Source: a virus
Virus record (IMG/VR): IMGVR_UViG_3300009094_001034
Coordinates: 1-64,000 of that record
Reading direction: 5' to 3' (one strand)
DNA: 64,000 nt
A model generated the notes under the pieces. That model had not been told where the DNA came from and searched no databases. It saw nothing but the letters and a program-made list of their open reading frames with translations. Both the position numbers and the translations under genes were made by a program. Numbering within the stretch: position 1 is the first letter of the stretch; each line of letters opens with the position of its first letter. This document shows positions 1-64,000 of the stretch, one piece after another.

Positions 1-519
1 TCACGGCTCGTCGGCGTGCTGATCCTCGGCTTCGGCCTCGATCTTCGTCTCGGAGTAGAAGTTGACGTGCACGAGGTGCGCATTGTCCGCGGTGCTCACG
101 CCCATCCACCAGAAGTTGTCGGCCATCTGTTCCAGGTGCACGACGACATCGTTTCCGACAATCTCGTCGAGCGTTCCGTCCGCGTTGCGGCGGATCTCGA
201 TGGGACCGACGAAGATGCTCGGCAACAGCCCGCCCTCATCGCGCTTCGGCCCGATCAGCTCACCCGACGCCGGAATGTAGCGAAAGTAGGGTGCGATACG
301 CTCGACGTAGCGCACAACCGCCTGCAACTGGTCGACTGGGCATCCAGCCGCACCGATGGCCGCTGCTGCACGGCCGACGTTTCGGTTGTAATCGCCCAGA
401 TCCTCGGAAAGTCCGGCGGCGAACGTGATCAACTCTCGCAGCACCGCTGCGGCATCGACGTTAGTTTCTGCTTCGAGTTGGGCAAGGATCGCTCGTGCAT
501 TTTCGATTGTCGCGCTCAT
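1..519 (-). CDS. Hypothetical protein (172 aa)
   Basis: I do not recognise this protein. It is soluble and acidic at its C-terminus, with an alanine-rich helical N-terminal half and a more beta-like C-terminal half; no membrane segment or signal peptide is visible. It is the last of three consecutive minus-strand genes that lie beyond the tRNA-fragment attachment site, so it may be host DNA flanking a prophage or the other end of the phage genome. The stop codon is the first three bases of the window, so the gene is complete. Confidence 0.65.
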   Translation of the reverse strand: MSATIENARAILAQLEAETNVDAAAVLRELITFAAGLSEDLGDYNRNVGRAAAAIGAAGCPVDQLQAVVRYVERIAPYFRYIPASGELIGPKRDEGGLLPSIFVGPIEIRRNADGTLDEIVGNDVVVHLEQMADNFWWMGVSTADNAHLVHVNFYSETKIEAEAEDQHADEP

Positions 520-529
520 CGGCTGCTCC

Positions 530-745
530 TCACCAGGAACTCCGTTCGAAGGCGCTGGTCACTTCGCGAATGCTCTCTTCGACTTCGACCGTTTCCCCCT
601 TGGTGAACTTGAAGACGGTGCCGCGATCCGTCTCTTCGAAGGTCGTAAGCCACATCGCGCTGATCCCGACCCTGCGGCCAGTATCGGCTTTCGTAAGCAT
701 CACGAGCTGAACGTAAGGTCGATTGTCCGAACGTCTCGAAGCCAT
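530..745 (-). CDS. Small hypothetical protein (71 aa)
   Basis: Unrecognised 71-residue basic protein with alternating beta-type segments, ending shortly before the 172-aa gene and probably in the same transcript. The start ATG is chosen because it is the only one that gives a compact ORF between the two neighbours. No known motif is seen. Confidence 0.55.
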   Translation of the reverse strand: MASRRSDNRPYVQLVMLTKADTGRRVGISAMWLTTFEETDRGTVFKFTKGETVEVEESIREVTSAFERSSW

Positions 746-837
746 GAGAGGACCGTACCTCGGTTTTCGCTAGGAATCGACTGCCGTTCGCAAATGGATG
801 AGGCGCATGCCCTCACCAGCGCACGCTCTCGCTCTCC

Positions 838-1164
838 TCAAGTCGCAACGACGAACTTGGGAAGGACCGCGATGATGTCGGACACCAGGTTCATCGCGAC
901 CGCTTCGGCATGCTTGCCTATTCGCACAAAACCGTGCACTTGGCGCATTCCTGACGCAAGGCTGCCGGAGACACTCGCCGCTGCGAAGAGCTCTTCGCCG
1001 TGATCCATCAGAAGCACGTGAACGAGTGGGTGAGATGGTGCGATCTCAGCGTGATAGCCGTTTTTCACGAGCTCGCCGATCAGTGCTTTGACAGCCTTAG
1101 AAGCCAGCGCGTGTGTCCCATCACGCGTTTCGATCCGGAGGTCAATGTGTTTCTTCGCCAGCAT
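838..1164 (-). CDS. Small hypothetical protein (108 aa)
   Basis: Unrecognised 108-aa protein starting MLAKKHID. The internal ATG at 1164 is preferred over an upstream in-frame ATG (1236) because a clear Shine-Dalgarno sequence (GAGGAAGG) lies about 7 nt before it. The sequence alternates strands and helices, contains an HGEELFAAASVSG segment, and has no membrane helix or catalytic motif I recognise. It probably leads the three-gene minus-strand group. Confidence 0.6.
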   Translation of the reverse strand: MLAKKHIDLRIETRDGTHALASKAVKALIGELVKNGYHAEIAPSHPLVHVLLMDHGEELFAAASVSGSLASGMRQVHGFVRIGKHAEAVAMNLVSDIIAVLPKFVVAT

Positions 1165-1328
1165 AGGGGGCCTTCCTCGTGCTCTAGGATCGTCCGTCGA
1201 GGTACGCGTTGCGTCGGATTCTCGCAACGCGTTCAATCAAGTTCGGTGGCAAATCTCGATGGCTAGCGCGCGAGGCCCGTCGCCAAAATTTACTCGGTGG
1301 CAAAACGTTGGCAAACCGCCCTTTTCAG

Positions 1329-1358
1329 CAACAAAATAGCCCACCTTTCGGTGGGCTA
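1329..1358 (-). terminator. Intrinsic terminator after tRNA fragment
   Basis: A perfect 9-bp stem (TAGCCCACC/GGTGGGCTA, 1337-1358) with a 4-nt loop is followed on the minus strand by TTTTGTTG. It sits directly downstream of the tRNA 3' end at 1376, the usual place for a host tRNA terminator, so it may be part of the bacterial attachment region. Confidence 0.8.
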
Positions 1359-1375
1359 AGTGATTTGGTTTCAAT

Positions 1376-1423
<48 letters not shown>

Positions 1424-1477
1424 CCGGATCAACCGGACACGCAAGCATTGAAACTGCTGGACTTGTTGGCCGACAGG

Positions 1478-2791
1478 CTACTTCTTCCCACCCGGTGCTA
1501 GGAGCTGTGCTAGGTCGAACGCCTCGCGACCCGTCGAGACCGCGGCCTCGATCGGCGCCATGAGGGCCGGGGTCTTCGAGGCGAGGAGGTGGGCGTACTG
1601 GGCGAGCGTGAACCGGGCGTCGGTGTGACCGAGTTGCCGCTGGAGCATCTTCAGTGCCCCTTCACCGCCGTTCGCGAGGATGTGGGAGGCGAAGGTGTGC
1701 CGGAAGTCGTGCCAGCGGATCGAGACGCCTTGGGCTTCGCGTGCGCGGGCGAACTCCCGGTGGAGATTGCGCGCTTCGAGGACGGGCATACGGGCGGCGC
1801 GCCTCGCCCTCACCTTCTCATCGGCGTCCTTCGGGACGGCCTGAGTGCGGGCGGGGAAGACGAAGTCGATCCACTGGTCTTCGAATGCCCGGTCGTAGCG
1901 CCGGCTGATCCTGCGGGGAAGACGGGCAGCGCCGTACTTCGCGACGACGTGGATGATGAACTCCTTCCGTGCCTCGTTCTCGGCAGCGCGCTGCGCCTTG
2001 TAGCGGAGCAGGAGTGCGGAGAGGGAGGGCGGGATGGCGACGGTGCGGACACCGGCTTCGGTCTTCGGCTCGACCTTCTGGCCCGTGGCCTGATCTCTCG
2101 ATGCGCGGATGGTGATGGTGTGCTCGGCGAGGTCGATGTCCACCCATTGGAGGGCGAGGACCTCGCCCTGGCGCATGCCGGTGAGGGCGCAGATCGCGGC
2201 GGCGATGTTGAAGGGTGTCCGCATCGCTCCGACGATCTTCAGCGCGTCCTTCAGGGGAGTGGCTTCGATCTGGGTCTTCGGGACCTTCGGGTACTCGAAG
2301 TAGACCGTCACGTCGCGCTTGAGCGTGCCGAACTTGAAGGCGTCTTCGAGCACGGAGATCATCGTCTGCAAGACGTTCTTGCGGTACTTCGGGGACTTCC
2401 CTGACGCGATCGAGGGCTCGATCTGGCGGAGCCGTTCGGGCGAGAAGTCGCGTAGCCGGATGTCGCCGATCTCGGCGTCCAGGGTCCGGAGGTGCGAGAG
2501 GACGGTACGTTCCATCGAGGGTTTGAACGGGCGCGTGCCCCGCATGCGGGTCTGTACCCAGTCGTTCGCGTACTCGCGGAAGGGAGTCTTGTCGGAGAGC
2601 TTCGGCTTGGGGCCGCGGGGATGCGCGATGAGTTCGGCCTTGCGGGTGGCCTGTGCGTCTTTCGCTTTGTTGATCGTGGGGTGCGTGCCGGCGGAGTAGG
2701 TCTTCCCTCCGACATTCACGGTGGCCTCGTAGGTCTTCCCGCGCTTCGAGATGCCGGGGGCGACTTTCGTGCGCTTGAAGCGGTTCTTCAT
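1478..2791 (-). CDS. int: Tyrosine recombinase (phage integrase)
   Basis: A 437-aa site-specific recombinase that should catalyse integration and excision at the adjacent tRNA attachment site. It has an N-terminal arm-binding-like domain (about residues 1-60, with a basic RTKVAPGISKRGKTY stretch), a core-binding SAM-like domain (about 68-165) and a catalytic domain (about 175-420). The catalytic residues R207 (TGMRQGE), H361/R364 (HDFRH), H389 (LGH) and nucleophile Y399 are all visible. The ATG at 2791 has a GGAGG Shine-Dalgarno 5 nt upstream and overlaps the previous gene by ATGA, so the longer in-frame ORF up to 3073 is rejected. The length is normal for the family. Confidence 0.95.
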   Translation of the reverse strand: MKNRFKRTKVAPGISKRGKTYEATVNVGGKTYSAGTHPTINKAKDAQATRKAELIAHPRGPKPKLSDKTPFREYANDWVQTRMRGTRPFKPSMERTVLSHLRTLDAEIGDIRLRDFSPERLRQIEPSIASGKSPKYRKNVLQTMISVLEDAFKFGTLKRDVTVYFEYPKVPKTQIEATPLKDALKIVGAMRTPFNIAAAICALTGMRQGEVLALQWVDIDLAEHTITIRASRDQATGQKVEPKTEAGVRTVAIPPSLSALLLRYKAQRAAENEARKEFIIHVVAKYGAARLPRRISRRYDRAFEDQWIDFVFPARTQAVPKDADEKVRARRAARMPVLEARNLHREFARAREAQGVSIRWHDFRHTFASHILANGGEGALKMLQRQLGHTDARFTLAQYAHLLASKTPALMAPIEAAVSTGREAFDLAQLLAPGGKK

Positions 2792-3057
2792 GACGCCTCC
2801 GTTTCGTAGAGCAGTTGTCCGTACAGGTCGTCCCCGAGCAGGGCGTACAGACGGTCGATGGTTGGATGCGATGGTTCGCGGAGAGCGAGATCCGCAAGGT
2901 GGGCGAGTGCCTCGGGTGCGGTGGTGACGCCCGTGATCGTGCAGCGGAGCGAACGACCGCCGTTGCGGATCGTCACGTTCTCGCCGCGGACGGTGATGGT
3001 GAGGCCCGCGAGGTGGATGAAGCGGGCTACGGACATCTTCTCGATTGCGTGTGGCAT
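2788..3057 (-). CDS. Small hypothetical protein upstream of integrase (89 aa)
   Basis: Unrecognised 89-aa protein translationally coupled to the integrase (ATGA overlap). It starts at an ATG with a GGAGG Shine-Dalgarno. The sequence has a short beta-rich middle (LTITVRGENVTIRNGGRSLRC) followed by a helical C-terminus. Its position is where phages often carry an excisionase or directionality factor, but there is no clear helix-turn-helix, so that is only a possibility. Confidence 0.65.
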   Translation of the reverse strand: MPHAIEKMSVARFIHLAGLTITVRGENVTIRNGGRSLRCTITGVTTAPEALAHLADLALREPSHPTIDRLYALLGDDLYGQLLYETEAS

Positions 3058-3173
3058 ACGGCCTCCATGTCAAAGGGCGACCTCAGAGTGCGGAGGTGGG
3101 CGAGGAGCCGTCGAGAGGTCCAGGACCGCTGTACGGACCCCCTACGAGCTCCCAGCCCACCTTCCGGAGGCGA

Positions 3174-3650
3174 CTAGAAGTCGGTCGCCCCGAGCTCTTC
3201 GTCGTAGCGGTCGGTGTCGTAGATCTCCCGTTCCTCGCGGTCACGAATCCCGCGGACGAGGTCCCGCATGAACGTCTCGGTGTGGACGACGATCTGGCCG
3301 TTCCGGGTGCGAGTGGAATGCTCCTTCTTCGTGTTGGTGGCTTCGGCGCGCGATGCCCAGGCCTGCAGGCGCCCAGGGATCGCATCGAGCCAGGACAGCT
3401 CATAGAAGCGGGCCTTCGACATGTTGTTCGTGAAGGCGCGGATCATCACGCCGTCCATGAAGTCATCCCCTGGCCAGTCCATCGTGGTCGAGAGGAAGTT
3501 CACGGGCTTCACAATGAAGCGGTAGAAGGTTCCGTCGACGGCGAGGAGCTTGAGGCTCTCTCCGGCGCGGAGCGGGCGGCTGCGGTAGATGGGATATTCG
3601 ACAAGGGTGGGCGGTACACTTCCTGATGTGAATCCTCGATGTGTTGCCAT
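3174..3650 (-). CDS. Hypothetical protein (158 aa)
   Basis: Unrecognised protein. The ATG at 3650 is chosen because GGAGGAAG lies 4-6 nt upstream; the ORF extends further but those residues are arginine-rich and lack coding character. The protein has a beta-rich first half (YRSRPLRAGESLKLLAVDG), a helical second half and an acidic end. It stands 117 bp before the small integrase-side gene and probably shares its transcript. Confidence 0.65.
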   Translation of the reverse strand: MATHRGFTSGSVPPTLVEYPIYRSRPLRAGESLKLLAVDGTFYRFIVKPVNFLSTTMDWPGDDFMDGVMIRAFTNNMSKARFYELSWLDAIPGRLQAWASRAEATNTKKEHSTRTRNGQIVVHTETFMRDLVRGIRDREEREIYDTDRYDEELGATDF

Positions 3651-3799
3651 GCGCTTCCTCCGTTCGCGTCGGGCTGCGACGCGTCGGGGCGCTGCACCTG
3701 CGAGGCGCGGGCTGAATGCCATGTGGAGCTACGTGGAAGGTGCTGCGAAGGAGCGCCAGACCACCTCCGCACTGCTATGGGCATAGGCGAGGAGCGTGT

Positions 3800-4861
3800 G
3801 TGGGTAACAAAACGCGGCATGGAGATGTGACAAAAAGTGCGCGGCAACACGTCATCGACGGGTTCCGCGAAGGGAGCGCGGTCGCAGCGGCACTCCGAGC
3901 AGACGCCGAATTTCTCGCAACGAGGATTCCGAAGGCGCTCCGACCGCTCGCGGTGCAGTTCTACGAAGATACGGCTGCTGCGATAGAGGGAAAGCGGATC
4001 GAGAAGACGGCGCCCATTCGAAGTGGGGAGCTGTTCGAGATGTTCGCGGCACAGGTTCGGATGATCGAGCCAGATGAAGCCATGGTGCGCGTCGACGGCG
4101 AAACGCGAGAGGCGGTGCGCGAGAAAATTCACAAGCTCAAGCGCGCCATCATGGATTGCCCGTTCGAGGCTGGCATCCCGAACATTGCCCGAGCGTATTA
4201 CCGCTTTCGTTTTCCCGAGGTCGTTCGTGGAGCGTGGGACCAGACGTACAGCTTGTACCTCGACATCGATGTGGAGTTCACGAGTCCAGAGGCCCTCTTT
4301 CGACAGGCGCTCTTGTACGAACTGTTCAAGGCGACCCCGCGCGATTACCTTCAGCGCATTCTTCAGGCGGATATCCTTGGAGATACGAATGTGCAGTACG
4401 TGTACGATCTGGCGCGCGAGCCCTCATTCGAGAGGTTTGTAGAAGCGACCACACTCCTCGAGAAGATCGGGGCGGCTCTATGGACAGACGAACGCGCGAG
4501 TTTTCTCAATCGGGTGTTTCACTACGACGTCCAGCCGGCCACGCTAGCGCACGCGCTCTTTGCGTGGACGTACATCATTGCGGCGCACGACCTGCACGAT
4601 GACGCCACGGAGAGCGACGCTTGGCCGCTTGTGTCCACGGAGTGCTTGACGCTCACTGAGAAGCTCGTTGCACTCGACGTGCTGAAGGAGCATGGCAAGA
4701 GCGTACTCCGCCCGCTCTTTCGTGTCCTGATGGCCATGGGGCAGCGCGAATCCTATTCAGTAGACCTCGGGGAGGTCATCGAGGATGCAAAGGTGAAGGC
4801 TCGGGATGAAGCACGGGCCATGACGCGGAGCGATGTCGCGATTAAAGCGATGGAGCCGTGA
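3800..4861 (+). CDS. Hypothetical protein, lone plus-strand gene (353 aa)
   Basis: A mainly helical, soluble 353-aa protein of unknown function; no transmembrane segment, nuclease motif or P-loop is visible. GTG at 3800 is preferred because GAGGAG lies about 6 nt upstream; a GTG at 3827 is the alternative. It is the only plus-strand gene between the integrase side and the replication cluster and ends convergently, overlapping the last 20 bp of the RNase H gene. Isolated opposite-strand genes at this place in temperate phages are often lysogenic-conversion or exclusion genes, but nothing in the sequence proves this. Confidence 0.7.
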   Translation: MGNKTRHGDVTKSARQHVIDGFREGSAVAAALRADAEFLATRIPKALRPLAVQFYEDTAAAIEGKRIEKTAPIRSGELFEMFAAQVRMIEPDEAMVRVDGETREAVREKIHKLKRAIMDCPFEAGIPNIARAYYRFRFPEVVRGAWDQTYSLYLDIDVEFTSPEALFRQALLYELFKATPRDYLQRILQADILGDTNVQYVYDLAREPSFERFVEATTLLEKIGAALWTDERASFLNRVFHYDVQPATLAHALFAWTYIIAAHDLHDDATESDAWPLVSTECLTLTEKLVALDVLKEHGKSVLRPLFRVLMAMGQRESYSVDLGEVIEDAKVKARDEARAMTRSDVAIKAMEP

Positions 4862-5336
4862 GCGCCTTCGTGCAGAGAGCATCCGCGTAGCGGTTCTTCG
4901 ACCGCGGAACGTGCATCGGTGTGACGTGGAGCTTGCCCGGCGCCTTCGTGAGAAGGATGCGGCGCTTCCCATCCGATGCAGGGATCACGTCGTGCGACAC
5001 GAGCCGCGCGATCTGGTACTGGATGCGCGCAAGGTGGGGCGCCTGCGAGGTGCGGTTCTTCCCGCGCAGCCACTCAGTGACGAACTTCGAATCCCCCTTC
5101 AGCGTGACGTGTTCATAGCCGGCTCCCGCCGCCCACGTAAGCGCGTGGAGGCAACCTTGCAGTTCGGCCACCATGGACGTGGCCGGCGAGACGAGCCCCG
5201 ACCCCTCCATGATCTTCGCGTGCCCGTGGCCTATGGCGACCCATCCCCAGGCGCCGCGCGATGCTGGGTAGAGCGAGTGTGTCACGCCGATGTTGCCGCG
5301 CACGCCGCCATCGAAGTAGATCGTGCAGTCGTTCAT
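4842..5336 (-). CDS. rnhA: Ribonuclease HI-like protein
   Basis: A 164-aa RNase H-fold protein predicted to cleave RNA in RNA-DNA hybrids, for example lagging-strand primers. The four acidic positions of the family are visible: D9 (YFDGG), a glutamate in AELQGCLHA, an aspartate in KGDSKFV and the last in RYADALCT, preceded by the family's basic N/H segment (VPRSKNRY). Length is typical for RNase HI. It is the last gene of the minus-strand replication cluster, 33 bp after dnaB, and has a GTGAGG ribosome-binding site. Confidence 0.88.
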   Translation of the reverse strand: MNDCTIYFDGGVRGNIGVTHSLYPASRGAWGWVAIGHGHAKIMEGSGLVSPATSMVAELQGCLHALTWAAGAGYEHVTLKGDSKFVTEWLRGKNRTSQAPHLARIQYQIARLVSHDVIPASDGKRRILLTKAPGKLHVTPMHVPRSKNRYADALCTKALTAPSL

Positions 5337-5368
5337 GCCCTGACCTCACCATGGAGGCCGGGGATTGG

Positions 5369-6718
5369 TCACGCAATTAGCTGCAGCGGTGCATGCATCA
5401 CATCGATCGATCGGAACTCGGTCGTCGTGCGGTCGAAGCGAAGAAGGACCTTCCCCGTGGGACCGTTCCGATTCTTTTTCACGTGCAGTTCTACCTCGCC
5501 AGGTCGATCACTCCGGTCGTTGTAGTAGTCGTCGCGGTAGAGCATCAGGACAACATCGGCGTCCTGCTCGATGGAGCCCGACTCGCGCAGGTCGGAGAGG
5601 TTCGGGATCTTGTTGTCGCGCGATTCGACACCGCGTGAGAGCTGCGACAGGCAGAGTATCGGCACATCGAGCTCGCGTGCGAGTGTCTTGAGTCCGCGGC
5701 TCATTTCGGATACTTCCTGGACGCGGTTGTGCGGGTTGTTGCCGGCCATGAGCTGCAGGTAGTCGATGACGAGGAAGTCGAGACCGCGTTCGAGCTTCAT
5801 GCGACGTGCTCGGGTTCGCAGATCCGCGAGCGAGAGACCGCTCCGATCGAAGATCGTGATGGGGAGCGTGTGCAGCCGTTCAATCGCGTCGACGACGCGC
5901 TGGCGTTCGGCATCTGAGAGCTGACCAGACCGGAGCTTCCACCCATCGACCTTCGCGGCGGTGCTGAGGATGCGCCGCACGAGTTGCTGCTTGCTCATCT
6001 CGAGCGAGAAGACGCCGACGTGCTTTCCTCCCGTCGCGATGTTCTGCGCGACATTGATGGCCAGAGCTGTCTTTCCGATCGAGGGCCGCGCGGCGAGGAT
6101 AACGAGGTCGGAACGCTCGATGCCGGCGAGCATCGTGTCGAGATCATGGAAGCCGGTCGAGAGGAAGCGCGACGTGGTTCCGTCGTCATCGGCCGCAGCG
6201 GCGAGGCCGTCGTACGTCTCATTGAAGACATCCCCGAGTGTCTCCATACGAAGCCGCCGATCGCGCGTGCGCAACTCCAACAGGATCGCTTCCGCACGGC
6301 TGTTTACCTCTGCCGGATCTGCGTCGGGCTGAAACGCGAGCGCGGAGATATCGGTGCCGACCGTGATCAGGCGTCGCTGATACGCCTTGCTATGAACGAT
6401 CTCCGCGTACTTCTCCGCGTGTGAGGCGGTCGGGACGAACTCGGTCAATTCGGCGATGGCGCTCTTACCGCCGACGTCCACGATCTCCTTCCGTTCTTCG
6501 AGCAGATTGCAGACCGTGAGGAGGTCGACGGGTGTGTGGCGTCGGTGGAGATCCAGCATGGCCTGGTAGATCGTGCGATGGGCGACCACGTAGAAGTCAT
6601 CTCGGTCGAGGATCTCGGAGACCAACGTGATGCATTCCGGCTCCAGGAGAATGGATCCCAAGACACACTTTTCAGCTTCGAGATTTTGCGGTGGGATCAT
6701 TCCTTTAGGCGACGGCAT
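5369..6718 (-). CDS. dnaB: Replicative DNA helicase DnaB
   Basis: A 449-aa full-length DnaB-family hexameric helicase that unwinds DNA at the phage fork. The N-terminal domain (about 8-115, PPQNLEAEKCVLGSIL) is the DnaB N domain that binds primase. The C-terminal RecA-like domain has Walker A at ARPSIGKTA (K216) and Walker B at FLVIDYLQLM, plus the conserved SQLSRGVE and DLRESGSIEQDADVV motifs. It overlaps the upstream winged-helix gene by 14 bp, so the two are co-translated. A phage-owned DnaB implies partial independence from host replication. Confidence 0.97.
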   Translation of the reverse strand: MPSPKGMIPPQNLEAEKCVLGSILLEPECITLVSEILDRDDFYVVAHRTIYQAMLDLHRRHTPVDLLTVCNLLEERKEIVDVGGKSAIAELTEFVPTASHAEKYAEIVHSKAYQRRLITVGTDISALAFQPDADPAEVNSRAEAILLELRTRDRRLRMETLGDVFNETYDGLAAAADDDGTTSRFLSTGFHDLDTMLAGIERSDLVILAARPSIGKTALAINVAQNIATGGKHVGVFSLEMSKQQLVRRILSTAAKVDGWKLRSGQLSDAERQRVVDAIERLHTLPITIFDRSGLSLADLRTRARRMKLERGLDFLVIDYLQLMAGNNPHNRVQEVSEMSRGLKTLARELDVPILCLSQLSRGVESRDNKIPNLSDLRESGSIEQDADVVLMLYRDDYYNDRSDRPGEVELHVKKNRNGPTGKVLLRFDRTTTEFRSIDVMHAPLQLIA

Positions 6719-7727
6719 CCGATGGGGTGGAAGTTGCTTTGAGAACGAGGGTGACGAACCTGCGGATCAAGCGCTCCTGTTCGGACCGCGGGGGTTCGGT
6801 GTCGAGTTGCTGAAACTCGCTCGTGTCAATCTGGAGACGTGTGCCCAGTTGCTCAATTCGACGCCACGCGAAGGACGGACCGGAGACGAGATCACCGGAG
6901 AGCTGCCGGTAGAGCGCATGGCCTTCAAAGAAGCGCGTCTCCTCGTCGAGCTTCGCAGGCAACGAGCCGGCGGCGCCCTTCGCCGCCCACTGGTATCCCG
7001 TCTTCGATTGGGCATCGAGGGCACTGCGCATCCAGGGAAGAAGGTTTCGTGGCGGAATGAGGCGGAGCGCCGACTCGCTCAGCGCGCGTAGAAAGTGCTC
7101 CTCGCCGTGTTGCTCTACGAGCGATCGGGTCACCGCGAGAATGTCTTGATTGATACTCCCCGGGCCCAACCGGTCCTCCACCTTGTCGAGAACAGCTCGC
7201 GGAATCGTCATGACGCTCGCGCCTGCGTCCTTCTTAGTAACCTTGTTCTCTCTTGTTCTTTCTTCCTCTATTACTACTGGCTCTTTCGTCGCTGAAAGGG
7301 CAACTGGTGCGGAATGGCTTGTAAAAGCCGAATCGAAGGGCGCTGGTGGCTTTAGGAAGCCATCGCCGCCAGTTGCCCTTTCGTAGTCTGAAAGTGCAAC
7401 TGGTCCCTTCGTGATCTCGAAGCGCCGCGGACGGAACGCACCGCTTTGCCTCCTCCGAATTTCGGATACTTCCACGAGGCCGAGCGACTCGAGGTTAACG
7501 AGCGCGCGAGCGACGGCTCGGTGGGATAGGCCGGTGTACTGGTTGATCGTCGTGAGGTGTGCCGTGAACCGCTTGTCGCCGGCGTCGTTGCACAGCATGA
7601 CGAGGACATCGTAGACAGCGAGAGCGGCCGGGATCTGCCGACCGGGGAGGGATTCAGCAATGAGCCGGACGCGCGCTTTGTCCTTCCAGTACCATCGGAC
7701 GCCATCTGTTCCCTTCACGCCCTTCAT
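6705..7727 (-). CDS. Winged-helix replication protein (putative initiator or helicase loader)
   Basis: A 340-aa protein. The first ~100 residues form a winged helix-turn-helix (TTINQYTGLSHRAVARALVNLESLGLVEV), as in phage replisome-organiser proteins; the C-terminal half is helical (about residues 170-340) without a P-loop. Being directly upstream of and overlapping dnaB suggests origin binding or helicase loading. The ATG at 7727 is used rather than the ORF's first ATG (7871), because a good minus-strand promoter lies between them (7813-7840), so the longer start would be upstream of transcription. No strong Shine-Dalgarno is seen. Confidence 0.75.
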   Translation of the reverse strand: MKGVKGTDGVRWYWKDKARVRLIAESLPGRQIPAALAVYDVLVMLCNDAGDKRFTAHLTTINQYTGLSHRAVARALVNLESLGLVEVSEIRRRQSGAFRPRRFEITKGPVALSDYERATGGDGFLKPPAPFDSAFTSHSAPVALSATKEPVVIEEERTRENKVTKKDAGASVMTIPRAVLDKVEDRLGPGSINQDILAVTRSLVEQHGEEHFLRALSESALRLIPPRNLLPWMRSALDAQSKTGYQWAAKGAAGSLPAKLDEETRFFEGHALYRQLSGDLVSGPSFAWRRIEQLGTRLQIDTSEFQQLDTEPPRSEQERLIRRFVTLVLKATSTPSDAVA

Positions 7728-7803
7728 GCGGCCAGACGGATGTTCAACTTCGCGCGCTGTACGGATGGCTCGGGGGCATGTGTGAAGAAGGTTGTTGATT
7801 AGA

Positions 7804-7815
7804 TGTGCATGCACA
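7804..7815. promoter_or_regulatory. Palindromic operator candidate
   Basis: TGTGCATGCACA is a perfect 12-bp palindrome overlapping the -10 box of the minus-strand replication promoter. Its position suits a repressor that blocks early transcription. Confidence 0.5.
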
Positions 7816-7840
7816 GTACCCCTGTGTCGGGACGAGTCAA
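7813..7840 (-). promoter_or_regulatory. Sigma70-type promoter for replication operon
   Basis: On the minus strand TTGACT (7840-7835), a 16-bp spacer and TACTGT (7818-7813) make a good promoter reading toward the winged-helix gene and dnaB, with a leader of about 80 nt. Confidence 0.65.
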
Positions 7841-7850
7841 GCACAAGCCA

Positions 7851-7878
7851 TTGACCTTTTTGCCCTGACATGTAGGCT
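7851..7878 (+). promoter_or_regulatory. Divergent plus-strand promoter
   Basis: TTGACC (7851-7856), 16-bp spacer, TAGGCT (7873-7878). It fires away from the replication promoter into a stretch whose genes lie on the opposite strand, so the transcript would be antisense to 8036-8975 unless a very small ORF is hidden there. Confidence 0.45.
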
Positions 7879-8035
7879 GTGAATGCATCCGTGAAGAAGG
7901 TGCTGCGAGGAGCCTTGGGGCACGTCCCAGGGCCTCTTGCATGCGACCCAACAACCCGGAGGTCTGAGGCGCGTGTGCACAGCGCCCCAGAGTCCTCGCG
8001 GGAGTGGGTGCGGATTCCACCACGAATCCCTTTGC

Positions 8036-8356
8036 TTAGCGGAGAAGAACGTACCCGAAGAGAAGCGCGATCGAGACGGCTGTTGCCAGAATGCCGGGAG
8101 TGAAGACGCGATCCCGGAGCGAGCGGAACGACGAGCGGACCCGCGAACGCTTCTTCCCGGTTTCAGCCGGGACGTGCGCGGGGCGACGAACGACGATCCC
8201 ACAGGTCGGAACCGAGCAGCAGAGCTGCACTTCAATCGAACCACCGATGAGGGTGGTTTCGACATTCAGCCAAGCCGTCCGATCGTGCAGCTTGCATGAA
8301 GGACATTTCTCATCGGTCGGAGCGCGCTTGCGCACGCCTGTAATTTCGCCAGTCAT
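8036..8356 (-). CDS. Small zinc-ribbon protein with C-terminal membrane anchor
   Basis: A 106-aa protein with a KCPSCKLHD...CCSVPTCG cysteine pattern (two CxxC-like pairs, residues ~20-52), a basic linker and one C-terminal transmembrane helix (GILATAVSIALLFGYVLL). The predicted layout is a cytoplasmic zinc-binding head held at the membrane by its tail. The start ATG overlaps the previous gene's stop (ATGA). Function unknown. Confidence 0.65.
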   Translation of the reverse strand: MTGEITGVRKRAPTDEKCPSCKLHDRTAWLNVETTLIGGSIEVQLCCSVPTCGIVVRRPAHVPAETGKKRSRVRSSFRSLRDRVFTPGILATAVSIALLFGYVLLR

Positions 8357-8730
8357 ACGAGAGCATGGCGAAACGAGAGCTCGGCACGAGCTTCCTGCAG
8401 GATGTCCGAGGATGCGTCGGAGACTTCGATGCGGTTGTACCCCGCCGTGGCGCGGTACTCCGCAGGAGAGCCTTCCGGCCATTCGAAGAGAAGAACTCTT
8501 CCGAGTTCCATCCATTCGTGGATGACCTCGATGTCGCGGGCGACACCGATGAGCGCACCGTCTTCATCCAGAAGCAAGTGTGTAAAACCAAATAGGTCGA
8601 GCTGCATAGCAGTAGGGATAAGTGGTGAGCATGATTCAAAGAGCCCGTCAGTCGCGAGACTGACGTGTGGATCGTGGTGGTATCCGCGGTACGCATCTGA
8701 CCACGCGACGCGCGCTCGGTCCGAACGCAT
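8353..8730 (-). CDS. Hypothetical protein (125 aa)
   Basis: Unrecognised 125-aa soluble protein with several short beta-type segments (HLLLDEDGALIGVA, RVLLFEWPEG) and an acidic helical C-terminus. ATG 8730 is preferred; upstream in-frame residues are not convincing as coding. It lies between two small zinc-binding proteins in a minus-strand cluster upstream of the replication genes. Confidence 0.55.
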   Translation of the reverse strand: MRSDRARVAWSDAYRGYHHDPHVSLATDGLFESCSPLIPTAMQLDLFGFTHLLLDEDGALIGVARDIEVIHEWMELGRVLLFEWPEGSPAEYRATAGYNRIEVSDASSDILQEARAELSFRHALV

Positions 8731-8750
8731 CAAAACAACCACCCCGGCGC

Positions 8751-8975
8751 CTAATGGGCCGAGGTGGTGAAGTTGCAGATGCACGTGAGCCGAAAGTGCG
8801 AGCCGGCGAAGATTACTCGGAGCGTTTGATCGCGGCAGAATCCGCAGCGGCCTTCTTCCACCATCTCTCGGAACACGCGGCACCGTTCCTCTTGCATGAT
8901 CTCGCGCATGGCCGCGTCGATCTCATCTCTCGACATCTCCTGCACGTTGACCTGTAAAGCTGCGCTGGATGCCAT
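8751..8975 (-). CDS. Small zinc-binding protein (74 aa)
   Basis: The ATG at 8975 follows a strong GGGAGGT Shine-Dalgarno. The N-terminal half is an amphipathic helix (EMSRDEIDAAMREIMQEE); the C-terminal half carries RCGFCRDQ...LTCICN, giving four cysteines in CxxC and CxC pairs that probably bind zinc. It is the first gene of the minus-strand cluster reading toward replication. Function unknown. Confidence 0.65.
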   Translation of the reverse strand: MASSAALQVNVQEMSRDEIDAAMREIMQEERCRVFREMVEEGRCGFCRDQTLRVIFAGSHFRLTCICNFTTSAH

Positions 8976-9371
8976 GTGGACCTCCCGCACAACCCTGCCG
9001 CGGGCTGACGGCAGCGGTCGAGGCGTCCAGACTGCGGAGCGACGGTGGTCAGGCTGACGAAGCCGAGTATCGACAGGAACGTTGTCAGCGCGCACTCACC
9101 CGCAAGCGGGGCGACGCGTCCACGCCAGGGACAGTTCTACGGCTGCCGCACCAGTGGTGAGGTGCGAGGAGCTATCGGCGGGAGAATCCCTACTGAAGCA
9201 TTAGGGATTGTGTCAGGGGAATGCGTGTGCATTCCCAGTCCGCGCGAGAAGGTAGCCACCGTCCTACATCAAAACCGAAGGAAGTCCAGTCAGATGGTCT
9301 CCTTCGGCTTGCGAATGTTACGCAACACGGTGCATGGTCGGAATGTCACGCAACATACCCCCCCAATCCTC
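8976..9371. promoter_or_regulatory. Divergent intergenic control region with two hairpins and direct repeats
   Basis: This 396-bp gap separates the minus-strand replication cluster from the plus-strand early operon. It holds two inverted repeats (AATCCCTA/TAGGGATT at 9185-9209; GGGAATGC-GTGT-GCATTCCC at 9217-9236) and a 14-bp direct repeat AATGTYACGCAACA at 9314-9327 and 9342-9355, ending 16 bp before the ATG at 9372. No convincing ORF is present. It may hold operators, and possibly the replication origin. Confidence 0.55.
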
Positions 9372-9815
9372 ATGTCCCTCTCCAAAACCGACGAAGCGAT
9401 CAATCGCGGCGAACCAATCAGGCTCCACCGCTCGGAGTTCCTCGAGAAGCCGGCCGAGTACATCATTCAGGCTGATGACCGCGACGCGATGATTGAGCTA
9501 TGCCGCTACCAGCAGGTCACGCATGCAATCATCCCGCTTCGCCTCCACGAAGGGTCGGTCTTTCGCGCGCTCTACCGATACGACATGAACAAAGAGGAAA
9601 TCCGGCGCCTTGCCTCAGAACAGATGGATCGTCTGAATGGCCGAGAGCGACCGGTAGATGCTCTTCCTGCCTGTAGCGACGAGGATGTTGAAGTTGGCCA
9701 GGTGATTACCATCCGACCCTACAAACTATCGGAGTACATGAAGGACATGAGATATGGCCCAGTGATCGGGAAGATCAGCTTCAAGAACGATGGCCAGCAA
9801 GCGGAAGCTGCGTAA
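9372..9815 (+). CDS. Hypothetical early protein (147 aa)
   Basis: Unrecognised 147-aa soluble protein, first gene of the plus-strand early region. It has a helical N-terminal half with an interface-like HAIIPLRLHEGS segment and a C-terminal beta segment VGQVITIRPYKL. ATG 9372 is chosen because it follows the control repeats closely. The leader (ACCCCCCAATCCTC) has no Shine-Dalgarno, a feature shared by most genes in this block. Confidence 0.65.
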   Translation: MSLSKTDEAINRGEPIRLHRSEFLEKPAEYIIQADDRDAMIELCRYQQVTHAIIPLRLHEGSVFRALYRYDMNKEEIRRLASEQMDRLNGRERPVDALPACSDEDVEVGQVITIRPYKLSEYMKDMRYGPVIGKISFKNDGQQAEAA

Positions 9816-10029
9816 GCGCGAGTGCGGCGACAAGCGGCGCTACGGCACAATGGCCGACGCCGCACGCCACCTCGCTTGGCTTCGCAACCTCAACCCCAGC
9901 TTCAACAACGTCGGGGCCTACCACTGTGGCTTTTGTGGATCGTTCCATCTCGGACACTCTGGTGCACTCACGGGCGGCATCCGTGGCCGTGAGGCGCGAC
10001 GCTTCGGTCTAGCCAAGAGTTGGTCATAG
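9790..10029 (+). CDS. Small zinc-ribbon protein (79 aa)
   Basis: A basic 79-aa protein whose core YHCGFCGSFHLGH matches the small YxCxxCxxxHLG proteins common in phages and mobile elements, probably zinc-binding. A cysteine at position 12 (RECGDKRRY) may complete the site. It overlaps the preceding gene by 26 bp in another frame. Function is not established for the family. Confidence 0.7.
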   Translation: MASKRKLRKRECGDKRRYGTMADAARHLAWLRNLNPSFNNVGAYHCGFCGSFHLGHSGALTGGIRGREARRFGLAKSWS

Positions 10030-10030
10030 C

Positions 10031-10063
10031 GAAGAGGCCCGGTGCAAACGCACGGGCTTCTTC
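10031..10063. terminator. Bidirectional terminator between convergent genes
   Basis: GAAGAGGCCCGGTGC pairs with GCACGGGCTTCTTC apart from one mismatch and one bulge, closing an AAAC loop. It lies exactly between the convergent zinc-ribbon gene and ssb. Confidence 0.65.
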
Positions 10064-10078
10064 AAGTAGGCGGGAACA

Positions 10079-10456
10079 TCAGGAGGTGGGATCGGCAGGG
10101 GTGTCGGAGCCTTCCGGCTTCGGCGACAGGAACTGGATCGCGGCGACGGACACCTGCAGTTCCTTGGCCGCGGGTCCTTTCTCGCGCTTGCGATCGTGCT
10201 GCGCGAGCGCGCCCGTGATGAGCACGGCGCTGCCCTTGCCGAGGTACTTGTTCGCGGCGGTGGCACTGTCGCCCCAGGCTACGCAGTTCACGAAGGTCGT
10301 GACGGTTTCGCGGTCGCGGCCCGTCGAGCGGTTCAGCGCGACGGTGAATGCCGAGCCTTCGCGGTCTCCGGCAGCCTTGAGAGGGTGCGGGTCGGCGACA
10401 AGGCGGCCACAGATCGTGACCTGGTTCAGCTGCGGCAGCTTCAATGGCTGGGACAT
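10079..10456 (-). CDS. ssb: Single-stranded DNA-binding protein (first copy)
   Basis: A 125-aa OB-fold SSB. The family opening is visible (LNQVTICGRLVADPHPL), followed by FTVALNRSTGRDRETVTTFVNCVAWGD and the GSAVLITGALAQ strand. It lacks the acidic DDxIPF tail and ends DTPADPTS, so it would not recruit partners the way bacterial SSB does. A Shine-Dalgarno (AAGGAGA) precedes the ATG. It is expressed with the lipoprotein gene upstream. A second SSB with a normal tail occurs at 26789. Confidence 0.88.
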   Translation of the reverse strand: MSQPLKLPQLNQVTICGRLVADPHPLKAAGDREGSAFTVALNRSTGRDRETVTTFVNCVAWGDSATAANKYLGKGSAVLITGALAQHDRKREKGPAAKELQVSVAAIQFLSPKPEGSDTPADPTS

Positions 10457-10465
10457 GGCGTCTCC

Positions 10466-10975
10466 TTACGGAATCCCCGGCAGTTGTGACTGCTGGACCG
10501 TGTGCGGATCGAGGGAGGCGGAGAACGACGCGGGTTGTCGTGCGTCGCTCTGGCCGGCGACGGTGAGGTTGATCGTCTTCGCGGTGTCGTTGATGTCGAT
10601 CTTGAGTGTGAGCTTCGCGAGCGCGATCGGGCACACGTGGTCGTTCGGCATCTTCCAGCGACGATCCTTCGGAGTCATGACGTGATCGCCGTCGTCGTCC
10701 ACGAACAGGACGCACGGCTCTTCACGGTAGGTGCGCTGGATCGAGCCGTCGTCGCGCTTCGAGATCTCGATGAGCTCATGCAGTCCGACGATGACGCGGT
10801 GCGCGCCCGACGTTTCGCGGGCGACGACGAACGCGGTCTCGGCCTGCGCCCACTCGATCTGCCCGAGCACGGTCCACTGCGAGGACACCTGCTGGACCTT
10901 CTGGGTGGTGGAACACGACAGGAGCGTGAAACACGAGAGCAGCAACAGCGAGACGATGACTGAGACTCGACGCAT
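10466..10975 (-). CDS. Predicted lipoprotein (169 aa)
   Basis: The first ~20 residues are a type II signal peptide: basic start MRR, hydrophobic core and lipobox LLSC, with the lipidated cysteine near residue 21. The mature part is a soluble beta-rich domain of unknown function with an acidic DDDGDHVM turn. Strong Shine-Dalgarno AGGAGGT. A lipoprotein in this non-structural region suggests surface modification of the infected or lysogenic cell, perhaps superinfection exclusion, but that is inference. Confidence 0.72.
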   Translation of the reverse strand: MRRVSVIVSLLLLSCFTLLSCSTTQKVQQVSSQWTVLGQIEWAQAETAFVVARETSGAHRVIVGLHELIEISKRDDGSIQRTYREEPCVLFVDDDGDHVMTPKDRRWKMPNDHVCPIALAKLTLKIDINDTAKTINLTVAGQSDARQPASFSASLDPHTVQQSQLPGIP

Positions 10976-11070
10976 AGCGACCTCCTAGTTGGCGCAAGGG
11001 GTTCTCCTGACTGATGGGTGGTGGGAAAGGACGCGGCGGGACTGCCTGATGGCTTAGGCGTACGCCGGAG

Positions 11071-11100
11071 TTGTCGCGCGGTCGAGGTGCACGCTAGGCT
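11071..11100 (+). promoter_or_regulatory. Putative sigma70 promoter
   Basis: TTGTCG (11071-11076), 18-bp spacer, TAGGCT (11095-11100), reading into the small membrane-protein genes at 11128. The palindrome GGCGTACGCC lies just upstream at about 11057-11066. Confidence 0.5.
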
Positions 11101-11127
11101 CGGGGTACTTCCTTCCCCGCATGCGCC

Positions 11128-11301
11128 ATGAAGTTCCTCGTCGCTATCGTCCTTATCGCCGTTGCCTACGTGTGGACCGTCTCCCTGAAGGCTCAGGGAA
11201 AGATCGGGAGCGTGTCGGGATTTCTCAAGACGATCTTTCTGGATGATGAGAAGGGCCTGAAGCTCACCGCCTGGATTGATAATCTCTTCCGCAAGCGTTA
11301 A
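11128..11301 (+). CDS. Tiny membrane protein (57 aa)
   Basis: Reads MKFLVAIVLIAVAYVWTV then a basic amphipathic tail ending FRKR: one N-terminal transmembrane helix. The stop overlaps the next ATG (TAATG), indicating coupled translation. It is the first of a run of very small membrane proteins. Function unknown. Confidence 0.55.
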   Translation: MKFLVAIVLIAVAYVWTVSLKAQGKIGSVSGFLKTIFLDDEKGLKLTAWIDNLFRKR

Positions 11302-11414
11302 TGCTTCGCCTCATCGCCCGTCTCTGCGTGTTCGCCGTCCTCGTGATGGTCGCCGTTTACGGCTACGCCTATTGGGCCGGATCGGCAGAAGTGGTGTGGA
11401 GGCCCTGGTCTTGA
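11301..11414 (+). CDS. Tiny membrane protein (37 aa)
   Basis: Starts MLRLIARLCVFAVLVMVAV and ends with a short tryptophan-containing tail. Single transmembrane helix, coupled to the previous gene by TAATG. Codon use resembles the neighbours. Function unknown. Confidence 0.45.
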   Translation: MLRLIARLCVFAVLVMVAVYGYAYWAGSAEVVWRPWS

Positions 11415-11462
11415 AAGTTAGACGGCCGAGGCGCAAGGTGGCGATGTAATTCCGACTGCACA

Positions 11463-11708
11463 ATGTCCGCAAAGCGCTATCCGTCGCAGAACCTCACCCG
11501 CCCCGAGATCATGGCGCGCCGAATTGCCGCGAATCAATGTGACGCATGCGGTGGCAGGGCTGAGGATCGCGAGATGTGGGGTCGGAGAGTGCGGGTCTGC
11601 GCGAACCCCGATGCGGACCACGGGTTCCACGAGGTTGGGAAGCGGGACGGAGCGGCGTTTAGCACTGGGCGGGTCTCCGCGAACGTGCCGGAGCAACTTC
11701 GCGTTTGA
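11463..11708 (+). CDS. Small zinc-finger-like protein (81 aa)
   Basis: An 81-aa basic protein with CDACGGRAED...VRVCANPDADHGFH, a C-x2-C-n-C-n-H arrangement that probably binds one zinc ion. The leader (TTCCGACTGCACA) has no Shine-Dalgarno. No known family assigned. Confidence 0.6.
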   Translation: MSAKRYPSQNLTRPEIMARRIAANQCDACGGRAEDREMWGRRVRVCANPDADHGFHEVGKRDGAAFSTGRVSANVPEQLRV

Positions 11709-11770
11709 CCGCGCAATGGCTGTCGGAAGCCGTTCTTCGCGATAGCGCTAAACCATACTAGACAATGGGC

Positions 11771-11799
11771 TTGCACTATTGCGAGATCACAGTTATGAT
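11771..11799 (+). promoter_or_regulatory. Strong sigma70 promoter for small-protein operon
   Basis: TTGCAC (11771-11776), 17-bp spacer and TATGAT (11794-11799) are close to consensus. The transcript would start near 11806, about 90 nt before the first ORF at 11899. The -35 matches that of the promoter at 19048. Confidence 0.75.
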
Positions 11800-11898
11800 G
11801 AGTATGTTCTAAGAAACAAGCACCTTCACAACTCGGCCTTTCCACCGCGCTTTCTTCTGGGGAAGCCGCGGTCCCCAAGCCCATAAGACCCCACCCGT

Positions 11899-11988
11899 AT
11901 GACCAAGTTCGAAGTGGCCATCTCTGGCGCCTCGGTCCTTGTGGCCTATCTGCTCGGATTGGCCATCGGCGCGCTCCTGTTCTTCTAA
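11899..11988 (+). CDS. Tiny membrane protein (29 aa)
   Basis: A 29-codon ORF, MTKFEVAISGASVLVAYLL followed by GLAIGALLFF: almost entirely one transmembrane helix. It is the first ORF after the 11771 promoter, and its leader is C-rich (CCCCACCCGT). Accepted because of promoter position and clean coding codons, but tiny. Confidence 0.45.
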   Translation: MTKFEVAISGASVLVAYLLGLAIGALLFF

Positions 11989-12006
11989 TTTCCACCTAAC
12001 ACAAAC

Positions 12007-12198
12007 ATGACGCTCATTCACATGCTCCCCATGGACACCCAAGTGGCCCTCCACAGTGCCTACCTGCGCGCACTCGAAGATGACCAGCGCGCAGCATTGA
12101 AGCGGTACCTTGAGACCGCCGACGAGAAGGCGCTGAAAGCGGCGAGCTCACTCCAGAGGAAAATCCACGCCGCTCGTGCGGAGTTTGTTGTCGCGTAA
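12007..12198 (+). CDS. Small helical protein (63 aa)
   Basis: Unrecognised 63-aa protein, almost all helix and rich in Ala, Leu, Glu and Lys, with no membrane segment. Leader CCACCTAACACAAAC lacks a Shine-Dalgarno. Member of the small-gene operon. Confidence 0.55.
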   Translation: MTLIHMLPMDTQVALHSAYLRALEDDQRAALKRYLETADEKALKAASSLQRKIHAARAEFVVA

Positions 12199-12202
12199 GG
12201 CG

Positions 12203-12433
12203 ATGACCGCCGCTATCCGCATCCCCCTTGTCTCGGCGTCCATTGGGATGCTCGCCTACGTCCTCGGCGCAGAGATTCTCCCAGTCCTCGGTGTCCCGCC
12301 GATCCCCACCATCAAGTTCGTGTGCATCCCGGTGATCCTCTGGATCGCCGGACTATGGATGGACAACCCCGACGCCAGCAATGCTATCGACGCAGAGCTC
12401 AATGCGGTTCTCCATGACCCTCTCTTCCAATGA
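12203..12433 (+). CDS. Small two-helix membrane protein (76 aa)
   Basis: Two hydrophobic segments (about 8-28 and 36-52, the second FVCIPVILWIAGLWM) joined by a proline-rich turn, then an acidic C-terminus. The ATG at 12203 sits 2-4 nt after the previous stop region, and the gene overlaps the next by ATGA. Holin-like in shape, but far from the lysis cassette; function unknown. Confidence 0.55.
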   Translation: MTAAIRIPLVSASIGMLAYVLGAEILPVLGVPPIPTIKFVCIPVILWIAGLWMDNPDASNAIDAELNAVLHDPLFQ

Positions 12434-12690
12434 CCTTCATCCTGACGGCAACAGAAGACCAACAGTTGCAGGAAATCTCGGAAGGCGTCGCGGAGCGGAT
12501 CATCGCTGCGTTCCTGCGGGATCACCGGGGCGCGGACGGCGATACTTCCCGCATCGTGGCGTCGCACATCGTGGCCGCCCTCGGCCCGAACTTCAACCAT
12601 TCCGCGCGCTATCAGAAGCCCGACAGGTCGCTTGCAGAGTTCCGCATCGCCGTGCGCTTCGACCCGCGCCCCGTTCCCACGAACTCCTAA
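12430..12690 (+). CDS. Small hypothetical protein (86 aa)
   Basis: Soluble 86-aa protein, translationally coupled to the preceding membrane protein (ATGA). Helical first half (EDQQLQEISEGVAERIIAAF), basic second half. No family recognised. Confidence 0.55.
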   Translation: MTFILTATEDQQLQEISEGVAERIIAAFLRDHRGADGDTSRIVASHIVAALGPNFNHSARYQKPDRSLAEFRIAVRFDPRPVPTNS

Positions 12691-12699
12691 CCGCTCGCC

Positions 12700-12897
12700 A
12701 TGGCACTCTTCCTCTTCGGATCTGGACTCGTTCTCCTGGCGGTGCTCTTCCTCGGATGCCTCATGATTCGCGAGCTCGTGACGCTGCACCGTGACGTTCA
12801 TGCCCTCCGCGATCTTGGCAGGGCTGTCGGAGCTCAGGCGCGCAACCGCAGCGCAGACGAAGTCGCGGAGATCCTCAATAGCGCAGCTAACCTCTAA
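12700..12897 (+). CDS. Small membrane protein with helical tail (65 aa)
   Basis: N-terminal transmembrane helix (LFLFGSGLVLLAVLFLGCLM) followed by an amphipathic helix with a heptad-like pattern. The leader has no Shine-Dalgarno (CTAACCGCTCGCC). Function unknown. Confidence 0.55.
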   Translation: MALFLFGSGLVLLAVLFLGCLMIRELVTLHRDVHALRDLGRAVGAQARNRSADEVAEILNSAANL

Positions 12898-12909
12898 CAA
12901 CACCAACCC

Positions 12910-13095
12910 ATGTACCTCTACGTCCTCGCCCTCGTGTGGGCGGCGTTCCTCATCCTGATGTGCCTCGGTATGTCAGTGATCCTCCGCGACCTCGTGTGGA
13001 ACCGTCCGCACCTCGCAATCTTCGGCACCATCCTCACCATGGTTCCTGCATTCCTCGCCGGATGCGCGCACCGCGCCCTCATCCTCCTCACCTAA
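12910..13095 (+). CDS. Small two-helix membrane protein (61 aa)
   Basis: Two predicted transmembrane helices (about 2-25 and 35-58) separated by a short basic loop (RDLVWNRPH). Leader ACAACACCAACCC, no Shine-Dalgarno. Function unknown; part of the run of tiny membrane proteins. Confidence 0.55.
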   Translation: MYLYVLALVWAAFLILMCLGMSVILRDLVWNRPHLAIFGTILTMVPAFLAGCAHRALILLT

Positions 13096-13102
13096 CAATC
13101 TT

Positions 13103-13240
13103 ATGAAGCAAGAGAACAAGGGCGCGGTCTACGCCGTCGTCATCCTGGCACTCCTCGGAGTCCTCGCGCTCGTCTCAGACATGAAAGCATTCGACATCGG
13201 CACGATGGCCAACCCGAACGTCATCACACTGCGCGACTAA
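13103..13240 (+). CDS. Tiny membrane protein (45 aa)
   Basis: Starts MKQENKGAVYAVVILALLG; one transmembrane helix then a short polar tail. Leader CACCTAACAATCTT. Supported by operon spacing and codon use only. Confidence 0.5.
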   Translation: MKQENKGAVYAVVILALLGVLALVSDMKAFDIGTMANPNVITLRD

Positions 13241-13283
13241 CGTCGCCCGAACACACACCTCCAATCCCATTTCGCATCACCCC

Positions 13284-13646
13284 ATGAAGCACAATCACTC
13301 TGAGGTCGTGGAGTACGCCCCGCGTACGGCGCCCCCCTGGAAGACCATACTCGCCCTCGTGTTCGTTCTCGGTATCACCATAGGAGGTGCGGTCGGCTAC
13401 GCGCACTACACGTCCTACGACCAGCGCATCATGCGCACCGAGTTCGCCCACAAGAACGCTGTCGCCCAACAGGCGAAGTGGAATACCGAGGAAGAGCAGG
13501 CGCGCAAGGCGGCGCGAGGACTCGTATTCGCCCGCTGTTCCCGACGCGCGGACGAAGACCGAGCCATCGGCACGCCGGAGATCAACTGCGACGCCGTGGC
13601 CGATGCCTACGAGAAGTCTTTACTCGCGGCGGGGACGGTCCAGTAG
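13284..13646 (+). CDS. Membrane-anchored coiled-coil protein (120 aa)
   Basis: Short cytoplasmic N-terminus, one transmembrane helix (TILALVFVLGITIGGAVGYAHY, split by glycine), then a helical extracytoplasmic domain with two cysteines (FARCSRR, EINCDAV) that could form a disulfide. This Rz/spanin-like shape, followed by a cell-wall hydrolase in the -1 frame, suggests an envelope role. The next ORF has no proper start after this gene's stop, so a frameshifted fusion is possible. Confidence 0.65.
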   Translation: MKHNHSEVVEYAPRTAPPWKTILALVFVLGITIGGAVGYAHYTSYDQRIMRTEFAHKNAVAQQAKWNTEEEQARKAARGLVFARCSRRADEDRAIGTPEINCDAVADAYEKSLLAAGTVQ

Positions 13647-14482
13647 CCGCCCGTAAGCCCATCCCTGCAATCGGCATCCCGATCGCGCTCGCGGACTTCG
13701 AGGACCCCGTCGTCCTTTCGCCCCAAGACTGGGACGGCGATGCGCCAGTGTCCGCCGAACAGACCAATCGCGGACCCGATTACCCTCCCGGCCAGTGCAC
13801 GTGGTTTGCGGCCCAGCGGTTCGCGGAGGTCACGGGCTCGAACGCGCTCTACTTCCCACGTCCGAACAACCGCGTGCGTCATGCGAAGGTCTGGCCGCAA
13901 CTCGCGGAGGAAGCAGGGCTCACCGTGCGCCACGAACCGAAGGCTGGTGCCGTCGCTGTGTTTCTCGGTGGACATTTCACGACGTACGGCCACGTCGGAT
14001 ATGTCGAGAGCATCGACGGCGACACGATGCGCGTGTCGCAGCACAATTGGCCGCATCCGCTGGCCTTCTCCATCGGGGTGTACAACACGAGTGACGCGGA
14101 CTGGTTCATCTACCCGCCCGAGACGAACGTCGCTCCGAAGGTGGGGCGATCTGCCACGCTCTCTCTCGTCACCACCTACAACCCCGAGGTCGGACAGAAC
14201 GACGCTGATCCGTGGACGGGAGCTGCCGGGAAGCGCATGGCCGAAGGCATGATGGCGCTGTCGCGCGATCTCCTCGCCCCCACGAAAGCGCACCCCGAAT
14301 GGCGCGGCCAGATCCCGTACGGCACGCGCGTGCAGTTCTCGGCTCCCGGCCAAGACGCACGTTGCAATCAGAGCTACGTCGTGCAGGACACGATGAACAA
14401 GCGCTACACGAAACGCGGCGACGTGTTCCGCGTCCGGCGCAAGGACAACTTCTCCTGCAGGAACGTCACGATCACATGGTGA
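13478..14482 (+). CDS. CHAP-domain peptidoglycan hydrolase with 3D/double-psi-barrel domain
   Basis: Predicted cell-wall hydrolase. A CHAP amidase/endopeptidase domain has its catalytic cysteine at PGQCTWFAAQRF and histidine at TYGHVGYVE. Then comes a 3D/RlpA-like double-psi beta-barrel segment (TTYNPEVGQNDADPWTGA ... PYGTRVQF ... VVQDTMNKRY). The start is unclear: GTG at 13478 overlaps the previous gene by 169 bp, while the convincing coding sequence begins near 13643 with no ATG, GTG or TTG until GTG 13748. A -1 frameshift from the upstream membrane protein would give an anchored enzyme. It lies in the early/middle region, away from the lysis cassette. Confidence 0.75.
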   Translation: MEYRGRAGAQGGARTRIRPLFPTRGRRPSHRHAGDQLRRRGRCLREVFTRGGDGPVAARKPIPAIGIPIALADFEDPVVLSPQDWDGDAPVSAEQTNRGPDYPPGQCTWFAAQRFAEVTGSNALYFPRPNNRVRHAKVWPQLAEEAGLTVRHEPKAGAVAVFLGGHFTTYGHVGYVESIDGDTMRVSQHNWPHPLAFSIGVYNTSDADWFIYPPETNVAPKVGRSATLSLVTTYNPEVGQNDADPWTGAAGKRMAEGMMALSRDLLAPTKAHPEWRGQIPYGTRVQFSAPGQDARCNQSYVVQDTMNKRYTKRGDVFRVRRKDNFSCRNVTITW

Positions 14483-14796
14483 CGCCTGTCGTCCTCGCCG
14501 CGTTCTTCCAACTCTGGGCGCGACAGATGGGATGTCCTGATATGACAATGATCGCAAGGTACGAGTCCCCGAATGTTGCGGCATGGGAATCCATGACGGA
14601 CGAAGAGAAGCGCGAGAACCCCTGGGGACTTCGCGTGGAGAGTTCGGACGCCTGCGGACACGTCCTCCAACTGTTCGACAGCATCTATCTTCCACAGAAT
14701 GAGACGAAGAACCTCGTTCCCCTCTTGGATGGAGGCCGGGTGTACGACGCCCCGAGTATCTACGTTGTCACCCAGAACGTGACCGCCGAGGACTAG
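14476..14796 (+). CDS. Hypothetical protein (106 aa)
   Basis: Unrecognised 106-aa protein whose ATG overlaps the stop of the CHAP hydrolase (ATGGTGA), so it is translationally coupled. A short hydrophobic N-terminus (VVLAAFFQLWA) could be a weak signal or anchor; the rest is soluble with two cysteines. The coupling suggests a partner or immunity-type companion of the hydrolase, but this is inference. Confidence 0.6.
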   Translation: MVTPVVLAAFFQLWARQMGCPDMTMIARYESPNVAAWESMTDEEKRENPWGLRVESSDACGHVLQLFDSIYLPQNETKNLVPLLDGGRVYDAPSIYVVTQNVTAED

Positions 14797-14888
14797 CCGC
14801 CTCGGCGGTCTTCGGGTAGGTTGGAGGCGTCGCGGAACACTCGTTCGCCGTTTCGCCGCACCCGAGTCCAACCTCCAACCCCGTCCAG

Positions 14889-15431
14889 ATGCGCGATTTG
14901 CGTACGTTGTCTGTACCCGCCCGCTCGCTTCTCTCACTCCTCGTTCTCCTCGCGCCCCACATTGCGCTCGCACAGGGCGCCTCGCCGCTCAGCACAGCCG
15001 ACGTGCCGCAACGGGAAGACCCCCCGTTAGAACAGCCCTTCCTCGATACAGAGACTCCCGTTACGTGGGAGGACACGCAACTCGCACCGAATCCTCTTCG
15101 CCTCACCGAACCCACGGGTGATGTTTGGCGCGGCTTCGTGCGTGGGCACTGCACGGCCTATGTTGCCAGTCGTCGCAGAATCACGTTCCGCGGCGATGCG
15201 AAGCGCTGGCCCTTGAACGCGGTGAAAGCCGGGTATCGGCTGTCGGATACCCCAGTGGTCGGAGCCGTGGTCGTTACCCGCGAGTCGCGGTACGGCCACG
15301 TCGCGTACGTCGAGCAGGTGCACACGGACGGGTCCTTCACCGTGTCCGAAATGAACTACCTCGGACGGTACAGAATCTCTACGCGCACGCTCTCCGTCGT
15401 AGATCGTCGGATCGTCACATTTATTCTCTGA
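14889..15431 (+). CDS. Secreted CHAP-domain cell-wall hydrolase (second copy)
   Basis: 180 aa with a Sec signal peptide (about 1-29, LLSLLVLLAPHIALA with AxA-type cleavage) and a C-terminal CHAP domain from about residue 80: catalytic Cys in RGHCTAYVAS, His in YGHVAYVEQV and a terminal EMNYLGRY strand. It should cleave peptidoglycan in the periplasm or wall. Leader CCAACCCCGTCCAG, no Shine-Dalgarno. With the CHAP protein just upstream, the early/middle operon carries two such enzymes. Confidence 0.85.
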   Translation: MRDLRTLSVPARSLLSLLVLLAPHIALAQGASPLSTADVPQREDPPLEQPFLDTETPVTWEDTQLAPNPLRLTEPTGDVWRGFVRGHCTAYVASRRRITFRGDAKRWPLNAVKAGYRLSDTPVVGAVVVTRESRYGHVAYVEQVHTDGSFTVSEMNYLGRYRISTRTLSVVDRRIVTFIL

Positions 15432-15437
15432 GTTGAC

Positions 15438-15556
15438 CGTCACGCAACGCGCCGTGACGCTTCGTCTGCGCATCGCGCGATCCGCACTCTCTCGCGGCAC
15501 TCCAGGTGCGTCCAACGGCAGTCACCCCTTCGCCATTCGGCTGGGGTGATTTGCCG
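15438..15556. promoter_or_regulatory. Intergenic hairpins and CGATGTC repeats
   Basis: After the second CHAP gene there is a CGTCACG/CGTGACG hairpin (15438-15459) and a larger one (CGGCA plus TCACCCC pairing GGGGTGA plus TGCCG, 15516-15556). Three CGATGTC repeats follow at 15555, 15569 and 15580, near a weak promoter (TTGCCG, 17 bp, TCTAGT). These could be a terminator plus regulatory repeats; no ORF is convincing in 15432-15655. Confidence 0.4.
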
Positions 15557-15655
15557 ATGTCCTCGACGCGATGTCTAGTCGATGTCCGCGTGCGCCGATT
15601 GAATTCCACCGGCAATACCGTTACGTAGAAGGCACGTCCTCAAACGAAACACGAC

Positions 15656-16273
15656 TTGCCGGTCTCCCCTCGCGCGGCCACCGGCCGTGTGACCCCGCAG
15701 CGCAACACGTCCGCCGACGCCCGATGGAAGCATGTCGGGATGGCGGCCGGTCCCGAAGAGGCAACCTCGGATCGAGTCGTGTACGCCGCGAGCGTCTCCG
15801 ACGCCCGCCTGCCCGAGGCGATGCTGCGCGAGTGCATCAACCGCCACCACGTGAAGCCAGCGACCGATGGTCTCTGGCATTTTGAGCAGCGTGCGCGGAT
15901 CGGCACGGGAAACTTCGTCCTCCAACTCCGTCCGAGGGAACTGGAATGGTTCGAGTTGGCGCCCAGCATCGTTGCGATCAACGGCTTCGATGAGAAGGGC
16001 CGGGCGCGGCGCATGGGCGCGACGCAAGGGAAGACGCTGCAGCACGCGGTCCGCGACCTCGGGAACGCGACCGTCCACAGCGCCATCTTCGCGTCCTGCG
16101 CGCAGATCGAGCACGACGACTGGCCGGCGTACCTGCGCATGTGGACGAATGGCGAATCCGTCTTTGTCCGAAAGATCTTCACGACCGACATCTGGGCGAG
16201 GTTTCCCCGCGCGGTCGTGCAACAGATCCGACAGCACCCGCAACTGTTCGGCTTCAAACCCTACGCAGCATGA
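15656..16273 (+). CDS. Hypothetical protein (about 205 aa)
   Basis: Unrecognised soluble protein coupled by ATGA to the downstream kinase gene. TTG 15656 is the first usable start after an in-frame stop at 15626-15628; ATG 15740 is the alternative. Upstream codons keep G/C third positions, favouring the longer form. No motif recognised, although an AQIEHDDWPAY segment suggests a small globular enzyme or binding domain. Confidence 0.55.
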   Translation: MPVSPRAATGRVTPQRNTSADARWKHVGMAAGPEEATSDRVVYAASVSDARLPEAMLRECINRHHVKPATDGLWHFEQRARIGTGNFVLQLRPRELEWFELAPSIVAINGFDEKGRARRMGATQGKTLQHAVRDLGNATVHSAIFASCAQIEHDDWPAYLRMWTNGESVFVRKIFTTDIWARFPRAVVQQIRQHPQLFGFKPYAA

Positions 16274-16890
16274 CACCGCTTCGCATCGCCATCGTCGGAG
16301 AACGAAGTTCCGGCAAAGACACGTGTTCGGATTACCTCGTCGCAAAGTACGGCTGCGCGAAGATCGCCCTAGCGACGCCGATGAAAGCGTGCCTCGCCGG
16401 CGGACTTCAGGCGCTTGTCGAGAGTTGCTCGACGTCGTGGAAGTATCGCTGGATCGTGCCGCTCCTGCGTCGCGCCATTCGGGAGAAGGGCGTGATGCGA
16501 AAGCCCATGCAGGAAGGTGGACTCGCGATGCGCCGCGTCGATCCGGAGATCCTCGTCCGATCGATGATCGAGCGTCACGATGTCCCGTGCGACGAGCGCG
16601 TGACCGGGTTCGTCGTCACGGACACGCGCTACCCGAATGAGGCCGACGCGCTGCGTAATCTCGGCTTCACGATTGTGCGTATCACCGCGCCGGCGGAGGT
16701 GCGAAAGGCCCGCGCCCTATCTCGCGGCGACGGATCGTGGAACGACGACGACGCGTTGCACGCATCCGAAGTTGAGCAGGCGGGCATCCGAGCCGATTAC
16801 ACCATCGACAACTCGACCGACGACCCCACCCCGATGCTCGCCATCCTCACTTCTATCGCCGACACTCATGTCGCTCGCCCCTCCTTCTAG
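16270..16890 (+). CDS. Deoxynucleoside monophosphate kinase-like P-loop kinase
   Basis: 206-aa kinase with a P-loop at residues 10-18 (GERSSGKDT, K16) and a later VVTDTRYPNEADALRNLG motif typical of phage dNMP kinases (T4 gp1-like), where this region contacts the nucleotide. Basic lid residues (RAIREKGVMRKPMQEGG) follow the first third. It probably phosphorylates dNMPs to feed phage DNA synthesis. The start overlaps the previous stop (ATGA), and the length fits the family. Confidence 0.8.
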   Translation: MTPLRIAIVGERSSGKDTCSDYLVAKYGCAKIALATPMKACLAGGLQALVESCSTSWKYRWIVPLLRRAIREKGVMRKPMQEGGLAMRRVDPEILVRSMIERHDVPCDERVTGFVVTDTRYPNEADALRNLGFTIVRITAPAEVRKARALSRGDGSWNDDDALHASEVEQAGIRADYTIDNSTDDPTPMLAILTSIADTHVARPSF

Positions 16891-17053
16891 CCCTGCATGG
16901 GTACACAACGCGGTGCTCGCCCTCGGGCTGCTGCTCCTCGCCGGAGGACTGATCATCTTCGCGCGCTTCTTCGTGGTGATTCTCTACGCAGCGCTGGGTG
17001 CCGTGTTGATCAGCATCGGTGTCGCCGTTCTCAAACGCATACTCCAACGCTGA
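16868..17053 (+). CDS. Small membrane protein (61 aa)
   Basis: Two closely spaced transmembrane segments (about 13-32 and 35-55) ending in a basic KRILQR tail. It overlaps the kinase by 23 bp and the next gene by TGATG. Function unknown; holin-like topology. Confidence 0.6.
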   Translation: MSLAPPSSPAWVHNAVLALGLLLLAGGLIIFARFFVVILYAALGAVLISIGVAVLKRILQR

Positions 17054-17595
17054 TGTCCTGGGTCGATCTGCAGAAATACGCAAGCAAGAAAATCACGCTG
17101 ACGACGCGCGATCTGTCGTACCAGGGCCGCGGCTTCATTGTTCGTAAGCATGCTCTGGCGTGGATCTGGTACCTCCTGGTGGTTGCCGCGTGGACAGTGG
17201 GCGTGTTTGGAGGCCTCGTGGCACTCCATGTGGTCGGCGTGCTCGCGCCGCTCCCCGCGTTCTGGACGCGCGTCGCGCTCATCTTCGCCATCCTGTTCGT
17301 CGCGAAGATCGCGATCCTTCGCTACCGGATCACCGCGCTCGAGTTCCTGCTGATCACGCCGGACACGGTGTTCTGCTCCGAGGTGCAGCACTGGTTCGTC
17401 CAGGTCGTCGATCCAATTGAGTTGAGCTCCATCAATCGCCTCGATACCGACGAACAGTCGGCATGGCTTCCGGGCGTGCGCATCGTGCGTCTCAACACTG
17501 CGGGCGACGACGCGGACAAGACGATGACGTTCACGGGCGGGGGCGACCGCATCACCGCGGCGTGGCAGATCCTCCGACAGCGTCGACGGCGATAG
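17053..17595 (+). CDS. Membrane protein with PH-like C-terminal domain (180 aa)
   Basis: Two transmembrane helices (about 35-58 and 65-88) then a C-terminal beta domain (residues ~100-175, ITPDTVFCSEVQHWFVQVV) that resembles the bacterial PH-like (YdbS/bPH) domains found after two membrane helices. Coupled to the preceding small membrane gene by TGATG. Function unknown. Confidence 0.6.
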   Translation: MSWVDLQKYASKKITLTTRDLSYQGRGFIVRKHALAWIWYLLVVAAWTVGVFGGLVALHVVGVLAPLPAFWTRVALIFAILFVAKIAILRYRITALEFLLITPDTVFCSEVQHWFVQVVDPIELSSINRLDTDEQSAWLPGVRIVRLNTAGDDADKTMTFTGGGDRITAAWQILRQRRRR

Positions 17596-17630
17596 CCGCT
17601 CTCACCTCATTCATTCATTCCTCATCCCAC

Positions 17631-19028
17631 ATGCCTGATACGACGAAGCCGATCTTCAAACGAGTCCCCGGAATCGACGAATACTGGGTGACCCAGCGAC
17701 AGGTGCACGGCCTCGGTGCAGGCGACATCGCGCGGCAGAGCCAGACCGTCTACAAACTCCCGATCACGCCGAGTCAGGTGGAGAAGCGGCTGAAGAAACT
17801 CGGAAAGTGGACGCTGGCGGAGCTCCCCGCGATGGCGATTCCGGCAGACCTGCTTGTACCACCGGGCGGATTCGCGACATCCGTCGTGAGTCCGAAACAG
17901 AAGCACCCGGAGGGATGGGAGCCTCACGTAGAGACGGAAGGAGATGAGGGCACGCTGATTTCGCAGCCGACCGAGAACACGACAGCGAACGAACGCGAGT
18001 TGATTGAAGGATGGCAGCTCAACCCCGATGAGTGGGCGATCATCGGAAACATCGGCGTGCGCCGATGGCAGACGTTCGACGGCCGATACCTTCATTACTT
18101 CAAAGCTCAACTGCGCCGGAAGACATCAAGCCATGTCCTCGACATCGAGAAGCTCTGTGAAGAGATCAAGAAGTTCAAAGCCCCGAAGCGCGAAACCGTG
18201 AAGGGCGATCGCGCCTTCGTGGTGAACATCTCCGATACGCAAATGGGGAAAGATGACGGCGATGGGACGCCTGGCATCATCGGTCGGTGGCAGCGTGCGA
18301 TCCCCGCGGTTGCGGAACGCCTGCACATGCTGCGCAAGATGGGTGAGCCGATTGGGCCACTGTATGTCTTCGGACTCGGTGACTTGATCGAGAACGTCAG
18401 CGAGTTCTACCCGCAACAGACGTTCCGCGTGCAGCTCAACTTGCGCGACCAAGTCAAAGTCGTTCGCCGGCTTCTGGTGAAGTCGCTCGAAGCGTGGGCA
18501 CCGCTCGCGGAGCGCGTCGTTGTTGCGGCCATCGCAGGCAATCACGGGGAGAACCGCCGAGACGGAAAGAGCTTCACCGACTTCGCGGACAATCACGATG
18601 TCGCGGTCTTCGAGCAGCTGCAAGAAATTCTCGCTGCGAACCCAACTGCGTATGGCCACGTGTCGTTCGTCCTTCCGAATGACAAACTCGATCTCACGCT
18701 CGACGTGCAGGGAACAATTACGGGCCTCACGCATGGGCATCAGGCCGGCAAGGGAAATGGCGCCGCCATGAAGCTCATGAACTGGTGGAAGGACCAAGCG
18801 CACGGGATGCAGCCCATCGGCGACGCACAACTACTGCTCAGCGGGCACTATCACTATTTGTCGGTGACGCAGACTGGCGCGAAGACGCACATTCAAGCGC
18901 CGTCGCTGGATGGCGGCTCTGAGTGGTGGCGCAACTGCACGGGTCAGGATGCGCCTCCGGGCATGCTCACGCTGACTGTGGGTAGCAACACGGGTCCTTC
19001 CGGCTGGAACAATCTGCTTGTCGTGTGA
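17631..19028 (+). CDS. Calcineurin-like metallophosphoesterase (465 aa)
   Basis: The N-terminal ~130 residues look like a helix-turn-helix/adaptor part (PITPSQVEKRLKKLGKW). The C-terminal domain has metallophosphatase motifs in order: NISDTQMGK (variant of D-x-H), FGLGDLIEN (GD), AIAGNHGENRRDGK (GNH), THGHQAG and LLSGHYHYLS (GHxH). Such phage proteins may act on nucleic acids or nucleotides. Leader CATTCCTCATCCCAC, no Shine-Dalgarno. Confidence 0.8.
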   Translation: MPDTTKPIFKRVPGIDEYWVTQRQVHGLGAGDIARQSQTVYKLPITPSQVEKRLKKLGKWTLAELPAMAIPADLLVPPGGFATSVVSPKQKHPEGWEPHVETEGDEGTLISQPTENTTANERELIEGWQLNPDEWAIIGNIGVRRWQTFDGRYLHYFKAQLRRKTSSHVLDIEKLCEEIKKFKAPKRETVKGDRAFVVNISDTQMGKDDGDGTPGIIGRWQRAIPAVAERLHMLRKMGEPIGPLYVFGLGDLIENVSEFYPQQTFRVQLNLRDQVKVVRRLLVKSLEAWAPLAERVVVAAIAGNHGENRRDGKSFTDFADNHDVAVFEQLQEILAANPTAYGHVSFVLPNDKLDLTLDVQGTITGLTHGHQAGKGNGAAMKLMNWWKDQAHGMQPIGDAQLLLSGHYHYLSVTQTGAKTHIQAPSLDGGSEWWRNCTGQDAPPGMLTLTVGSNTGPSGWNNLLVV

Positions 19029-19047
19029 CTTCGTCTTGACAGTCGCG

Positions 19048-19076
19048 TTGCACTATGACGTCTGCGAGCGTACGGT
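19048..19076 (+). promoter_or_regulatory. Putative sigma70 promoter
   Basis: TTGCAC (19048-19053), 17-bp spacer, TACGGT (19071-19076), with a TTGACA just upstream at 19035-19040. It lies 37 bp before the next ATG in an 84-bp gap and shares its -35 with the 11771 promoter. Confidence 0.55.
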
Positions 19077-19112
19077 TGATGCGCAACCTCCCACCCATTC
19101 ATCCTCACCACC

Positions 19113-19961
19113 ATGGCAGATGTAAAGATGCCGGCCGAGAAGCCGCAGCACGAAACCCTCACCACCGCATACGCGAAGGAGTACGTAGGCGTTCCATTCC
19201 GTCTGTTGGGTTCGTCGTGGGAGCGCTTTAAATCAGATTTCGACTTCAAGGACGAGAACGTCTTCGCGATGCGCATCGATGCGTCACTCCCCGTCACTGC
19301 GCGCGTTCAGCGCGACGGCAAGGAGGTCTCGAACTTCGCGGTGTACGACGAGGATGCGAAGGAGTACATCGAGGCCGAGTACCACGACTATGAGACGTTC
19401 GAGATCACACGTGCGGACGGTGCAAAGTTCCGCGGCCGGATCGTCGACCACACGCTCCGTTCATGGGACGACGGCAACTTCCAACTCCTCACGTCGGAGG
19501 GATGGCAGACCGTCGACTACAACTCTCTCGCAGCATCGAAGGAAGAGTCGAAGGAGCGTATCCGCCACGAGAGCCGCCTCAAGGTCGTTCACTTCCAGCC
19601 TGTGTCATTCATGGAACCGCTGACGCTTCGGAAGAAAACCGTGCAGCGTGCGAAACTCGAACTCACGAAGACCGCGTATGAGGCGCTCCTACAACGGGCG
19701 AACACTCTCGCGAAGGCCGATGTCGACCCGAAGAACTACGTGTACGCGTTCACGTACGTCGAAGCCGACAAGCAATACGTGATCGCTGAGGAGGACTACC
19801 GGAAGCTGACGGACGCCGAGCGCGAAACGGCTGCAAAGGAAGATGAAAGCGCGGCATCAAGCTCCATCGATGCGCTCTCTCCGCCGAGCGGTGGGGGCCG
19901 CGCCTCGGATTTCCCGTTCCCCGAGAAAGATCAGATCCCCGTCGACGAAATCCCGTTCTAG
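19113..19961 (+). CDS. Putative ssDNA-binding or recombination protein with SSB-like acidic tail
   Basis: A 282-aa charged protein. The body (about 20-230) is unrecognised, with beta-rich N-terminal and helical C-terminal halves. It ends with a flexible serine/glycine/acidic linker and the last residues VDEIPF, matching the D-x-I-P-F tail of SSB and of T7/T4-type ssDNA-binding proteins, which docks partner proteins. Its own promoter (19048) and position with nucleotide and chaperonin genes suit a replication or recombination role. The fold itself is not proven. Confidence 0.55.
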   Translation: MADVKMPAEKPQHETLTTAYAKEYVGVPFRLLGSSWERFKSDFDFKDENVFAMRIDASLPVTARVQRDGKEVSNFAVYDEDAKEYIEAEYHDYETFEITRADGAKFRGRIVDHTLRSWDDGNFQLLTSEGWQTVDYNSLAASKEESKERIRHESRLKVVHFQPVSFMEPLTLRKKTVQRAKLELTKTAYEALLQRANTLAKADVDPKNYVYAFTYVEADKQYVIAEEDYRKLTDAERETAAKEDESAASSSIDALSPPSGGGRASDFPFPEKDQIPVDEIPF

Positions 19962-19979
19962 CCACTCACCACATTCACC

Positions 19980-20258
19980 ATGTCTGTACGTGCGAAGTTC
20001 GTCCTCAACAGCTACGAAGCAATGACGCAGCCCCAGTCTCGCCAGAAGGATGATGGGAGTTGGGAGCAGTTGCCACCCAAGGAGATGCGCACGCTCGTTC
20101 TGCGCCCGGTCTACTCTGACAAGCCGGAGTCAGAGAACAAGAAGTTTTGGGATGCAACGCCCACTGGCGAGATTCGTCTCGGCACTGTGAACCCCGCAGC
20201 GTGGGAGCAGTTCGAGATCGGAAAGGAATACTACGTCGACTTCACGCCCGCGGAGTAG
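19980..20258 (+). CDS. Small hypothetical protein (92 aa)
   Basis: Unrecognised beta-rich 92-aa protein (VRAKFVLNSYEAM ... EIGKEYYVDFTPAE), 18 bp after the protein with the SSB-like tail and probably co-transcribed with it. The pattern looks like a small OB- or SH3-like barrel. Leader CACCACATTCACC. Confidence 0.6.
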   Translation: MSVRAKFVLNSYEAMTQPQSRQKDDGSWEQLPPKEMRTLVLRPVYSDKPESENKKFWDATPTGEIRLGTVNPAAWEQFEIGKEYYVDFTPAE

Positions 20259-20284
20259 TAACTCCCTACGCACCTTTCAATTTT

Positions 20285-21011
20285 GGGAACGAACAGAGGA
20301 ACATCGCGACCTCTCACCATCCGAACGCTGAAAGTCCGCTTCATGCGGTGTGTCCATCGAGGGGCGTAAGCCTTCGACCGGGGTCAATTACACCCGGTCA
20401 CTCGAAGGGATCTAGGCCAGTAGGTGAATACAACGGTACACAACCCAGTCGCGTCTATCGCGTGCTGCCGCCCCGGCGTCGGGGGCACACCCGCCGAGGA
20501 AACTAGCTGTGCGAATCCGGGAGAGTTGTGCGGGTGAGAGGTCTCGGTGTTTCTCGGCACGGGTCTCGATGCGTACGCAACGAGGACGTTAGACCACGAT
20601 GAGGGCGCGCCTGATTCGCGGTTCGGGGGGATCGGTGGGAAGCGAAGGCGTCCACCACCCGTGCTCGTGTAGAGGTAGCCCGTAGAGAGCGGAGGCGGAC
20701 TGTAAATCCGCTGGCCCTGTTGACCCCTGTAGGTGCGACTCCTCCCCTCTACACCGTTCGTTCCCCGGCTCGCGGTTCCGCGTCAGGCGTCTCCACTGCT
20801 GTCCCTTTGCAGATAGCAACGACGCCTGGGGCGGGCCCTCGAAGGCCGCACCGTCCTCTGTCGCAGCAATGCGAGCACCGCAGGTACTAACGCCCACAAG
20901 GCTACAGTCATGCGGTGTCGGAAGAACGACGAGCAAGCTAACGCCCGCTCGCTCGGGAAAACGGGAGAACAATCTGACTGGCCCCGCCGCTCTGGTGGGG
21001 CCACTGGTCAG
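20285..21011 (+). ncRNA. Large structured RNA (~730 nt), GOLLD/ROOL-like candidate
   Basis: The 785-bp gap 20259-21043 has no believable ORF but is packed with helices. A 10-bp perfect long-range pairing (GGGAACGAAC 20285-20294 with GTTCGTTCCC 20756-20765) encloses about 460 nt including the tRNA. Others are ACCGGG/CCCGGT (20377-20398), CCTTCGA/TCGAAGG (20371-20408), CAGGCGTC/GACGCCTG (20784-20828), TCGCA-GCAA-TGCGA with a GNRA loop (20861-20874), CACCGCA/TGCGGTG (20876-20917) and a closing CTGAC-TGGCCCC/GGGGCCA...GTCAG hairpin (20974-21011). Large ornate phage RNAs of the GOLLD and ROOL classes lie beside tRNAs, so this is a candidate member or a new class. Confidence 0.65.
20669..20755 (+). 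tRNA. tRNA-Tyr (anticodon GTA) embedded in structured RNA
   Basis: Cloverleaf features: acceptor GTAGAGG/CCTCTAC (extendable to 9 bp), anticodon stem GCGGA/TCCGC with loop CTGTAAA (GTA at 20702-20704), a long class II variable region, a T-stem with one mismatch and loop TGCGACT, and discriminator A followed by CC. The D-arm is weak and the T-loop is unusual (G at position 55), so it may be degenerate or a tRNA-like element of the larger RNA. CCA is not fully encoded. Confidence 0.65.
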
Positions 21012-21043
21012 ACCGCACACATCACCATTCCCATTCACACCCT

Positions 21044-21346
21044 ATGGCTCTGCATCCGCTGGGGGATTACGTCCTCCTCAAACCGATCCGCGAAACCCAT
21101 ACCGCTTCCGGGCTCGTCATCCCCGACACGATCAAGGATCGGAAGTCGGACCGCGGCGAAGTGATCTCCGTAGGACCGGGCAAGGTACAGGAAGACGGCA
21201 CGCGCAGCCCGATGGAGGTGAAGGCGGGCGACCGCGTCATTTTTTCCAAGTACGCATCTGACGAGATCGAAGTTGATGGTGAAGAACTGCTCATCATTCA
21301 AATGCACGACGTAAAGGGAATCATCGTCCCTGCCAACGCCCGATGA
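21044..21346 (+). CDS. groES: GroES co-chaperonin
   Basis: A 100-aa co-chaperonin. It opens with LHPLGDYVLLKPI (family PLxDRVLVKP), has a mobile loop RETHTASGLVIPDT and the conserved VGPGKVQEDGT and VKAGDRVIFSKY strands. It forms the heptameric lid on the GroEL ring encoded 165 bp downstream. Leader CATTCCCATTCACACCCT, no Shine-Dalgarno. Phage-encoded GroES is unusual, and its pairing with GroEL implies a complete phage chaperonin. Confidence 0.95.
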   Translation: MALHPLGDYVLLKPIRETHTASGLVIPDTIKDRKSDRGEVISVGPGKVQEDGTRSPMEVKAGDRVIFSKYASDEIEVDGEELLIIQMHDVKGIIVPANAR

Positions 21347-21495
21347 AGACGATTGTGATGAGAACGAAGGACCAAAAGGTTCACTTCATCGGCGGGTTCT
21401 ACTCGGAGTTGGCCGCCGCAGCGGCGTACAACGCGTCAGCACACCGGCTCTTCGACAAGTTTGCGATCCTGAACGACCTCTCTCAAGCATTCTAA
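21343..21495 (+). CDS. Tiny AP2-like half-domain protein (50 aa)
   Basis: Coupled to groES by ATGA. The segment AAAAAYNASAHRLFDKFAILN resembles the C-terminal half of AP2-type DNA-binding domains (A-x-x-YN-x-A-x-x-x-F-x-x-FA-x-LN) that occur in phage homing endonucleases. Alone it may be a remnant or a mini DNA-binding protein placed between groES and groEL. Confidence 0.5.
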   Translation: MKTIVMRTKDQKVHFIGGFYSELAAAAAYNASAHRLFDKFAILNDLSQAF

Positions 21496-21510
21496 CCACC
21501 CACCCTCAAC

Positions 21511-23100
21511 ATGGACGCAAAGGACATTACGTACGGCGACGAGGCGCGTGCAAAACTCGCCTCCGGCATCAGCAAACTAGCTCGTGCAGTAGCAGTGACG
21601 ATCGGTCCGAAAGGCCGAAACGTTCTTCTCCCGAGCCCATTCGGCGCTCCGAAAATCGTGAACGATGGCGTAACGATCGCACGGGAAGTCGAACTCGAAG
21701 ACCCGCTGGAGAAGATGGGCGCGGATCTTGTGAAGGACGTTGCGTCGAGGACGAACGACATCGCGGGCGACGGGACCACCACCGCAACGGTCCTCGCGGA
21801 CGCAATGGTGCGCTCCGGGCTGCGGAACCTCGCGGCCGGCTCCAACCCGATGGCGATGCGGACGGGAATCGAGCAGGCGGTCGAACAGGTCGTGCAGAAA
21901 CTCGACGCGATGTCGCAGAAGGTTGAAGGCAAGATGATCGAGCACGTGGCCACGATCTCGTCCCAGGACCCTGAGACCGGAAGGATGATCGCCGAGGCAA
22001 TCGAGAAGATCGGAACGGGACCGATCACCACGGAGAACTCGGATACCCGGGGCCTCACGTTGGAGATCAAGGAAGGGATGCAGTTCGACAGCGGCTACAT
22101 CTCGGCACACATGGTGACCGACGAGGAGCGCTCGACTGCGACGTACGAGAACGTGCACATCCTCGCGTTCGACGGGAAAGTGACCGGCCCGCAGGAGGTG
22201 ATCCCGATTCTCGAAGGCTGCATGAAAGCGGGGATCAAGGAACTGCTCCTCATCGTCGAGGGTGTCGAGGGAGACGCCCTTCCCACACTCGTCGTGAACA
22301 AACTCCGTGGTGTATTCCACTCGGTGGCGGTGCGTGCGCCCGGCTACGGCGATCGCCGAACCGCTATGCTGCAGGACATCGCAGTGCTCACGGGAGGAAC
22401 AGCGGTCTCTCCCGCGCTCGGAATGGATATCTCGAAGTTCGAGCTCGGCTGGCTGGGCCGAGCGTCCAAGGTGATCGTGACAAAGGACGCGACGACCATC
22501 GTGGGCGGCAAGGGCGAGAAGCTTGCGATCGAGAACCGCGTCGCGCAGATCCGGAAGGAACTGGAGGATGCGAAGACGGACTTCGAGAAAGAGAAACTCG
22601 AGGAGCGGCTCGCGAAGATCGCCGGGGGGGTCGCCGTGATCAAGGTGGGCGCCGCCACCGAGATCGAGCTCAAGGAAAAGAAACTTCGTATCGAGGACGC
22701 CATCAACGCGACCCGCGCGGCAGTGGCGGAGGGCGTCGTCGCAGGAGGCGGCTACGCACTGCTCCTCGCTCGTGAGGCCATCGACCGCAAGGGGACGGAC
22801 GACCAGTCCACGGGACGCCGGATCGTCTTCACCGCGCTCGATGCGCCGGCGCGTCAGATCGCGGAGAACGCGGGCCAGGACGGAGCGGTCGTGGTCGCGG
22901 AGTCCATCCGCCTCAAGGCTGGCTACAACGCTGCGACGGACGAGTATGTCGATCTCGTGAAAGCGGGCGTCATCGATCCGTGCCTCGTTACGAAGTCCGC
23001 TCTCCAGCACGCCGCGTCGGTCGCAGCCTCATTCCTCACCTGCGAGGCGGCGCTGTCGCCGAAACCGGAGAAGCCCCAGTCAGACGCGCTGCACGCGTGA
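21511..23100 (+). CDS. groEL: GroEL group I chaperonin
   Basis: 529 aa, essentially full length. Equatorial ATP-site motifs are intact: VTIGPKGRNVLL, NDGVTIAREVELEDPLEKMGA, AGDGTTTATVLADAM and VVAGGGYALLLA, with DAxxATRAAVAEG in the intermediate domain (family DALNATRAAVEEG). The apical domain (about 190-370) is present. The C-terminus (PKPEKPQSDALHA) lacks the usual GGM repeats. It probably folds phage capsid or tail proteins in a phage-specific GroEL-GroES chamber. Leader AACCACCCACCCTCAAC, no Shine-Dalgarno. Confidence 0.97.
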   Translation: MDAKDITYGDEARAKLASGISKLARAVAVTIGPKGRNVLLPSPFGAPKIVNDGVTIAREVELEDPLEKMGADLVKDVASRTNDIAGDGTTTATVLADAMVRSGLRNLAAGSNPMAMRTGIEQAVEQVVQKLDAMSQKVEGKMIEHVATISSQDPETGRMIAEAIEKIGTGPITTENSDTRGLTLEIKEGMQFDSGYISAHMVTDEERSTATYENVHILAFDGKVTGPQEVIPILEGCMKAGIKELLLIVEGVEGDALPTLVVNKLRGVFHSVAVRAPGYGDRRTAMLQDIAVLTGGTAVSPALGMDISKFELGWLGRASKVIVTKDATTIVGGKGEKLAIENRVAQIRKELEDAKTDFEKEKLEERLAKIAGGVAVIKVGAATEIELKEKKLRIEDAINATRAAVAEGVVAGGGYALLLAREAIDRKGTDDQSTGRRIVFTALDAPARQIAENAGQDGAVVVAESIRLKAGYNAATDEYVDLVKAGVIDPCLVTKSALQHAASVAASFLTCEAALSPKPEKPQSDALHA

Positions 23101-23639
23101 GACTTCTGGCCATCGATCCCGGAACGGAGAGGCTCGGATACGCCGTCTACGATGACCAGATGGTCCTCGCGGACGGCGTGTTCCAGACCGAGTACCGGCT
23201 GCCGAGCGAGTTCCTGCTGAGCATGACGGCGTTCGTTGACTCACTGGTGGAGCAGCACAGCGTCGCGTGTGTCGCATCCGAGCGCATGTTCGACTTCATG
23301 GCGATGAAGGGGAACAAGCGGCGCGGCGGAAATTCGGCACTTCTCAAGATCATCCCGGAGCAACTGAAGAACTGGTGTGAGCTCCGGGGCCTCCCTTTCC
23401 TTCGCTACTCGCCGATGACGATCAAGAAGTGCGCAGCGGGACGTGGAGACGCAGAGAAGGCCGATGTCCGCAAAGTAATGATCGGCAAGTTCACCGATGC
23501 CTCACGTCGGCTTGATGCGAAGTCGCAGGAGGACGTGGCCGACGCGCACGGCGTTGCGTGGACCGCCATCGCCAACCACTACGCCGAACTGCCGAAGAAG
23601 ATCAAGACGAGGAAATCATCTAGATCACCTGCATCGTGA
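23097..23639 (+). CDS. RuvC-like Holliday junction resolvase
   Basis: A 180-aa RNase H-fold nuclease with the N-terminal LLAIDPGTERLGYAVYD motif (first acidic residue), an ASERMF glutamate after the second strand block and C-terminal DVADAHGVAWTAI acids. These fit the RuvC and phage RusA/RuvC-like resolvase family, which cuts four-way junctions before packaging. The GTG start at 23097 overlaps the groEL stop (GTGA). The C-terminal tail is basic. Confidence 0.82.
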   Translation: MRLLAIDPGTERLGYAVYDDQMVLADGVFQTEYRLPSEFLLSMTAFVDSLVEQHSVACVASERMFDFMAMKGNKRRGGNSALLKIIPEQLKNWCELRGLPFLRYSPMTIKKCAAGRGDAEKADVRKVMIGKFTDASRRLDAKSQEDVADAHGVAWTAIANHYAELPKKIKTRKSSRSPAS

Positions 23640-23818
23640 AGGACTACAACGAAGTTGCCGGGTTCGCGTACGCCACCGCGCTCAACACCGTGCTCGTGAT
23701 CGCGTCGGTGGTATGCCTCCTCACCGGTCACCCGTTCTTCGCCGTTCTCCTCTTGTTTTGTGGGGTCAGCACGAAGGATGTCCGCGGCGTGTCGCGCTAT
23801 GACGACGAGCGCGGATGA
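23636..23818 (+). CDS. Small membrane protein (60 aa)
   Basis: GTG start coupled to the resolvase (GTGA). One long or two short transmembrane segments (TVLVIASVVCLLTGHPFFAV), then a polar tail STKDVRGVSRYDDERG. Function unknown. Confidence 0.55.
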   Translation: MKDYNEVAGFAYATALNTVLVIASVVCLLTGHPFFAVLLLFCGVSTKDVRGVSRYDDERG

Positions 23819-24465
23819 ACGATGAGGGCCGTCAGATCGCAATCAAGGAGAGCCTCTTCCGATGTGCGATCACGTGGAAGCAATACGACAAGCGGACGTA
23901 CTTCGAGATCGAGAAGTCACTGCATCCGTTCATGCGTCTGACCGTCGATCACTGGGATGGTCGTAGGCGCGTGAAAGGTCGCAAGGTCGATGAGGAGAGC
24001 GACAACATCGTGATCGTCATCGGCAAAGCGCACGACATGAAGGACAACGCGAACCGAGACGCGCAGATCACGTGGTTGAAGCAAGAAGTCGGTGCTGCCG
24101 AGATGTTCGGCGAGAAGAAGCAAGTCGCTCACATGCGCGAGGTGCTGCTGTTCCTCGAAGCCAACCCCACACATGACCTGAAGGCGTATCTCGGGAAGTT
24201 CGTCGAGGAGCGCGGTCCATTCAGCGCCGCGTACGACCGCGCGAAAGAGCGCGAATACGCCGAAGAGCCGAAGCGGCGTGAGAAGAAAGCAAAGGCGCGG
24301 CACGACGTGTATGAGAAGGCGAAGAAGCGTGCCGGCGGGACGCCACTCTCGAAGCGAAAGAAACCCAAGGCCAAAGCCGGCGGAACGAAATACGCGAGCT
24401 CACGCTGGGCGGTATTCGACGCGCTGCCGGTTAGCAATGGCAATCCATCACCACCCTCTCCATGA
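23815..24465 (+). CDS. Hypothetical basic protein (216 aa)
   Basis: ATGA-coupled to the previous gene. An unrecognised N-terminal globular domain (about 1-130) and a strongly basic helical C-terminal half rich in K, R and A, probably nucleic-acid binding. It is in a tight operon with the resolvase and a coiled-coil protein, so a DNA-processing role is plausible but unproven. Confidence 0.6.
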   Translation: MNDEGRQIAIKESLFRCAITWKQYDKRTYFEIEKSLHPFMRLTVDHWDGRRRVKGRKVDEESDNIVIVIGKAHDMKDNANRDAQITWLKQEVGAAEMFGEKKQVAHMREVLLFLEANPTHDLKAYLGKFVEERGPFSAAYDRAKEREYAEEPKRREKKAKARHDVYEKAKKRAGGTPLSKRKKPKAKAGGTKYASSRWAVFDALPVSNGNPSPPSP

Positions 24466-24854
24466 ATCCACAGGCAGCGTTCCATGCATTCCAGGACGCG
24501 AAGAAAGAGCTGAAGATCGCCCGCGACGCCTACAAAGATGCGCAGGCTTCGGACACCACGCTCGCGGATCTCGCCGAGGCGAAGAAGCAAGCCGCAGCCG
24601 ACTACAAGGCCGAGAAGGAGCAGTTCGACGGCCGTCATGCGCATCTCGTCGAAACGATCGCCGAGAAGAAAGAGGCACAGGACGACGCCAGGACGCTGTT
24701 TGATGAAACCGTGGAGATGGCTGTCCGCCGCGGCGAGCAGTTATCGCTCTTCACGAGGTCGGGAAAGGAAGTCTCGATCCAACTCACGACGAAGATCACG
24801 ATTGAGCGCGATGTGAAGAAAGAGGCTGCAGAACCTGGCGGCAAAGGAGAGTGA
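24462..24854 (+). CDS. Coiled-coil protein (130 aa)
   Basis: Highly charged protein predicted to be a long coiled coil (about 1-95, KKELKIARDAYKDAQ ... EKKEAQDDARTLFDE) with a short beta C-terminus. It starts four bases before the previous gene's stop. Function unknown. Confidence 0.6.
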   Translation: MNPQAAFHAFQDAKKELKIARDAYKDAQASDTTLADLAEAKKQAAADYKAEKEQFDGRHAHLVETIAEKKEAQDDARTLFDETVEMAVRRGEQLSLFTRSGKEVSIQLTTKITIERDVKKEAAEPGGKGE

Positions 24855-25798
24855 GCTTCGCGTTTACGTGTCAGCACTGTGGAGTGACGTTCAGTAGGCG
24901 GCAGAGTGCTCCGGCGACCTGGTGCTCGCGAGAATGTCGCGGTAAGGCTACATCTCACGTCTTGTCGGCGCGTTTTAAGGGGGTTCCGAAGTCGGCTGAG
25001 CACAAGAGGAAGATTGGACTCGCACTTAAAGGGAAGAAGAAGCCATACGCCGCAAGGAACCTCGTGCACGGGTCGGGGAAAGACAATCCGTTCTTTGGGC
25101 GACATCACTCTGAGGAAACCAAAGAACGGTTGCGCGAGGCGGCCGTTAGAAACCACGGCCTATTTCGAGCTGGAGCAAGAGAGACCGCACCCGAGCGCGC
25201 ACTCTACGCTTTGCTCACGAGGCTCGGGATCGAGTTCGAGAAGCAGAAGAAAATTCCAGGAATCTCAATCCCCGATGCGATTGATGAAAAGAGACAAGTG
25301 GCGTTCTACGCGGATGGTGACTACTGGCACCAGCTGCCTGAGTATGTAGAGCGTGATCTGCGCATAAACAAGAGACTGCGAAATCGAGGATGGATCGTAC
25401 TCCGCTTCTGGGAACACGAACTCCTCGAATTCGCCGACCTTGTTGAAGAGATCATCGTCGGTACGTACCACATTCCTCCGCCACGTCGGTTTGCGTACGT
25501 GGCTGGTGCCTACAGAGCCGCCACGGAATGGGGTGTAACACAGAACATCGAGCGTGCTCGAAGCATGGCGGCTCAGCTCCTCGCAGAGGGTGACTACTTC
25601 CCCGTCACGCCCCACCTCATGACTGCGCACCTCGGCGGCATCGTTGAGGACGACGTGCTCGTGGAGCACTACATCGACATCATCGCGAATCTCTGTAGCG
25701 TCGTTGTGATGTTGAAGGGCTGGGAGCGCTCTGAGGGCGCAAGGAAAGAGCACGACGCGGCGCTCCGCCTCGGGATCAAGATCATCTACGAGACCTGA
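24851..25798 (+). CDS. Fusion of zinc ribbon, NUMOD3 repeats, Vsr-like endonuclease and DUF4406/deoxyribosyltransferase-like domain
   Basis: Four parts are visible in 315 aa. A zinc ribbon (C7, C10, C25, C29); two NUMOD3-type DNA-binding repeats (SAEHKRKIGLALKGKKKP; NPFFGRHHSEETKERLREA); a Vsr/DUF559-type nuclease (ERALYALLTRLGIEFEKQK ... DGDYWHQLP ... RNRGWIVLRFWEHEL, about 113-205); and a C-terminal DUF4406-like segment (FAYVAGAYRAATEWG ... SVVVMLKGWERSEGARKEH), a relative of nucleoside 2-deoxyribosyltransferases. It starts with GTG overlapping the previous stop. The nuclease half looks like a homing endonuclease joined to a nucleotide-metabolism gene. Confidence 0.75.
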   Translation: MSFAFTCQHCGVTFSRRQSAPATWCSRECRGKATSHVLSARFKGVPKSAEHKRKIGLALKGKKKPYAARNLVHGSGKDNPFFGRHHSEETKERLREAAVRNHGLFRAGARETAPERALYALLTRLGIEFEKQKKIPGISIPDAIDEKRQVAFYADGDYWHQLPEYVERDLRINKRLRNRGWIVLRFWEHELLEFADLVEEIIVGTYHIPPPRRFAYVAGAYRAATEWGVTQNIERARSMAAQLLAEGDYFPVTPHLMTAHLGGIVEDDVLVEHYIDIIANLCSVVVMLKGWERSEGARKEHDAALRLGIKIIYET

Positions 25799-25899
25799 CG
25801 CTTCGGCGCCTTTCGACGCGTCCTCGTCGGCCTTCTGGTCGCGGTGTATCCAGAGCCTGAGAGCGATCCCGCTCCTTCACATCCAGGAGGAACACCGAC

Positions 25900-26778
25900 A
25901 TGAAACTCCACGACCGCACGCCTGACCTGTACGAGGCGGCGCAGTTCATCACCACTCTCGCCAACACTTCCGACGCGCCTGTCCACTGGGCGCTCATCCC
26001 CGACCGGGAGACACCTGGTCTCTACCCCCGGACGCTGTTCGGGCGGCTCTCCGATCTTGGACTCGAGCTCACGTGGGCGAACCAGAAGGGCTGCGGCATC
26101 TTCGTCGCCGTCCAGGGCATGGAACTCGTGGTGAAGGACCGCAAGATTCTTCGCACATCCGAGTGCGCGCGAGAAGCCCGCGCGGTCTTCATCGACTGGG
26201 ATCAGCCGGACTTCAACCTGCGCCACGCGCTGCCCCCGTCGATGACCGTGTTGAGCGGTCGTGGCTACCACTCCTACTGGTGCCTGACCGAAGACGAACC
26301 GGTGAGCGCCGTGCCTGAGACGCTGCGTCGGCTCGCGACCTACTACGAGAGCGATCCGTCCTGCACGGATCTCGCGCGCGTGATGCGGGTGCCGGGATTC
26401 TGGCACTGCAAAGCCGATCCGATTCAGACCGTGCTCACGTTCGCGGACCCGAACATCCGCTACACGCTCGCGGCGATCGACGCCGCGCATCCCGTCGTCA
26501 CCCCCGTCCCGATCGAGCGCATCCAGCCGCGTTCCCACGGTGGAACGAACGATTGGTTCGCCGCGTGGGCGGACGAACAGGACGCATCGAGCGGTCAGCG
26601 CAACCGCACTTGCTACGCCATCGCAGCAACGGGCTTTCGTCACGGCCTCTCCCACGGAGAGGTTGAGGCGGCGGTCCGCGACTACCAACGCCGGGCGACC
26701 CGTCCGGACGATCCATTCACCCTGACCGAAGCGCGCAACGCTCTCGCGTCCGCGTCACGTCGCAACAGTCGTTCATAG
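25900..26778 (+). CDS. RepB-type archaeo-eukaryotic DNA primase
   Basis: A 292-aa primase of the RepB/AEP group, expected to lay primers for phage replication. Motif I is FIDWDQP (D99, D101), motif II LSGRGYHSYW (H124), followed by DLARVMRVPGFWHCK, a signature of these primases. The C-terminal ~70 residues (QRNRTCYAIAATGFRHGLSHGE) look like a PriCT-type helical domain. Strong Shine-Dalgarno AGGAGGAA, unlike the preceding block, and ssb follows 10 bp downstream. Confidence 0.85.
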   Translation: MKLHDRTPDLYEAAQFITTLANTSDAPVHWALIPDRETPGLYPRTLFGRLSDLGLELTWANQKGCGIFVAVQGMELVVKDRKILRTSECAREARAVFIDWDQPDFNLRHALPPSMTVLSGRGYHSYWCLTEDEPVSAVPETLRRLATYYESDPSCTDLARVMRVPGFWHCKADPIQTVLTFADPNIRYTLAAIDAAHPVVTPVPIERIQPRSHGGTNDWFAAWADEQDASSGQRNRTCYAIAATGFRHGLSHGEVEAAVRDYQRRATRPDDPFTLTEARNALASASRRNSRS

Positions 26779-26788
26779 GAGAAGACCC

Positions 26789-27178
26789 ATGTTGAATCGT
26801 GTGCAGTTGATCGGAAGACTCGGGAAAGACCCCGAGAAGAAGGCACTCCCGAGCGGTACGGCCGTCTGCAAGTTCTCGGTCGCGACCGACGAGAAGTTCA
26901 CGGATCGCAGCGGCGAGAAACAGGAACGCACCGAGTGGCACAACGTCGTCGCCTGGGGCAAGCTCGCGGACATCTGCGCCCAGTACCTGACGAAGGGCAA
27001 ACTGGTATACGTCGAAGGCTCCATCCGCACGGACACCTGGGACGATAAGGAGAGCGGCGCGAAGCGCTCGCGCACGGAGATCGTCGCGAGCGGCGTCCGC
27101 TTCCTCGACAAGGCGCCGGCGTCAGCTCGCGGCACACAGCCGGCCGCGGTGGAAGACGACGAAGAAGTCCCGTTCTAG
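26789..27178 (+). CDS. ssb: Single-stranded DNA-binding protein (second copy, with acidic tail)
   Basis: 129-aa bacterial-type SSB: OB fold from MLNRVQLIGRLGKDPE through TEWHNVVAWGKLADI and GKLVYVEGSIRT, a short linker and the DDEEVPF C-terminal tip that recruits partners. Shine-Dalgarno TAGGAGA. It is coupled to the primase and is distinct in sequence from the tailless SSB at 10079. Confidence 0.95.
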   Translation: MLNRVQLIGRLGKDPEKKALPSGTAVCKFSVATDEKFTDRSGEKQERTEWHNVVAWGKLADICAQYLTKGKLVYVEGSIRTDTWDDKESGAKRSRTEIVASGVRFLDKAPASARGTQPAAVEDDEEVPF

Positions 27179-27193
27179 CGCCCACCTGCAGTC

Positions 27194-27220
27194 CGCGGAG
27201 TTCGCGCCTCGAACTCCGCG
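27194..27220 (+). promoter_or_regulatory. Perfect 11-bp hairpin between ssb and the HNH-like gene
   Basis: CGCGGAGTTCG pairs with CGAACTCCGCG around a 5-nt loop. There is no U-run, so it is more likely an mRNA-stability or attenuation element than a terminator. Confidence 0.5.
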
Positions 27221-27243
27221 TCCACTCACGAAGGAGAAGACCA

Positions 27244-27495
27244 ATGGCGCACCGGCATCGTCGGCGCTCACGCCATCACGTCACACCACGCGCAGCTGGC
27301 GGCGGGAACAATCAGTCGAACGTCGTCCGGATCGACGACCGCCTCCACCGCTGCATCCACGAAGTCTTCGATGCGCTCCCGCCGGATCAGTACCTTCCGG
27401 TGTTCAGCCGGGAGCCCCATAAATACGCGCGGCGCCTCGTGCGTGCCCTCATCCGACACTTCGGTGTCTCCGTGGTGCGCGAGGCGCTGCAATAG
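27244..27495 (+). CDS. Small HNH-like protein (83 aa)
   Basis: Reads HHVTPRAAGGGNNQSNVVRI then HRCIHEVF, the compact H-H-x-x-P-R-x-x-G-G...N...H...H pattern of small HNH nucleases, though the zinc-holding cysteine pairs are missing. It could be a minimal or degenerate HNH protein. Shine-Dalgarno AAGGAGA; shares the transcript with primase and ssb. Confidence 0.6.
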   Translation: MAHRHRRRSRHHVTPRAAGGGNNQSNVVRIDDRLHRCIHEVFDALPPDQYLPVFSREPHKYARRLVRALIRHFGVSVVREALQ

Positions 27496-27505
27496 GAGGA
27501 ATCCG

Positions 27506-27676
27506 ATGGACGAAGCCCTCTGCCCGTCTTGCCAAGAAATCGTCGACGTGTTGAACGACGACGGAACGGATGGCTTCTGTAACGACTGCGATCGCTGCAG
27601 AGCATGTTGCGAAGCCGCTCCAGGTGAGGCGTGCGACTACTGGGTTCTGATTGAACCGCAGCCGATGTTCATCTGA
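27506..27676 (+). CDS. Cysteine-rich zinc protein (56 aa)
   Basis: 56 aa starting at an ATG with AGGAGGA. Seven cysteines (CPSC, FCNDCDRCRACC, ACDYW) indicate one or two zinc sites. Last gene before the terminator. Function unknown. Confidence 0.6.
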   Translation: MDEALCPSCQEIVDVLNDDGTDGFCNDCDRCRACCEAAPGEACDYWVLIEPQPMFI

Positions 27677-27702
27677 GGCAAGACCGTAGAACGACCTGAG
27701 AC

Positions 27703-27741
27703 GCCCCGTTTGTCCGAGTGGATGAACGGGGCCTTTCTTTG
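27703..27741 (+). terminator. Intrinsic terminator of the primase operon
   Basis: GCCCCGTT pairs with AACGGGGC and is followed by CTTTCTTTG. It separates plus-strand genes from the convergent late block. Confidence 0.75.
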
Positions 27742-27768
27742 CGTAGGACGCGCAAGAGAGGTGAAGAA

Positions 27769-28080
27769 TCAGGCGCCCGTGGCCTCCTGCTTCGGCTTCG
27801 TGAACAGGTTGTACCGCGCCTGCGAGGCCAGAGCGGCCGCAGTGAGAGCGCCCCCAACGGTGGCGGCATCCGGGAAGCCGTTGACCGCCCACGAGATGCC
27901 GAGCGGGACGAACGAGAACGCGAGGCAGAGACCCACGTTCATGAGGAACTTCACCCGGCCAGACGGCTCGACGGCGAACTGCTCCTTGAGCGCTTTGAGC
28001 GCCGTGGGAACGAAGAGGCCGAGCACGAAGCTCTGAAGGTCAGGCGAGGCGATGAGATCGGCGACGTACTGCAGGGTCAT
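27769..28080 (-). CDS. Putative holin (103 aa)
   Basis: Two transmembrane segments (about 38-60 and 72-92) separated by a short loop, a basic C-terminus and a polar N-terminus, as in class II holins. It lies next to an M15 endolysin, so it probably forms the membrane hole that releases or activates lysis. Last gene of the late block. Confidence 0.65.
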   Translation of the reverse strand: MTLQYVADLIASPDLQSFVLGLFVPTALKALKEQFAVEPSGRVKFLMNVGLCLAFSFVPLGISWAVNGFPDAATVGGALTAAALASQARYNLFTKPKQEATGA

Positions 28081-28086
28081 GACGGT

Positions 28087-28111
28087 GGAGGGAAGTACTT
28101 CGACGCTACGG
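28087..28111 (-). promoter_or_regulatory. Conserved 25-bp intergenic element (copy 1)
   Basis: Reads GGAGGGAAGTACT then TCGACGCTACGG on the plus strand. It matches a second copy at 45578-45602 at 21 of 25 positions, including an identical 12-bp core. Both precede minus-strand genes within gaps, suggesting a phage-specific promoter or regulator site. Confidence 0.5.
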
Positions 28112-28127
28112 GTCGGGATTCAGACGG

Positions 28128-28793
28128 TCAACGCTTCGGCTCGAAGTGCCGGCTGACCGCGTCATAGAACCGGGTCAGGACAACTGCGAGGCGGTCGGCA
28201 GTCAGCACGTCGCTGGGCTTCGTGTGCTCGGTGTAGATCTTCTCGCGGAGCATCACCGCCCAGGCGTCTTGAAACTCCTTCGATGGCTTCACGGCGGCTG
28301 TGACGGGATCGGAGGGAAGCGCCGGCGCCGTGAGCGGAAGATCGTACGGGCGGTCGACGTACTTCACCATCGCCGACCTGACGGCCGGCGGACCGAACTG
28401 GAAGTGGGGTCGATCGCGGAACGTGCCGCCGAAGTACTTGGGGAAGTCTCCGCCCCAGATGACGCCTGGGATGTTCAGCTTCACGATGGTCTGTCCGATG
28501 GTGTCGTACAGCGGGTCGCTGCCGAGGTACTTCGCGAAATCCTCCGTGAACACGCCGAGGTCCGCCGCACACCCGTAATTGTGAAAGCTGTAGCCGCCTT
28601 TGACATGCGTGACGATGGCTCCCGGTGCAGTACGTCCCTTCGCATAGAGCGCATCCTGCTGCGCCTTCGTGCGGAGGCCCGTCGTGAAACGCGCCCGCTT
28701 CCCGTGTTGGAAAGCGATGCGGTCCGCCTCGTCCTCGATGAAGCGGAACAGTGGACGAAGGGTCGGATGGAGCGCGGCGATGAGGTCGGCCAC
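28128..28793 (-). CDS. Endolysin, M15-type peptidoglycan peptidase (221 aa)
   Basis: N-terminal zinc peptidase of the VanY/D-Ala-D-Ala carboxypeptidase class. Recognition motif FTTGLRTKAQQDALYAKGR, zinc ligands H71 and D78 (SFHNYGCAADLGVF) and H130 (RPHFQF), with D116 in the WGGDF segment. The C-terminal ~80 residues are helical and may bind the wall. It cleaves peptide crosslinks at lysis, next to the holin. Confidence 0.88.
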   Translation of the reverse strand: MADLIAALHPTLRPLFRFIEDEADRIAFQHGKRARFTTGLRTKAQQDALYAKGRTAPGAIVTHVKGGYSFHNYGCAADLGVFTEDFAKYLGSDPLYDTIGQTIVKLNIPGVIWGGDFPKYFGGTFRDRPHFQFGPPAVRSAMVKYVDRPYDLPLTAPALPSDPVTAAVKPSKEFQDAWAVMLREKIYTEHTKPSDVLTADRLAVVLTRFYDAVSRHFEPKR

Positions 28794-28804
28794 GGGGCGA
28801 GGGG

Positions 28805-29161
28805 TTACGAGGCGGGGATGTAGCGGGGCTCCTTCAAGTCTTCGCGGATACCCTTTAACTCTTCCTTGATCTCGCGCTGCGCATCGAGGAACCGCTCTTC
28901 GCGCTTATCGGCATCAGCCTTCGTCTCGAAGACCTGGAGGTTCTGCGTCGCCTGCGCTTGCACGATTCCGCGGAGCTCAACGAGACCTTGCTCGACGTTC
29001 GACGGAAGGCCGACAGCCCAGAGCGTGAACCCCGCGACCGTGGTCACGAGGGCAACAATTCCGATGGTGACTTTGATCTTGTAGTCTATGGAGTCATTCG
29101 CCCGTGGGAGCACGTGCGTGCGACCGGGATGCGCGCCATGACCAGTTGGCGTTTCAGACAT
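28805..29161 (-). CDS. Membrane-anchored coiled-coil lysis accessory protein (118 aa)
   Basis: One transmembrane helix (about 31-51, IGIVALVTTVAGFTLWAVG) followed by a coiled-coil domain (about 65-112). This resembles XhlA or i-spanin-like proteins that sit beside endolysins. First gene of the lysis group, 11 bp before the endolysin. Confidence 0.6.
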   Translation of the reverse strand: MSETPTGHGAHPGRTHVLPRANDSIDYKIKVTIGIVALVTTVAGFTLWAVGLPSNVEQGLVELRGIVQAQATQNLQVFETKADADKREERFLDAQREIKEELKGIREDLKEPRYIPAS

Positions 29162-29206
29162 TCGGTGTGGGGTGTGCTGTTGCCCTGAACGTAGGGATGG
29201 ATCGGG

Positions 29207-31042
29207 GTGGCGGTCAATCGTGCCGACCGAACTCTGTTGGCGACGATGTGCGGTCTACTCAGCGGCCGAGCGTTAGACAGTCTCGCGTGCGAGAATCATC
29301 TCGTGGAAGCGGGATTTAGGTTCTCTTCTCTTGAGATCCACGATTTTCGTGGCATCCGACAGATGAGTCTCGCCCTGCCGATGAAGGCGCCCGTGTATCT
29401 CATCGGCGCGAACAACTCTGGAAAATCCACTGTGTTGAATGCCGTCGCGCTCGTGCTGCGCGGGGGCGGGTTCCACACGTTCACGCCGGAGCCCTTCGAC
29501 TTCTTCCACGCCCCGGACGGAACGCCAAGCGAGAAGTTCAGCATTGACCTGATTCTGGAGGCGACGGACGGAGCGCTACCGGCCGTGCAAGGTGCGGGCT
29601 CCCCGGTCGATGTGCATCGGATACGCGTGACGGGATCAACAGAGAAGGGCGGCCGGCTGACACATCGCCACGTCCTCACATCGAAAGACGCGAAGCCGAT
29701 TATGTTGTCGCCACGCACACCGTTGAAGGGCGACCTGAAGGAAAAGTACAAAGGCCAGGATGTTGGGTGGACGCAGCGGTATGCACGCCCCGACGACATC
29801 CGGAAGTGCCTTCCGGACGTGTGGCTGGTGACGCCGGAGAATCTCGAACGGTCGCTGTACCACTGGAAGACCGGGCCGCTCATGAAACTGAGTCAGCTCC
29901 TCTCCCGAAGATTCTTCGAGGTGGAGTGGGATTTCGAGCATGACGGCAAAATCAGGAAGATGCCGAAGACGATGGAGAGCGTCCATCGCTTCTTCCGCGA
30001 CGCGGTGGATGCGTTCCCGTTCTGGAAAGACGAGTTACGCCCCCAACTCGAAGACGCGCTGTCGAGGTACCTCGGTCGGCAGGCATCCGTGCAACTGCGC
30101 CCCGACATCCAGGATATCCATGACTGGCTCGCGCAGCAGTTGATGGCATCGTTCGCTGCGGACAGCGGTGGGACAGTGACGCCCCTCGAGCGCATGGGTG
30201 CCGGCTGGCAGGCGCTCGTGCGGGTGGCGGCGCTCGATGTTCTTCGAAAGTACCCGGAGGAAATCAGCGATGACGTGGTCCTGCTCTACGAAGAGCCGGA
30301 GACCTACCTTCACCCACACCTGCGTCGGCGACTGCGCGATGTGCTGGAAGACCTGGCGGGCGGTGGATGGACGGTCATTGCCGCGACGCACTCGCCGGAG
30401 TTCGTGACGTTCGGTGGGAAGCAGCAGATCCATCGTTTGTGGCGCAGCGGCGCGGATGTGATCCCCGGATCGCTCTCCACTGAGAAGGTGGAGCGCGCGG
30501 CGCAGTTCCAAGAGAAACTCGACGAGCACGGCAACCACGAGTTCCTGTTCGCGAGTAAGGCAATCTTCGTCGAGGGGAAGGATGATGCCTTTGCAATCCG
30601 AACGGGACTGCGAAAGCTGGCGACGGATCTCGACGGGAGGGGTGTCAGTATCCTCGGCGTGGGCGGGGTGAATAACCTGCCGGAGTACGCGCGGATGGCG
30701 AGCGAACTGCGCATCCCCTGGTGTGCGATCACGGACGAGGATCTGCTAGCAGATGGGACGGTGAAGCCGGGAACATCCGAGGTGCGAAAGACACTCACGA
30801 AGCGCGCGAAAGCGGGGGACCTACTCGCACAGTGGGATGGTTCGCTCGAAGCGCTCCTCTGTCGAACGGAAGGCAAAGCACACCCTGAGTGGCAGGCGGA
30901 CGAGATCGAACCACTGTCGCTCGAAGAGCTCAGGACGAAGCATCCAACGTTCGTGTCTGAGTGCACGAAAGTCCAGGTTTGGATCGACCAGACCGGGAGC
31001 ACGGTCTCACCAGGATCCAAGACTGAGCACGCATCCGAGTGA
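29207..31042 (+). CDS. OLD-family ATPase with TOPRIM nuclease domain
   Basis: Overcoming-lysogenization-defect type protein. The ABC-ATPase half has Walker A GANNSGKST (68-75), a signature-like ERMGAGWQAL and Walker B VVLLYEEPETYLHPHL; the C-terminal TOPRIM half has FVEGKDDAF and ITDEDL acids. Related proteins exclude other phages (P2 Old, Gabija GajA), but no helicase partner lies beside it. The start is uncertain: GTG 29207 is used, while GTG 29303 would begin right before the conserved FSSLEIHDFRGI. A lone plus-strand insert in the minus-strand late block, i.e. a moron. Confidence 0.88.
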   Translation: MAVNRADRTLLATMCGLLSGRALDSLACENHLVEAGFRFSSLEIHDFRGIRQMSLALPMKAPVYLIGANNSGKSTVLNAVALVLRGGGFHTFTPEPFDFFHAPDGTPSEKFSIDLILEATDGALPAVQGAGSPVDVHRIRVTGSTEKGGRLTHRHVLTSKDAKPIMLSPRTPLKGDLKEKYKGQDVGWTQRYARPDDIRKCLPDVWLVTPENLERSLYHWKTGPLMKLSQLLSRRFFEVEWDFEHDGKIRKMPKTMESVHRFFRDAVDAFPFWKDELRPQLEDALSRYLGRQASVQLRPDIQDIHDWLAQQLMASFAADSGGTVTPLERMGAGWQALVRVAALDVLRKYPEEISDDVVLLYEEPETYLHPHLRRRLRDVLEDLAGGGWTVIAATHSPEFVTFGGKQQIHRLWRSGADVIPGSLSTEKVERAAQFQEKLDEHGNHEFLFASKAIFVEGKDDAFAIRTGLRKLATDLDGRGVSILGVGGVNNLPEYARMASELRIPWCAITDEDLLADGTVKPGTSEVRKTLTKRAKAGDLLAQWDGSLEALLCRTEGKAHPEWQADEIEPLSLEELRTKHPTFVSECTKVQVWIDQTGSTVSPGSKTEHASE

Positions 31043-31050
31043 CATCTCTT

Positions 31051-32883
31051 CTAGGCGTGTGTGATGTACGCACTCTTCACCCATAGGCGGCGCGTCGTAC
31101 TTCCCGTTTCCGTCGTGAGCGTTGTACGGAAGACGTGCTCGGTCGAGGCCGCGGGAACGTTCGTAGAGTGCGTCGCGACAAGTGTTCCGTTGATGTAGAA
31201 GTTGATGTCGGACGCACCCACCACCATGCGGAAGACGTAGACGGTAGCAGCAGCTGGCGTGATCCCGGTGGCCGTTGTCTGTGCGGTCGTTCCATCCTTC
31301 GAGAAGGCGACGAACTGCGTGTCGCCGGCGACGGCCGGAGAGAAGCGGAACCCACACCCGTGGTTCGATGTGTCGACGTTGTAGGGATTCGACGGCCCGA
31401 GGAAGAGTGGCCACATGCGAAGCCCCGTGACGTCGCTCGCACTTGGTCCGGTCTTCGTCGCAACGGAGACATCCGGCAACTGATCGTGGCGACAGAGCGC
31501 CGACGTTCCGCCCCATGAGATTACGTACCTGTTCCCGTTCGTCGTGCCCGTCTCTTCGGCGAGGTACGTACCGCTGCTGTCGGACGCGGGGTTGTTGCCG
31601 AAGTCCGTTGAGATGCTGGGGGCAGCGGCCCCAACTCCTGTGAAGAGCGTAGCCCCGATGGTCGCGACCTGCCACCTCGCCACATACGCCGTCACGGCAG
31701 GCCCGGACGCAGCATCTGCCCACTTTACGCCCTCCGTGACGGAGCTATCGGAGGTGAGTACCTTTCCGTTCGCACCGACAGCAAGACGCACCGGATTTGT
31801 GCCGTCGTCGACGATGAGATCGCCCTTTGTGGTCGTCGGTGAGAGCGCGGCGAATGCCGCGGCGGCAGTCGTCTGGCCCGTTCCCCCATGCGCGATTGCG
31901 GCCGTGCCGGTGATGTTGGCGGCGGTCCCTGTCGTATCTGCTGCGTTGTTCGGGATGTCGTCCGAGACGAGGGATCGGAAGGTCGGTTGTGCAGCGCTGC
32001 CGCTGGTTGGACCGGCGAAGACTTTATTCGCGGCCTGTGTCGCTTTCGAGACCGCGAGCGTGCCCGAGGATGTGATAGGGCTTCCGCTCACCGAGAACTC
32101 GGACGGAACCGTGAGCGCCACGGACGTCACCGTTCCAACGCCACCGCCTCCGGGCGCGACGAGGTGGCCATCGGCGTCGATGATGGTGTCGATGATGGTT
32201 CCCGAGGAATCCTTCGTCACCATCACGGGCTCCGTCTGGCCGGCGCCGAGATGCGCTTCGAGCGTGGCGTATCCAGATGGAAGCGCGGTGGACTTGGCCT
32301 TGAGAGACGGTCCACCCGCTGCCTCAGCGTTCACTGCTGCACGGTTGAGCGCCGAAGGGCTACCTGCGCCGGAGATGAGCTTCGCGTGCACCGCGTATTT
32401 CGTCGCCTGCGCATCGAGGCCAACGGATGTAACGCTGCTCGGGGCTACAGCGTGGAACGATGTCGGCGCATCCGACTTGAACGCCGTGCTGCCGTTCGAG
32501 AAGTCGTGGGCGTGCACGCCGATGGAGTTCACGCCGAGGTTGTCCCCGTGCAGCTCGATACCCCAGGGGTTCGACGCGCTCCCAGCTCCATGCACCTCGA
32601 CCGTCGAGTCCCCGTTGGCGTTGCGCCACTCGGTGAGGGACGTCGTCTGGCCGTCTGGATCAGCAGGAGCGTGCCGGATGACGAGGGGTGTGTTCGTCCC
32701 GTCTGACGTGATGAGGTTCTGGTCGAGTGTGGTCGGCGTCTTTACGACCGCATCGCCGGTGACCGTCGAAAGATCCACCCACTCCGCGGTGCCGTCGAGC
32801 TGTGATACCGGAATCTGATCAGCGTCGGTCGGCTGATTCGTGGCCTCTGTTCCGTTCCACTTCCGGGCGTCAGACTTCGGCAC
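31051..32883 (-). CDS. Tail fibre / host-recognition protein (610 aa)
   Basis: Low-complexity, Ser/Thr/Ala/Gly-rich fibre. The middle has typical fibre motifs (GTVTSVALTVPSEFSVSG, IAHGGTGQTTAAAAF, SDDIPNN), and the C-terminal ~180 residues form a beta-rich lectin-like knob. GTG start immediately after the tail-tip gene's stop. Probably the receptor-binding fibre. Confidence 0.8.
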   Translation of the reverse strand: MPKSDARKWNGTEATNQPTDADQIPVSQLDGTAEWVDLSTVTGDAVVKTPTTLDQNLITSDGTNTPLVIRHAPADPDGQTTSLTEWRNANGDSTVEVHGAGSASNPWGIELHGDNLGVNSIGVHAHDFSNGSTAFKSDAPTSFHAVAPSSVTSVGLDAQATKYAVHAKLISGAGSPSALNRAAVNAEAAGGPSLKAKSTALPSGYATLEAHLGAGQTEPVMVTKDSSGTIIDTIIDADGHLVAPGGGGVGTVTSVALTVPSEFSVSGSPITSSGTLAVSKATQAANKVFAGPTSGSAAQPTFRSLVSDDIPNNAADTTGTAANITGTAAIAHGGTGQTTAAAAFAALSPTTTKGDLIVDDGTNPVRLAVGANGKVLTSDSSVTEGVKWADAASGPAVTAYVARWQVATIGATLFTGVGAAAPSISTDFGNNPASDSSGTYLAEETGTTNGNRYVISWGGTSALCRHDQLPDVSVATKTGPSASDVTGLRMWPLFLGPSNPYNVDTSNHGCGFRFSPAVAGDTQFVAFSKDGTTAQTTATGITPAAATVYVFRMVVGASDINFYINGTLVATHSTNVPAASTEHVFRTTLTTETGSTTRRLWVKSAYITHA

Positions 32884-32884
32884 G

Positions 32885-34060
32885 TTAGGCGGTGGTCAGG
32901 GATGGGATGGAGCCGTTCGTGGCGGTCGTCATGAACTCCTCGATCTCCCCGATCGACATCCCGAGCGTCCGCGGCCGGCGATACGGACCCGCTCCGAGCG
33001 TGATCCTGGCGCTGTCCGGCGCGTAGTCCACGCGCGTGAGCGAGTAGATCTGTCCTGTGAGCGCGGGTGCGTTGCGAATCTCGACCGTGTCACCAGGCTT
33101 GAGGCGCTCGATGTCGTACCCGTTCGGGTTCGCGGTTCCATCGAGGACCTGCGTCTCGAGCGTGATGGTGGGCTGTTCGTGCGTGGTGAGGTAGGCGTCC
33201 GCGACGGAGGTTGCGGCGCCTTGTGTATCGACGCGGCTGTCCGTCACGATCTCCGCGCGACGGCCGTACGCGAGTTGTGAGGCAGAAGGTTCCGCTGGTC
33301 GTTCCAGCGCGATGGCCGCGAGGTCGGTGTCCGACATGTTCCAGAAGTACACCGCGTTCACCATGTCCGAGATGTCGTCGGTCTTCGAGACACTCTCGAT
33401 CTCGCGCCCGAGCGTCAGGACGTGGCGCTCTCCCGAGTCGAAGTTGCGATAGCGAAACACGCCGCTTGGATCCACGAACCAATAGAAGTTCCCCGGCCCG
33501 ATCTTCTTCACGCGCCGGATCGCATCCAGATACTTCTCCGAGCCGACTTCGATGGAGACCGTCTTCCCAGACGTCTGCATCGTGTCGCTCTCGGCGTGGA
33601 CGCGCGAGAAGGTTCCCATGTGCTGTGTTGCGCGATTCAGGATGTCGGTGAGGATCGTAGTGACGTCGGTCGTCGTCCACGACTTCGCAGGCGCTGTCGC
33701 ATCGTCCTTGTCCATGAAGAAGTCGCGGGCGAGCTGCGACGCGTACGGGGTCACGGAGACATCCACACGGTCTCCCGCGCCCGCGCCGACGGTGCGGTGG
33801 ATGCGTTCGATCCATCCGGCGTGAATCAGGACGCCTTCGGGCGCGTCGTCGTCGATGCAGTACGTCTTCACCTCGAACCCGAGTTGGAGGCCGACGATCA
33901 CATCGTCGAAGCCGGCTGCCAGTTGCAGCTCGAGCGGTCCGATCGATCCGTCGACCTCCATGGAGAACGACGGCTGCGACAGGATCGCGGTGGCCGATTC
34001 CGCACCCCAGGTATCCACGTGGACGGCTCCGTTATAGACGCGGTACAGGTAACGCTTCAC
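32885..34060 (-). CDS. Tail tip / hub protein (391 aa)
   Basis: Beta-rich protein of the phage tail-hub (gp27/Tal N-terminal-like) type: an N-terminal barrel pair (FSMEVDGSIGPLELQL) and a later SKTDDISDMVNAVYFWN segment typical of siphophage tip proteins. It follows the Dit-like protein and precedes the fibre, the usual order. Confidence 0.7.
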   Translation of the reverse strand: MKRYLYRVYNGAVHVDTWGAESATAILSQPSFSMEVDGSIGPLELQLAAGFDDVIVGLQLGFEVKTYCIDDDAPEGVLIHAGWIERIHRTVGAGAGDRVDVSVTPYASQLARDFFMDKDDATAPAKSWTTTDVTTILTDILNRATQHMGTFSRVHAESDTMQTSGKTVSIEVGSEKYLDAIRRVKKIGPGNFYWFVDPSGVFRYRNFDSGERHVLTLGREIESVSKTDDISDMVNAVYFWNMSDTDLAAIALERPAEPSASQLAYGRRAEIVTDSRVDTQGAATSVADAYLTTHEQPTITLETQVLDGTANPNGYDIERLKPGDTVEIRNAPALTGQIYSLTRVDYAPDSARITLGAGPYRRPRTLGMSIGEIEEFMTTATNGSIPSLTTA

Positions 34061-34063
34061 GAG

Positions 34064-36424
34064 CTAGAGGTAGGTGGGTTGGGTGGCATCGAGCACGGAC
34101 CACGGCGTGCTCGTGTCCGACGTCGGATTGTTGCCTTCAAAGACCGCGTAACCGTAGTTGGATGACGTGCTCCACGTACCGGAGCTCGCCGCGGACGTCT
34201 TGAGCGTGAGCTTCCCGCCGGACCCGGACCCATACGGGATGCGCCACGTCTGGAAGAGCGTCCCACCCGTGGAGGCTTCGAAGACGAGCGCGTACGTGGT
34301 CGACGCGGACACCGGGATGTCAGCGGCCCAAGGGATCTCGATGGGGGTGAGCGATCCGTTGTACCCCTCCGCCGCGGTGCCGGTGATGTAGGAGCGGATG
34401 TCTTCCTTCGCGATCGTTACCCGCGCATCGTTCCCGTTGATGTCGTCCACGATCGTCGATGTTGGGTTGCCGCCCGACGTCGTGCGGAGACTCACGATGA
34501 AGTCTCCCGTGGAGAGGGTTCCGTCCGACAGCAGCCCGGGAATGCGTGCAACGTAGATGAGCGTGCCGCGCTGCCGGATGTAGGTGTTCGCGCCCGAGGA
34601 GAACGTGAGCGCGGCGCGGATGCCGTCCGCGCCTCCCGTCCCGCCACCGACCGCCTGGTAGTCCGTGATGGAGTCAGTGTCGTAGAAGCTGTAGGCGCCG
34701 ATGAACGACGCGGGCATGTAGACGGCTGCGGTCGCAACGCCGGACGTGAAGCGTGGGAAGCTGCCACGGGTCGCTCGCACGTCGTCGCCGGACACCGTGA
34801 TCGTGCCGGAGTCGACGACGAGTTTCGTCGTGCTGTTCGGGTGCACGTCTGCGGTGAGGAGCGAGGACCGCCCCGTGGTCGCATCGATCACTTCGAGGTG
34901 CGCGCAGGAAAGTGCGGAGAGGTCCGACCAGAGACCCAAGTAGCCGGCGGCGGTGCGTGGCGTGGCCCCCGATGCGAAGAGCGTCCAATCATCATCCGCG
35001 GTGCGCTTGTAGTAAGCGCGAAGCTGTGATCCGGTGAACCGGAGGCGGAGCCACACCCAGCCATCGAGATCCGTCACCGCGAGAGTCCGGTAGAAGCGGT
35101 CGTCATCGCGCACGGTGACGGCGTTCGGCGCGAGTTCCATGCGGACGTGCGCCGTGTCGGTGGGACTCGATGCGTTCACGCACCGAGCGATGATGCCGAC
35201 GCTGCCGGAGCTCGGCTTCTTGAGATAGGCGATGATCTCGCCGTCGCGGACGGTCGTGTTGGTGACGATGGCGGTGGCATCCGTCGCCGCGGCGTTCGTT
35301 TGCTTGAACGCTTTCAGGTACGCATCGGACGCGGCGATGTCGAACGTCCCGTCCTGCAGCGTGTACACCGCTTGCGCTGCGGCGATGTTCGCGTAGGACG
35401 CGAACGTGTCGGTGAAGTGATCCGCGACGCAGATGCGCGCCGGGTTCATCGTGCCTCGGTTGATGTGAAGCTGGACACCCTGCGGTCCTGAGCCGGCGAG
35501 GTGGAGCGGCACGAACTGGTGTGCGAGCGTCGATGTTGGGAGTGTGCGGCGGGTCGTCGAGAGTGATGCTCCGGCGCCTTCGGCGCACGTGAGTGAGAGG
35601 TGGAAGCGGCACCATGTGTTGTGGAAGTGCTCGCGCGGAAGATCGAGCGGCGCGGAGATGGTCACGTCGTACGCGCGATCATCGGCCGTCGTGACGACGC
35701 GCAGGTCATCGAAGGTGACATCGACCGCGGTCGCGTTCGATCCCGTGACGGTGAGTGAGATCGAGGTGATGGAGGAGAGCGACGGTGCGCCCGTTGCAGT
35801 CATCGCGCTGATGACTGCCGAGAGATCGTTCGCGCCCGTGGTGAAACCCGAGCTCCACGTCTGCACGTAGGTGTTGCCAGGAGACGTCTGGAGCGTGAGC
35901 GCGATGGACGTGAGGAAGGATGCATTCGAGATGTACGCCCGGAGCTTCGCTGTGTCGGACGTGGCGAACGAGGAGAGGTCATGCGTTGCGGTCCACGTCG
36001 TGGTCTGCGCGCCGGTCCCTGTTGAAGCGGACACTTTGCGCCCGCGCGTGCCGTAGCTGTAGTTCGTCGCGTCGACGGACCCGCCGCTCCACGCCTCGCC
36101 CTCTTCGAAGGTCGCTGTGCGGCGTTCAAGCGTCCCGTAGTCCGTGATCACGAGCTGACCTTGTGAGACTGCGAAGAGCTGCTTGAAGGCGTCGAGCTTC
36201 TGTTCGAAGTCGGCCATCGATGTCCCAACAATGGCGCCGTCGAGTGTGATCGGTTTGCCTCGGAAGCGCTGCTGGTGAAAGGCCGTGCCGTCGCCTCGCG
36301 CGATGGGGGATGCGGCGTACTCCACCTCCGGTGAGCTGTCGTGCTGGATGCGCGACACGATGATGCCGCTCGTGCCGTCGAACGTGTTGATAATCGATCC
36401 GTTGTAAGAGTACGTGCGGCTCAT
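34064..36424 (-). CDS. Distal-tail (Dit-like) protein with carbohydrate-binding inserts (786 aa)
   Basis: The N-terminal ~120 residues look like a Dit/phage-tail-family domain (SGIIVSRIQHDSSPEVEY, QRFRGKPITLDGAIVG). The rest is unusually long for Dit and contains jelly-roll or concanavalin-like regions (RTLAVTDLDGWVWLRLRF, YYKRTADDDWTLFASG) that probably bind surface sugars. Directly downstream of the tape measure, as expected. Leader TAACCACCCGCC. Confidence 0.72.
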   Translation of the reverse strand: MSRTYSYNGSIINTFDGTSGIIVSRIQHDSSPEVEYAASPIARGDGTAFHQQRFRGKPITLDGAIVGTSMADFEQKLDAFKQLFAVSQGQLVITDYGTLERRTATFEEGEAWSGGSVDATNYSYGTRGRKVSASTGTGAQTTTWTATHDLSSFATSDTAKLRAYISNASFLTSIALTLQTSPGNTYVQTWSSGFTTGANDLSAVISAMTATGAPSLSSITSISLTVTGSNATAVDVTFDDLRVVTTADDRAYDVTISAPLDLPREHFHNTWCRFHLSLTCAEGAGASLSTTRRTLPTSTLAHQFVPLHLAGSGPQGVQLHINRGTMNPARICVADHFTDTFASYANIAAAQAVYTLQDGTFDIAASDAYLKAFKQTNAAATDATAIVTNTTVRDGEIIAYLKKPSSGSVGIIARCVNASSPTDTAHVRMELAPNAVTVRDDDRFYRTLAVTDLDGWVWLRLRFTGSQLRAYYKRTADDDWTLFASGATPRTAAGYLGLWSDLSALSCAHLEVIDATTGRSSLLTADVHPNSTTKLVVDSGTITVSGDDVRATRGSFPRFTSGVATAAVYMPASFIGAYSFYDTDSITDYQAVGGGTGGADGIRAALTFSSGANTYIRQRGTLIYVARIPGLLSDGTLSTGDFIVSLRTTSGGNPTSTIVDDINGNDARVTIAKEDIRSYITGTAAEGYNGSLTPIEIPWAADIPVSASTTYALVFEASTGGTLFQTWRIPYGSGSGGKLTLKTSAASSGTWSTSSNYGYAVFEGNNPTSDTSTPWSVLDATQPTYL

Positions 36425-36433
36425 GGCGGGTGG

Positions 36434-39400
36434 TTAGGCGGGAAGTCCGGTGCGGACGCGGCGAAGTTCGTTGGCCAGCGCACGCGAGACACGCTCCTGG
36501 ATCGCGTGGAGGTCGTGTTCCGAACGGATCACGGGGTTGTGGATGTTCACGATCGTCGTTCCACCGCCGTTTGCGCGATGGCGCGGATCATCGCGACGCA
36601 GCACCTCTTCGCCAGGCGTGAGCATCGCGGGAACCGTGTCTCGGTATCCGATGCCGGGGACGACCCCGCCGCGAGCAAAGTGGTTAAAGTCGAAGGTCTC
36701 CCGTGCCCACAGGTCGGCACCTTGCGCAGCGAGCTTCCACCCGCTACTACCCCAGTCGGCGCCCTTGATCTTGTCGATGAAGCCATTCGCGGCATTAACC
36801 GTTACCTCGCCAGCCTTGATCTGGACGTTCTGGGCTTCGGCTTGAATGACCTGGGCACGACCCCACGGCGTGCCCAGGACATTGCTGGCCCCATCTTCTG
36901 CAGCATTCATGTCGTCGAATGCCTTCTTCAAGTCGTTCAGGTCTTTGATGCGCTCGTTGTTCGGACCGAGGAGCGACACGAGCATCGAGCCAGCGCGCTG
37001 CCCCATGAAGTCGAAGGAGTCGGCGACCGTCCAATTGGATGACGCCATCTCGTTCAGGATGGCGATCTGGCTCTTCAACGGCTTCTCCATTCCCTCGAAC
37101 CGGAGTTCCAGCTTGGAGATCGAATCCTTCAAGAACTCGGACGACTCGGTAGCGTTGTCTTGCTTCTCCTTGTAGGCATCCATCGTCTCGCTGGCGTCCT
37201 TGATCGCATCGTCGTAGCCGCGAACAACCGCTTTCTGGTCGTCTTGGGCCGATTCAAGCTCTCCCACCCTCGCAGCAAAGAGTCGGCCCTCAGCGCCGAG
37301 ACCAGGCAGCCTGCCAAGGATTGCGGCGGCGGATTGTTCGGGTGCGGTGATTCCAGCCGCTTCGGCCGCTGCTCGCTGCGCCTTCTTGATCGCGAGGAGG
37401 TCGTCACCGTACGTGACATCACGCTCCAGTCCCTTCGCTTGGGCGGCGCGTCGGAGGGCATCCACGCGCTGCTTCCCCCCTGCCTCTCGCTCCTGAGCTG
37501 CGGCGAGCTGCGGCCCGAGCCGCTGGGCCTCGGCGATCGCGTCCTGCACGTTCATGGGTGTGCCGCCGGCCTTGAGGGCGTCGTCGATGCCGCGTCGTGC
37601 GGGATCGAAGGCGAGATCCTTTTCGAGGTTCACGATCGAGAACTCGCGCTGCAGTCCGGCGATGCGACGAGAGAGCGCGTTCTGTTCGAAGAGCTGGTGC
37701 GGCGCGAGCTTCAGCTTCTCAAGCTCGAACCGCTTCATCTGCTGCTGGATCTGGAACGCGCGATCGTTGTAGGCGCGTTCGCCCACGAGTTCCGCGCTCT
37801 TCAACTCCTGGAGCCGCGTCTTCAGCTCGGAGGCCGTGCCCGCGGAGTGCTTCAGTGAATCGCCGAACTTCGCGCCAGCCTCGGCGCTGCGGAGCAACTG
37901 CAGTTCCTCGCGCTTCGCCGCCATTTCGAGCCGGGCAACTTCGTCATCAAACGCATCCATGCCGGAGATGCGCGGATTCGCAAGTTGTTGGATCTCGTTG
38001 CGGACATCGCCAAGGTGCGCCTTCGTCGCCTGCAGCGCTGCCGTCGTTTCCTCGAGCTGATCCCTGAACGCACCCTGCTGATCTTTCAGATCATCGACGT
38101 CTCCAGCTGCTGCCTTCGCGAGCGCGCCGTACGACCGCATCTCAGCGCTCGCGTGCGCCTGTTCGCGATCGAGGTCGACAAGCTGTTGCTGCATTTCCTG
38201 CGTCGCTCGGGCGTTCTCTTGCATGTTCCGGAGCGTCGATCCGATCTCCGATCCAACCGTCGATGCCGCGCGCCCGAGCGAGCCAGGGACCTGTCCGCCG
38301 AACCTCCCGATGGTGTCCGCTGCACCGATGCCGGCGTCGAAGGATTCCGGGGTCTGGTAAATATTCACGCCGCGCCGAGCAAGGGTCGCGAGCTCCGAGG
38401 CCTTCGGGGCGTTGATCGCGCTGAAGAAGCGGCGCTGGAAGGTCGCAGGGCGGTCCCCCGAGACGCCGAGCGCCTTGAGCCGGGCCAGCACCGCAATGTA
38501 GTCCTCATACGCAGTCCCAGAGGCTTTGGCTGTCGATCCCGCGTCCCGCAGCGCCACCTGCATCTCTTGGGCGGTGAGGCCCGTTTCGCGGAAGGCCACG
38601 GTGACGGCGTTTGCCATGCGCTCCGTCTCCGAGAGAGGAAGATTGAACTGGTCCATCGACTCGGCGACGGTGTCCGCAACGTCACCCAGATCCTGCATCG
38701 TCGCAGTGGCCGCAAGGAGGATCGGCGAGAGGTTCTCCTTGGTCATCTGCGCGACGTCGAAGCCGGAGTCGCGGAACTTCTCAATGGCGTTGATCGTCTC
38801 GTCGGCGTTGAAGATCGTGCCCTTCGAAGCGCCGAACGAGAGGTCCGAAAGGAATGCTCGCGCGCCGCCGAAGCCACCCTTGTGCTCCTGGATCGACATC
38901 GCGACCTGCGAGAGGTCCTTGTCGAAGGTCAGTCCTTCCGAAACGGTGTCCTTCAGGAGTTGCCAGCTCTTGTAGAGGATTGCGACGCCCCCGGCGACAC
39001 GCGTGAGAGTGCCGAGCATGGACTCCTGCTTCGCTTCGGCGCCCTGCGAAGCCGTATTCACCTGATCAAGTGCGGTGCGGAAGTGCCCGAGCTCGTCCTT
39101 CGTCGCGCGATAGACCGACTGCAGTTCGCGAACGGTGGTGCCCTGCGTCTTCGCGGAAATCGCGAACGCATCGACGCCGGTCTTCGCGTCGGACATCGCG
39201 GCGCGCACTTGAAGCGTGGCCTGCGCAAACTCCTTCCCGGTGACGCCGTTGGCACGCAGTTGCTGCTCGGCCATCTTGAGCTGGTTCTGCATGGCCGTGA
39301 AGTTGCCCTTCAACTCCGCGGCGGACTTCGCGATCTCATCTTGGGAACCCTCGGCGGTCTTGAAGAGCTGGCGGAGGGTTTGGTTCAGCTTCTCAACCGC

Positions 39401-39451
39401 GGCGGTGTCTGCCGCGGTGCCGATCGTGATGGTCTTCTTGATCGCCGCCAT
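36434..39451 (-). CDS. Tail tape-measure protein (1005 aa)
   Basis: Long, mostly helical protein with an N-terminal coiled coil, a TP901-type core domain (about 190-330, VAMSIQEHKGGFGGAR ... TAQEMQVALRDAGSTA), a long central coiled coil and a C-terminal structured end (PAMLTPGEEVLRRDD). It fixes tail length and is ejected ahead of the DNA. The length implies a tail of roughly 150 nm (inference). It overlaps the upstream gene by one base. Confidence 0.93.
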   Translation of the reverse strand: MAAIKKTITIGTAADTAAVEKLNQTLRQLFKTAEGSQDEIAKSAAELKGNFTAMQNQLKMAEQQLRANGVTGKEFAQATLQVRAAMSDAKTGVDAFAISAKTQGTTVRELQSVYRATKDELGHFRTALDQVNTASQGAEAKQESMLGTLTRVAGGVAILYKSWQLLKDTVSEGLTFDKDLSQVAMSIQEHKGGFGGARAFLSDLSFGASKGTIFNADETINAIEKFRDSGFDVAQMTKENLSPILLAATATMQDLGDVADTVAESMDQFNLPLSETERMANAVTVAFRETGLTAQEMQVALRDAGSTAKASGTAYEDYIAVLARLKALGVSGDRPATFQRRFFSAINAPKASELATLARRGVNIYQTPESFDAGIGAADTIGRFGGQVPGSLGRAASTVGSEIGSTLRNMQENARATQEMQQQLVDLDREQAHASAEMRSYGALAKAAAGDVDDLKDQQGAFRDQLEETTAALQATKAHLGDVRNEIQQLANPRISGMDAFDDEVARLEMAAKREELQLLRSAEAGAKFGDSLKHSAGTASELKTRLQELKSAELVGERAYNDRAFQIQQQMKRFELEKLKLAPHQLFEQNALSRRIAGLQREFSIVNLEKDLAFDPARRGIDDALKAGGTPMNVQDAIAEAQRLGPQLAAAQEREAGGKQRVDALRRAAQAKGLERDVTYGDDLLAIKKAQRAAAEAAGITAPEQSAAAILGRLPGLGAEGRLFAARVGELESAQDDQKAVVRGYDDAIKDASETMDAYKEKQDNATESSEFLKDSISKLELRFEGMEKPLKSQIAILNEMASSNWTVADSFDFMGQRAGSMLVSLLGPNNERIKDLNDLKKAFDDMNAAEDGASNVLGTPWGRAQVIQAEAQNVQIKAGEVTVNAANGFIDKIKGADWGSSGWKLAAQGADLWARETFDFNHFARGGVVPGIGYRDTVPAMLTPGEEVLRRDDPRHRANGGGTTIVNIHNPVIRSEHDLHAIQERVSRALANELRRVRTGLPA

Positions 39452-40065
39452 CAGCCGAGGACGGTGGAAACGACTCGCTCAAGGACCGACGTCATCACCT
39501 CCTCGGCGTCATCGAACACGGAGGCCGTGCTGCGCTCGAACCAGTGCTGCGCGGGAATGCCGCGCTGGTTTCCAGGTGCGCGCTTCGTGGAGTGCTCATA
39601 CCCCAGTTCATCCACGGCATGGTTCTGCGTTCCGACTTCGGTGAACCAGGCGTAGTTGTAGCGTTCCTTCCCGCGTGCGTGGGCGAGGACGCGAGCGACC
39701 ATCTGGCGCTTCTCGCGCTGGAGCTTGTCGGCGCGGATGCCGTAATCCCGCAGCAGTCCCGAATCCACCGGCGATGCGGCGCGCGCGTTCTCCGCCGCAT
39801 CGGCGGCAATCTCCTGCATGCGGTTGGCGAGCGCATCACCGACGACCGATCCTTCACTCACGTCGTCGATGGCGGCGTCGAGCCGATGCACCCGCACAAT
39901 CAGGTCATCGAGCGATAGGGTGTCTGCGGTGAGGAACCCCATGCCCTGCGTCATCGTCTGGCGCAGTTGCATGAGCGACGCGCCGTAGCGCTGGAGCCCG
40001 CGGGCATCAGCGTCTGCGACCTCCACGGTCAGCTCTGCGTCGATGGCGTCGTAGATGGCCTGCAT
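39451..40065 (-). CDS. HK97 gp10-like tail/connector protein (204 aa)
   Basis: Helical N-terminus, then ANRMQEIAADAAENARAASP and VDSGLLRDYGIRA, then EVGTQNHAVDE and PAQHWFERS, matching the HK97-gp10/tail-completion family pattern (AxxxAP.dTG.L..s...PFL). Its place between the tail chaperones and the tape measure is unusual, since such proteins usually precede the tail tube. Confidence 0.6.
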   Translation of the reverse strand: MQAIYDAIDAELTVEVADADARGLQRYGASLMQLRQTMTQGMGFLTADTLSLDDLIVRVHRLDAAIDDVSEGSVVGDALANRMQEIAADAAENARAASPVDSGLLRDYGIRADKLQREKRQMVARVLAHARGKERYNYAWFTEVGTQNHAVDELGYEHSTKRAPGNQRGIPAQHWFERSTASVFDDAEEVMTSVLERVVSTVLG

Positions 40066-40079
40066 GAATGGGGATGTGG

Positions 40080-40319
40080 CTATCGGGGGGAGCGGCGCGC
40101 GAGCGCTGCAAGTGCGGCAAGTGCGGCTTCTCGGGACGGCGGTGCGGTACCTTCACTCTGGGGCCGGTTCGCGCTCTCGGCAATCAGCACCGCTCGCAAT
40201 GCGGCGACGACTTCGACGGGCAGCGCGAGCACGCCGGCGCCGTAGCGATCGACGAGTCGCGCCGCTTCCACGGCCGGGTGGTACGTGCCCTCCCGGACCG
40301 CGGCGTCGATCGCTAGTCT
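40080..40319 (-). CDS. Tail assembly chaperone extension (gpT-like), made by -1 frameshift
   Basis: This frame has no proper start of its own but continues the upstream chaperone after a -1 slip at 40319-40325. The added 79 residues (RLAIDAAVREGTYHPAVEA onward) are helical with an Ala/Leu-rich end. This is the gpG-gpGT arrangement conserved in long-tailed phages; the fusion recruits tape measure to the growing tube. Confidence 0.82.
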   Translation of the reverse strand, partial: RLAIDAAVREGTYHPAVEAARLVDRYGAGVLALPVEVVAALRAVLIAESANRPQSEGTAPPSREAALAALAALARRSPR

Positions 40320-40687
40320 TTTGGGTCCTCCGCGTTGCGAAGGGATGCGCTTACCGTGTCGTAGAGCGATGAGCAGGCCGTCACGAGTACCTTAACGTCG
40401 GTGATGGGCAGACGGTTGATCGTCGTCTCGTTCAGCGGCACATTCGAACCGTCCGGGTTCTTCCACGTCCACTCCTTCGGCACGGAGCGGAGGATGGCGG
40501 ATTTCTTCGTCACACCGTAGCTGAACGGGATCTCCACGGTGCCATCGGCGCTGGGCCGGATCCCCAGGGAATCGAGCTTCTCCATGAGCGTCTGCTCCAC
40601 GGCGACGTGGTCGAGATAGTCGACGCGGAGCGTGACGTCGATCTTCTGTGCGGGCAGGTGGACGGTGGTCTCGTTTACGGAGGCCAT
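40313..40687 (-). CDS. Tail assembly chaperone (gpG-like, 124 aa)
   Basis: Zero-frame product, located between the tail tube and tape measure. It ends NAEDPKD* with the slippery heptamer in its last codons. Beta-rich N-terminus, helical C-terminus. Leader TTCACCCATTCCTCATC, no Shine-Dalgarno. The identity rests on position plus the frameshift. Confidence 0.82.
   Translation of the reverse strand: MASVNETTVHLPAQKIDVTLRVDYLDHVAVEQTLMEKLDSLGIRPSADGTVEIPFSYGVTKKSAILRSVPKEWTWKNPDGSNVPLNETTINRLPITDVKVLVTACSSLYDTVSASLRNAEDPKD
40319..40325 (-). promoter_or_regulatory. Programmed -1 frameshift site CCCAAAA
   Basis: On the minus strand the codons GAC CCA AAA GAC TAG place a C-CCA-AAA slippery heptamer two codons before the stop. 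A -1 slip enters the frame of the gpT-like extension, which stays open to 40080. Confidence 0.85.
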
Positions 40688-40726
40688 GATGAGGAATGGG
40701 TGAATAGTGGATTGCGGGGGATGCCG

Positions 40727-41929
40727 TTAGGCGTACGTCGAGATCGCGTTCGTGATCAGCACCTTGATGTCGAAGCCGTCCGACGAGGAGTACTGCGCGC
40801 GGCCGCTGTGCTGCTCGCGCACGATGTCTGCGCCACCGAGCGGGGCACCGGAGGGGTCGAGGACGAGCTTCGGAATCTGGTAGCGCAGCGTGTCGCGCGA
40901 GGCCGTACCGATGAGGTTTCCAGTGGCGGTGATGTCGAGCGCGAGGCGCGTGCGCTGGCGCATCGCGTCGAGGTAGGCCACGTCCTTGTGGAGCCAGGAC
41001 CAGGACGCGCTGGCGCTGTAGGAGGAGACGAGGATGTCCACGGGGTACCGGGAGAAGTCGGTCGTGCCGCCCGGCGCGTGCTCCGGCTCGAGCTTCTGGT
41101 TGAAGTTCAGGGTGAACTCGTTGAAGCGTGCGACCGCGGCCACGGTGCCGAGCGTGCCCCCGATGCTGGTGGTCGTTCCACCGATCCAGGGGATCTGCGG
41201 CGTCGAGCTGGAGTAGGACGGCGTGCGGTTCGAGAGCACGCAGTAGTCCCCCGCAGTCTTCGCGCTGGCGATCGCCAGGAATCCGATGCCCGTTCCGTTG
41301 GCGTTCACCGACGTGAGCGTGACCGTCTCCTCGTTGGCGGTACCGAAGCCGAGCTTGAACACATCGCCGACCACGAGGCCGTAGTTCGTGTCGAGCACGG
41401 CCGTGGTGGCCCCGATGGAAAGGTTGGCCTGCAGGGTCGCCGTAACGAAGCTGTAGCGCGCCATGAGTTGCAACTGCGCGTAATGCACATTCGACTTCTG
41501 ATTCGCCGTGAGCCCGCCAAAGTGCGCGCCGACATAGCGGCGTGCGTACTTCGCATCTCCATTGCCGAGGTCGACCGAGTACGTCGGGATGTTGCCGGAG
41601 TTGTTCGACGTCCACGCGTGCGTGTACGAGCTATCCGAGACAGACCCCGTCGTTGGAAGTCCGAACATCCCCGTGAGGAAGTAGCCGAACGTGCCGACTT
41701 GGATCGGCATGGTGATCGGACCCGAAGGCGCGGCGTTCTTGCCCGCGACCACGAAGTACTCCTCGGCGCGGCTGTCTGCGGCAACGGGAACAGTCTCGTT
41801 CTCGAACGGGGACGTCACTCCCTCGCTCTCGAGGTAGAAGAAATTGCCCGGGATGACGGCAGCGCCGGGAGTGGTCTCTTTGCCGATCGCGCCGTAGCCG
41901 CGCTTACCGGATGCGTAGAAGGTGCTCAT
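40727..41929 (-). CDS. Major tail tube protein (400 aa)
   Basis: Beta-rich protein with many glycines and serines, immediately upstream of the chaperones. Repeated strand motifs (FGYFLTGMFGLPTTG, WSWLHKDVAYLDAMRQ) and size fit an enlarged siphophage tube protein with an Ig-like insert. Leader ATCCCCTGCCCACACC. Confidence 0.75.
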   Translation of the reverse strand: MSTFYASGKRGYGAIGKETTPGAAVIPGNFFYLESEGVTSPFENETVPVAADSRAEEYFVVAGKNAAPSGPITMPIQVGTFGYFLTGMFGLPTTGSVSDSSYTHAWTSNNSGNIPTYSVDLGNGDAKYARRYVGAHFGGLTANQKSNVHYAQLQLMARYSFVTATLQANLSIGATTAVLDTNYGLVVGDVFKLGFGTANEETVTLTSVNANGTGIGFLAIASAKTAGDYCVLSNRTPSYSSSTPQIPWIGGTTTSIGGTLGTVAAVARFNEFTLNFNQKLEPEHAPGGTTDFSRYPVDILVSSYSASASWSWLHKDVAYLDAMRQRTRLALDITATGNLIGTASRDTLRYQIPKLVLDPSGAPLGGADIVREQHSGRAQYSSSDGFDIKVLITNAISTYA

Positions 41930-41944
41930 GGTGTGGGCAGGGGA

Positions 41945-42133
41945 TTACGAGGACTTGCGGGGAGCGAGCTTGCGGGGTTCGGGTGACTCAACGCGCCGGA
42001 AGTTCACGCCGTCACAGAGGGCCGCGGCGACCTCCGGAGAGACCTCGCGCGTCTCGCCCGGCCCGACGAGTCCGACAAGAGAGTTGATGCGGCCGGTGCT
42101 GTTTGGGTTCTCGATCGTCACGGTCGTGGACAT
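41945..42133 (-). CDS. Small structural-region protein (62 aa)
   Basis: Begins MSTTVTIENPNSTGRINSL; beta-type N-terminus and basic tail. The internal ATG 42133 is preferred because it follows a C-rich leader (CTAAACGCCTACCC) like its neighbours. Function unknown, in the head-tail joining region. Confidence 0.55.
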   Translation of the reverse strand: MSTTVTIENPNSTGRINSLVGLVGPGETREVSPEVAAALCDGVNFRRVESPEPRKLAPRKSS

Positions 42134-42143
42134 GGGTAGGCGT

Positions 42144-42614
42144 TTAGGTTCGTGGGACGAAGTACTGCGCTTCACAGACGATGGTGCCGACCATCAGCGG
42201 TGGGGTGCCGGTCGTGAGGAACGTGATGCTGTTCTCGACGATCCGGTTCAGCGCGCAGCCGTTTGCGAGCTGGCCTAGTTGAAGGTTCGCGTCTGCCCGC
42301 AGGGCCGTCAACGCGCACTCGTGCAATGTCACGAAGTCGTCGTACTGCGTCTGCGTATCGAGGTAGCGGTCGAAGATGAGGATGCGAGTCCGGACGCGCA
42401 CCTCGTCGGCCCCTGTGACGCCGGCCTCCTCCAGGTTGTCCGGCGGCAGCGCCCGTGTCGTATCGAGCGACCAGAATGGATACTTGAGCGACGTGTCGGC
42501 GAGGTTCCTGCGTGGCCAGAGGTAGCCCGCGGCGAACAATCCCGCACTCGCACCGGTGATGGTGGTGAGCACAGCTCCGATGCCGTCTCGGTGAAGGCGA
42601 ATCGGCGCGCTCAC
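42144..42614 (-). CDS. Putative tail completion/minor tail protein (156 aa)
   Basis: Compact alpha/beta protein located where tail terminator proteins occur, just upstream of the tail tube gene. GTG start coupled to the previous gene (GTGA). No direct family recognised; the role is inferred from order. Confidence 0.55.
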   Translation of the reverse strand: MSAPIRLHRDGIGAVLTTITGASAGLFAAGYLWPRRNLADTSLKYPFWSLDTTRALPPDNLEEAGVTGADEVRVRTRILIFDRYLDTQTQYDDFVTLHECALTALRADANLQLGQLANGCALNRIVENSITFLTTGTPPLMVGTIVCEAQYFVPRT

Positions 42615-42997
42615 GGCGTGGCGTTGGTAGTGTCGCGCCAGGTGTTGAGCGCGAGGAGTAACTGCGTGTCGAAGGCCCGAATCGCGGCGATCTGGTACAC
42701 GACACCTGCGGCTGTGGTGATGAGGTCTGAAGTCTGGATCTGGGTCGGGACCGTGTACACCTTCGTGCGGCCTTCGAACGCGACATCTGCGGGTGCGTCG
42801 ATGAGCATTTCCCCGACACCGGTCATGGGAGACACGAAGATTCGAAGGTCGGAGATGTGCGCGGCGGCAGGGATCGATTGGCCGTTGCCGTTCTCGATGA
42901 GGCGGCGCACCGTCGCGGACTCACCGAGGGCGTCGATGATGGACGCGACGTCGGCGCGCATCGCCGCCAACTCCGCACTGGAAAGTTGCGACGGCAT
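42611..42997 (-). CDS. Head-tail joining protein candidate (128 aa)
   Basis: Starts MPSQLSSAELAAMRADVASI; a helix, then a beta-rich domain (GVGEMLIDAPADVAF, LITTAAGVVYQIAAIRAF), a shape like HK97 gp7/stopper proteins (DxxxGxxYxV). ATGA coupling to the upstream connector. The longer frame to 43279 is rejected. Confidence 0.6.
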   Translation of the reverse strand: MPSQLSSAELAAMRADVASIIDALGESATVRRLIENGNGQSIPAAAHISDLRIFVSPMTGVGEMLIDAPADVAFEGRTKVYTVPTQIQTSDLITTAAGVVYQIAAIRAFDTQLLLALNTWRDTTNATP

Positions 42998-43626
42998 CAC
43001 CCCCGGTTGATAGAGAACGTGCTCACGTCGGCAACGTTCGTGGCGATGGCTGCGAGCGCCGCAGTCACACGGGCGCGGCAGGCGTCGCGAAGGTCGGCCC
43101 AACGCTTCGACTCGTTGCCACGCGTCACGCTGTCGGGACCAACGCTGAAGTCGAACTTGCCGGCGGCATCCGTCGATCGGCGATTGAAGGCCCGCTCGGA
43201 TGCGGCGTCGAGTGCAAGCGGAATCCACTCGTTCGGGAGCGCCGTGATGACCCACGTCCCCCCGTAGTAGTTCGTCCATGTTGCGTTCGCCGTGGGCGCG
43301 GAGAGGAGCTTTAGCGTGCGGCCGTAGATAGAGAAGTGATCACCGATGAAGTAGTACGCGCCGGCGGCGTCTTCGAGGCGGTAGGACGGATAGCCCACAG
43401 CATCCACGTCGATCGAGGTCGACGTGATCCAGTCGGCGGGGAGCGCGTAGTTCTTCGTTCCCGAAAGCGCGCTCAGGCTCGTCGACGTGGCCATCGGGGC
43501 AACGGCGGAAATGCGGGCCAGCGCATCATCGCGCCACTGGTCATAGAGCTCGTTCGCGTAGACGGCGGTCACTCCGTCATCGCTCGCCTCGCGGCGCTGC
43601 CGTGTGCGGAAGTCTGCTTCGGTCAC
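42997..43626 (-). CDS. Head-tail connector (adaptor) protein (209 aa)
   Basis: Helical N-terminus, then LSGTKNYALPADWITSTSID, a motif typical of phage adaptor/connector proteins that attach below the portal ('YxLPxDxl'), and further beta and helical parts. Leader GTAACCCACCACC with GTG start. Confidence 0.6.
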   Translation of the reverse strand: MTEADFRTRQRREASDDGVTAVYANELYDQWRDDALARISAVAPMATSTSLSALSGTKNYALPADWITSTSIDVDAVGYPSYRLEDAAGAYYFIGDHFSIYGRTLKLLSAPTANATWTNYYGGTWVITALPNEWIPLALDAASERAFNRRSTDAAGKFDFSVGPDSVTRGNESKRWADLRDACRARVTAALAAIATNVADVSTFSINRG

Positions 43627-43635
43627 GGTGGTGGG

Positions 43636-44415
43636 TTACGCGGTCGGTTCGATCGCGATGCGAGAGCAGTAGATCTCTTTCGCGACGTTCTCTTGGGTGG
43701 CGATCTGGATTGGGGCGCCAAGCGTGGCGGTCATCGACGGAAGATTCGTGGTGTTCGTCGCCGCGAGCACGTCGTTGATGTAGCACTTGATGTCGTCCGC
43801 GGTCGGGACGATCTTCACCTCGTATCGCGTACTCACGGCAATCGCGACAGCAGTCGTTGTGACGGTCTGCGTTGCCGCGTCCGATGTGACGAAGCGCCAG
43901 AAGGCTGTCCCGTCGACGGCGGTCGAGTAGCGGAGCATTGCCGCATTCAGGGTCGACACGCCAAGGTCATCCGACGCCATCAGCGTAGTCATCTCTCCGG
44001 AGGTCGCAGCACCGACGCCCGCGTAGATGCGGCATGAGGCGAGCGAAGATCCGGTCTTGAAAACCATGTAAACCGTCTCCGTGTTTCGGAGGTTGCAGCA
44101 ACCCTGCGACGGCGACCAACCGCCACGCGCTGCGGTCGTCGCAGCTGAGGTGTATCTCACGTAGTGACTCGTGGCATCCGGACTCACGAGGGCGGTACCC
44201 GTTGCCGTGACGGAGATCCCAAGGCCTTGGGATCCGACCGCCGTCGCCTGGAACGTAAATGGCGCGAGCTTCATGTAGTCGACGCCGGCACTCGTGATGC
44301 CGAGGTTGTCGCGCGCGTCTTCTGCGGTTGTTGCGCCCGTGCCGCCGTCTTCGACGGCAACCGGAAGATCGACGCCTCCGCCTCCGCCCGAGCCGTAGTC
44401 TTGGATATTCAGCAT
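43636..44415 (-). CDS. Fibre-motif structural protein in head module (259 aa)
   Basis: The N-terminus contains VEDGGTGATTAEDARDNLG, a motif normally seen in tail-fibre shafts, followed by a beta-rich C-terminal domain of about 190 residues. Here it lies between capsid and connector genes, so it may be a head or collar fibre/decoration protein. Leader GGCTAACCC. Confidence 0.6.
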   Translation of the reverse strand: MLNIQDYGSGGGGGVDLPVAVEDGGTGATTAEDARDNLGITSAGVDYMKLAPFTFQATAVGSQGLGISVTATGTALVSPDATSHYVRYTSAATTAARGGWSPSQGCCNLRNTETVYMVFKTGSSLASCRIYAGVGAATSGEMTTLMASDDLGVSTLNAAMLRYSTAVDGTAFWRFVTSDAATQTVTTTAVAIAVSTRYEVKIVPTADDIKCYINDVLAATNTTNLPSMTATLGAPIQIATQENVAKEIYCSRIAIEPTA

Positions 44416-44418
44416 GGG

Positions 44419-44811
44419 TTAGCCGGCGTTACCTTCGGACGTCGAGACCGCAAGCGAGCACGCCGTGAGCGTCCCGGTTCCCTTCGCGCGCACGCGGATC
44501 TTCGCGTTCGCGACGTCGAGGAGGATGCTGGTCGCAGTCGCACTCGTGCCCCAGTCGGCAGGCAGGAAGATGAACACCGCAGGGTAGAGCGCGACGGAGC
44601 CCTCCGTCGCCTTTACGGTGCTGTAGGGGCGCCAGGTGCCGTCCGGTGACGCGAGATCCACCATAACCTCCATCGACGTGAGGCTGGCGAGCGTGAAATC
44701 GAGGTCGAGGCTAACGCGCGCGGAGTTACCGATCTGCGCGTCCCCAGACGCCACGTAGCTCGTCGTCAGGATCGCGGCTGCACGGAGGACTGTTGGGGAG
44801 TCGGTGAGCAT
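44419..44811 (-). CDS. Putative head decoration protein (130 aa)
   Basis: Beta-rich, Ser/Thr/Ala-rich 130-aa protein without a known motif, three bases upstream of the fibre-motif protein. Its composition resembles virion surface proteins. A small hairpin (TCAGGGC/GCCCTGA, 44821-44839) lies just ahead of its ATG. Confidence 0.55.
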   Translation of the reverse strand: MLTDSPTVLRAAAILTTSYVASGDAQIGNSARVSLDLDFTLASLTSMEVMVDLASPDGTWRPYSTVKATEGSVALYPAVFIFLPADWGTSATATSILLDVANAKIRVRAKGTGTLTACSLAVSTSEGNAG

Positions 44812-44867
44812 GGAGGCGGGTCAGGGCTGTGTGCCCTGACGATGCGGTCGTGTGCGAGAGGCGGTCA

Positions 44868-44907
44868 AACCAAAGAGACACCCTGTTTGCAGGGTGTCTC
44901 TTTGGTT
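44868..44907 (-). terminator. Strong 18-bp hairpin (transcription attenuator)
   Basis: AACCAAAGAGACACCCTG pairs perfectly with CAGGGTGTCTCTTTGGTT around a 4-nt loop. It lies between the repeat-fibre gene and the decoration gene within the late operon, so it probably reduces or processes downstream transcription. Confidence 0.75.
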
Positions 44908-44919
44908 GTGTGTTTGAGA

Positions 44920-45555
44920 CTACGGAGTCTCCAAGTCCACGATGCGCGCGGTGAGTTCCGCGAGCACCGCCTGAACATCGGTCCCAACGACGGTCGAGAT
45001 CGCGCCGGTCGAGATCGCCGAGGCGGCGTGCGCGGCCGAGGCATCGCTGGTGTGCGCCGTTACGAGGGTTGCGGCATCGGTCGCGACTTCCTCAACTGCC
45101 GCTTGCACCGTCGACGCTGCGATAGTTCCAGCGGGAGTGAAAGCAATCGCGGTCGCGGCATGTGCGGCATCAGCGTCACCCGTGTGGTTCGTGACGAGGG
45201 TTGCGGCATCGGTCGCAACCTCTTCCACCGCTGCCTGCACGGTCGAGGCGGCGATGGTTCCGGCCGGCGTGAAGGCCACGGTGGCGGCGGTCTGCGCACC
45301 GAAGGCGAGGACTTCCTTCCAGTCTCCGTTCACGGACGGAGTGTTGGTGGCGAGGATGTAAGTCTTCCCCGTGTCGCTCTGGATGGCGACGTCGCCCTTT
45401 CGAGCGGAGCTCAACGCGAGACGCGCAGCCTGGTTCGCGACGACGTTCACGTCGGTGATGGCGAGATCGACGTCATAGGTTGCGACCGGCTGGCCGTTCG
45501 CGTCCGTGGTGATGTACTTGTTCGCGGCCTGTACCGGAGGGAGAGGAAGGGACAT
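44920..45555 (-). CDS. Repeat-containing virion fibre protein (211 aa)
   Basis: The N-terminal ~90 residues form a beta head (ANKYITTDANGQPVATYDVD, GDVAIQSDTGKTYIL, a phage fibre-base motif). Then two nearly identical 44-aa repeats beginning AFTPAGTIAASTVQAAVEE and a final related unit ending VLAELTARIVDLETP, probably a trimeric coiled/beta shaft. In the head module, so likely a head fibre. Confidence 0.65.
   Translation of the reverse strand: MSLPLPPVQAANKYITTDANGQPVATYDVDLAITDVNVVANQAARLALSSARKGDVAIQSDTGKTYILATNTPSVNGDWKEVLAFGAQTAATVAFTPAGTIAASTVQAAVEEVATDAATLVTNHTGDADAAHAATAIAFTPAGTIAASTVQAAVEEVATDAATLVTAHTSDASAAHAASAISTGAISTVVGTDVQAVLAELTARIVDLETP
45013..45276 (-). repeat. Two 132-bp in-frame tandem repeats
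   Basis: The DNA encodes two consecutive 44-aa units (differing at a few positions, for example NHTGDADA versus AHTSDASA) within the repeat-fibre gene. Such repeats allow shaft length to vary by recombination. Confidence 0.8.
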
Positions 45556-45577
45556 GAGAGTGGTTGTGAACGAAGGG

Positions 45578-45602
45578 GGAGGGATGTGTCTCGACGCTAC
45601 GG
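45578..45602 (-). promoter_or_regulatory. Conserved 25-bp intergenic element (copy 2)
   Basis: GGAGGGATGTGTC then TCGACGCTACGG on the plus strand, matching copy 1 at 28087. It lies 22 bp upstream of the repeat-fibre gene's ATG on the minus strand. Confidence 0.5.
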
Positions 45603-45619
45603 TCGCTCGTACGGGGCGG

Positions 45620-45850
45620 TCAATTCAGCGCGAGTCGAACAACGTTCTTCATGCGCTTCTGCACTTCGACGTACTGCTGAATCTCGGAGTTGAGATACGT
45701 GGAGAGAAGTTCGGCGAACTGCTCGGGCGACAGGGCGAAGGAGAACAAGACACGCTCGCGGCCCGTGGTCGTGTCGACGCGATGCGTGAATCGATGGCGC
45801 AGGTGCACGAGGTACGCAGCGAAGTTCGTGTCTGAGGTTGTGGATGTCAT
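45620..45850 (-). CDS. Small structural-region protein (76 aa)
   Basis: Starts MTSTTSDTNFAAYLVHLRH and ends in a helical basic segment (QKRMKNVVRLALN). ATGA overlap with the upstream gene sets the start. Function unknown. Confidence 0.55.
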   Translation of the reverse strand: MTSTTSDTNFAAYLVHLRHRFTHRVDTTTGRERVLFSFALSPEQFAELLSTYLNSEIQQYVEVQKRMKNVVRLALN

Positions 45851-46179
45851 TGCATGCGGACAGGAACGTGCTGGGCGCGGTCGATGCCGATGGCGTGACG
45901 TTCGTCGTAGCGGCGGCTGAAGGTGAGCTTCGCGTCGTTGATGCTTCGACGCCAGTCGAGCCGATGGAGAATGAGACGGAGCCACTCACCGGGCCCCTCT
46001 TGGAACTCCGCGAATTCTGAGACCGCGGCGAGCTTCAGTCGAAGGTCGGTCGTGAGCCGGTATTTGATCCAGTAAGCGCGCTTTGAGTGGTTGCGCGAGT
46101 CGCGGTCCGCTTCAAGGGAAAGCAGCGGATCGATGGTCTGCAGGTAGCGTGTGTATGCCGCGGTGATGGAATCATGCAT
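45847..46179 (-). CDS. Small helical protein in head module (110 aa)
   Basis: Unrecognised 110-aa helical, basic protein lying between the capsid-side genes and the fibres; two ATG codons at the start. Could be a head-completion factor by position only. Confidence 0.55.
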   Translation of the reverse strand: MHDSITAAYTRYLQTIDPLLSLEADRDSRNHSKRAYWIKYRLTTDLRLKLAAVSEFAEFQEGPGEWLRLILHRLDWRRSINDAKLTFSRRYDERHAIGIDRAQHVPVRMQ

Positions 46180-46212
46180 GTGAATTGAGAGGTACGCGAA
46201 AAGGGGAGAGCC

Positions 46213-46518
46213 TTAGCGGCCCTTCCCCTGGTTCGCAGACTTTGGCTTGGGAAGCGGTTTCGGCTTCGGCTTCTGGACGGGCCTTTCCTCGGGGTCGAGG
46301 GCGTTAAGAGGCGTTTCCTCGGCCGGCGCATCCGCTTGGACCTGTTCGACAGGCGCCTCATCGATCACGTCATGCGGATCGCGGGGCGGTTTCTCGGAGG
46401 TGACGGCGAACGTCCAGCGGTCGGCGGGGTCCGCCTTCGTGGTGAGGTGCGCGACCTCCTTCTCGTTGAACCAGCGTTCGCGGGTGCCGTCTGGGGAGCG
46501 CAGCTTCGTATCTGCCAT
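46213..46518 (-). CDS. Small proline-rich protein after capsid gene (101 aa)
   Basis: Compact N-terminal half (TKLRSPDGTRERWFNEKEVA, HLTTKADPADRWTF) and a disordered C-terminus rich in Pro and Lys (QKPKPKPLPKPKSANQGKG). Position directly after the capsid gene suggests a head accessory role. Leader CTTTCACCCCATTTCCT. Confidence 0.6.
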   Translation of the reverse strand: MADTKLRSPDGTRERWFNEKEVAHLTTKADPADRWTFAVTSEKPPRDPHDVIDEAPVEQVQADAPAEETPLNALDPEERPVQKPKPKPLPKPKSANQGKGR

Positions 46519-46593
46519 AGGAAATGGGGTGAAAGTTACGAGTACGCGCAGAGGGGAAGTCTCCTTCCCCTCCGGCGTGTACCAGGAACCTTG

Positions 46594-47499
46594 TTAGGCG
46601 CCGCGTACCGGGAGTCCGAGCGTCGGACGAACGCACTTCACCCCGTAGAGCACGTCGTAGGTCTGAAGGACCGCGAGGTCCTTCTGCGACCAGGACGAGG
46701 TGTAGCGGATGCCGAGCTTGCCCTGCGGGTCGTAGGCGACGGCGCTCTTCACCGCGCCGCCGAAGTCGGCGGACGGGTCGTAGAGCGCGGCCGACGCCAG
46801 CGCGAGCGCGTCCGGATGCATGGCGATGTTGTTGTCGCCACCGCCCGCGCGGGAGATGTTCTGATCCATGTAGATCGTGAAGCCGAGCAGGTTGGTCAGC
46901 TTCGCGTCCTGGATCGCCGAGGTCGAACCGATGGTGTTCGCCTGGATGAACAGCGACTGCGACAGGAAGTCGCTCTCGGTCTGGGTGCCGACGATCATCA
47001 CGAGGCCATTCGGCGCCTTGGCGTCCTTCAGGCGCTTCCCCGCGAGGCGGATGGAAGCCGGATCGGCAGCGGTACCGAGGGTACCAACGGCGGTGCCGGT
47101 GAAGTTCGCAGACTCAGCGACGAGGTCGTCGTCGATCTGGTCGGCCAGCGCCTTCATCGCGCTGTCGGCGAACATCTGCATGTCGTCGTCGATCATGAGC
47201 GTCTTCGCGACGTCCTCGACGCCCGTGGAAGCCTCGTAGTGCTTGTCGAGCGTGATGGTGGTGTTCGCGTAGCTCGGAGCCTGGAGGGTGATTTCCGTCT
47301 GAACCGCCTTCGCGTTCACGGAGACCGTGAGCGGGTTGAGGATGTTCACGCGGTCGCCCTTCTTCTTGAACTCCTTCTCCCACGTGCGGTTGACGATGCC
47401 GGGGAGCACGACATGGTTGGAGAGAGCCTCAAGGCCCTTGTTCGCGTAGATCTGCGGGATATTCGCCGCAGCGGTGGTTTTAGAAACGATTGTTGCCAT
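46594..47499 (-). CDS. Major capsid protein (301 aa)
   Basis: A 301-aa P22-coat/HK97-fold-type capsid protein: N-terminal arm with IPQIYANKGLEAL, a WEKEFKKKGDRVNI segment and a peripheral region VEDVAKTLMIDDDMQMFADSAM, then an A-domain. It follows protease and scaffold genes, the usual order. Leader AACCCCCAACGCCACCC with no Shine-Dalgarno, despite being the protein made in greatest amount. Confidence 0.85.
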   Translation of the reverse strand: MATIVSKTTAAANIPQIYANKGLEALSNHVVLPGIVNRTWEKEFKKKGDRVNILNPLTVSVNAKAVQTEITLQAPSYANTTITLDKHYEASTGVEDVAKTLMIDDDMQMFADSAMKALADQIDDDLVAESANFTGTAVGTLGTAADPASIRLAGKRLKDAKAPNGLVMIVGTQTESDFLSQSLFIQANTIGSTSAIQDAKLTNLLGFTIYMDQNISRAGGGDNNIAMHPDALALASAALYDPSADFGGAVKSAVAYDPQGKLGIRYTSSWSQKDLAVLQTYDVLYGVKCVRPTLGLPVRGA

Positions 47500-47531
47500 G
47501 GGTGGCGTTGGGGGTTGTTAGCCCAGAGGTG

Positions 47532-48323
47532 TTAGCCGCCGCTTACTTGCCTGTCGATGGCCTCCTTGTGCTTCTTGTAGAACGCGTAGTCGGCGATCTG
47601 CTCGGCAGTGAACGTCTGTCCGCTCGTACCCGTACCAGGGCTCCCGCTCGAGCCAGCGCCGGACTTGCCGGCGTACTTGCTCTTGGAGAGGTAGTCGCGC
47701 GTGGAGAGGAACTCTTGGGCCTTGGATTGGAGGGGGGTGTCGGTGTCTCCGTCGATGACCACGTTCATCGTGGTCGGATCGAGCGTGACTTTGTGTGCGT
47801 TTTTGAAGAGCTGTACGGCTGCCTCGGGGTCCACCGCATCAGCAGCGAACAGCGCAAGGAGTGCGTTGTCGATCTTCGTGAGCTCGAGCTGCTTGCGCCA
47901 GCTGTCGCGCTCCTGTTCGGCGGCGGCCTTCGCCTCCTCGAACTTCTTGCGGTCAGCTTCAGCGCGCTCGCGATCGAGAGCGATGATCTTCTCGAACTCG
48001 CCCTTCTCTTCGAGGCGCTTGCGCTCCTTCTCCTCCTGTTCCTTCGTCGCGGCATCTTCCTTATCGCGGTAGGTCTTGAGGAGAGCGTCACGCTCTTCGA
48101 CGAGCTTCTGTGCAGCCTGGATCTCTGCCGAGGTCCGCTCCTTCACCTTCCCGAGCTTTTCGCTGAGGATCTTTTCGAGCGCGGCTTGCTGCTCGGGCGT
48201 GAACGTGACATCGGGCTTCTCCGGTTTTACGCCATCCGTGGGCGCCTGCGTTGGGTCCGCTGCAGGGGGCGTAGTCGAAGGATCGGTGTCCTTCGGGTCC
48301 GTAGTTGAAGGCTCGTCAGCCAT
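47532..48323 (-). CDS. Capsid scaffolding protein (263 aa)
   Basis: Very charged coiled-coil protein (about 40-150, rich in E, K, R and A), with disordered proline-rich N-terminus and a short C-terminal domain that would contact the coat. Position between protease and capsid confirms the role. Leader CATCCCACCCCACAACT. Confidence 0.82.
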   Translation of the reverse strand: MADEPSTTDPKDTDPSTTPPAADPTQAPTDGVKPEKPDVTFTPEQQAALEKILSEKLGKVKERTSAEIQAAQKLVEERDALLKTYRDKEDAATKEQEEKERKRLEEKGEFEKIIALDRERAEADRKKFEEAKAAAEQERDSWRKQLELTKIDNALLALFAADAVDPEAAVQLFKNAHKVTLDPTTMNVVIDGDTDTPLQSKAQEFLSTRDYLSKSKYAGKSGAGSSGSPGTGTSGQTFTAEQIADYAFYKKHKEAIDRQVSGG

Positions 48324-48439
48324 AGTTGTGGGGTGGGATGAAATGCCGATTAACGTCCGTCGACGCGCATGAGGTGCCTGCCGTGCGAGCAGTTTTGTAC
48401 GCTAGTTTCATTCGCGCCTTTGCAGGCAGCGAGGCCGGG
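48324..48439. other. Intergenic region between protease and scaffold
   Basis: 116 bp with a TGCCTGC/GCAGGCA inverted pair (about 48376-48428) enclosing a 40-nt loop; it may be a weak terminator or mRNA structure. No ORF. Confidence 0.35.
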
Positions 48440-49114
48440 TTATGAAGGTGCGCGACGCTTCTTCTTCGTGTTCGTCTTCTTCACTTCACGAGTAGGTGCG
48501 TGCGCCGTCAACACCTTCACCGTATGTGTCACCTGGATCTCGGTGATGAGCGACGGGATGCCGATGTGCGTAGCGAGGCCGTGGCGGATCGCGTCGTGCG
48601 CATCGAGGTACAGGTCGGCGTGCTTGTTCTTGTCCACGAGCTCTTCAAAGTAATCCTTGGGCTTCCCACACTGCACCGCCATGCGCTCGAAGACGAGTTC
48701 CTGCAGACGTTCCGTCTCCTTCACATCCGCCTTTAGGTCTTCGTTCTTCCCGCCGATAAAGGACGACACCTCATGCACCATGAGCGTCCCTGACGGCGCG
48801 ATGTAGCGCTGTTGCCCCCCCGTAAAGAGGATGGCGCCGCAACTCATCGCCTTGCTCTCAACCACGGTGACAACTGGGACCGAGGCCGCGTCGATTATGG
48901 CGAGCATCCCAAGCAACGCGTAGGCGTCACCTCCGAAGGAGTCGACCACGATAGGAATGACTGGCTGGCCTGTCTCATGGGCGCGCGCCATGTCCTCGCT
49001 GAACTTGCCGAGACCGTCCTCATCGAACTCTGTCACCGTCACGACCACGGGTCGCAGGATGTGCTTCTCAATCAGCGGACCAACGCCGGGACCGAGCTTC
49101 AGATGCGCGTTCAT
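48440..49114 (-). CDS. ClpP-like prohead protease (224 aa)
   Basis: Serine protease of the ClpP/S14 class used as head maturation protease. Catalytic serine S91 in SKAMSCGAILFTGG, histidine H114 in LMVHEVSSF, aspartate in LYLDAHDAIRHGL (about 171). The N-terminal oxyanion segment PIVVDSFGGDAYALLGML is also typical. Basic C-terminal tail. Expected to cleave scaffold and/or coat N-termini. Confidence 0.9.
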   Translation of the reverse strand: MNAHLKLGPGVGPLIEKHILRPVVVTVTEFDEDGLGKFSEDMARAHETGQPVIPIVVDSFGGDAYALLGMLAIIDAASVPVVTVVESKAMSCGAILFTGGQQRYIAPSGTLMVHEVSSFIGGKNEDLKADVKETERLQELVFERMAVQCGKPKDYFEELVDKNKHADLYLDAHDAIRHGLATHIGIPSLITEIQVTHTVKVLTAHAPTREVKKTNTKKKRRAPS

Positions 49115-49365
49115 TTCGTGGGCTTGGGTGATGCCTTCGCGATCTCTTCCAGGAGCGATTTTGTGCGCTGCGGCGATCCACCGATCACCTGCGCTACGTT
49201 CACAAAGACACTCGACAACAGCGCGTCCACGAAGCGCTTGTAGTTCTCCTCACGGACAAGCGACTGGCGATGCTCGCGCGTCATCGTCCCGGCTCGGGCA
49301 TCAACGGCGCTCAGGATCGACGAAAGGGCTCGGAGCGTGGCGATATCGCGGCGGCGCTTGAACAT
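49111..49365 (-). CDS. Small protein upstream of prohead protease (84 aa)
   Basis: Starts MFKRRRDIATLRALSSIL; helical, basic. Overlaps the protease gene by ATGA. ATG 49365 chosen because it follows a characteristic leader (CATTCACCACCATTCCTC). Function unknown. Confidence 0.55.
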   Translation of the reverse strand: MFKRRRDIATLRALSSILSAVDARAGTMTREHRQSLVREENYKRFVDALLSSVFVNVAQVIGGSPQRTKSLLEEIAKASPKPTK

Positions 49366-49416
49366 GAGGAATGGTGGTGAATGCAGTTGGAACGTGCTGG
49401 CCATTGAACGGAGGCG

Positions 49417-50223
49417 TCAAGCCGCCTGTTCGTAGCTCTCGACGTCGAGCCAGCAGCGGCAATTCGGTTCTGAAAGCGCGGCGTGCGCTTCGGAGATCGG
49501 GCGCACGTCGACGTCGTCTGCGAGCACGTCTTCCGCGAACTCCTCGCCTTCCAGATCGGCGTGCTCATCGCGCACCCTGTCATCGCCCTGCGTGTGGTAC
49601 GAGAAGACCGTCACGACCCCCGCTTCCTTCCGAAGCCGATAGGCCGTCTCCTCGGCGACGAGCCCATTCAGTCGCGTGAGTTCGGATTGCACGAGCCGTT
49701 TGGCTGCGTACGAAGGTCCCGCGCTGCCATCCACGGCACCGACGTAGTAGCGCTCGATCGCCGCGGCGATCTTGTCGACTTTCTCGCCTTTGCGGAGGCC
49801 CTGCAAAAGACGAATGCGTGCGGCCGAGCGCTGCGCTCCGCCGAGGAGCGTGATGCGGTCGCCGACGTTCTTTCCGGCGACGATCGCGCGTGATGCCTGC
49901 TTCGTCGCACGCTCTACGGCGGCCTTGCTGAAGAGCGGCCGGCCGGAGCGAGTCTGGTGATACCGCATCGTGATCGAGGCGATGTCGCGCGAGCCAGCAG
50001 TCATCGTCCGGGCGAGGCCGGAGCGCTGCATCGCCAGCGAGCCATCCACCACGCGCATGGCGGTCGTCAGGTCGCGGATCGACTTCGGATCCAGTTCTAC
50101 GAGCGCATCGACGATCTGCTTCGATGAGGCGGAGACGGTGCGAACCGCGGCCTTCTCGTGCGTCGTGTAGGCGCGCAGGAGCTGCAGGCGGTAGCGCGCC
50201 GCAGTCGGGGTGAGGCTCGCCAT
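49417..50223 (-). CDS. Minor head / head morphogenesis protein (Mu F/SPP1 gp7-like, 268 aa)
   Basis: Helical N-terminal two thirds, then GDDRVRDEHADLEGEEF and EPNCRCWLD, the family signature (D-x-R-x-R-x-x-H...PNCRC) of SPP1 gp7/Mu gpF minor head proteins that help package the portal and are ejected with DNA. Directly after portal, as usual. Confidence 0.85.
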   Translation of the reverse strand: MASLTPTAARYRLQLLRAYTTHEKAAVRTVSASSKQIVDALVELDPKSIRDLTTAMRVVDGSLAMQRSGLARTMTAGSRDIASITMRYHQTRSGRPLFSKAAVERATKQASRAIVAGKNVGDRITLLGGAQRSAARIRLLQGLRKGEKVDKIAAAIERYYVGAVDGSAGPSYAAKRLVQSELTRLNGLVAEETAYRLRKEAGVVTVFSYHTQGDDRVRDEHADLEGEEFAEDVLADDVDVRPISEAHAALSEPNCRCWLDVESYEQAA

Positions 50224-50229
50224 GCGGCG

Positions 50230-51714
50230 TTAGGGTGTTGCGTCTGCGTTCGCCGCGACTCCCGCCTGCTCTTCCGCAAGACGCTTCTCCACTTCCATCG
50301 CGAGCGCGTCTTCGGATGGCGCGGCGTCGATCTCCTCCTCGATCGTATTCTTCGTCGCGTCGTCCAACTTCGGGAAGGCTTCTTCGACGACGCGCTTCTT
50401 CACGAGACGGTTTGCCGTGGGCGAGACATTCACCTGCAGGAGCGCCATGGCCTCGTCGAGCATGTCGGCGAGCGTGGCGACGTTGAAGTCGGTCGGGTAG
50501 GAAACGGTCACGGGGAGATCTTCGTCAGACTTCCCCTGCCACTTATAGAAGAGGCGGATGATCTTCTTCTCGCCGTCCTCAAGGTTCTTCGCGATCTTCG
50601 CGAACGTGCTGTTCGACTCATGGAACTCGTACGCGCGAGCGACGCCGGAGGCCTCGCCGCTGTTCTGCTTGCGGTCCTGCAGCTTCGCGAGTTCGATGAA
50701 CTCCCGCTTTGCGTCCTCGATCCGCTTCATGAGGACTTCGGCTGGATCGGACGGGGGCGTGATGTAGGACGGCGGGTTCGTGCCGGCCGGGTAGCGGATG
50801 CCCTTGCTGGTGCCGAGCGTCGTCGCGACGCGGGTGGCCGAATCGGGCTTGCCCGGAACACCACTCTTCTCACCCACCGGGATTGCGAGGATGTTGAAGC
50901 CTTGGCGGTAGAGCGCCTCGTCGAGCACCGAGTGGTAGTTGTAGATGGCCTGGGCGAGTGGTGCCGTGTCCGAGATGACCGCCTGTCCGACGTCCATATG
51001 GCGCAGGTGTTCCTGGATCGGGGTGAAGACTGCGGGGACTTCTTTCAGGTCGTGCTTCCCGGCGTCGAGTTCGCGGCCCTCTGCGTCGTGGACGTACCAC
51101 TCGTCGCGCGTCCAGGTGCGATAGATCGACGACGCCTCTTTCCGCTCGCCGTCCCACGTCGACTCATCCGGCGCGTCTTCTTCGACGCGAAGCCATCGAT
51201 AGTTGCCATCGCCGTCGATCGCCCAGTCCTTCACTTCAAGCGGCGTGTAGACGCAGACGTACGGACGGATGCCGAGTTCCTTGTCATCGCGGCGAGTCTT
51301 CGAGTTCGTCGACTGTCGCGGCAGGTCGACGATGGAGACGGTGTGTCCCATCACCATCCCGAACTTGCCCACCTGATCCGACATCACCTGTGACAGGGGC
51401 GTTCCTTTCCGGTCGGCGTTCTTTTCGAAGTCGAGGAACTCCGGGTCCTTCGAGATACGCGCGATCTCGTCTTTGAAGATGAAGGCGGCGTAGATATCGA
51501 CCTGCTTCTTCACGAGGTTCAGATACGTCGCGCGGCGCAGACGCTCGGTGTAGTCGTCATCCGTTTCGCGCGGGTGACGGAACAGGTAGTCCTCTTTGCC
51601 GGCGAATGCCGAGCCGCCTTCGTAAGAGTCGGCGTAGAACTCCCAGTCGGACTCGAACTTCGCGTACGTGGGGTGCGTCAGCTTCAGGCGATCGGCGAGG
51701 CTCGTCTCGGGCAT
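50230..51714 (-). CDS. Portal protein (494 aa)
   Basis: Portal ring protein at the unique capsid vertex. The sequence contains the helical wing and stem pattern, conserved LAQAIYNYHSVLDEALYRQ and GIRYPAGTNPPSYITPPSD, and a C-terminal acidic tail. Similar in order and length to DUF4055-type portals. Directly upstream of minor head protein and downstream of terminase. Confidence 0.85.
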   Translation of the reverse strand: MPETSLADRLKLTHPTYAKFESDWEFYADSYEGGSAFAGKEDYLFRHPRETDDDYTERLRRATYLNLVKKQVDIYAAFIFKDEIARISKDPEFLDFEKNADRKGTPLSQVMSDQVGKFGMVMGHTVSIVDLPRQSTNSKTRRDDKELGIRPYVCVYTPLEVKDWAIDGDGNYRWLRVEEDAPDESTWDGERKEASSIYRTWTRDEWYVHDAEGRELDAGKHDLKEVPAVFTPIQEHLRHMDVGQAVISDTAPLAQAIYNYHSVLDEALYRQGFNILAIPVGEKSGVPGKPDSATRVATTLGTSKGIRYPAGTNPPSYITPPSDPAEVLMKRIEDAKREFIELAKLQDRKQNSGEASGVARAYEFHESNSTFAKIAKNLEDGEKKIIRLFYKWQGKSDEDLPVTVSYPTDFNVATLADMLDEAMALLQVNVSPTANRLVKKRVVEEAFPKLDDATKNTIEEEIDAAPSEDALAMEVEKRLAEEQAGVAANADATP

Positions 51715-51771
51715 GCAGTGTCGGGGAAGTCAAACAAACCGTAGAGGCGCGATGGGCGCGCCGACAAGCCG

Positions 51772-53340
51772 CTATCCGTTGAAGGAGAACGTTTCCATTT
51801 CTTGAACCTGCATCGTGTCTTCGATCACTTCGAGCAAGTAAGCCACGGCATCCGGCACGTCGTCGTGCTTCGCGAGAGGGAACTGCGTGAGCTCGTCGAC
51901 CGCCGCGGTCGACACGGTGTCGCAGATGCGAACGCGCCACTGCTCGAATTGCGGCTGCCAGCGGATCATCCGGCGCACCTTGTCCTTGTCCGGCCGGACG
52001 CCCACGGTGGGGACGTACGATGCGCCGCGCGCAGAAGCGTCGTCCACCATCTGCTTCAGCGCTTCTTGGTACGCGACGACCTCGATCCCTACGCGCGTGT
52101 AGTCCCACTTCTGGTGCTGCTCGAGCAGCAGGCGTACTTGCTGCGGCGCGAGGATGTGTTCGCGGATGACGTCCCAGATATAGATGGTGCCGTCTTCGGC
52201 CCAGCCGCCGGTGGCGAGGACGAAGTAGTCGGCGCCGTCCTTCTGCGAAATCGCGACGTCCGCCGCACCGAAACGAACGAGGTCTTCGAGCTTGATGGAG
52301 GCATCGCCATCCAGGATGAGGTTCGAGTCGCGAATGAACTTCGGCCGCTTGCGGTCCGCGCTCTCCACCCAGCTTCGCTTGATGACCGTGGAGCCTTCGG
52401 GGATGGGGTCGTTCTGGTATTCAGTCTGGAAGGCGAAGGACCCGATGGCCTTCTTCACCTTCATGAGCGCGACGTACGGGAAGCGGTCCGGCCAGAGCGT
52501 GGCCGTTCCCTCGTCCATCGCTGCGCGGTGCTTCGCGTAGAAGGCGTCGGCCGCCTCCTCGCCGCCTTGCGTCCAGGCGGCGTCCCACTGCTCCCAGAGG
52601 TCCGGGCGGTTCGGTTCCGAGAGGATCGCTTGGCGGTAGAAGACCCGGTACGCGCCCGTCTTCTTCTTCCGGAGGATCAGCGCGTCCTGGTGAAGCGTGG
52701 TGCCCACCATGAGGAGGCGCGAGTGCGCCGGGTCGCGCATCGGGATGACCGAGGCGTTGAACCATCGCTCGACCTTCTGGCGCTGGTGTTCGGTCTGAAC
52801 GGAGTCGTCATCCTCGACGTCATCGGTGATGACGAGTTGCGGACGCCACTGCTTGAAGCGCCAGCCGCGCGTCGAAGATCCGCGGCCGGCGGACCGGATA
52901 CAGACGTCGGTCGTGGTGATCAGCTTCTTCTCAGTCGTGTTCTTGAGGATGTCGCCGAAGACGGCGCGCAAGCGCTCGTTCTTCTCCATCTCCTCGTTGA
53001 TCGAGAAGAGGAGCGTCTTTGCCTGGTCGCCGGTCTCTGAGAACAGAACGATGAAGTGGTACTTCTGGAAGTAGACGCACCAGAGGACGTAGGCGAGCGA
53101 GATGACGGTGGACTTCGCGTGGCCTCGCGGAAGGATGAAGATGCCGTCTTCGGTGTGCTCGGTGAGTTCCGCAATCAGTTCCCGGTGGAAGTCGGGAATC
53201 TGCGCAGGGAAGTACGCGGCGAGGAAGTACTTGCAGAAGAACGCGAAGTTCCGCTCTGCCTTCCTCCGCGCCGCAGCGATGACGACCCGAGACTGCGGGG
53301 CAGTGGACGTGGGGTGGGGTGGTGAATGCTCCTTCGAGCG
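51772..53340 (-). CDS. terL: Terminase large subunit; start codon not identifiable
   Basis: DNA-packaging motor and nuclease. ATPase motifs: Walker A ILPRGHAKST at about 53125, Walker B QLVITDDVEDD, coupling motif LMVGTTLH. Nuclease acids: DGDAS, FGAADVAISQ and the final KHDDVPDAVAYLLE. The frame is open from 53340 (after a TGA at 53343-53341) but holds no ATG, GTG or TTG before ATG 52989, which would remove Walker A. An out-of-frame GTG at 53344, behind the small upstream gene, would need a +1 shift. Possible explanations are a sequencing indel, a programmed shift or a rare start (ATC 53280). Confidence 0.88.
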   Translation of the reverse strand, partial: RSKEHSPPHPTSTAPQSRVVIAAARRKAERNFAFFCKYFLAAYFPAQIPDFHRELIAELTEHTEDGIFILPRGHAKSTVISLAYVLWCVYFQKYHFIVLFSETGDQAKTLLFSINEEMEKNERLRAVFGDILKNTTEKKLITTTDVCIRSAGRGSSTRGWRFKQWRPQLVITDDVEDDDSVQTEHQRQKVERWFNASVIPMRDPAHSRLLMVGTTLHQDALILRKKKTGAYRVFYRQAILSEPNRPDLWEQWDAAWTQGGEEAADAFYAKHRAAMDEGTATLWPDRFPYVALMKVKKAIGSFAFQTEYQNDPIPEGSTVIKRSWVESADRKRPKFIRDSNLILDGDASIKLEDLVRFGAADVAISQKDGADYFVLATGGWAEDGTIYIWDVIREHILAPQQVRLLLEQHQKWDYTRVGIEVVAYQEALKQMVDDASARGASYVPTVGVRPDKDKVRRMIRWQPQFEQWRVRICDTVSTAAVDELTQFPLAKHDDVPDAVAYLLEVIEDTMQVQEMETFSFNG

Positions 53341-53345
53341 TCACG

Positions 53346-53744
53346 TCAGGGCGCGGCGGTGGTCAACGTCCCGATGGTGTTCTGGTCGACGTCATGGAGG
53401 ATCTCGCCCAAGATCAGCTTCAACACACCGCGCTCCTGGCGCATGAGGATCTCCAGGTTCGTGAGCATCTGATCCGAGAGCGGGTGGGCGTCGATGATCA
53501 GGTCCTTCTCGGCCATCGTGAAGAGCCGGGAAGAGACGAGGCGGCGGTAGAACGCTTGGTCCTCCCACGGGAAGTGCTCGGTTCCATGGAGGAGTTCCAG
53601 TTCCTCTTGCCAGTCATCGCCACTGAACTCCGCGGTGAGAGCACGGTGCACTGCGAGATGGCCGCCTTCTCGGAAGGCGTCGTAGGCGAGGGTCTTCAGT
53701 TCGTCATGGCGATGCTCGGAGAGGAGATCGAGGGCACGAGGCAC
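53346..53744 (-). CDS. Putative terminase small subunit (132 aa)
   Basis: Helical protein starting MPRALDLLSEHRHDELKTLA and continuing with AFREGGHLAVHRALTAEF. It has no clear helix-turn-helix but lies in the TerS position directly before the large subunit. Assigned by position only. Confidence 0.5.
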   Translation of the reverse strand: MPRALDLLSEHRHDELKTLAYDAFREGGHLAVHRALTAEFSGDDWQEELELLHGTEHFPWEDQAFYRRLVSSRLFTMAEKDLIIDAHPLSDQMLTNLEILMRQERGVLKLILGEILHDVDQNTIGTLTTAAP

Positions 53745-53771
53745 GACGAGTGGTGGTAGGTCTTCCTCAGA

Positions 53772-53945
53772 CTATGCCGGCCGGGACCTCGCTTCAAGCC
53801 GCTCGCGGAGCCTGGCCGCTGCGTCCTTCGCCTTTCGCTCCGCGATCTCCGCGGTCAGCGCCCGCTCGTCGATCTCTGGGTGGCCGGCAACGTAGCCATG
53901 CCAGATGCCGCCGATCTTCCGCACCGTGATCTTCACGTCGTCCAT
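53772..53945 (-). CDS. Small hypothetical protein at start of late block (57 aa)
   Basis: MDDVKITVRKIGGIWHGYV begins a short beta segment, followed by a charged helix (TAEIAERKAKDAAARLRER). The pattern resembles small HicB-like or DUF-type antitoxin-like proteins but is too short to decide. First gene of the late operon. Confidence 0.5.
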   Translation of the reverse strand: MDDVKITVRKIGGIWHGYVAGHPEIDERALTAEIAERKAKDAAARLRERLEARSRPA

Positions 53946-54050
53946 GCAGGCATCGTACGGAGACCGCGGTGCAGCGCGAAACAAACGCCGCAACCACTCT
54001 CTGTGGGGACAGTCGGCAATCCACGGCGTGAAGACTCCTGAGAAAAGTTG

Positions 54051-54080
54051 TTGCGCCCGCTAATCGTGCTTTGGTATAAC
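54051..54080 (+). promoter_or_regulatory. Promoter of the accessory island
   Basis: TTGCGC (54051-54056), 18-bp spacer, TATAAC (54075-54080). Transcription would start near 54087, about 270 bp before the first ATPase gene. Confidence 0.65.
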
Positions 54081-54086
54081 CCCTCT

Positions 54087-54222
54087 TGCGCAGTTGCGCC
54101 TTTCTCCACGGGGCTTCAATAGCAGGTCCCAAAAGCGAGACGGGAACGATGAGCGAAACGAAAAGCACAGCTACACCCTCGTTGCTGCCGACCACTGTTC
54201 TGCGGGTCGGCTCTTTTTGTTT
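54087..54222 (+). ncRNA. Short leader transcript / small RNA ending in an intrinsic terminator
   Basis: From the promoter the transcript meets GCCGACC/GGTCGGC (54187-54211) followed by TCTTTTTGTTT, a standard terminator, after about 130 nt. It could be a free small RNA or an attenuator for the downstream operon. A short ORF beginning ATGAGCGAAACG at 54149 runs through the terminator and may be a leader peptide. Confidence 0.55.
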
Positions 54223-54230
54223 CTGCTCCC

Positions 54231-54308
54231 ATGCCGACGAAGCGCGCCCTCCTCCTCGCCCATCTCAACTGCGTGACGACTCCGTTCGAACGACAACATG
54301 AAACCTAA
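54231..54308 (+). CDS. Possible leader peptide (25 aa)
   Basis: ATGCCGACGAAGCG opens a 25-codon ORF (MPTKRALLLAHLNCVTTPFE...). A second 15-codon ORF (54298-54345, MKPNRTPTARTATEN) ends at the TAG inside the AGGAG of the next gene. Both may only couple ribosomes to the ATPase gene. Confidence 0.25.
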   Translation: MPTKRALLLAHLNCVTTPFERQHET

Positions 54309-54355
54309 CCGGACTCCAACAGCGAGGACGGCAACAGAAAATTAGGAGAGACCCA

Positions 54356-56152
54356 ATGGCGAAGAAGAACGGCTCTACCTTCACGAGTGAAGACCTTCAG
54401 AGTCAGGACACCTACGTGGAGAAGTTGGAGCAACAGCATTTCTCGTATCCCCTCATCGCGGCCGAGTCGTTCGTCCGCGGCATGCGCGAGTCCGGCTACA
54501 AGTCGACCGCGACGGCACTGAACGAGTTGATCGACAACGCCATCCAGGCACAGGCCCGGAACGTCGACGTGATCCTCGGCTACAACGCCGGCAACAAGAC
54601 GAAGAAGAAGCCCGACATGCTGGCCGTCGTAGATGACGGCCACGGAATGCGGGAGAAGATGATCAAGGCCTCCGTCATGTGGGGCGGCACGCACCGCGAG
54701 AACGACCGTCACGGCTTCGGCCGGTTCGGGTTCGGACTCCCGAGCGCGTCCGTCTCGATCGCGCGCCGCTTTTCGGTGTACTCGAAGGCCCCTGGCGACA
54801 AGTGGTTCGTCATCGTCATCGACCTGGACGAAATCGCGTTGGGCCGCGCGACCGACGAGAAGGGCGTGGTGAAGGTGCCGGAAGCGGTACTGGCGGAACT
54901 GCCCGAGTTCGTGAAGCCCTACGCCTCCGGCCTGGAGCACGGGACCGTCATCCTGCTGGAGAAGTTGGACCGGCTGTCGAACGGATTCGTGACGTCGCAG
55001 GCATTCAAGCAGAACGAACTGCACCAGGTCGGCGTGACGTATCGCGAGATCCTGCGCGACGTGCAGGTCCGCGTCATCGACATCGGCGAGGAATTGGACA
55101 TCACGGCCGTCGAGCCGATCGATCCGTTGTTCCTCCGCCCGGACGCGCGGTACTACGACGAGACCGACGTCCACGCCGAGCCCCTGCCAGACTTGGCGTT
55201 CGAGGTGAAGCCGTCCGAGGAGTCGCCGTACGGCGGCGTCGTGCGTGTGCGGTACGCCTACATGCCCCCGGGGTTCCTGCCGGATGAGTCGAAGCGTTCC
55301 AGCCCCCGCCTCAAGGTCCGCAAGGAGAACACGGGCCTCATCATCATGCGCGCCGGCCGCCAGATCGACGTCGTGACGAACGGTCCGAAGTTCAGCGTCG
55401 ACTCCAACGACCGTCATTGGGCGTGCGAGGTGATCTTCGAGCCCACGCTGGACGAAGACTTCAGCGTGACCACGAACAAGCAGCAGATCGTGATCAAGGA
55501 CCGGATCTGGGAGGCGCTGCGGCAGAACGGCGTGTTCGACGCCATCCGCCAGATGCGCAATCGGTACGGGAAGGATCATGGCTACACCAAGGGGAAGAAG
55601 GCCGAGTCCGAGCCGAAGGTGTCCGAGGAGATCGCGACCGAGGCCGCCAAGTTCTTCGGCCGGAAGCCGACGAAGCCGAGCGTCGCGAAGGAGAAGAAGC
55701 TGAAAGAGGCGCTCGACCGCGAGGCGGTGAAGGTCGCCGAGCAGAAGGGCACGAGCCCGGAGGAAGCGAAGAAGGTGATCGAGGCCGAGACGGCTGAGAA
55801 ACCCTACAAGCTCTTCTTCGAGTCCGGCCGCGGAGAGTTCTACCGCGTCGAGCAGTTGGGCGGCCAGAAGCAGCTCTACATCAACACGTCCCACCGCTTC
55901 TACTCCGACGTCTACAACAACCCGCTGACGACGAACCGCATGCGCACCGCGCTGGAGTTGCTGCTGTTCACGATGGGCGCCTGTGAGCTCGAGTCTGAAG
56001 GCGACCGGGAGATGTTCTACACGAATGAGCGCGTCGAGTGGACGCGGCGGCTCGACACGTATCTGCAGTTGCTGGATCGTCGCGATCCGGTCGCCGATGC
56101 CCGAGCGGCCGAAACCACGCGCGCCGAGGCCGAAGACGAGTCGGCGGCGTAG
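54356..56152 (+). CDS. GHKL-fold ATPase A (MORC/Hsp90-like, 598 aa)
   Basis: N-terminal GHKL ATPase domain: N-box ALNELIDNAIQA (E57, N61), G1 box VVDDGHGM (D94), G2 loop GRFGFGLPSAS (122-132). A transducer-like beta/alpha domain follows (to about 400), then a charged coiled-coil C-terminus (KVSEEIATEAAKFFG ...) with a final acidic tail. The layout is closest to MORC/Hsp90-type ATP-gated clamps. It is neither histidine kinase (no H-box) nor MutL (no MutL C-terminus). Shine-Dalgarno AGGAG. First gene of the island. Confidence 0.85.
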   Translation: MAKKNGSTFTSEDLQSQDTYVEKLEQQHFSYPLIAAESFVRGMRESGYKSTATALNELIDNAIQAQARNVDVILGYNAGNKTKKKPDMLAVVDDGHGMREKMIKASVMWGGTHRENDRHGFGRFGFGLPSASVSIARRFSVYSKAPGDKWFVIVIDLDEIALGRATDEKGVVKVPEAVLAELPEFVKPYASGLEHGTVILLEKLDRLSNGFVTSQAFKQNELHQVGVTYREILRDVQVRVIDIGEELDITAVEPIDPLFLRPDARYYDETDVHAEPLPDLAFEVKPSEESPYGGVVRVRYAYMPPGFLPDESKRSSPRLKVRKENTGLIIMRAGRQIDVVTNGPKFSVDSNDRHWACEVIFEPTLDEDFSVTTNKQQIVIKDRIWEALRQNGVFDAIRQMRNRYGKDHGYTKGKKAESEPKVSEEIATEAAKFFGRKPTKPSVAKEKKLKEALDREAVKVAEQKGTSPEEAKKVIEAETAEKPYKLFFESGRGEFYRVEQLGGQKQLYINTSHRFYSDVYNNPLTTNRMRTALELLLFTMGACELESEGDREMFYTNERVEWTRRLDTYLQLLDRRDPVADARAAETTRAEAEDESAA

Positions 56153-56169
56153 CCGACAGGGACCAACGG

Positions 56170-56199
56170 AAGGCCCGGGTTCTCCCCGGGCCTTTTCGT
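56170..56199 (+). terminator. Intrinsic terminator between the two ATPase genes
   Basis: AAGGCCCGGG pairs with CCCGGGCCTT (10 bp, 5-nt loop), followed by TTCGTT. It would limit expression of the downstream genes relative to ATPase A. Confidence 0.75.
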
Positions 56200-56214
56200 T
56201 CATGAGGAGAACGA

Positions 56215-57678
56215 TTGAAGAATGGAGAGATCATCGCGCTGGCGACCTTCATCGACGCCATCCGTGACGCCGGGTACCGGGGCACGCCCGCAGCGATCGC
56301 CGAGTTGGTGGACAACGCCATGGAGGCCGGAGCGACGAACATCACCATCGAACTCTGGACGACGGACGACGGAACGTCGGTGTACGTAGCCGATAACGGC
56401 TGCGGCATGCCGCCCGAGACGATCCGCCTCGCCCTGCAGTTCGGCGGCAGCACCCGCTTCGATTCCCGCGCGGGGCTCGGGCGGTACGGTATGGGGCTCC
56501 CAGGAAGTTCGATCAGTCAGGCATTGCGTGTCGACGTGTATTCGTGGACGACGCGCGGTGCGGCCTGGTGGACCTTTCTGGATGTCCCGATGATCCGCGG
56601 CGGCGCCCTCGTAGCCGTGCCGAAACCGCGGCGTGCCACGCCACCCGTGGGACCGCGAGAGACGACGAGCGGCACCATCGTCCAGTGGACACACTGCGAT
56701 CGCATCCCGAGCATCACCCCACGCCTCCTGCGGGAGATCCACGAGACCATCGGCCGGCTGTTTCGGACGTTCCTGTGGGCCGGAGCCACGATCACCGTGA
56801 ACGGCGTCGAGGTGCAGCCCGTTGATCCGCTTTTCCTGCGGCCGTCAGCGGCGCCGGTCGGAGCACGCCAGTACGGCCCGGAGTTGATCTTCCCCATCAC
56901 CCTCCGAGACGGGAACAGGAAGCGCCACGCCACCGTGACGGCGCAGTTCGTCGAACTGCCGATCGCGGAGTGGGAAGGGCTTTCGAATGCGGAGAAACGG
57001 AAGTATCGGATCTCCAAGTCTCCCGGCATCTCCATCCTCCGCGCCGACCGGGAGATCGACACCGGCTGGTTCTTCATGGGATCGAAGCGGAAGGAGAACT
57101 ACGACGATTGGTGGCGTGCGGAAGTGCGGTTCAGCCCCGAGCTCGACACGTTCTTCGGCGTGACGCACACGAAGCAAGGGATCCATCCGACCGCCGAGAT
57201 CGAGGCCATCTTGTCGCCGCAGATGGAGCGGATCGCACATGACCTGAACGCCCGCGTCCGGAAGACGTTTCTCCGCGTTCGGGCGACGGAGCCGAATACC
57301 CGCGCGATCGACTACGCCTCTGCTCGGGACCACCGGTTGGAGCCGCCGAAGCGTGCGGTTCGCCGCGGCGCAATGAAGGCGAAAACACGAGGATTGACCT
57401 ACTCCATCGAACACGCGAAACTCCCCGGCCCGCGGTTCTTCGCCGTGCGGATCTCAGACGGCCGGGTCAGAATCATCCTCAACGAGGATCACCCGTTCTA
57501 CACGGTCGTTTACGGGGACAATCGGAAGCGCGATGCGACACAGGATCGTCTCGCGCAGTTGGAAATGATGCTCCTTGCAGCAGCGCGCGCGGAAGTCCAG
57601 TGTGTGCGAAAAGAGAAGGTGGAGGCGAGGGCGTTTCTCCAACAGTGGAGCGATGCTCTCCGGACGTTTTTGACCTAG
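56215..57678 (+). CDS. GHKL-fold ATPase B (487 aa)
   Basis: Paralogue-like second GHKL ATPase: N-box AIAELVDNAMEAG (E30, N34), G1 VADNGCGMPP (D60), G2 GLGRYGMGLPGSS (87-99). Then VQPVDPLFLRP, RDGNRKRH and SPGISILRADREIDTG, segments shared with ATPase A (EPIDPLFLRP; NTGLIIMRAGRQIDV), showing common ancestry. TTG start with AGGAGA 5-6 nt upstream. The pair may form a heterodimeric clamp. Confidence 0.85.
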   Translation: MKNGEIIALATFIDAIRDAGYRGTPAAIAELVDNAMEAGATNITIELWTTDDGTSVYVADNGCGMPPETIRLALQFGGSTRFDSRAGLGRYGMGLPGSSISQALRVDVYSWTTRGAAWWTFLDVPMIRGGALVAVPKPRRATPPVGPRETTSGTIVQWTHCDRIPSITPRLLREIHETIGRLFRTFLWAGATITVNGVEVQPVDPLFLRPSAAPVGARQYGPELIFPITLRDGNRKRHATVTAQFVELPIAEWEGLSNAEKRKYRISKSPGISILRADREIDTGWFFMGSKRKENYDDWWRAEVRFSPELDTFFGVTHTKQGIHPTAEIEAILSPQMERIAHDLNARVRKTFLRVRATEPNTRAIDYASARDHRLEPPKRAVRRGAMKAKTRGLTYSIEHAKLPGPRFFAVRISDGRVRIILNEDHPFYTVVYGDNRKRDATQDRLAQLEMMLLAAARAEVQCVRKEKVEARAFLQQWSDALRTFLT

Positions 57679-59655
57679 ATGGCGGATGAACGAGAGTGGT
57701 TCCCTTTTCAGCCCGAGCTCGGGCAGCACGTCGAGGAGTTCACGACGTTCGCTACGCGCTTGGCTGAAGCCACAGACCTGAAACCGCTGCGACTCGAGGT
57801 GCTCCGGGAACTCGACCGGGCGAAGAACGGCGCGCTCCCGCTCCACATGGTCCAGAGCATTGCCCTCGACCTCGCCGATCAGGGCTGGGGATTCAGCGTC
57901 GATCGAGACGGGATCGCATGCTCCGCTCCATCTGTCGCGGATGAATGCTCGGCGAGCGCAAAGACACGCATCCGTCAGGGCCACGCTTTCGAGCGCTCCG
58001 CCCACCTGCGCGAACCCTCCGTCCAAGACTTCATTGCGGCGATGGAACAGCGAAGGCTCACGGCGAACGGCTGGCATTCGATCTACTCGCTCATGCGCGA
58101 TGGCCGGGAACTCGGCGCGAAGTTGGCTGCGGCCGCGACGCTTGAAGGCGCCGCGCGCGAGAAAGCGCTTGCAGCAGCGATTGATCCCTACATCCAGTTC
58201 GTTGATCCGGATGTCGTCGACGAGCACACGGGACTCCTCCTCACGGACATCTGGCGCTACTTCCGGATGACGTGGGTGAACATGCACAAGTCCGTTCCTG
58301 GCCGCACGATGATGATCCTCATCCGCGACCGAGCCGCGGCACAACATCCGGTCATCGGGATCGCGGCGCTCGCGAGCGCCGTGGCGCAGTTGGACCTGCG
58401 AGACTCGTGGATCGGATGGAATGCTGCGGCATTCCTCGACCACCTGGACAACGAAGGGAACGCAGCAGATGCGAAGTGGCTCCACGCATCCATCGACAAT
58501 CTCCTCGACGCGATCTACCTGAAGGATCTCCTCAAGGAGAAGATCATCAGCAAGGCGCTCATCGCGACGCCTACCGAGGACCTGATCCGAAACCTCCGGG
58601 ATGCGGCAGCGGAAGCGAAGAAGAAGCACCACCAGAACGCCGATGCCGCGGCGATGAAGCGCAAGGACGTCGCTTGGGAGGAGAAAGCGCTCCTGCCACT
58701 CTTTCGCGCGAAGCGCTGCGAAGCGCTGGCAAAACTCCTCGGTATCCGACTCGTGTTTCAGAAGGTCGGTTTCAGTACCGGCTCTAAGAAAGCGCTCGAC
58801 CTCGCACTCTCGCAGCCCTCAGCGCGGACGGCGATCGGCCAACTCGTGCGGGCAGTGAAGTCGGAGCACGTCGGTATCGACATGATGGACATTACAGTCT
58901 GCGGCGCGGTGGCGCCGTACAACCGCGTGCTCGGCGGGAAACTCGTGTGCACGCTCCTCACGAGCCCCGAAGTCGTGCAGGCGTACAAGCGACGGTACGA
59001 TGGCCAGGAAAGCATCATCGCGTCGTCCATCAAGGGCGCTCCGGTACGCCGAACGCCACGGCTCGTGCTGCTCTCCACGACGAGTCTCTATGGCCGCGGC
59101 TCAAGCCAGTACAACCGCGTGAAGATCCCGGCGGGCGTGGCGGGCGGAGCGGACGGGGATGTCGTCGAGTACCGACATCTCGGCCACAGTAAGGGCTTCG
59201 GGACCTTCCATTTCAGCGCCGAGACCGTGCGCGTCATCGATACTCTTCTCGCCAGACGCCAGGACGGAAAGCGGGTGAACTCCATCTTCGGAGAGGGCGT
59301 GAATCCGCGGATGCGGAAGATCCGCGAAGCGCTCGAATCCGTGCGGTTGCCGAGCGACGCCATCTTGAATCACGGCGTTCCGCGCGTTGTGTACGGCATC
59401 GCGCTCGCGTCGAATTTCCGCGACGTGCTCCTCGGTCGGCAAGACAAGCCGCGCTACGTGATCCCGCAAACGAAGCCTGCGGAGCGGTCGGCCCGGCTCG
59501 CGGCCTTCTGGCGAACGCGATGGCTATCCAATCGCATCAATGATCCTGCGGTGCTCTCGGACATTGCGGAGCACACGCTGTCGTACCCCGTGACGCATGG
59601 AGCTCGCGTCGTCGGTCCGCCTATTGAAGGAGATGAGAACGAGACCCTATGGTGA
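57679..59655 (+). CDS. DruA/DUF4338-like protein (658 aa)
   Basis: N-terminal ~200 residues unrecognised and helical. The middle has LRDSWIGWNAA (241-250), resembling the RDxWIGW of DruA/DUF4338 proteins of Druantia-type anti-phage systems. The C-terminal half has CGAVAPYNRVLGGKL (408-422) and TTSLYGRGSSQYNR (467-480), invariant-looking blocks I associate with the same superfamily. Starts directly after ATPase B's stop and overlaps the next gene by 7 bp, so it belongs to the same operon. The biochemical function of this family is not established. Confidence 0.7.
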   Translation: MADEREWFPFQPELGQHVEEFTTFATRLAEATDLKPLRLEVLRELDRAKNGALPLHMVQSIALDLADQGWGFSVDRDGIACSAPSVADECSASAKTRIRQGHAFERSAHLREPSVQDFIAAMEQRRLTANGWHSIYSLMRDGRELGAKLAAAATLEGAAREKALAAAIDPYIQFVDPDVVDEHTGLLLTDIWRYFRMTWVNMHKSVPGRTMMILIRDRAAAQHPVIGIAALASAVAQLDLRDSWIGWNAAAFLDHLDNEGNAADAKWLHASIDNLLDAIYLKDLLKEKIISKALIATPTEDLIRNLRDAAAEAKKKHHQNADAAAMKRKDVAWEEKALLPLFRAKRCEALAKLLGIRLVFQKVGFSTGSKKALDLALSQPSARTAIGQLVRAVKSEHVGIDMMDITVCGAVAPYNRVLGGKLVCTLLTSPEVVQAYKRRYDGQESIIASSIKGAPVRRTPRLVLLSTTSLYGRGSSQYNRVKIPAGVAGGADGDVVEYRHLGHSKGFGTFHFSAETVRVIDTLLARRQDGKRVNSIFGEGVNPRMRKIREALESVRLPSDAILNHGVPRVVYGIALASNFRDVLLGRQDKPRYVIPQTKPAERSARLAAFWRTRWLSNRINDPAVLSDIAEHTLSYPVTHGARVVGPPIEGDENETLW

Positions 59656-60146
59656 ACGTCCTTGAAGATCTGTACCACGTGAGCGCGACGCCGCGTGAGT
59701 TGAGTTGGCAACCGTCCCTGAAATCGAAGACGTGGGATGACGCGACGAAAGAGGAGATCGAGACGGCCCTCGATGCGCAGCGCCCAGCGCAGGCTCCGTC
59801 GCGGCGCAAGAGCTACTTCGCGTTCCGAACGATCGACGAGTGCGTCTACTACGCCGACTCGGAGGGCATCGGGCCGGAACGCCACTTCTACGTGGTGAAA
59901 CTGACGGGAGCTGTACGGGCGCCAATCAAGATCATCGCGGTGCCCCCTGCATTGTTGCCGTACCGCGACGCGATCTACCGTCACTACTGGAACGCCGACG
60001 ACGGGTGGAAGGTCTACGAACTTTTTGGCGAGCAGATGATCGTGCGGGACGAATACAAGGGCACGATCCCTGACGCTGGCCATGTGCTTGCGAAGTTGGT
60101 TGATGACCGGAACCGCCTGATGCAACTGGCTGCAACGTGGCGATGA
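59649..60146 (+). CDS. Hypothetical protein, possible ADP-ribosyltransferase-like fold (165 aa)
   Basis: Motifs LYHVS (17-aa N-terminus), SRRKSYFAFRTIDECVYYA and a late GEQMIVRDEYKG have the H, Y and E spacing of ADP-ribosyltransferase-like toxins (H-Y-E), but similarity is weak and no family is certain (also DUF2441-like). Lies tightly between the DruA-like gene and the nuclease gene (overlap on both sides), so is probably a component of the same system. Confidence 0.5.
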   Translation: MVNVLEDLYHVSATPRELSWQPSLKSKTWDDATKEEIETALDAQRPAQAPSRRKSYFAFRTIDECVYYADSEGIGPERHFYVVKLTGAVRAPIKIIAVPPALLPYRDAIYRHYWNADDGWKVYELFGEQMIVRDEYKGTIPDAGHVLAKLVDDRNRLMQLAATWR

Positions 60147-60598
60147 CCGATGAAGTGCTGGAGGTGTTGCGTCAGGCGAAAGTGCTTGCGCAGCGCTATC
60201 GTGCGCTGACGGGAAAGCCGCTCGGGATCACCGGAGAGGTGGCCGAGTACGAAGCCGCTCGAATCCTGGGAGTGCGACTTACGCCGGCGCGGCAATCGGG
60301 ACACGACGCCGTCGAGATCGTTGATGGCCGCGAACGCACGCTCCAAATCAAGGGGCGATGCATCCTTCCGGGGGCGAAGAAGAGCCAACAGACGGGTTCC
60401 ATCGATATCGAGAAGGCGTGGGATGCGGTACTTCTCGTGCTCGTCGACGAAAGCTTCGACGCGTACATCATCTATGAAGCGGAGCGCGACGCCGTTCTGA
60501 AGGCGATCCTTGAACCGGGCTCGAAGGGGAGAAACGAGCGGTGGGCGCTGTCGGTGAGCAAGTTCAAGGGCATTGGACGCGAGCGCTGGAAGCGCTGA
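60143..60598 (+). CDS. PD-(D/E)XK-type nuclease (151 aa)
   Basis: Restriction-endonuclease-like core: LGITGEVAEYEAARILG (E32/E35), QSGHDAV (D55) and LQIKGRC (Q68-I-K70), the E...D...QxK arrangement of small PD-(D/E)XK enzymes. ATG 60143 overlaps the previous stop (ATGA). A likely DNA-cutting effector of the island. Confidence 0.72.
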   Translation: MTDEVLEVLRQAKVLAQRYRALTGKPLGITGEVAEYEAARILGVRLTPARQSGHDAVEIVDGRERTLQIKGRCILPGAKKSQQTGSIDIEKAWDAVLLVLVDESFDAYIIYEAERDAVLKAILEPGSKGRNERWALSVSKFKGIGRERWKR

Positions 60599-60614
60599 CG
60601 GTTATTCTTCTGCC

Positions 60615-61421
60615 ATGAACGATGTGCCGCAGCCGACCGCGTACGAGGAACGTTTCATTGCGTTCGTGGATGTGTTGGGTTTCGGCGCGCTGGTGTCCGA
60701 GTCGGGAAAGCCAGGTGCGGATGCGGCGGGGACAATCAAGCGAATCTGTGATGCGATTCTGTGGTCGCGGGAAGAACTCGAAGATCTGTTGAGTGGTTCT
60801 TCCGATTTCGTCTTTACGCAGTTCTCAGACTCCTTCGTGATCAGCACGGAGGCGTCGAATGAGACCCAACGATTCGGCCTCAGCCAGTTTGCCTTCGCAG
60901 TGCGCGCGATCATCGATTGTTTCCTCGGGTCTGACTTGGTTCTGCGCGGTGGTGTTACGCGCGGTCCGCTGATTCATACGCGTGAACTTCTCTTCGGCCC
61001 TGCGATGAACCGCGCGTATGAGTTGGAGTCTCGCGTGGCGAATGTTCCTCGGATCATCTTCGACCCGGACATCCCTGCCGTCCGTGATGCGCTGATGACG
61101 GACTACATGCCGGACTACGTGGCGAGAGACACGGACGGGTTCTTTTACGTCGACTACTTCTCCCCTACGAAGAAGTTCTTTCTCGTTCCGAGCTGGCTGT
61201 ACTCCATTCAGCGAATCATCGAAGCAATGCCGGTATCGGCGGCGCTCGCGGCAAAACGCGAATGGATGGTTGCGAAGTTCAATGCGCGCCTCGAGGGTTT
61301 CTCATTCGAAGCGTTCAAGGCACGGCTCGATGACTACGTCGACGACACGGACGCGATCAACGCCGTCATCGAAGACTACGAGAAACTCCTTGAGCCGGCG
61401 CGGCGTCTGCGACGGTTGTAG
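60615..61421 (+). CDS. Nucleotide-cyclase-like protein (268 aa)
   Basis: Class III cyclase-like fold: IAFVDVLGFGALV with metal-binding D19, FTQFSDSFVIS with D72, then LRGGVTRGPLI and LLFGPAMNRAYELES, the RGG-x-T-x-G...GPAxNxAYxLE pattern of a defence-associated cyclase-like family. It could make a nucleotide signal, or be an inactive relative. A longer frame from 60573 is rejected. Last gene of the island. Confidence 0.65.
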   Translation: MNDVPQPTAYEERFIAFVDVLGFGALVSESGKPGADAAGTIKRICDAILWSREELEDLLSGSSDFVFTQFSDSFVISTEASNETQRFGLSQFAFAVRAIIDCFLGSDLVLRGGVTRGPLIHTRELLFGPAMNRAYELESRVANVPRIIFDPDIPAVRDALMTDYMPDYVARDTDGFFYVDYFSPTKKFFLVPSWLYSIQRIIEAMPVSAALAAKREWMVAKFNARLEGFSFEAFKARLDDYVDDTDAINAVIEDYEKLLEPARRLRRL

Positions 61422-61430
61422 GAAGTTCGA

Positions 61431-61458
61431 AGGCGGTGACGCCCGACCATCACCGCCT
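61431..61458. terminator. Convergent terminator after accessory island
   Basis: AGGCGGTGA pairs with TCACCGCCT (9 bp, 10-nt loop) between the plus-strand island and the minus-strand repressor. Confidence 0.6.
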
Positions 61459-61469
61459 CGACGAACGAC

Positions 61470-61811
61470 TTAGACCGTCGCGGTCTGGAGCAGGGCGAAC
61501 ACGTTCTGCCCGTGGCGGTTCTTCCTGTTCGCTGCGAGGCGTACGTCCAGCGCTTTCTCCTCCCTCTCCGTCAGGGGCGTGACGAGGATGCGCGGCGCGA
61601 CGGCGTACGAACGTGCGATCTGCAAGCACGTCGGGAGGCGGGGCGTCGTCTTGCCGGCCTCCCACTGCGAAACGGAGAACGGGCTGACGCCGAGCTCGCG
61701 TGCCGCATCCGTGATCGTGCGATCCGACATCACGCGGAGATGCTTGAGACGACGCCCGAACTGCTTGGGGGTGGTGGATACCTCGGACTCTGCAGTCGAC
61801 TGTACTGCCAT
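61470..61811 (-). CDS. XRE-family repressor (113 aa)
   Basis: Central helix-turn-helix of the Cro/CI-XRE type: RRLKHLRVMSDRTITDAARE then LGVSPFSVSQWEAGKTTPRL (about 20-65), where SVSQWEAGK is the recognition helix and family signature. No peptidase domain, so derepression would need another route. ATG 61811 follows a leader CTACCCCCAATTCTC. It faces a 29-bp operator directly upstream. Likely the lysogeny repressor or its antagonist. Confidence 0.82.
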   Translation of the reverse strand: MAVQSTAESEVSTTPKQFGRRLKHLRVMSDRTITDAARELGVSPFSVSQWEAGKTTPRLPTCLQIARSYAVAPRILVTPLTEREEKALDVRLAANRKNRHGQNVFALLQTATV

Positions 61812-61832
61812 GAGAATTGGGGGTAGGAAGTT

Positions 61833-61861
61833 GATGCGCAAACACTAAGTGTTTGCGCATC
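61833..61861. promoter_or_regulatory. 29-bp perfect palindromic operator
   Basis: GATGCGCAAACACT - A - AGTGTTTGCGCATC, a perfect 14-bp inverted repeat with one central base. It covers the expected -10 of the minus promoter whose -35 (TTGACA) is at 61882-61877, so the repressor probably controls itself here. Confidence 0.8.
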
Positions 61862-61876
61862 ATTCTGCAACGAAGG

Positions 61877-61882
61877 TGTCAA
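61877..61882 (-). promoter_or_regulatory. -35 box of repressor promoter
   Basis: Consensus TTGACA on the minus strand, about 17 bp before the expected -10 region inside the operator. The -10 is weak. On the plus strand a TACGAT near 61950 may serve the opposite operon. Confidence 0.45.
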
Positions 61883-62011
61883 GCGAACTTCGTCTCCATG
61901 GGTGCACTCTCCCCCGTGTAGAAGCCGCCTAACTCTCGTCGCAGCGTGCTACGATTTCTCGCGACACGACCACTCCGGCGTGACCCATATGCGTCATGAA
62001 GGAGATGGTCG

Positions 62012-62383
62012 ATGGCAGTCACCAGACGCGGCTTCCTGCAGGGGATCGCTGCCGCAACCGCGAGCACGGCCCTCGTCGTGCGGTCGAACACCCTCCCAGC
62101 CCCACCTGTCGAGGTGCTCGAGGCGGAGATCCTCGGCGAGGAAGAGGTCGGATTCCTCCGGCCACGGGGCGCGACGAAACTGGAGTCCTACCTACGATCG
62201 CGCGGCATCAAGCCGGCGCACCTCGCCCGAGAGTGCGGCTACAGCCGTCAGCATCTTCTCCGGGTTCGCATGGGGAAGATGGAGCCGACGCGGCGCTGCA
62301 TCGCGGCCATCGTCGCGGCATGCCGACGCATTGCACGGGAGCGCGTGCAGCCCTCGGACCTCTTTGAGTTGGAGCGTCCCTGA
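62012..62383 (+). CDS. Helix-turn-helix protein with Tat-like N-terminus (123 aa)
   Basis: Strong Shine-Dalgarno (GAAGGAGAT). The N-terminus TRRGFLQGIAAATASTAL matches a twin-arginine signal (RRxFLxG plus hydrophobic stretch) and is followed by a proline-rich linker. The C-terminal half is an XRE-like domain (LESYLRSRGIKPAHLARECG then YSRQHLLRVRMGKMEP, about 56-90). DNA-binding proteins are not exported, so either the Tat motif is chance, or it is a membrane tether. First gene of the plus-strand repressor-side operon. Confidence 0.7.
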   Translation: MAVTRRGFLQGIAAATASTALVVRSNTLPAPPVEVLEAEILGEEEVGFLRPRGATKLESYLRSRGIKPAHLARECGYSRQHLLRVRMGKMEPTRRCIAAIVAACRRIARERVQPSDLFELERP

Positions 62384-62610
62384 TGACGTTTCCGACGAAC
62401 GTCTGCGAGTGCTCTCATCGCAAGGGGAAGCACTGGTTCACGACGACGAGCAAGAAGGCGCCGTGTCTAGAATGCGCGTGCACCTCCTTTACGCCGGAAC
62501 CCGTGTGCCGCTGCGGGCATGGCAAGAAGTCCCATGCGAAAGGCCCGTGTCATCACAAGTACCTCTGCGGATGCACACAGTTCCGCGACAGGACGGCAGC
62601 CCATGCGTAA
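62383..62610 (+). CDS. Duplicated cysteine/histidine motif protein (75 aa)
   Basis: Two tandem copies of a C-x-C-[SG]H-x-x-x-x-H...C...C-x-C-x-x-F motif (CECSHRKGKHW ... ECACTSF; CRCGHGKKSHA ... LCGCTQF), probably two zinc sites. Coupled to the preceding gene by ATGA. Function unknown. Confidence 0.65.
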   Translation: MTFPTNVCECSHRKGKHWFTTTSKKAPCLECACTSFTPEPVCRCGHGKKSHAKGPCHHKYLCGCTQFRDRTAAHA

Positions 62611-62980
62611 GAGCACGACGGTGATGCCGCTCGCCGGCGTGTTCCGTCAGGGGCAGCCGCTGCTCTCCACTGAGGATCAGGTGTTCCTCCCCGCTGCGGC
62701 CGTGGAAGCGGACGAACTCGTGTATCGCGTCGCCGATCACTCGCTATCGGAGTTGGAAATCCAGCCAGGCGATCTGTTGATCGCTGAATTCAGGTCCAAG
62801 GCGCAGACAGGCGAACTCGTTCTCGTGCGGCTGGGAGAGCAGTGTTTCATCGGGCGCTGGTGGTCAAAACATGCAAGACGCGACGTGACTGGACCGGATG
62901 GCCAGACGGTGATCGCACGCGGGGCAGAAGTCCTCGCGGTCATCAATCTGATTATTCGGGGGTCATATGACACGCAGTGA
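62603..62980 (+). CDS. S24/LexA-like degenerate protein (125 aa)
   Basis: Contains LEIQPGDLLIAEF, TGELVLVRLGEQCFIGRWW and EVLAVINLIIR, the beta-fold of LexA/CI peptidase domains without the normal GDSM serine motif or catalytic lysine. No DNA-binding domain. Could pair with another repressor. ATG 62603 overlaps the previous gene. Confidence 0.6.
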   Translation: MRKSTTVMPLAGVFRQGQPLLSTEDQVFLPAAAVEADELVYRVADHSLSELEIQPGDLLIAEFRSKAQTGELVLVRLGEQCFIGRWWSKHARRDVTGPDGQTVIARGAEVLAVINLIIRGSYDTQ

Positions 62981-63455
62981 ACGTATCCGGCACATATTTC
63001 TGAAACAGCGGCGCTTTACACGGGAACACGCATCAGACGCGCTTGGGCGCTCGCTTCGCTGGGTGGAAGCCAATCGATTCTCCAGAGAGAACGGCGGGTG
63101 GGTGTCCTGGCAGGAGATGGTGCTCCTCGCGTACGCGCTCTGGACCCGCGTGCAAATCGACAAGGCGCTCGGGGACGACGCCGCGACGGTCTTTCCGCCC
63201 CTCGCGCAGCTGACGACGCTCACCGTACGCGTCCCGATCTACAAGGTCGTCGGGCTTCGACGCGACGCCGAGCGGCGAAAGATGGACATGGATGAAATCA
63301 TCAACGACGCTCTCGAAGTCGATTGGTGTGAGGCCCAGAGTATCGATAAGAGAGCTCCGGGATTCCTTGCGGCGTGGCACTTCCCGTATCCCTTGTCCAG
63401 ATCGGATGGCTACCGCGAGGCGGCTGACCGACGTGGCGGATGTCCCGATGACTAG
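62967..63455 (+). CDS. Helix-turn-helix-like regulator (162 aa)
   Basis: The N-terminal ~60 residues look like a DNA-binding domain (SERIRHIFLKQRRFTREHAS, DALGRSLRWVEANRF). A central VRVPIYKVVGLRRDAERRKM segment resembles a ribbon or dimerisation region, and the end is disordered. Coupled on both sides. Specific role unknown. Confidence 0.55.
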   Translation: MTRSERIRHIFLKQRRFTREHASDALGRSLRWVEANRFSRENGGWVSWQEMVLLAYALWTRVQIDKALGDDAATVFPPLAQLTTLTVRVPIYKVVGLRRDAERRKMDMDEIINDALEVDWCEAQSIDKRAPGFLAAWHFPYPLSRSDGYREAADRRGGCPDD

Positions 63456-64000
63456 TGACTTCGACTGGCCCGGCGTTCCGTACAGCCAGTTCCTCCGACA
63501 GCAGCTCGCGGAAGCGACCGAGTACGAGTACCTCAACCCGCGCTTGGATCGGCGGTACGACCCCGTCGTGATCGGCGGGAACGCGATGCACCCGGTGCTG
63601 CAACGTGGCGACGTGATCCTCATCGACACGGGCAACACGGAGCCGGAGGACGGCCGGACCGTGGCCGTGCGTGTCGGGGGTGGTCGCACCATCCTTGGCT
63701 ACTGGCGAGATCGTGGTGGAAAGCCCGTGCTCGAGCAAGAGCGAACGGACGCGGTGATCGACCTCGCACAGTATCAAGGCTGGTCGATCTACGGCGTCGT
63801 CACGAAGATCATCGGCCGCGGCATCCCGCCGCATGCGCCACCACCCGATGTAGCATTAGAAACGGAGGCACCACGCATGGATGTCACGCCAGGACAGGCG
63901 CAGTGGATTATTGAACGGCTGATCGCGGAGCGGAAGGTTTCGAGGGCGGACGTCGACAGGTACGTGGGCGACATGGGGCGCGAGATCGAGGACATTGAAG
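63448..64000 (+). CDS. Partial LexA/S24-like protein with inactive peptidase site
   Basis: Runs off the right edge; 184 codons are seen. Contains VVIGGNAMHPVLQRGDVILID, aligned with V-x-GDSM-x-P-x-x-x-xGD-x-V-x-x-D of S24 peptidases but with alanine in place of the catalytic serine; the usual lysine region reads DGRTVAVRVGG. A flexible linker and a helical C-terminal part follow (MDVTPGQAQWIIERLIAER). It is probably a non-cleavable regulator. Confidence 0.7.
   Translation, partial: MTSDFDWPGVPYSQFLRQQLAEATEYEYLNPRLDRRYDPVVIGGNAMHPVLQRGDVILIDTGNTEPEDGRTVAVRVGGGRTILGYWRDRGGKPVLEQERTDAVIDLAQYQGWSIYGVVTKIIGRGIPPHAPPPDVALETEAPRMDVTPGQAQWIIERLIAERKVSRADVDRYVGDMGREIEDIE

Follow-up and report, generated by a model that had tools for sequence, protein, structure and literature searches.

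A predicted large structured RNA with a degenerate tRNA-Tyr-like arm in the gap upstream of groES in an uncultivated bacterial virus

The locus described here belongs to an uncultivated integrase-bearing bacterial virus whose record in IMG/VR, IMGVR_UViG_3300009094_001034, is 97,173 bases long. The window, meaning the whole stretch of DNA that was analyzed, covers positions 1 to 64,000 of this record (G+C 62%), and its gene content includes a terminase, a portal, a P22-like coat protein, a minor tail protein, a DnaB helicase, a phage integrase, GroES, and GroEL. By protein comparison, the phage appears to lack close relatives in the collections that were searched, its nearest matches standing at 35% for the terminase (IMG/VR), 57% for GroEL, and about 52% over its length for a 92-aa protein encoded just ahead of groES. 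The 92-aa gene stops at 20258 and groES starts at 21044, leaving exactly 785 nt (20259-21043) between them, and both flanking genes lie on the + strand. The principal features of this locus are as follows.

19980-20258, + strand: gene for a 92-aa phage protein (phrog_6978), upstream of the gap
20285-21012, + strand: predicted large structured non-coding RNA of about 728 nt that fills the gap, proposed from fold z-scores and the lack of a coding signal
21044-21346, + strand: groES (phrog_3188), downstream of the gap
21511-23100: GroEL gene (phrog_5725)

An initial annotation made from the sequence had described a 785-bp ORF-free gap here, and this description holds to the nucleotide. A hidden protein, which that annotation had named as the signal that would speak against its RNA reading, was sought on both strands; every overlapping ORF has a negative codon log-likelihood, and the protein-coding reading was rejected because the likelihood is negative throughout. 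Folded at full length, the + strand of the gap reaches -344.9 kcal/mol, with z-scores of -5.65 (20 shuffles) and -7.45 (14 other shuffles), and the reverse strand is somewhat structured too (z -3.06 and -1.74). As a control, 46 other 785-nt windows of the phage were folded on both strands and gave a mean z of -0.17 (sd 1.3) with a minimum of -2.55; the + strand fold excess of the gap is the most significant among all stretches tested. Windows of 400 nt slid across the gap region gave + strand z-scores of merely +0.2 to -2.5 because such windows sever the long-range helices, and the full-length fold test was preferred to them. The fold significance of the gap stems from long-range pairing, and only 36% of its nucleotides are in pairs with a pairing probability (P) above 0.9. 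When the sequence of the tRNA-like element described below was held fixed and the rest was shuffled, none of 320 folds was equally stable (z -4.8), and in 5 of the 320 no linker exceeded 1 nt while the closing helix had 8 bp or more. With moderate confidence, we take the gap to encode a large non-coding phage RNA, about 730 nt in length, known from one sequence and having a predicted fold. Significant folding is seen in two further gaps of the phage, one of 493 nt between diverging genes at 7872-8364 (z -4.6 and -3.3 on its two strands, with no relevant Rfam match) and one of 722 nt at 92182-92903 of the record, beyond the 64,000-base window (z -3.4 and -2.9 on its two strands).

The predicted architecture of the RNA, listed from 5′ to 3′, comprises these elements.

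20285-20294, + strand: 5′ strand of helix A (GGGAACGAAC), paired with 20756-20765 (10/10 complementary, P 1.00)
20296-20318, + strand: 5′ strand of helix B, forming 22 pairs with 20533-20555 (P 1.00)
20319-20532, + strand: domain inside helix B, with less certain folding (P 0.5-0.9)
20533-20555, + strand: 3′ strand of helix B, assigned from pairing probabilities
20556-20665, + strand: arm C (20556-20564/20657-20665) with three sub-hairpins (P 0.86-0.99)
20667-20754, + strand: tRNA-Tyr(GUA)-like arm, the fourth arm of the junction, with a 9-bp acceptor stem (ARAGORN tRNA-Tyr(gta), 20669-20755)
20691-20719, + strand: conserved anticodon arm and flank, a 29-nt match of 96.6% (28/29) to cyanophage tRNA-Tyr genes
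20756-20765, + strand: 3′ strand of helix A (GUUCGUUCCC), 1 nt past the paired part of the tRNA-like arm
20766-20848, + strand: hairpin D of the 3′ domain, long and imperfect (P 0.95-0.97)
20861-20955, + strand: hairpins E, F, and G of the 3′ domain (P 0.75-0.99)
20973-21012, + strand: closing hairpin H (P 0.98-1.00)

Four helices, namely A, B, C, and the acceptor stem of the tRNA-like arm, come together at one junction with linkers of 1 nt (20295), 0, 1 nt (20666), and 1 nt (20755), and the predicted fold is thus a tight four-way junction of A, B, C, and the tRNA-Tyr-derived arm. Helix A is a perfect 10-bp pairing that encloses 481 nt. A lone 10-bp match is unremarkable in 785 nt, since a rough estimate places 0.3-0.4 of them there by chance, and it is the whole fold rather than this match alone that exceeds chance. 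Helix B is the strongest long-range helix, and its equal was found in 1 of 300 shuffles and in 1 of 246 genome windows. Enclosed by helix B are a GUAA-capped (GNRA) hairpin, GGC-GUAA-GCC, at about 20362-20373 and a further helix at 20376-20383/20391-20399. Arm C carries two apical palindromes, UGCGUACGCA (20570-20579; GUAC) and GGCGCGCC (20604-20611), which could possibly make kissing contacts, a few such palindromes being expected by chance anyway. Hairpins D-H are predicted to form a 3′ domain separate from the junction, in which hairpin D begins at the first nucleotide past helix A and hairpin H has no T run after it and is therefore not terminator-like. Several of these elements had been picked out in the initial annotation, and the perfect 10-bp long-range pairing, the GNRA-capped hairpin (near 20363-20372), and the strong closing hairpin that it placed near 21011 were each recovered in the full-length fold. 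Its broader description of a gap full of strong helices stands as well, although it had missed the strongest long-range helix, B, and the four-way junction.

The tRNA-like arm is the sole tRNA that ARAGORN calls in the whole 97-kb record. The same program made 4 calls in 11.7 Mb of shuffled genome, and at this false-positive rate a chance tRNA within the gap is unlikely. Just as the initial annotation had placed a tRNA-Tyr-like element inside the long-range helix, the ARAGORN call abuts the 3′ strand of helix A; nonetheless, the element is degenerate and is not an ordinary tRNA gene. It retains the GUA anticodon, the anticodon arm, G1-C72, and A73, and the GUA anticodon, G1-C72, and A73 are tyrosine identity elements. 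Its acceptor stem of 9 bp is perfect, including a 2-bp extension, and the acceptor and anticodon stems are predicted with P 0.92-1.00. In contrast, the D-loop (TAGAGAG) lacks GG and the T-loop (TGCGACT) has U55 changed to G, and the standard elbow contacts G18-U55 and G19-C56 are therefore missing, at least in part. One mismatch occurs in the T stem, whose predicted pairing probability is about 0, a value to be read with the imperfect single-sequence folding of tRNAs in mind. Because these elbow contacts are lost, the 3′ end is tied into the junction, and that end reads A-C-C-G in place of A-C-C-A, with helix A starting at that G, the tRNA-derived arm looks no longer fit for decoding.

Comparison with known tRNA classes is in keeping with a degenerate element. 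The general tRNA model (RF00005, gathering cutoff 29 bits) did not report the arm at E<=10, and as a control the same model scores an ordinary phage tRNA-Tyr at 62.2 bits. Like phage tRNA-Tyr, the arm has the GUA anticodon, A73, and an anticodon arm and flank identical at 28 of 29 positions; unlike it, the arm has an extended acceptor, degenerate D and T arms, and, in the predicted fold, no free 3′ end. A match to tRNA-Sec (RF01852) reached 26.9 bits, under the gathering cutoff of 47, and a tRNA-Sec identity fails on this score and on the anticodon, which is GUA and not UCA. This weak match may be due to the extension of the acceptor stem to 9 bp, a length shared with tRNA-Sec and allo-tRNA, which are irregular tRNAs with long acceptors (PMC7609411); the arm further differs from tRNA-Sec in being embedded in a larger RNA. 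No tmRNA was called by ARAGORN, and none was matched by Rfam in the gap.

The retained features raise the question of whether the locus is a phage tRNA-Tyr gene within a structured precursor, from which RNase P and 3′ processing would release the tRNA while the helices hold the precursor or signal its trimming. ARAGORN accepts the tRNA, the CC is kept along with the anticodon arm, G1-C72, and A73, and helix A starts straight after A-C-C. However, the general tRNA model misses an element with these defects in its D-loop, its U55 position, and its T stem (mismatched and with P of about 0), the acceptor stem is extended by 2 bp, and a tRNA gene does not require 600 nt of structured surroundings that include a separate 3′ domain. 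A tRNA precursor is therefore unlikely in our judgment, even if it survives better than the other alternatives.

The position of the RNA suggests a second alternative. A scan for sigma-70-like promoters and for terminators near the gap recognized no promoter of that type and no + strand terminator. Since neither signal was recognized, and since the fold leaves only 26 nt of the gap ahead of it and 31 nt beyond it, cotranscription with the operon is likely. An element that immediately precedes groES on its own strand, at operon-like spacing and with no terminator found between the two, might act in cis as a leader controlling groES-groEL, for example through temperature or tRNA sensing or through read-through control. 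The details of the sequence argue otherwise. The 31 nt before groES are C/A-rich, like the leaders of many genes of the phage, and lie outside the predicted helices, and therefore no start-site masking is seen. Moreover, T-box, riboswitch, and RNA thermometer or thermosensor leader families were all lacking among the Rfam matches of the gap at E<=10, and the GroEL/GroES loci of other phages have no comparable element. We regard a groES leader as improbable and rank it below the tRNA precursor.

Homologues of the RNA were sought in several ways. A blastn search of the gap against GenBank phages and plasmids returned only tRNA-Tyr fragments, chance-level matches, or nothing. IMG/VR loci found through the GroES, 92-aa, 282-aa, TerL, and GroEL proteins were those of distant relatives only, and the RNA was in none of them; alignment-based searches covering 80 loci with relatives of the 92-aa gene and 80 GroEL loci likewise gave no RNA homologue, and genome contigs queried with the 92-aa protein and TerL gave nothing. 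BLAST against 50 whole related phage records produced short chance-level matches only, the best of which is situated among ORFs. A scan of IMG/VR with one 16-mer from the helix B domain gave a single match, which falls at the start of a protein gene and was taken as chance. A covariance model built from the single sequence of the 3′ domain had no match in about 1.33 Mb of related loci. As far as these searches reach, the gap RNA appears to be an orphan with no detectable relatives in the collections searched. One region was considered as a counterpart, a 640-nt structured stretch without long ORFs (4091-4730 of locus L033, from a 102-kb phage) that lies shortly downstream of a gene of the 92-aa family. 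It has a z of -3.75 on the + strand and a terminator-like hairpin at its end, and it has no Rfam or GenBank-phage match. It was rejected as a counterpart because its local alignment score of 25.5 falls within that of shuffles (mean 22.2, maximum 30) and it contains no tRNA. In the phage of L033, a tRNA adjoins groES (locus L128).

An orphan of this kind could also be a tRNA gene remnant plus non-coding DNA, decayed or assembled by chance, with a fold that is not under selection. The decayed tRNA features, the lack of homologues wherever they were sought, and the significant folding of further gaps of the phage are what such a history would leave. Yet the + strand fold excess of the gap tops that of all stretches tested, and decay does not favor a perfect acceptor stem that includes a 2-bp extension. 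Unselected sequence is in our estimation quite unlikely, falling behind both the tRNA precursor and the groES leader.

Large ornate phage RNAs are plentiful and have striking structures, and the gap fits this loose kind in being several hundred nucleotides long, non-coding, and folded beyond its shuffles. Over the window no Rfam family reached its gathering score, and within the gap Rfam at E<=10 gave nothing relevant besides the tRNA-Sec match. The initial annotation had likened the gap to GOLLD and ROOL RNAs and had proposed a search with their covariance models. The likeness stands for size, complexity, and the presence of a tRNA-like element; it does not extend to kinship or to a tRNA array, which the gap lacks. 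Neither the GOLLD model (RF02032) nor the ROOL model (RF03087) has a match at E<=10 in the gap or the whole record, although the ROOL model finds the pMP118 ROOL of L. salivarius at 130.4 bits as a positive control; the GOLLD search, for its part, reported sub-threshold matches in control genomes. Membership in either family was rejected on these grounds, and the gap RNA is, as judged by covariance models, not a detectable GOLLD or ROOL.

Resemblances to these and other phage RNAs are still instructive. GOLLD, like the gap RNA, is phage-borne, roughly 700-800 nt, two-domain, and elaborate, and tRNAs are sometimes found inside its linker (PMC12286853); a homo-oligomeric cage is a further trait of GOLLD. 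The linker of GOLLD that holds a tRNA is disordered, whereas the degenerate tRNA-like element of the gap is an integral arm of a tight predicted junction with no tRNA array or island. ROOL shares with the gap RNA a phage setting, a large size, and an ornate structure. Other phage RNAs fall outside the known families or at most resemble them, namely the orphan RNA of ICP1, which is abundant and about 800 nt long (PMC7567579), and the lncRNAs of phage K, which sit near tRNA genes (PMC9241854). These RNAs are large, ORF-less, and of phage origin, as the gap RNA would be, but they were observed by RNA-seq, whereas the gap RNA is a prediction with no match in the GenBank phage collection. A highly divergent GOLLD or ROOL member below detection, which the similar size, complexity, and phage setting and the tRNAs in some GOLLD linkers (PMC12286853) might bring to mind, is very improbable in view of the two unmatched models and of a tRNA that forms a tight predicted junction arm here rather than lying in a disordered linker.

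Ahead of the tRNA precursor, the groES leader, unselected sequence, and an undetected GOLLD or ROOL, we place a trans-acting RNA, a preference held with about as much belief as doubt. The RNA would be transcribed within the surrounding + strand operon and would then be trimmed or left as a stable RNA, which may act in trans, by analogy with proposals made for GOLLD, ROOL, and the orphan RNA of ICP1. For the tRNA-derived arm, the likeliest role is either to offer a docking handle to some partner that binds tRNA (the ribosome or tyrosyl-tRNA synthetase, for instance) or to be a structural arm borrowed from a tRNA gene. The chances seem to us evenly balanced that the gap RNA is a trans-acting stable phage RNA that uses its tRNA-derived arm as a structural or docking element and is GOLLD/ROOL-like in kind without being a member of either family. 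The docking handle taken by itself, with its putative binding, is the least certain step, and we are doubtful of it. More tentative again is the suggestion that the gap RNA represents a previously undescribed class of large phage RNAs, one that would hold a captured tRNA-Tyr fixed in its core four-way junction and present the anticodon arm of that tRNA to the host translation machinery. If true, a tRNA-derived arm welded into the core junction would tie large ornate phage RNAs to translation in a way that can be tested, its weight being limited by a single sequence without homologues.

The remainder of the window offers some additional observations on this phage. Many of its core genes are preceded by C/A-rich leaders without a Shine-Dalgarno motif, for example ahead of 19113, 21044, 21511, and 46594-47499, and AGGAG-type sites precede several of its accessory genes; the host may make little use of Shine-Dalgarno initiation. 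On the - strand, 1379-1439 resembles the 3′ half of a tRNA (RF00005, 18.1 bits), with a Met-type anticodon region (CAT) and the end ...GCAACCA, and directly adjoins the integrase gene at 1478-3073. It has the appearance of an attP core that would direct integration into a tRNA gene of the host. Two HATPase proteins whose matches are MzaB-like, a homologue of DruA (PADLOC E 3e-178), and a match to a methyl-directed restriction enzyme make the stretch from 54356 to 61421 a likely defense island. An OLD/GajA-like ATPase-TOPRIM nuclease at 29207-31042 is a possible defense gene as well. Finally, a single gene at 24851-25798 combines NUMOD3, Vsr/MTES-type endonuclease, and DUF4406 domains and is possibly a homing-endonuclease fusion.

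Follow-up and report, generated by a model that had tools for sequence, protein, structure and literature searches.

The locus raises the question of how a phage-borne, mobile defence-type island is silenced and switched on, a largely open field. The DNA analysed here (hereafter the window, 64,000 nt) comes from a virus record of 97,173 bases, and its island starts at 54356 on the + strand. The island encodes two GHKL ATPases (A1 and A2) and DruA, together with further ORFs of 165 aa, 153 aa (with a restriction-enzyme-like match) and 282 aa. A phage structural block lies upstream of it on the − strand, and within the window the island (54356-61421) adjoins terminase-like phage genes. The first-pass annotation had described a promoter followed by a strong terminator before the ATPase genes; both sites are indeed found there (Table 1), and both are rare by chance in the record.

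The extended -10 element TGGTATAAC (54072-54080) is the sole TGnTATAAY in the record on both strands, where ~0.1 per strand would be expected by chance. Its -35 hexamer has three of the six consensus bases, at a spacing of 18 nt, and this weak -35 is why the standard promoter scan, which reported no promoters, missed the site. We infer an RNA start near 54087, and a small 5' hairpin is predicted there; a viral contig carrying the same genes, L006, has by eye a hairpin GCCGCGA...TCGCGGC in the same position. The terminator is formed by the stem GCCGACC/GGTCGGC (54187-54193/54205-54211) with an 11-nt loop, and then TCTTTTTGTTTC. Since the loop limit of the standard terminator scan is 8, this hairpin was missed and was recovered by a scan allowing loops to 12. 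Under the strict terminator rule, the + strand of the record holds two matches, 54187-54211 and 56172-56192, where 0.39 per strand are expected.

As in an attenuator leader, the promoter and the intrinsic terminator stand in this order 5' of the first island gene, and a short ORF (54149-54301) overlaps the terminator hairpin (54187-54211). This ORF had been reported to run into the hairpin. It does meet the hairpin, but passes through it and ends beyond it, not inside. Its start lies 12 nt 3' of the tail of a conserved hairpin, Hp1, and its peptide is not conserved in L006 (comparison E 0.096). Folding of the whole 137-nt leader is unremarkable (z -1.1, with 26 of 200 shuffles equally stable). 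The segment 54146-54232 is more stable than all 200 of its shuffles (z -4.2), and its predicted fold is an outer helix around two hairpins and the U-tract. A comparable branched fold is predicted for L006 (4494-4580; z -2.8, one of 200 shuffles as good).

Table 1 Features of the island leader and its genes in the window, and the sigma-gene leader of actinobacterial relatives.
Feature	Coordinates	Strand	Details
Promoter	54051-54080	+	Weak -35 TTGCGC (54051-54056), extended -10 TGG-TATAAC (54072-54080)
Small 5' hairpin	54088-54099	+	GCGC-AGTT-GCGC; at predicted RNA start; from sequence
Conserved leader block	54105-54139	+	30/35 identical to L006:4452-4486; E 2e-4, second comparison 6.5e-5
Hp1	54110-54130	+	7-bp stem GGGGCTT/AGGTCCC, loop CAATAGC (54117-54123)
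Hp1 tail and ribosome-site region	54130-54140	+	Tail CAAAAGC (54130-54136), purine-rich ribosome-site region
Short ORF	54149-54301	+	50 aa; ATG 54149, stop ends 54301; spans terminator; from sequence
Outer helix	54151-54228	+	54151-54165 with 54213-54223 and 54225-54228; predicted to sequester U-tract
Intrinsic terminator	54187-54222	+	Stem 54187-54211, U-tract 54212-54222
Hp2	54309-54331	+	CCGGACTC-CAACAGC-GAGGACGG; second hairpin copy; 6/8 pairs, tandem G-A mismatches
Hp2 tail and ribosome-binding site	54332-54348	+	Tail CAACAGA (54332-54338), AGGAG (54344-54348)
A1	54356-56152	+	GHKL/HATPase_c_3 ATPase, first island gene
Hairpin and T-run between A1 and A2	56171-56193	+	10-bp stem; loop-12 scan, strict terminator rule
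A2	56215-57678	+	Second GHKL ATPase
DruA	57679-59655	+	PADLOC DruA1, 592 bits
Sigma-gene leader RNA	L021 7857-8004; L031 7874-8010		Also L015, L017, L019, L020, L117, L118

Comparison with the leaders of homologous islands, which the first-pass annotation had proposed, yields a conserved hairpin block in L006, a single viral contig recovered by a DruA protein search. L006 encodes A1 (47% identical), A2 (44%) and DruA (53%), arranged as in the window. When the 409-base leader region was searched against 94 loci, the only matches were L006 and L092, which are two views of one contig. All seven stem pairs of Hp1 are kept in L006 despite four altered stem bases, and a ribosome-site-like sequence and an ORF start follow at an equal distance from the block. 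The GAGA at 54137-54140 of the window is predicted to be able to pair with TCTC at 54103-54106. The A1 genes of the two viruses are 61% identical in DNA, and the conservation of the block equals that of the best coding DNA and is not above it, because 46 of 1405 35-nt windows within the A1 gene reach at least 30 identities. A viral search with the pattern CCACGGGGCTNCAANAGCNGG returned the L006 contig only. A looser viral pattern returned 15 contigs; A1, A2 or DruA is encoded on just one of them, L101, which is the L006 contig again. In DNA searches, phage records yielded four weak matches and plasmids none. Judged by these comparisons, part of the leader is almost unchanged in sequence, and is kept in predicted fold, between distantly related viruses carrying the same genes. 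In L006, the three genes lie by eye near terminase- and portal-like genes. Two ORFs lie upstream of its A1 (5-4345), by eye one helicase-like (1031 aa) and the other nuclease-like (408 aa), and no counterpart of them was noticed in the window.

The first-pass annotation underestimated the leader, having missed Hp1 as well as its repeat, Hp2, just before A1. A model built from the window and L006 pair of blocks (R1) also found a second L006 copy just 5' of the A1 start (E 0.073), which has an 8-bp stem (4683-4705). The element takes the form of a stem, a CAANAGC loop, the same motif repeated right after the stem, and then a ribosome-binding site. At Hp2 of the window, CCTAA (54304-54308) is predicted to pair with TTAGG (54342-54346). 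Since the loops of Hp1 and Hp2 are direct repeats and not complementary, base-pairing between the leader and mRNA copies is not suggested. The antitoxin-like brake that had been offered as an interpretation is unsupported, given this relation of the loops, the missing ToxI-like repeats and the lack of an Rfam match. Attenuation, the other part of that interpretation, is supported by the promoter, the terminator, the spanning ORF and the conserved hairpin. A type III toxin-antitoxin RNA was considered and rejected, the region 53900-54400 containing only short two-copy repeats and no ToxI-like tandem array.

To describe the layout in other A1 loci, we used a strict pattern with a 7-bp stem, a 7-nt CAANNGN loop and a CAANNG tail before a start codon, which is expected ~1.0 times per Mb per strand and 0.00027 times in a 270-nt leader. 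In the 97-kb phage record, it matches once, at Hp1 (54117); Hp2 of the window has two mismatches and so is not a strict match. The other loci (1,265,290 bases) contain 12 strict matches where ~2.5 are expected, for a pattern set after the first copies had been viewed. Eleven of the 12 lie at A1 starts or in the described leaders of the A1 system, four of them in the near-duplicates L017 and L018. Among 22 loci inspected before the pattern was set, the hairpin stands before A1 in eight (the window, L006, L015, L017, L020, L021, L031 and, as a variant, L019), is weak in L012 and is absent in 13. All three A1 loci fetched after the pattern had been noted (L117, L118 and L120) have it, and it is also present at the additional A1 copy of L023. 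Searches of 394, 294, 397 and 387 genomes for further A1 homologs matched 3, 2, 1 and 1, centre genomes included.

The actinobacterial A1 hairpins have the layout of the phage hairpins and different stems. The stems covary across 14 actinobacterial copies, most of which were picked partly for pairing: 98.0% of 98 cells are paired and 26 carry changes in both partners, a result reached by 0 of 500 shuffles. At E<=5, a covariance model of these copies (R2) recognised neither Hp1 (54110) nor Hp2 (54309) of the window; its match to the L006 Hp2 reached no better than E 0.63. A segment 5' of the hairpin can pair with the ribosome site in 13 of 13 elements, and the elements' own partners are no better than swapped ones (377 of 2000 permutations as good).

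A structured RNA with no Rfam match is also conserved before the gene following A1 in eight actinobacterial loci (Table 1). The product of this gene has sigma-70 regions in L021 and L031, the two loci scanned, and the leader contains a hairpin related to the A1 hairpin. RNAalifold on the eight leaders gave helices P0, P1 and P2 and a local CACCC/GGGUG hairpin; P0 covaries, one of its pairs being AU in three, CG in three and GC in two. A U-rich run follows a helix that includes the sigma start codon. By eye, CACCC has an alternative partner, a GGGUG that lies at the start codon of the sigma gene beside the U-rich run, and a two-state switch at this start codon is possible. The covariance model of these leaders (R3) has matches in 3 of 394 Actinomycetes genomes, and A1 is found in 3 of 394 of a similar sample, with G078 and G158 common to the two lists.

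The phage leaders share with the sigma leader a 7-bp hairpin with a CAANNG-type loop and a CAACYGA tail, and a later helix followed by a U-rich run, whereas R3 recognised neither phage leader and found no P0/P1 outer helices or ~100-nt P0/P1/P2 domain there. Since neither R2 nor R3 recognises it, we do not assign the window leader to these RNA groups, and its likeness to the actinobacterial RNAs appears to be one of layout and motif, to be read as a resemblance. A likeness of the codons over the U-tract (VGSFCF, against VGTFCF in L015) was discarded as a sign of sigma-leader homology because it follows from the U-tract itself. In L012 and L023, a sigma gene lies directly upstream of A1. The L012 leader has a hairpin GGGGC-CAATAGT-GCTCC before its sigma gene that looks intermediate by eye, and it was not among the R1 matches at E<=10. 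Neither phage record, either of which may be incomplete, contains a sigma-region-4 match over the Pfam cut-off. One candidate at 78027-78161 on the − strand was rejected, its 16.4 bits being below the cut-off and the ORFs there unlike a sigma factor. Another leader, GGAGGTCCCCTCCAACGCGGCGAMAAGCGCTGC...GGACCTCC, occurs twice in L023 (5146 and 7822), once before the sigma gene and once before the gene after A1; its GGACCUCC has two alternative pairing partners, the 5' strand and the ribosome-binding site.

A function for the phage leader is well supported, and the conserved element is most likely an attenuator. Our leading, though still tentative, reading is that 54051-54355 constitutes the regulatory leader of the island, in which a translation-coupled attenuator is combined with a lock on A1 at Hp2. 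A regulatory factor would bind the Hp1 and Hp2 hairpins; A1 is our guess for this factor because every locus that has the element shares this gene. If Hp1 keeps the short ORF's ribosome site shut, the ORF would stay untranslated, the terminator would form and the transcript would end near 54218. When the short ORF is translated, ribosomes would open the terminator hairpin and RNA polymerase would read into A1, A2 and DruA, with Hp2 serving as an added translational lock on A1. In the chromosomal relatives, a sigma gene lies beside A1, the actinobacterial one with its own structured leader and a related hairpin, and in the phages the leader is found without a sigma gene. Expression of the later island genes may depend on passage through a second terminator, because hairpins follow A1 both in the window (56171-56193) and in its relatives. 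Most A1 relatives have strong hairpins 3' of A1. A compact conserved hairpin at several control points offers a direct experimental handle on the system. Binding by the GHKL ATPase itself would let the system gauge its own abundance; were the partner a small molecule, the hairpin could act as an infection-reporting switch.

Two known classes come close to this arrangement. One is the general class of leader attenuators in which a translated ORF covers the terminator. The window shares with it a promoter, a short ORF and an intrinsic terminator before the first structural gene; it differs in having no regulatory-codon run and in the conserved CAANAGC-repeat hairpin that precedes the ORF start. 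Autogenous translational operators, such as those in phage coat-protein or ribosomal-protein leaders, likewise have a small hairpin at a ribosome-binding site, a variable stem with a constant loop, and several copies per operon, whereas here the loop motif is also repeated in a single-stranded tail and the binding partner is only hypothetical.

A wider reading, which we regard as possible but doubtful, is that the doubled-CAAYNG hairpin represents a new class of sensing RNA, responsive to a protein or a ligand, that controls GHKL-ATPase/sigma/DruA systems. As parts of this same doubtful reading, it would play three roles: before A1 it would be an operator at the ribosome site, in the phages an attenuator of transcription, and in the actinobacteria a larger, riboswitch-like sigma leader. 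If this were true, an RNA sensor would switch on a defence-type island.

A separate RNA of ~132 nt (54087-54218) is possible as the terminated product, and it is consistent with the promoter and terminator bounding a complete small transcription unit and with the U-tract being sealed in a predicted outer helix, as is common in stable RNAs. CsrB-type RNAs titrate CsrA, and the loop motif common to Hp1 and Hp2 would suit a comparable decoy, in which a copy of the A1-operator hairpin titrates an mRNA-binding factor. We consider such a decoy unlikely: sponge RNAs usually carry many hairpin copies, whereas this one has a single copy and no Rfam match, and read-through into A1 must occur anyway because no other A1 promoter was recognised. 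It is improbable that the leader is a leftover from phage islands that lost their sigma gene, with promoter, hairpin and terminator kept only for driving A1. The sigma genes adjoining A1 in chromosomal relatives fit such a loss, as does the absence of a sigma gene passing the Pfam cut-off in either phage record, but the block is kept at 30 of 35 positions while the A1 DNA is 61% identical, as expected under selection, and the phage leaders are unmatched by the full sigma-leader model R3.

Processive antitermination elements such as HK022 put and the EAR RNAs offer another precedent, under which Hp1 and Hp2 would modify RNA polymerase in cis to pass the terminators at 54187 and 56171. The hairpins do precede terminator-like hairpins (56171-56193, and after A1 in most relatives), but their position at ribosome-binding sites points to translation and no Rfam family matches, which makes this quite improbable. 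That promoter-like and terminator-like sites stand here by chance, without a regulatory role, is very improbable given the cross-phage conservation, the second hairpin copy and the low chance rates, even with a weak -35, two sites that the standard scans did not return and an ordinary whole-leader fold.

With Druantia type I and Mza (PADLOC names), the island shares DruA (592 bits) and GHKL ATPases of the MzaB-like kind; the scan of six island ORFs matched neither DruB, DruC, DruD or DruE of Druantia type I nor any further component of these systems. An Rfam search of the window at the gathering score had no match to the leader, and a search of the leader at E<=5 gave a chance match only. In ten related loci, Rfam matched one tRNA and one c-di-AMP riboswitch, neither of which is the hairpin element. 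The riboswitch match (L031 352-506, 58.8 bits) lies a few kb 5' of the A1 locus and is unrelated to the element.

Literature searches on Druantia, DruA and DUF4338 had no leader RNA among the matches listed, most subscription journals being outside the search. They found no paper joining Druantia and GHKL and no riboswitch or leader RNA paper on anti-phage defense, and a search combining attenuators, antiphage and leader peptides gave nothing on the subject. The accessible text of PMC7824862, matched on sigma factor, GHKL ATPase and defense, contains no system of the A1-leader kind. DUF4338 is mentioned only as a domain in DndF in the available portion of PMC10853773, and neither GHKL nor sigma factor appears as a term in PMC12458937, on Druantia and YprA helicases, whose available passages name no leader RNA. 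Elsewhere in the window, a perfect 15-bp hairpin (44871-44904) lies where two phage structural genes meet and is terminator-like on both strands.
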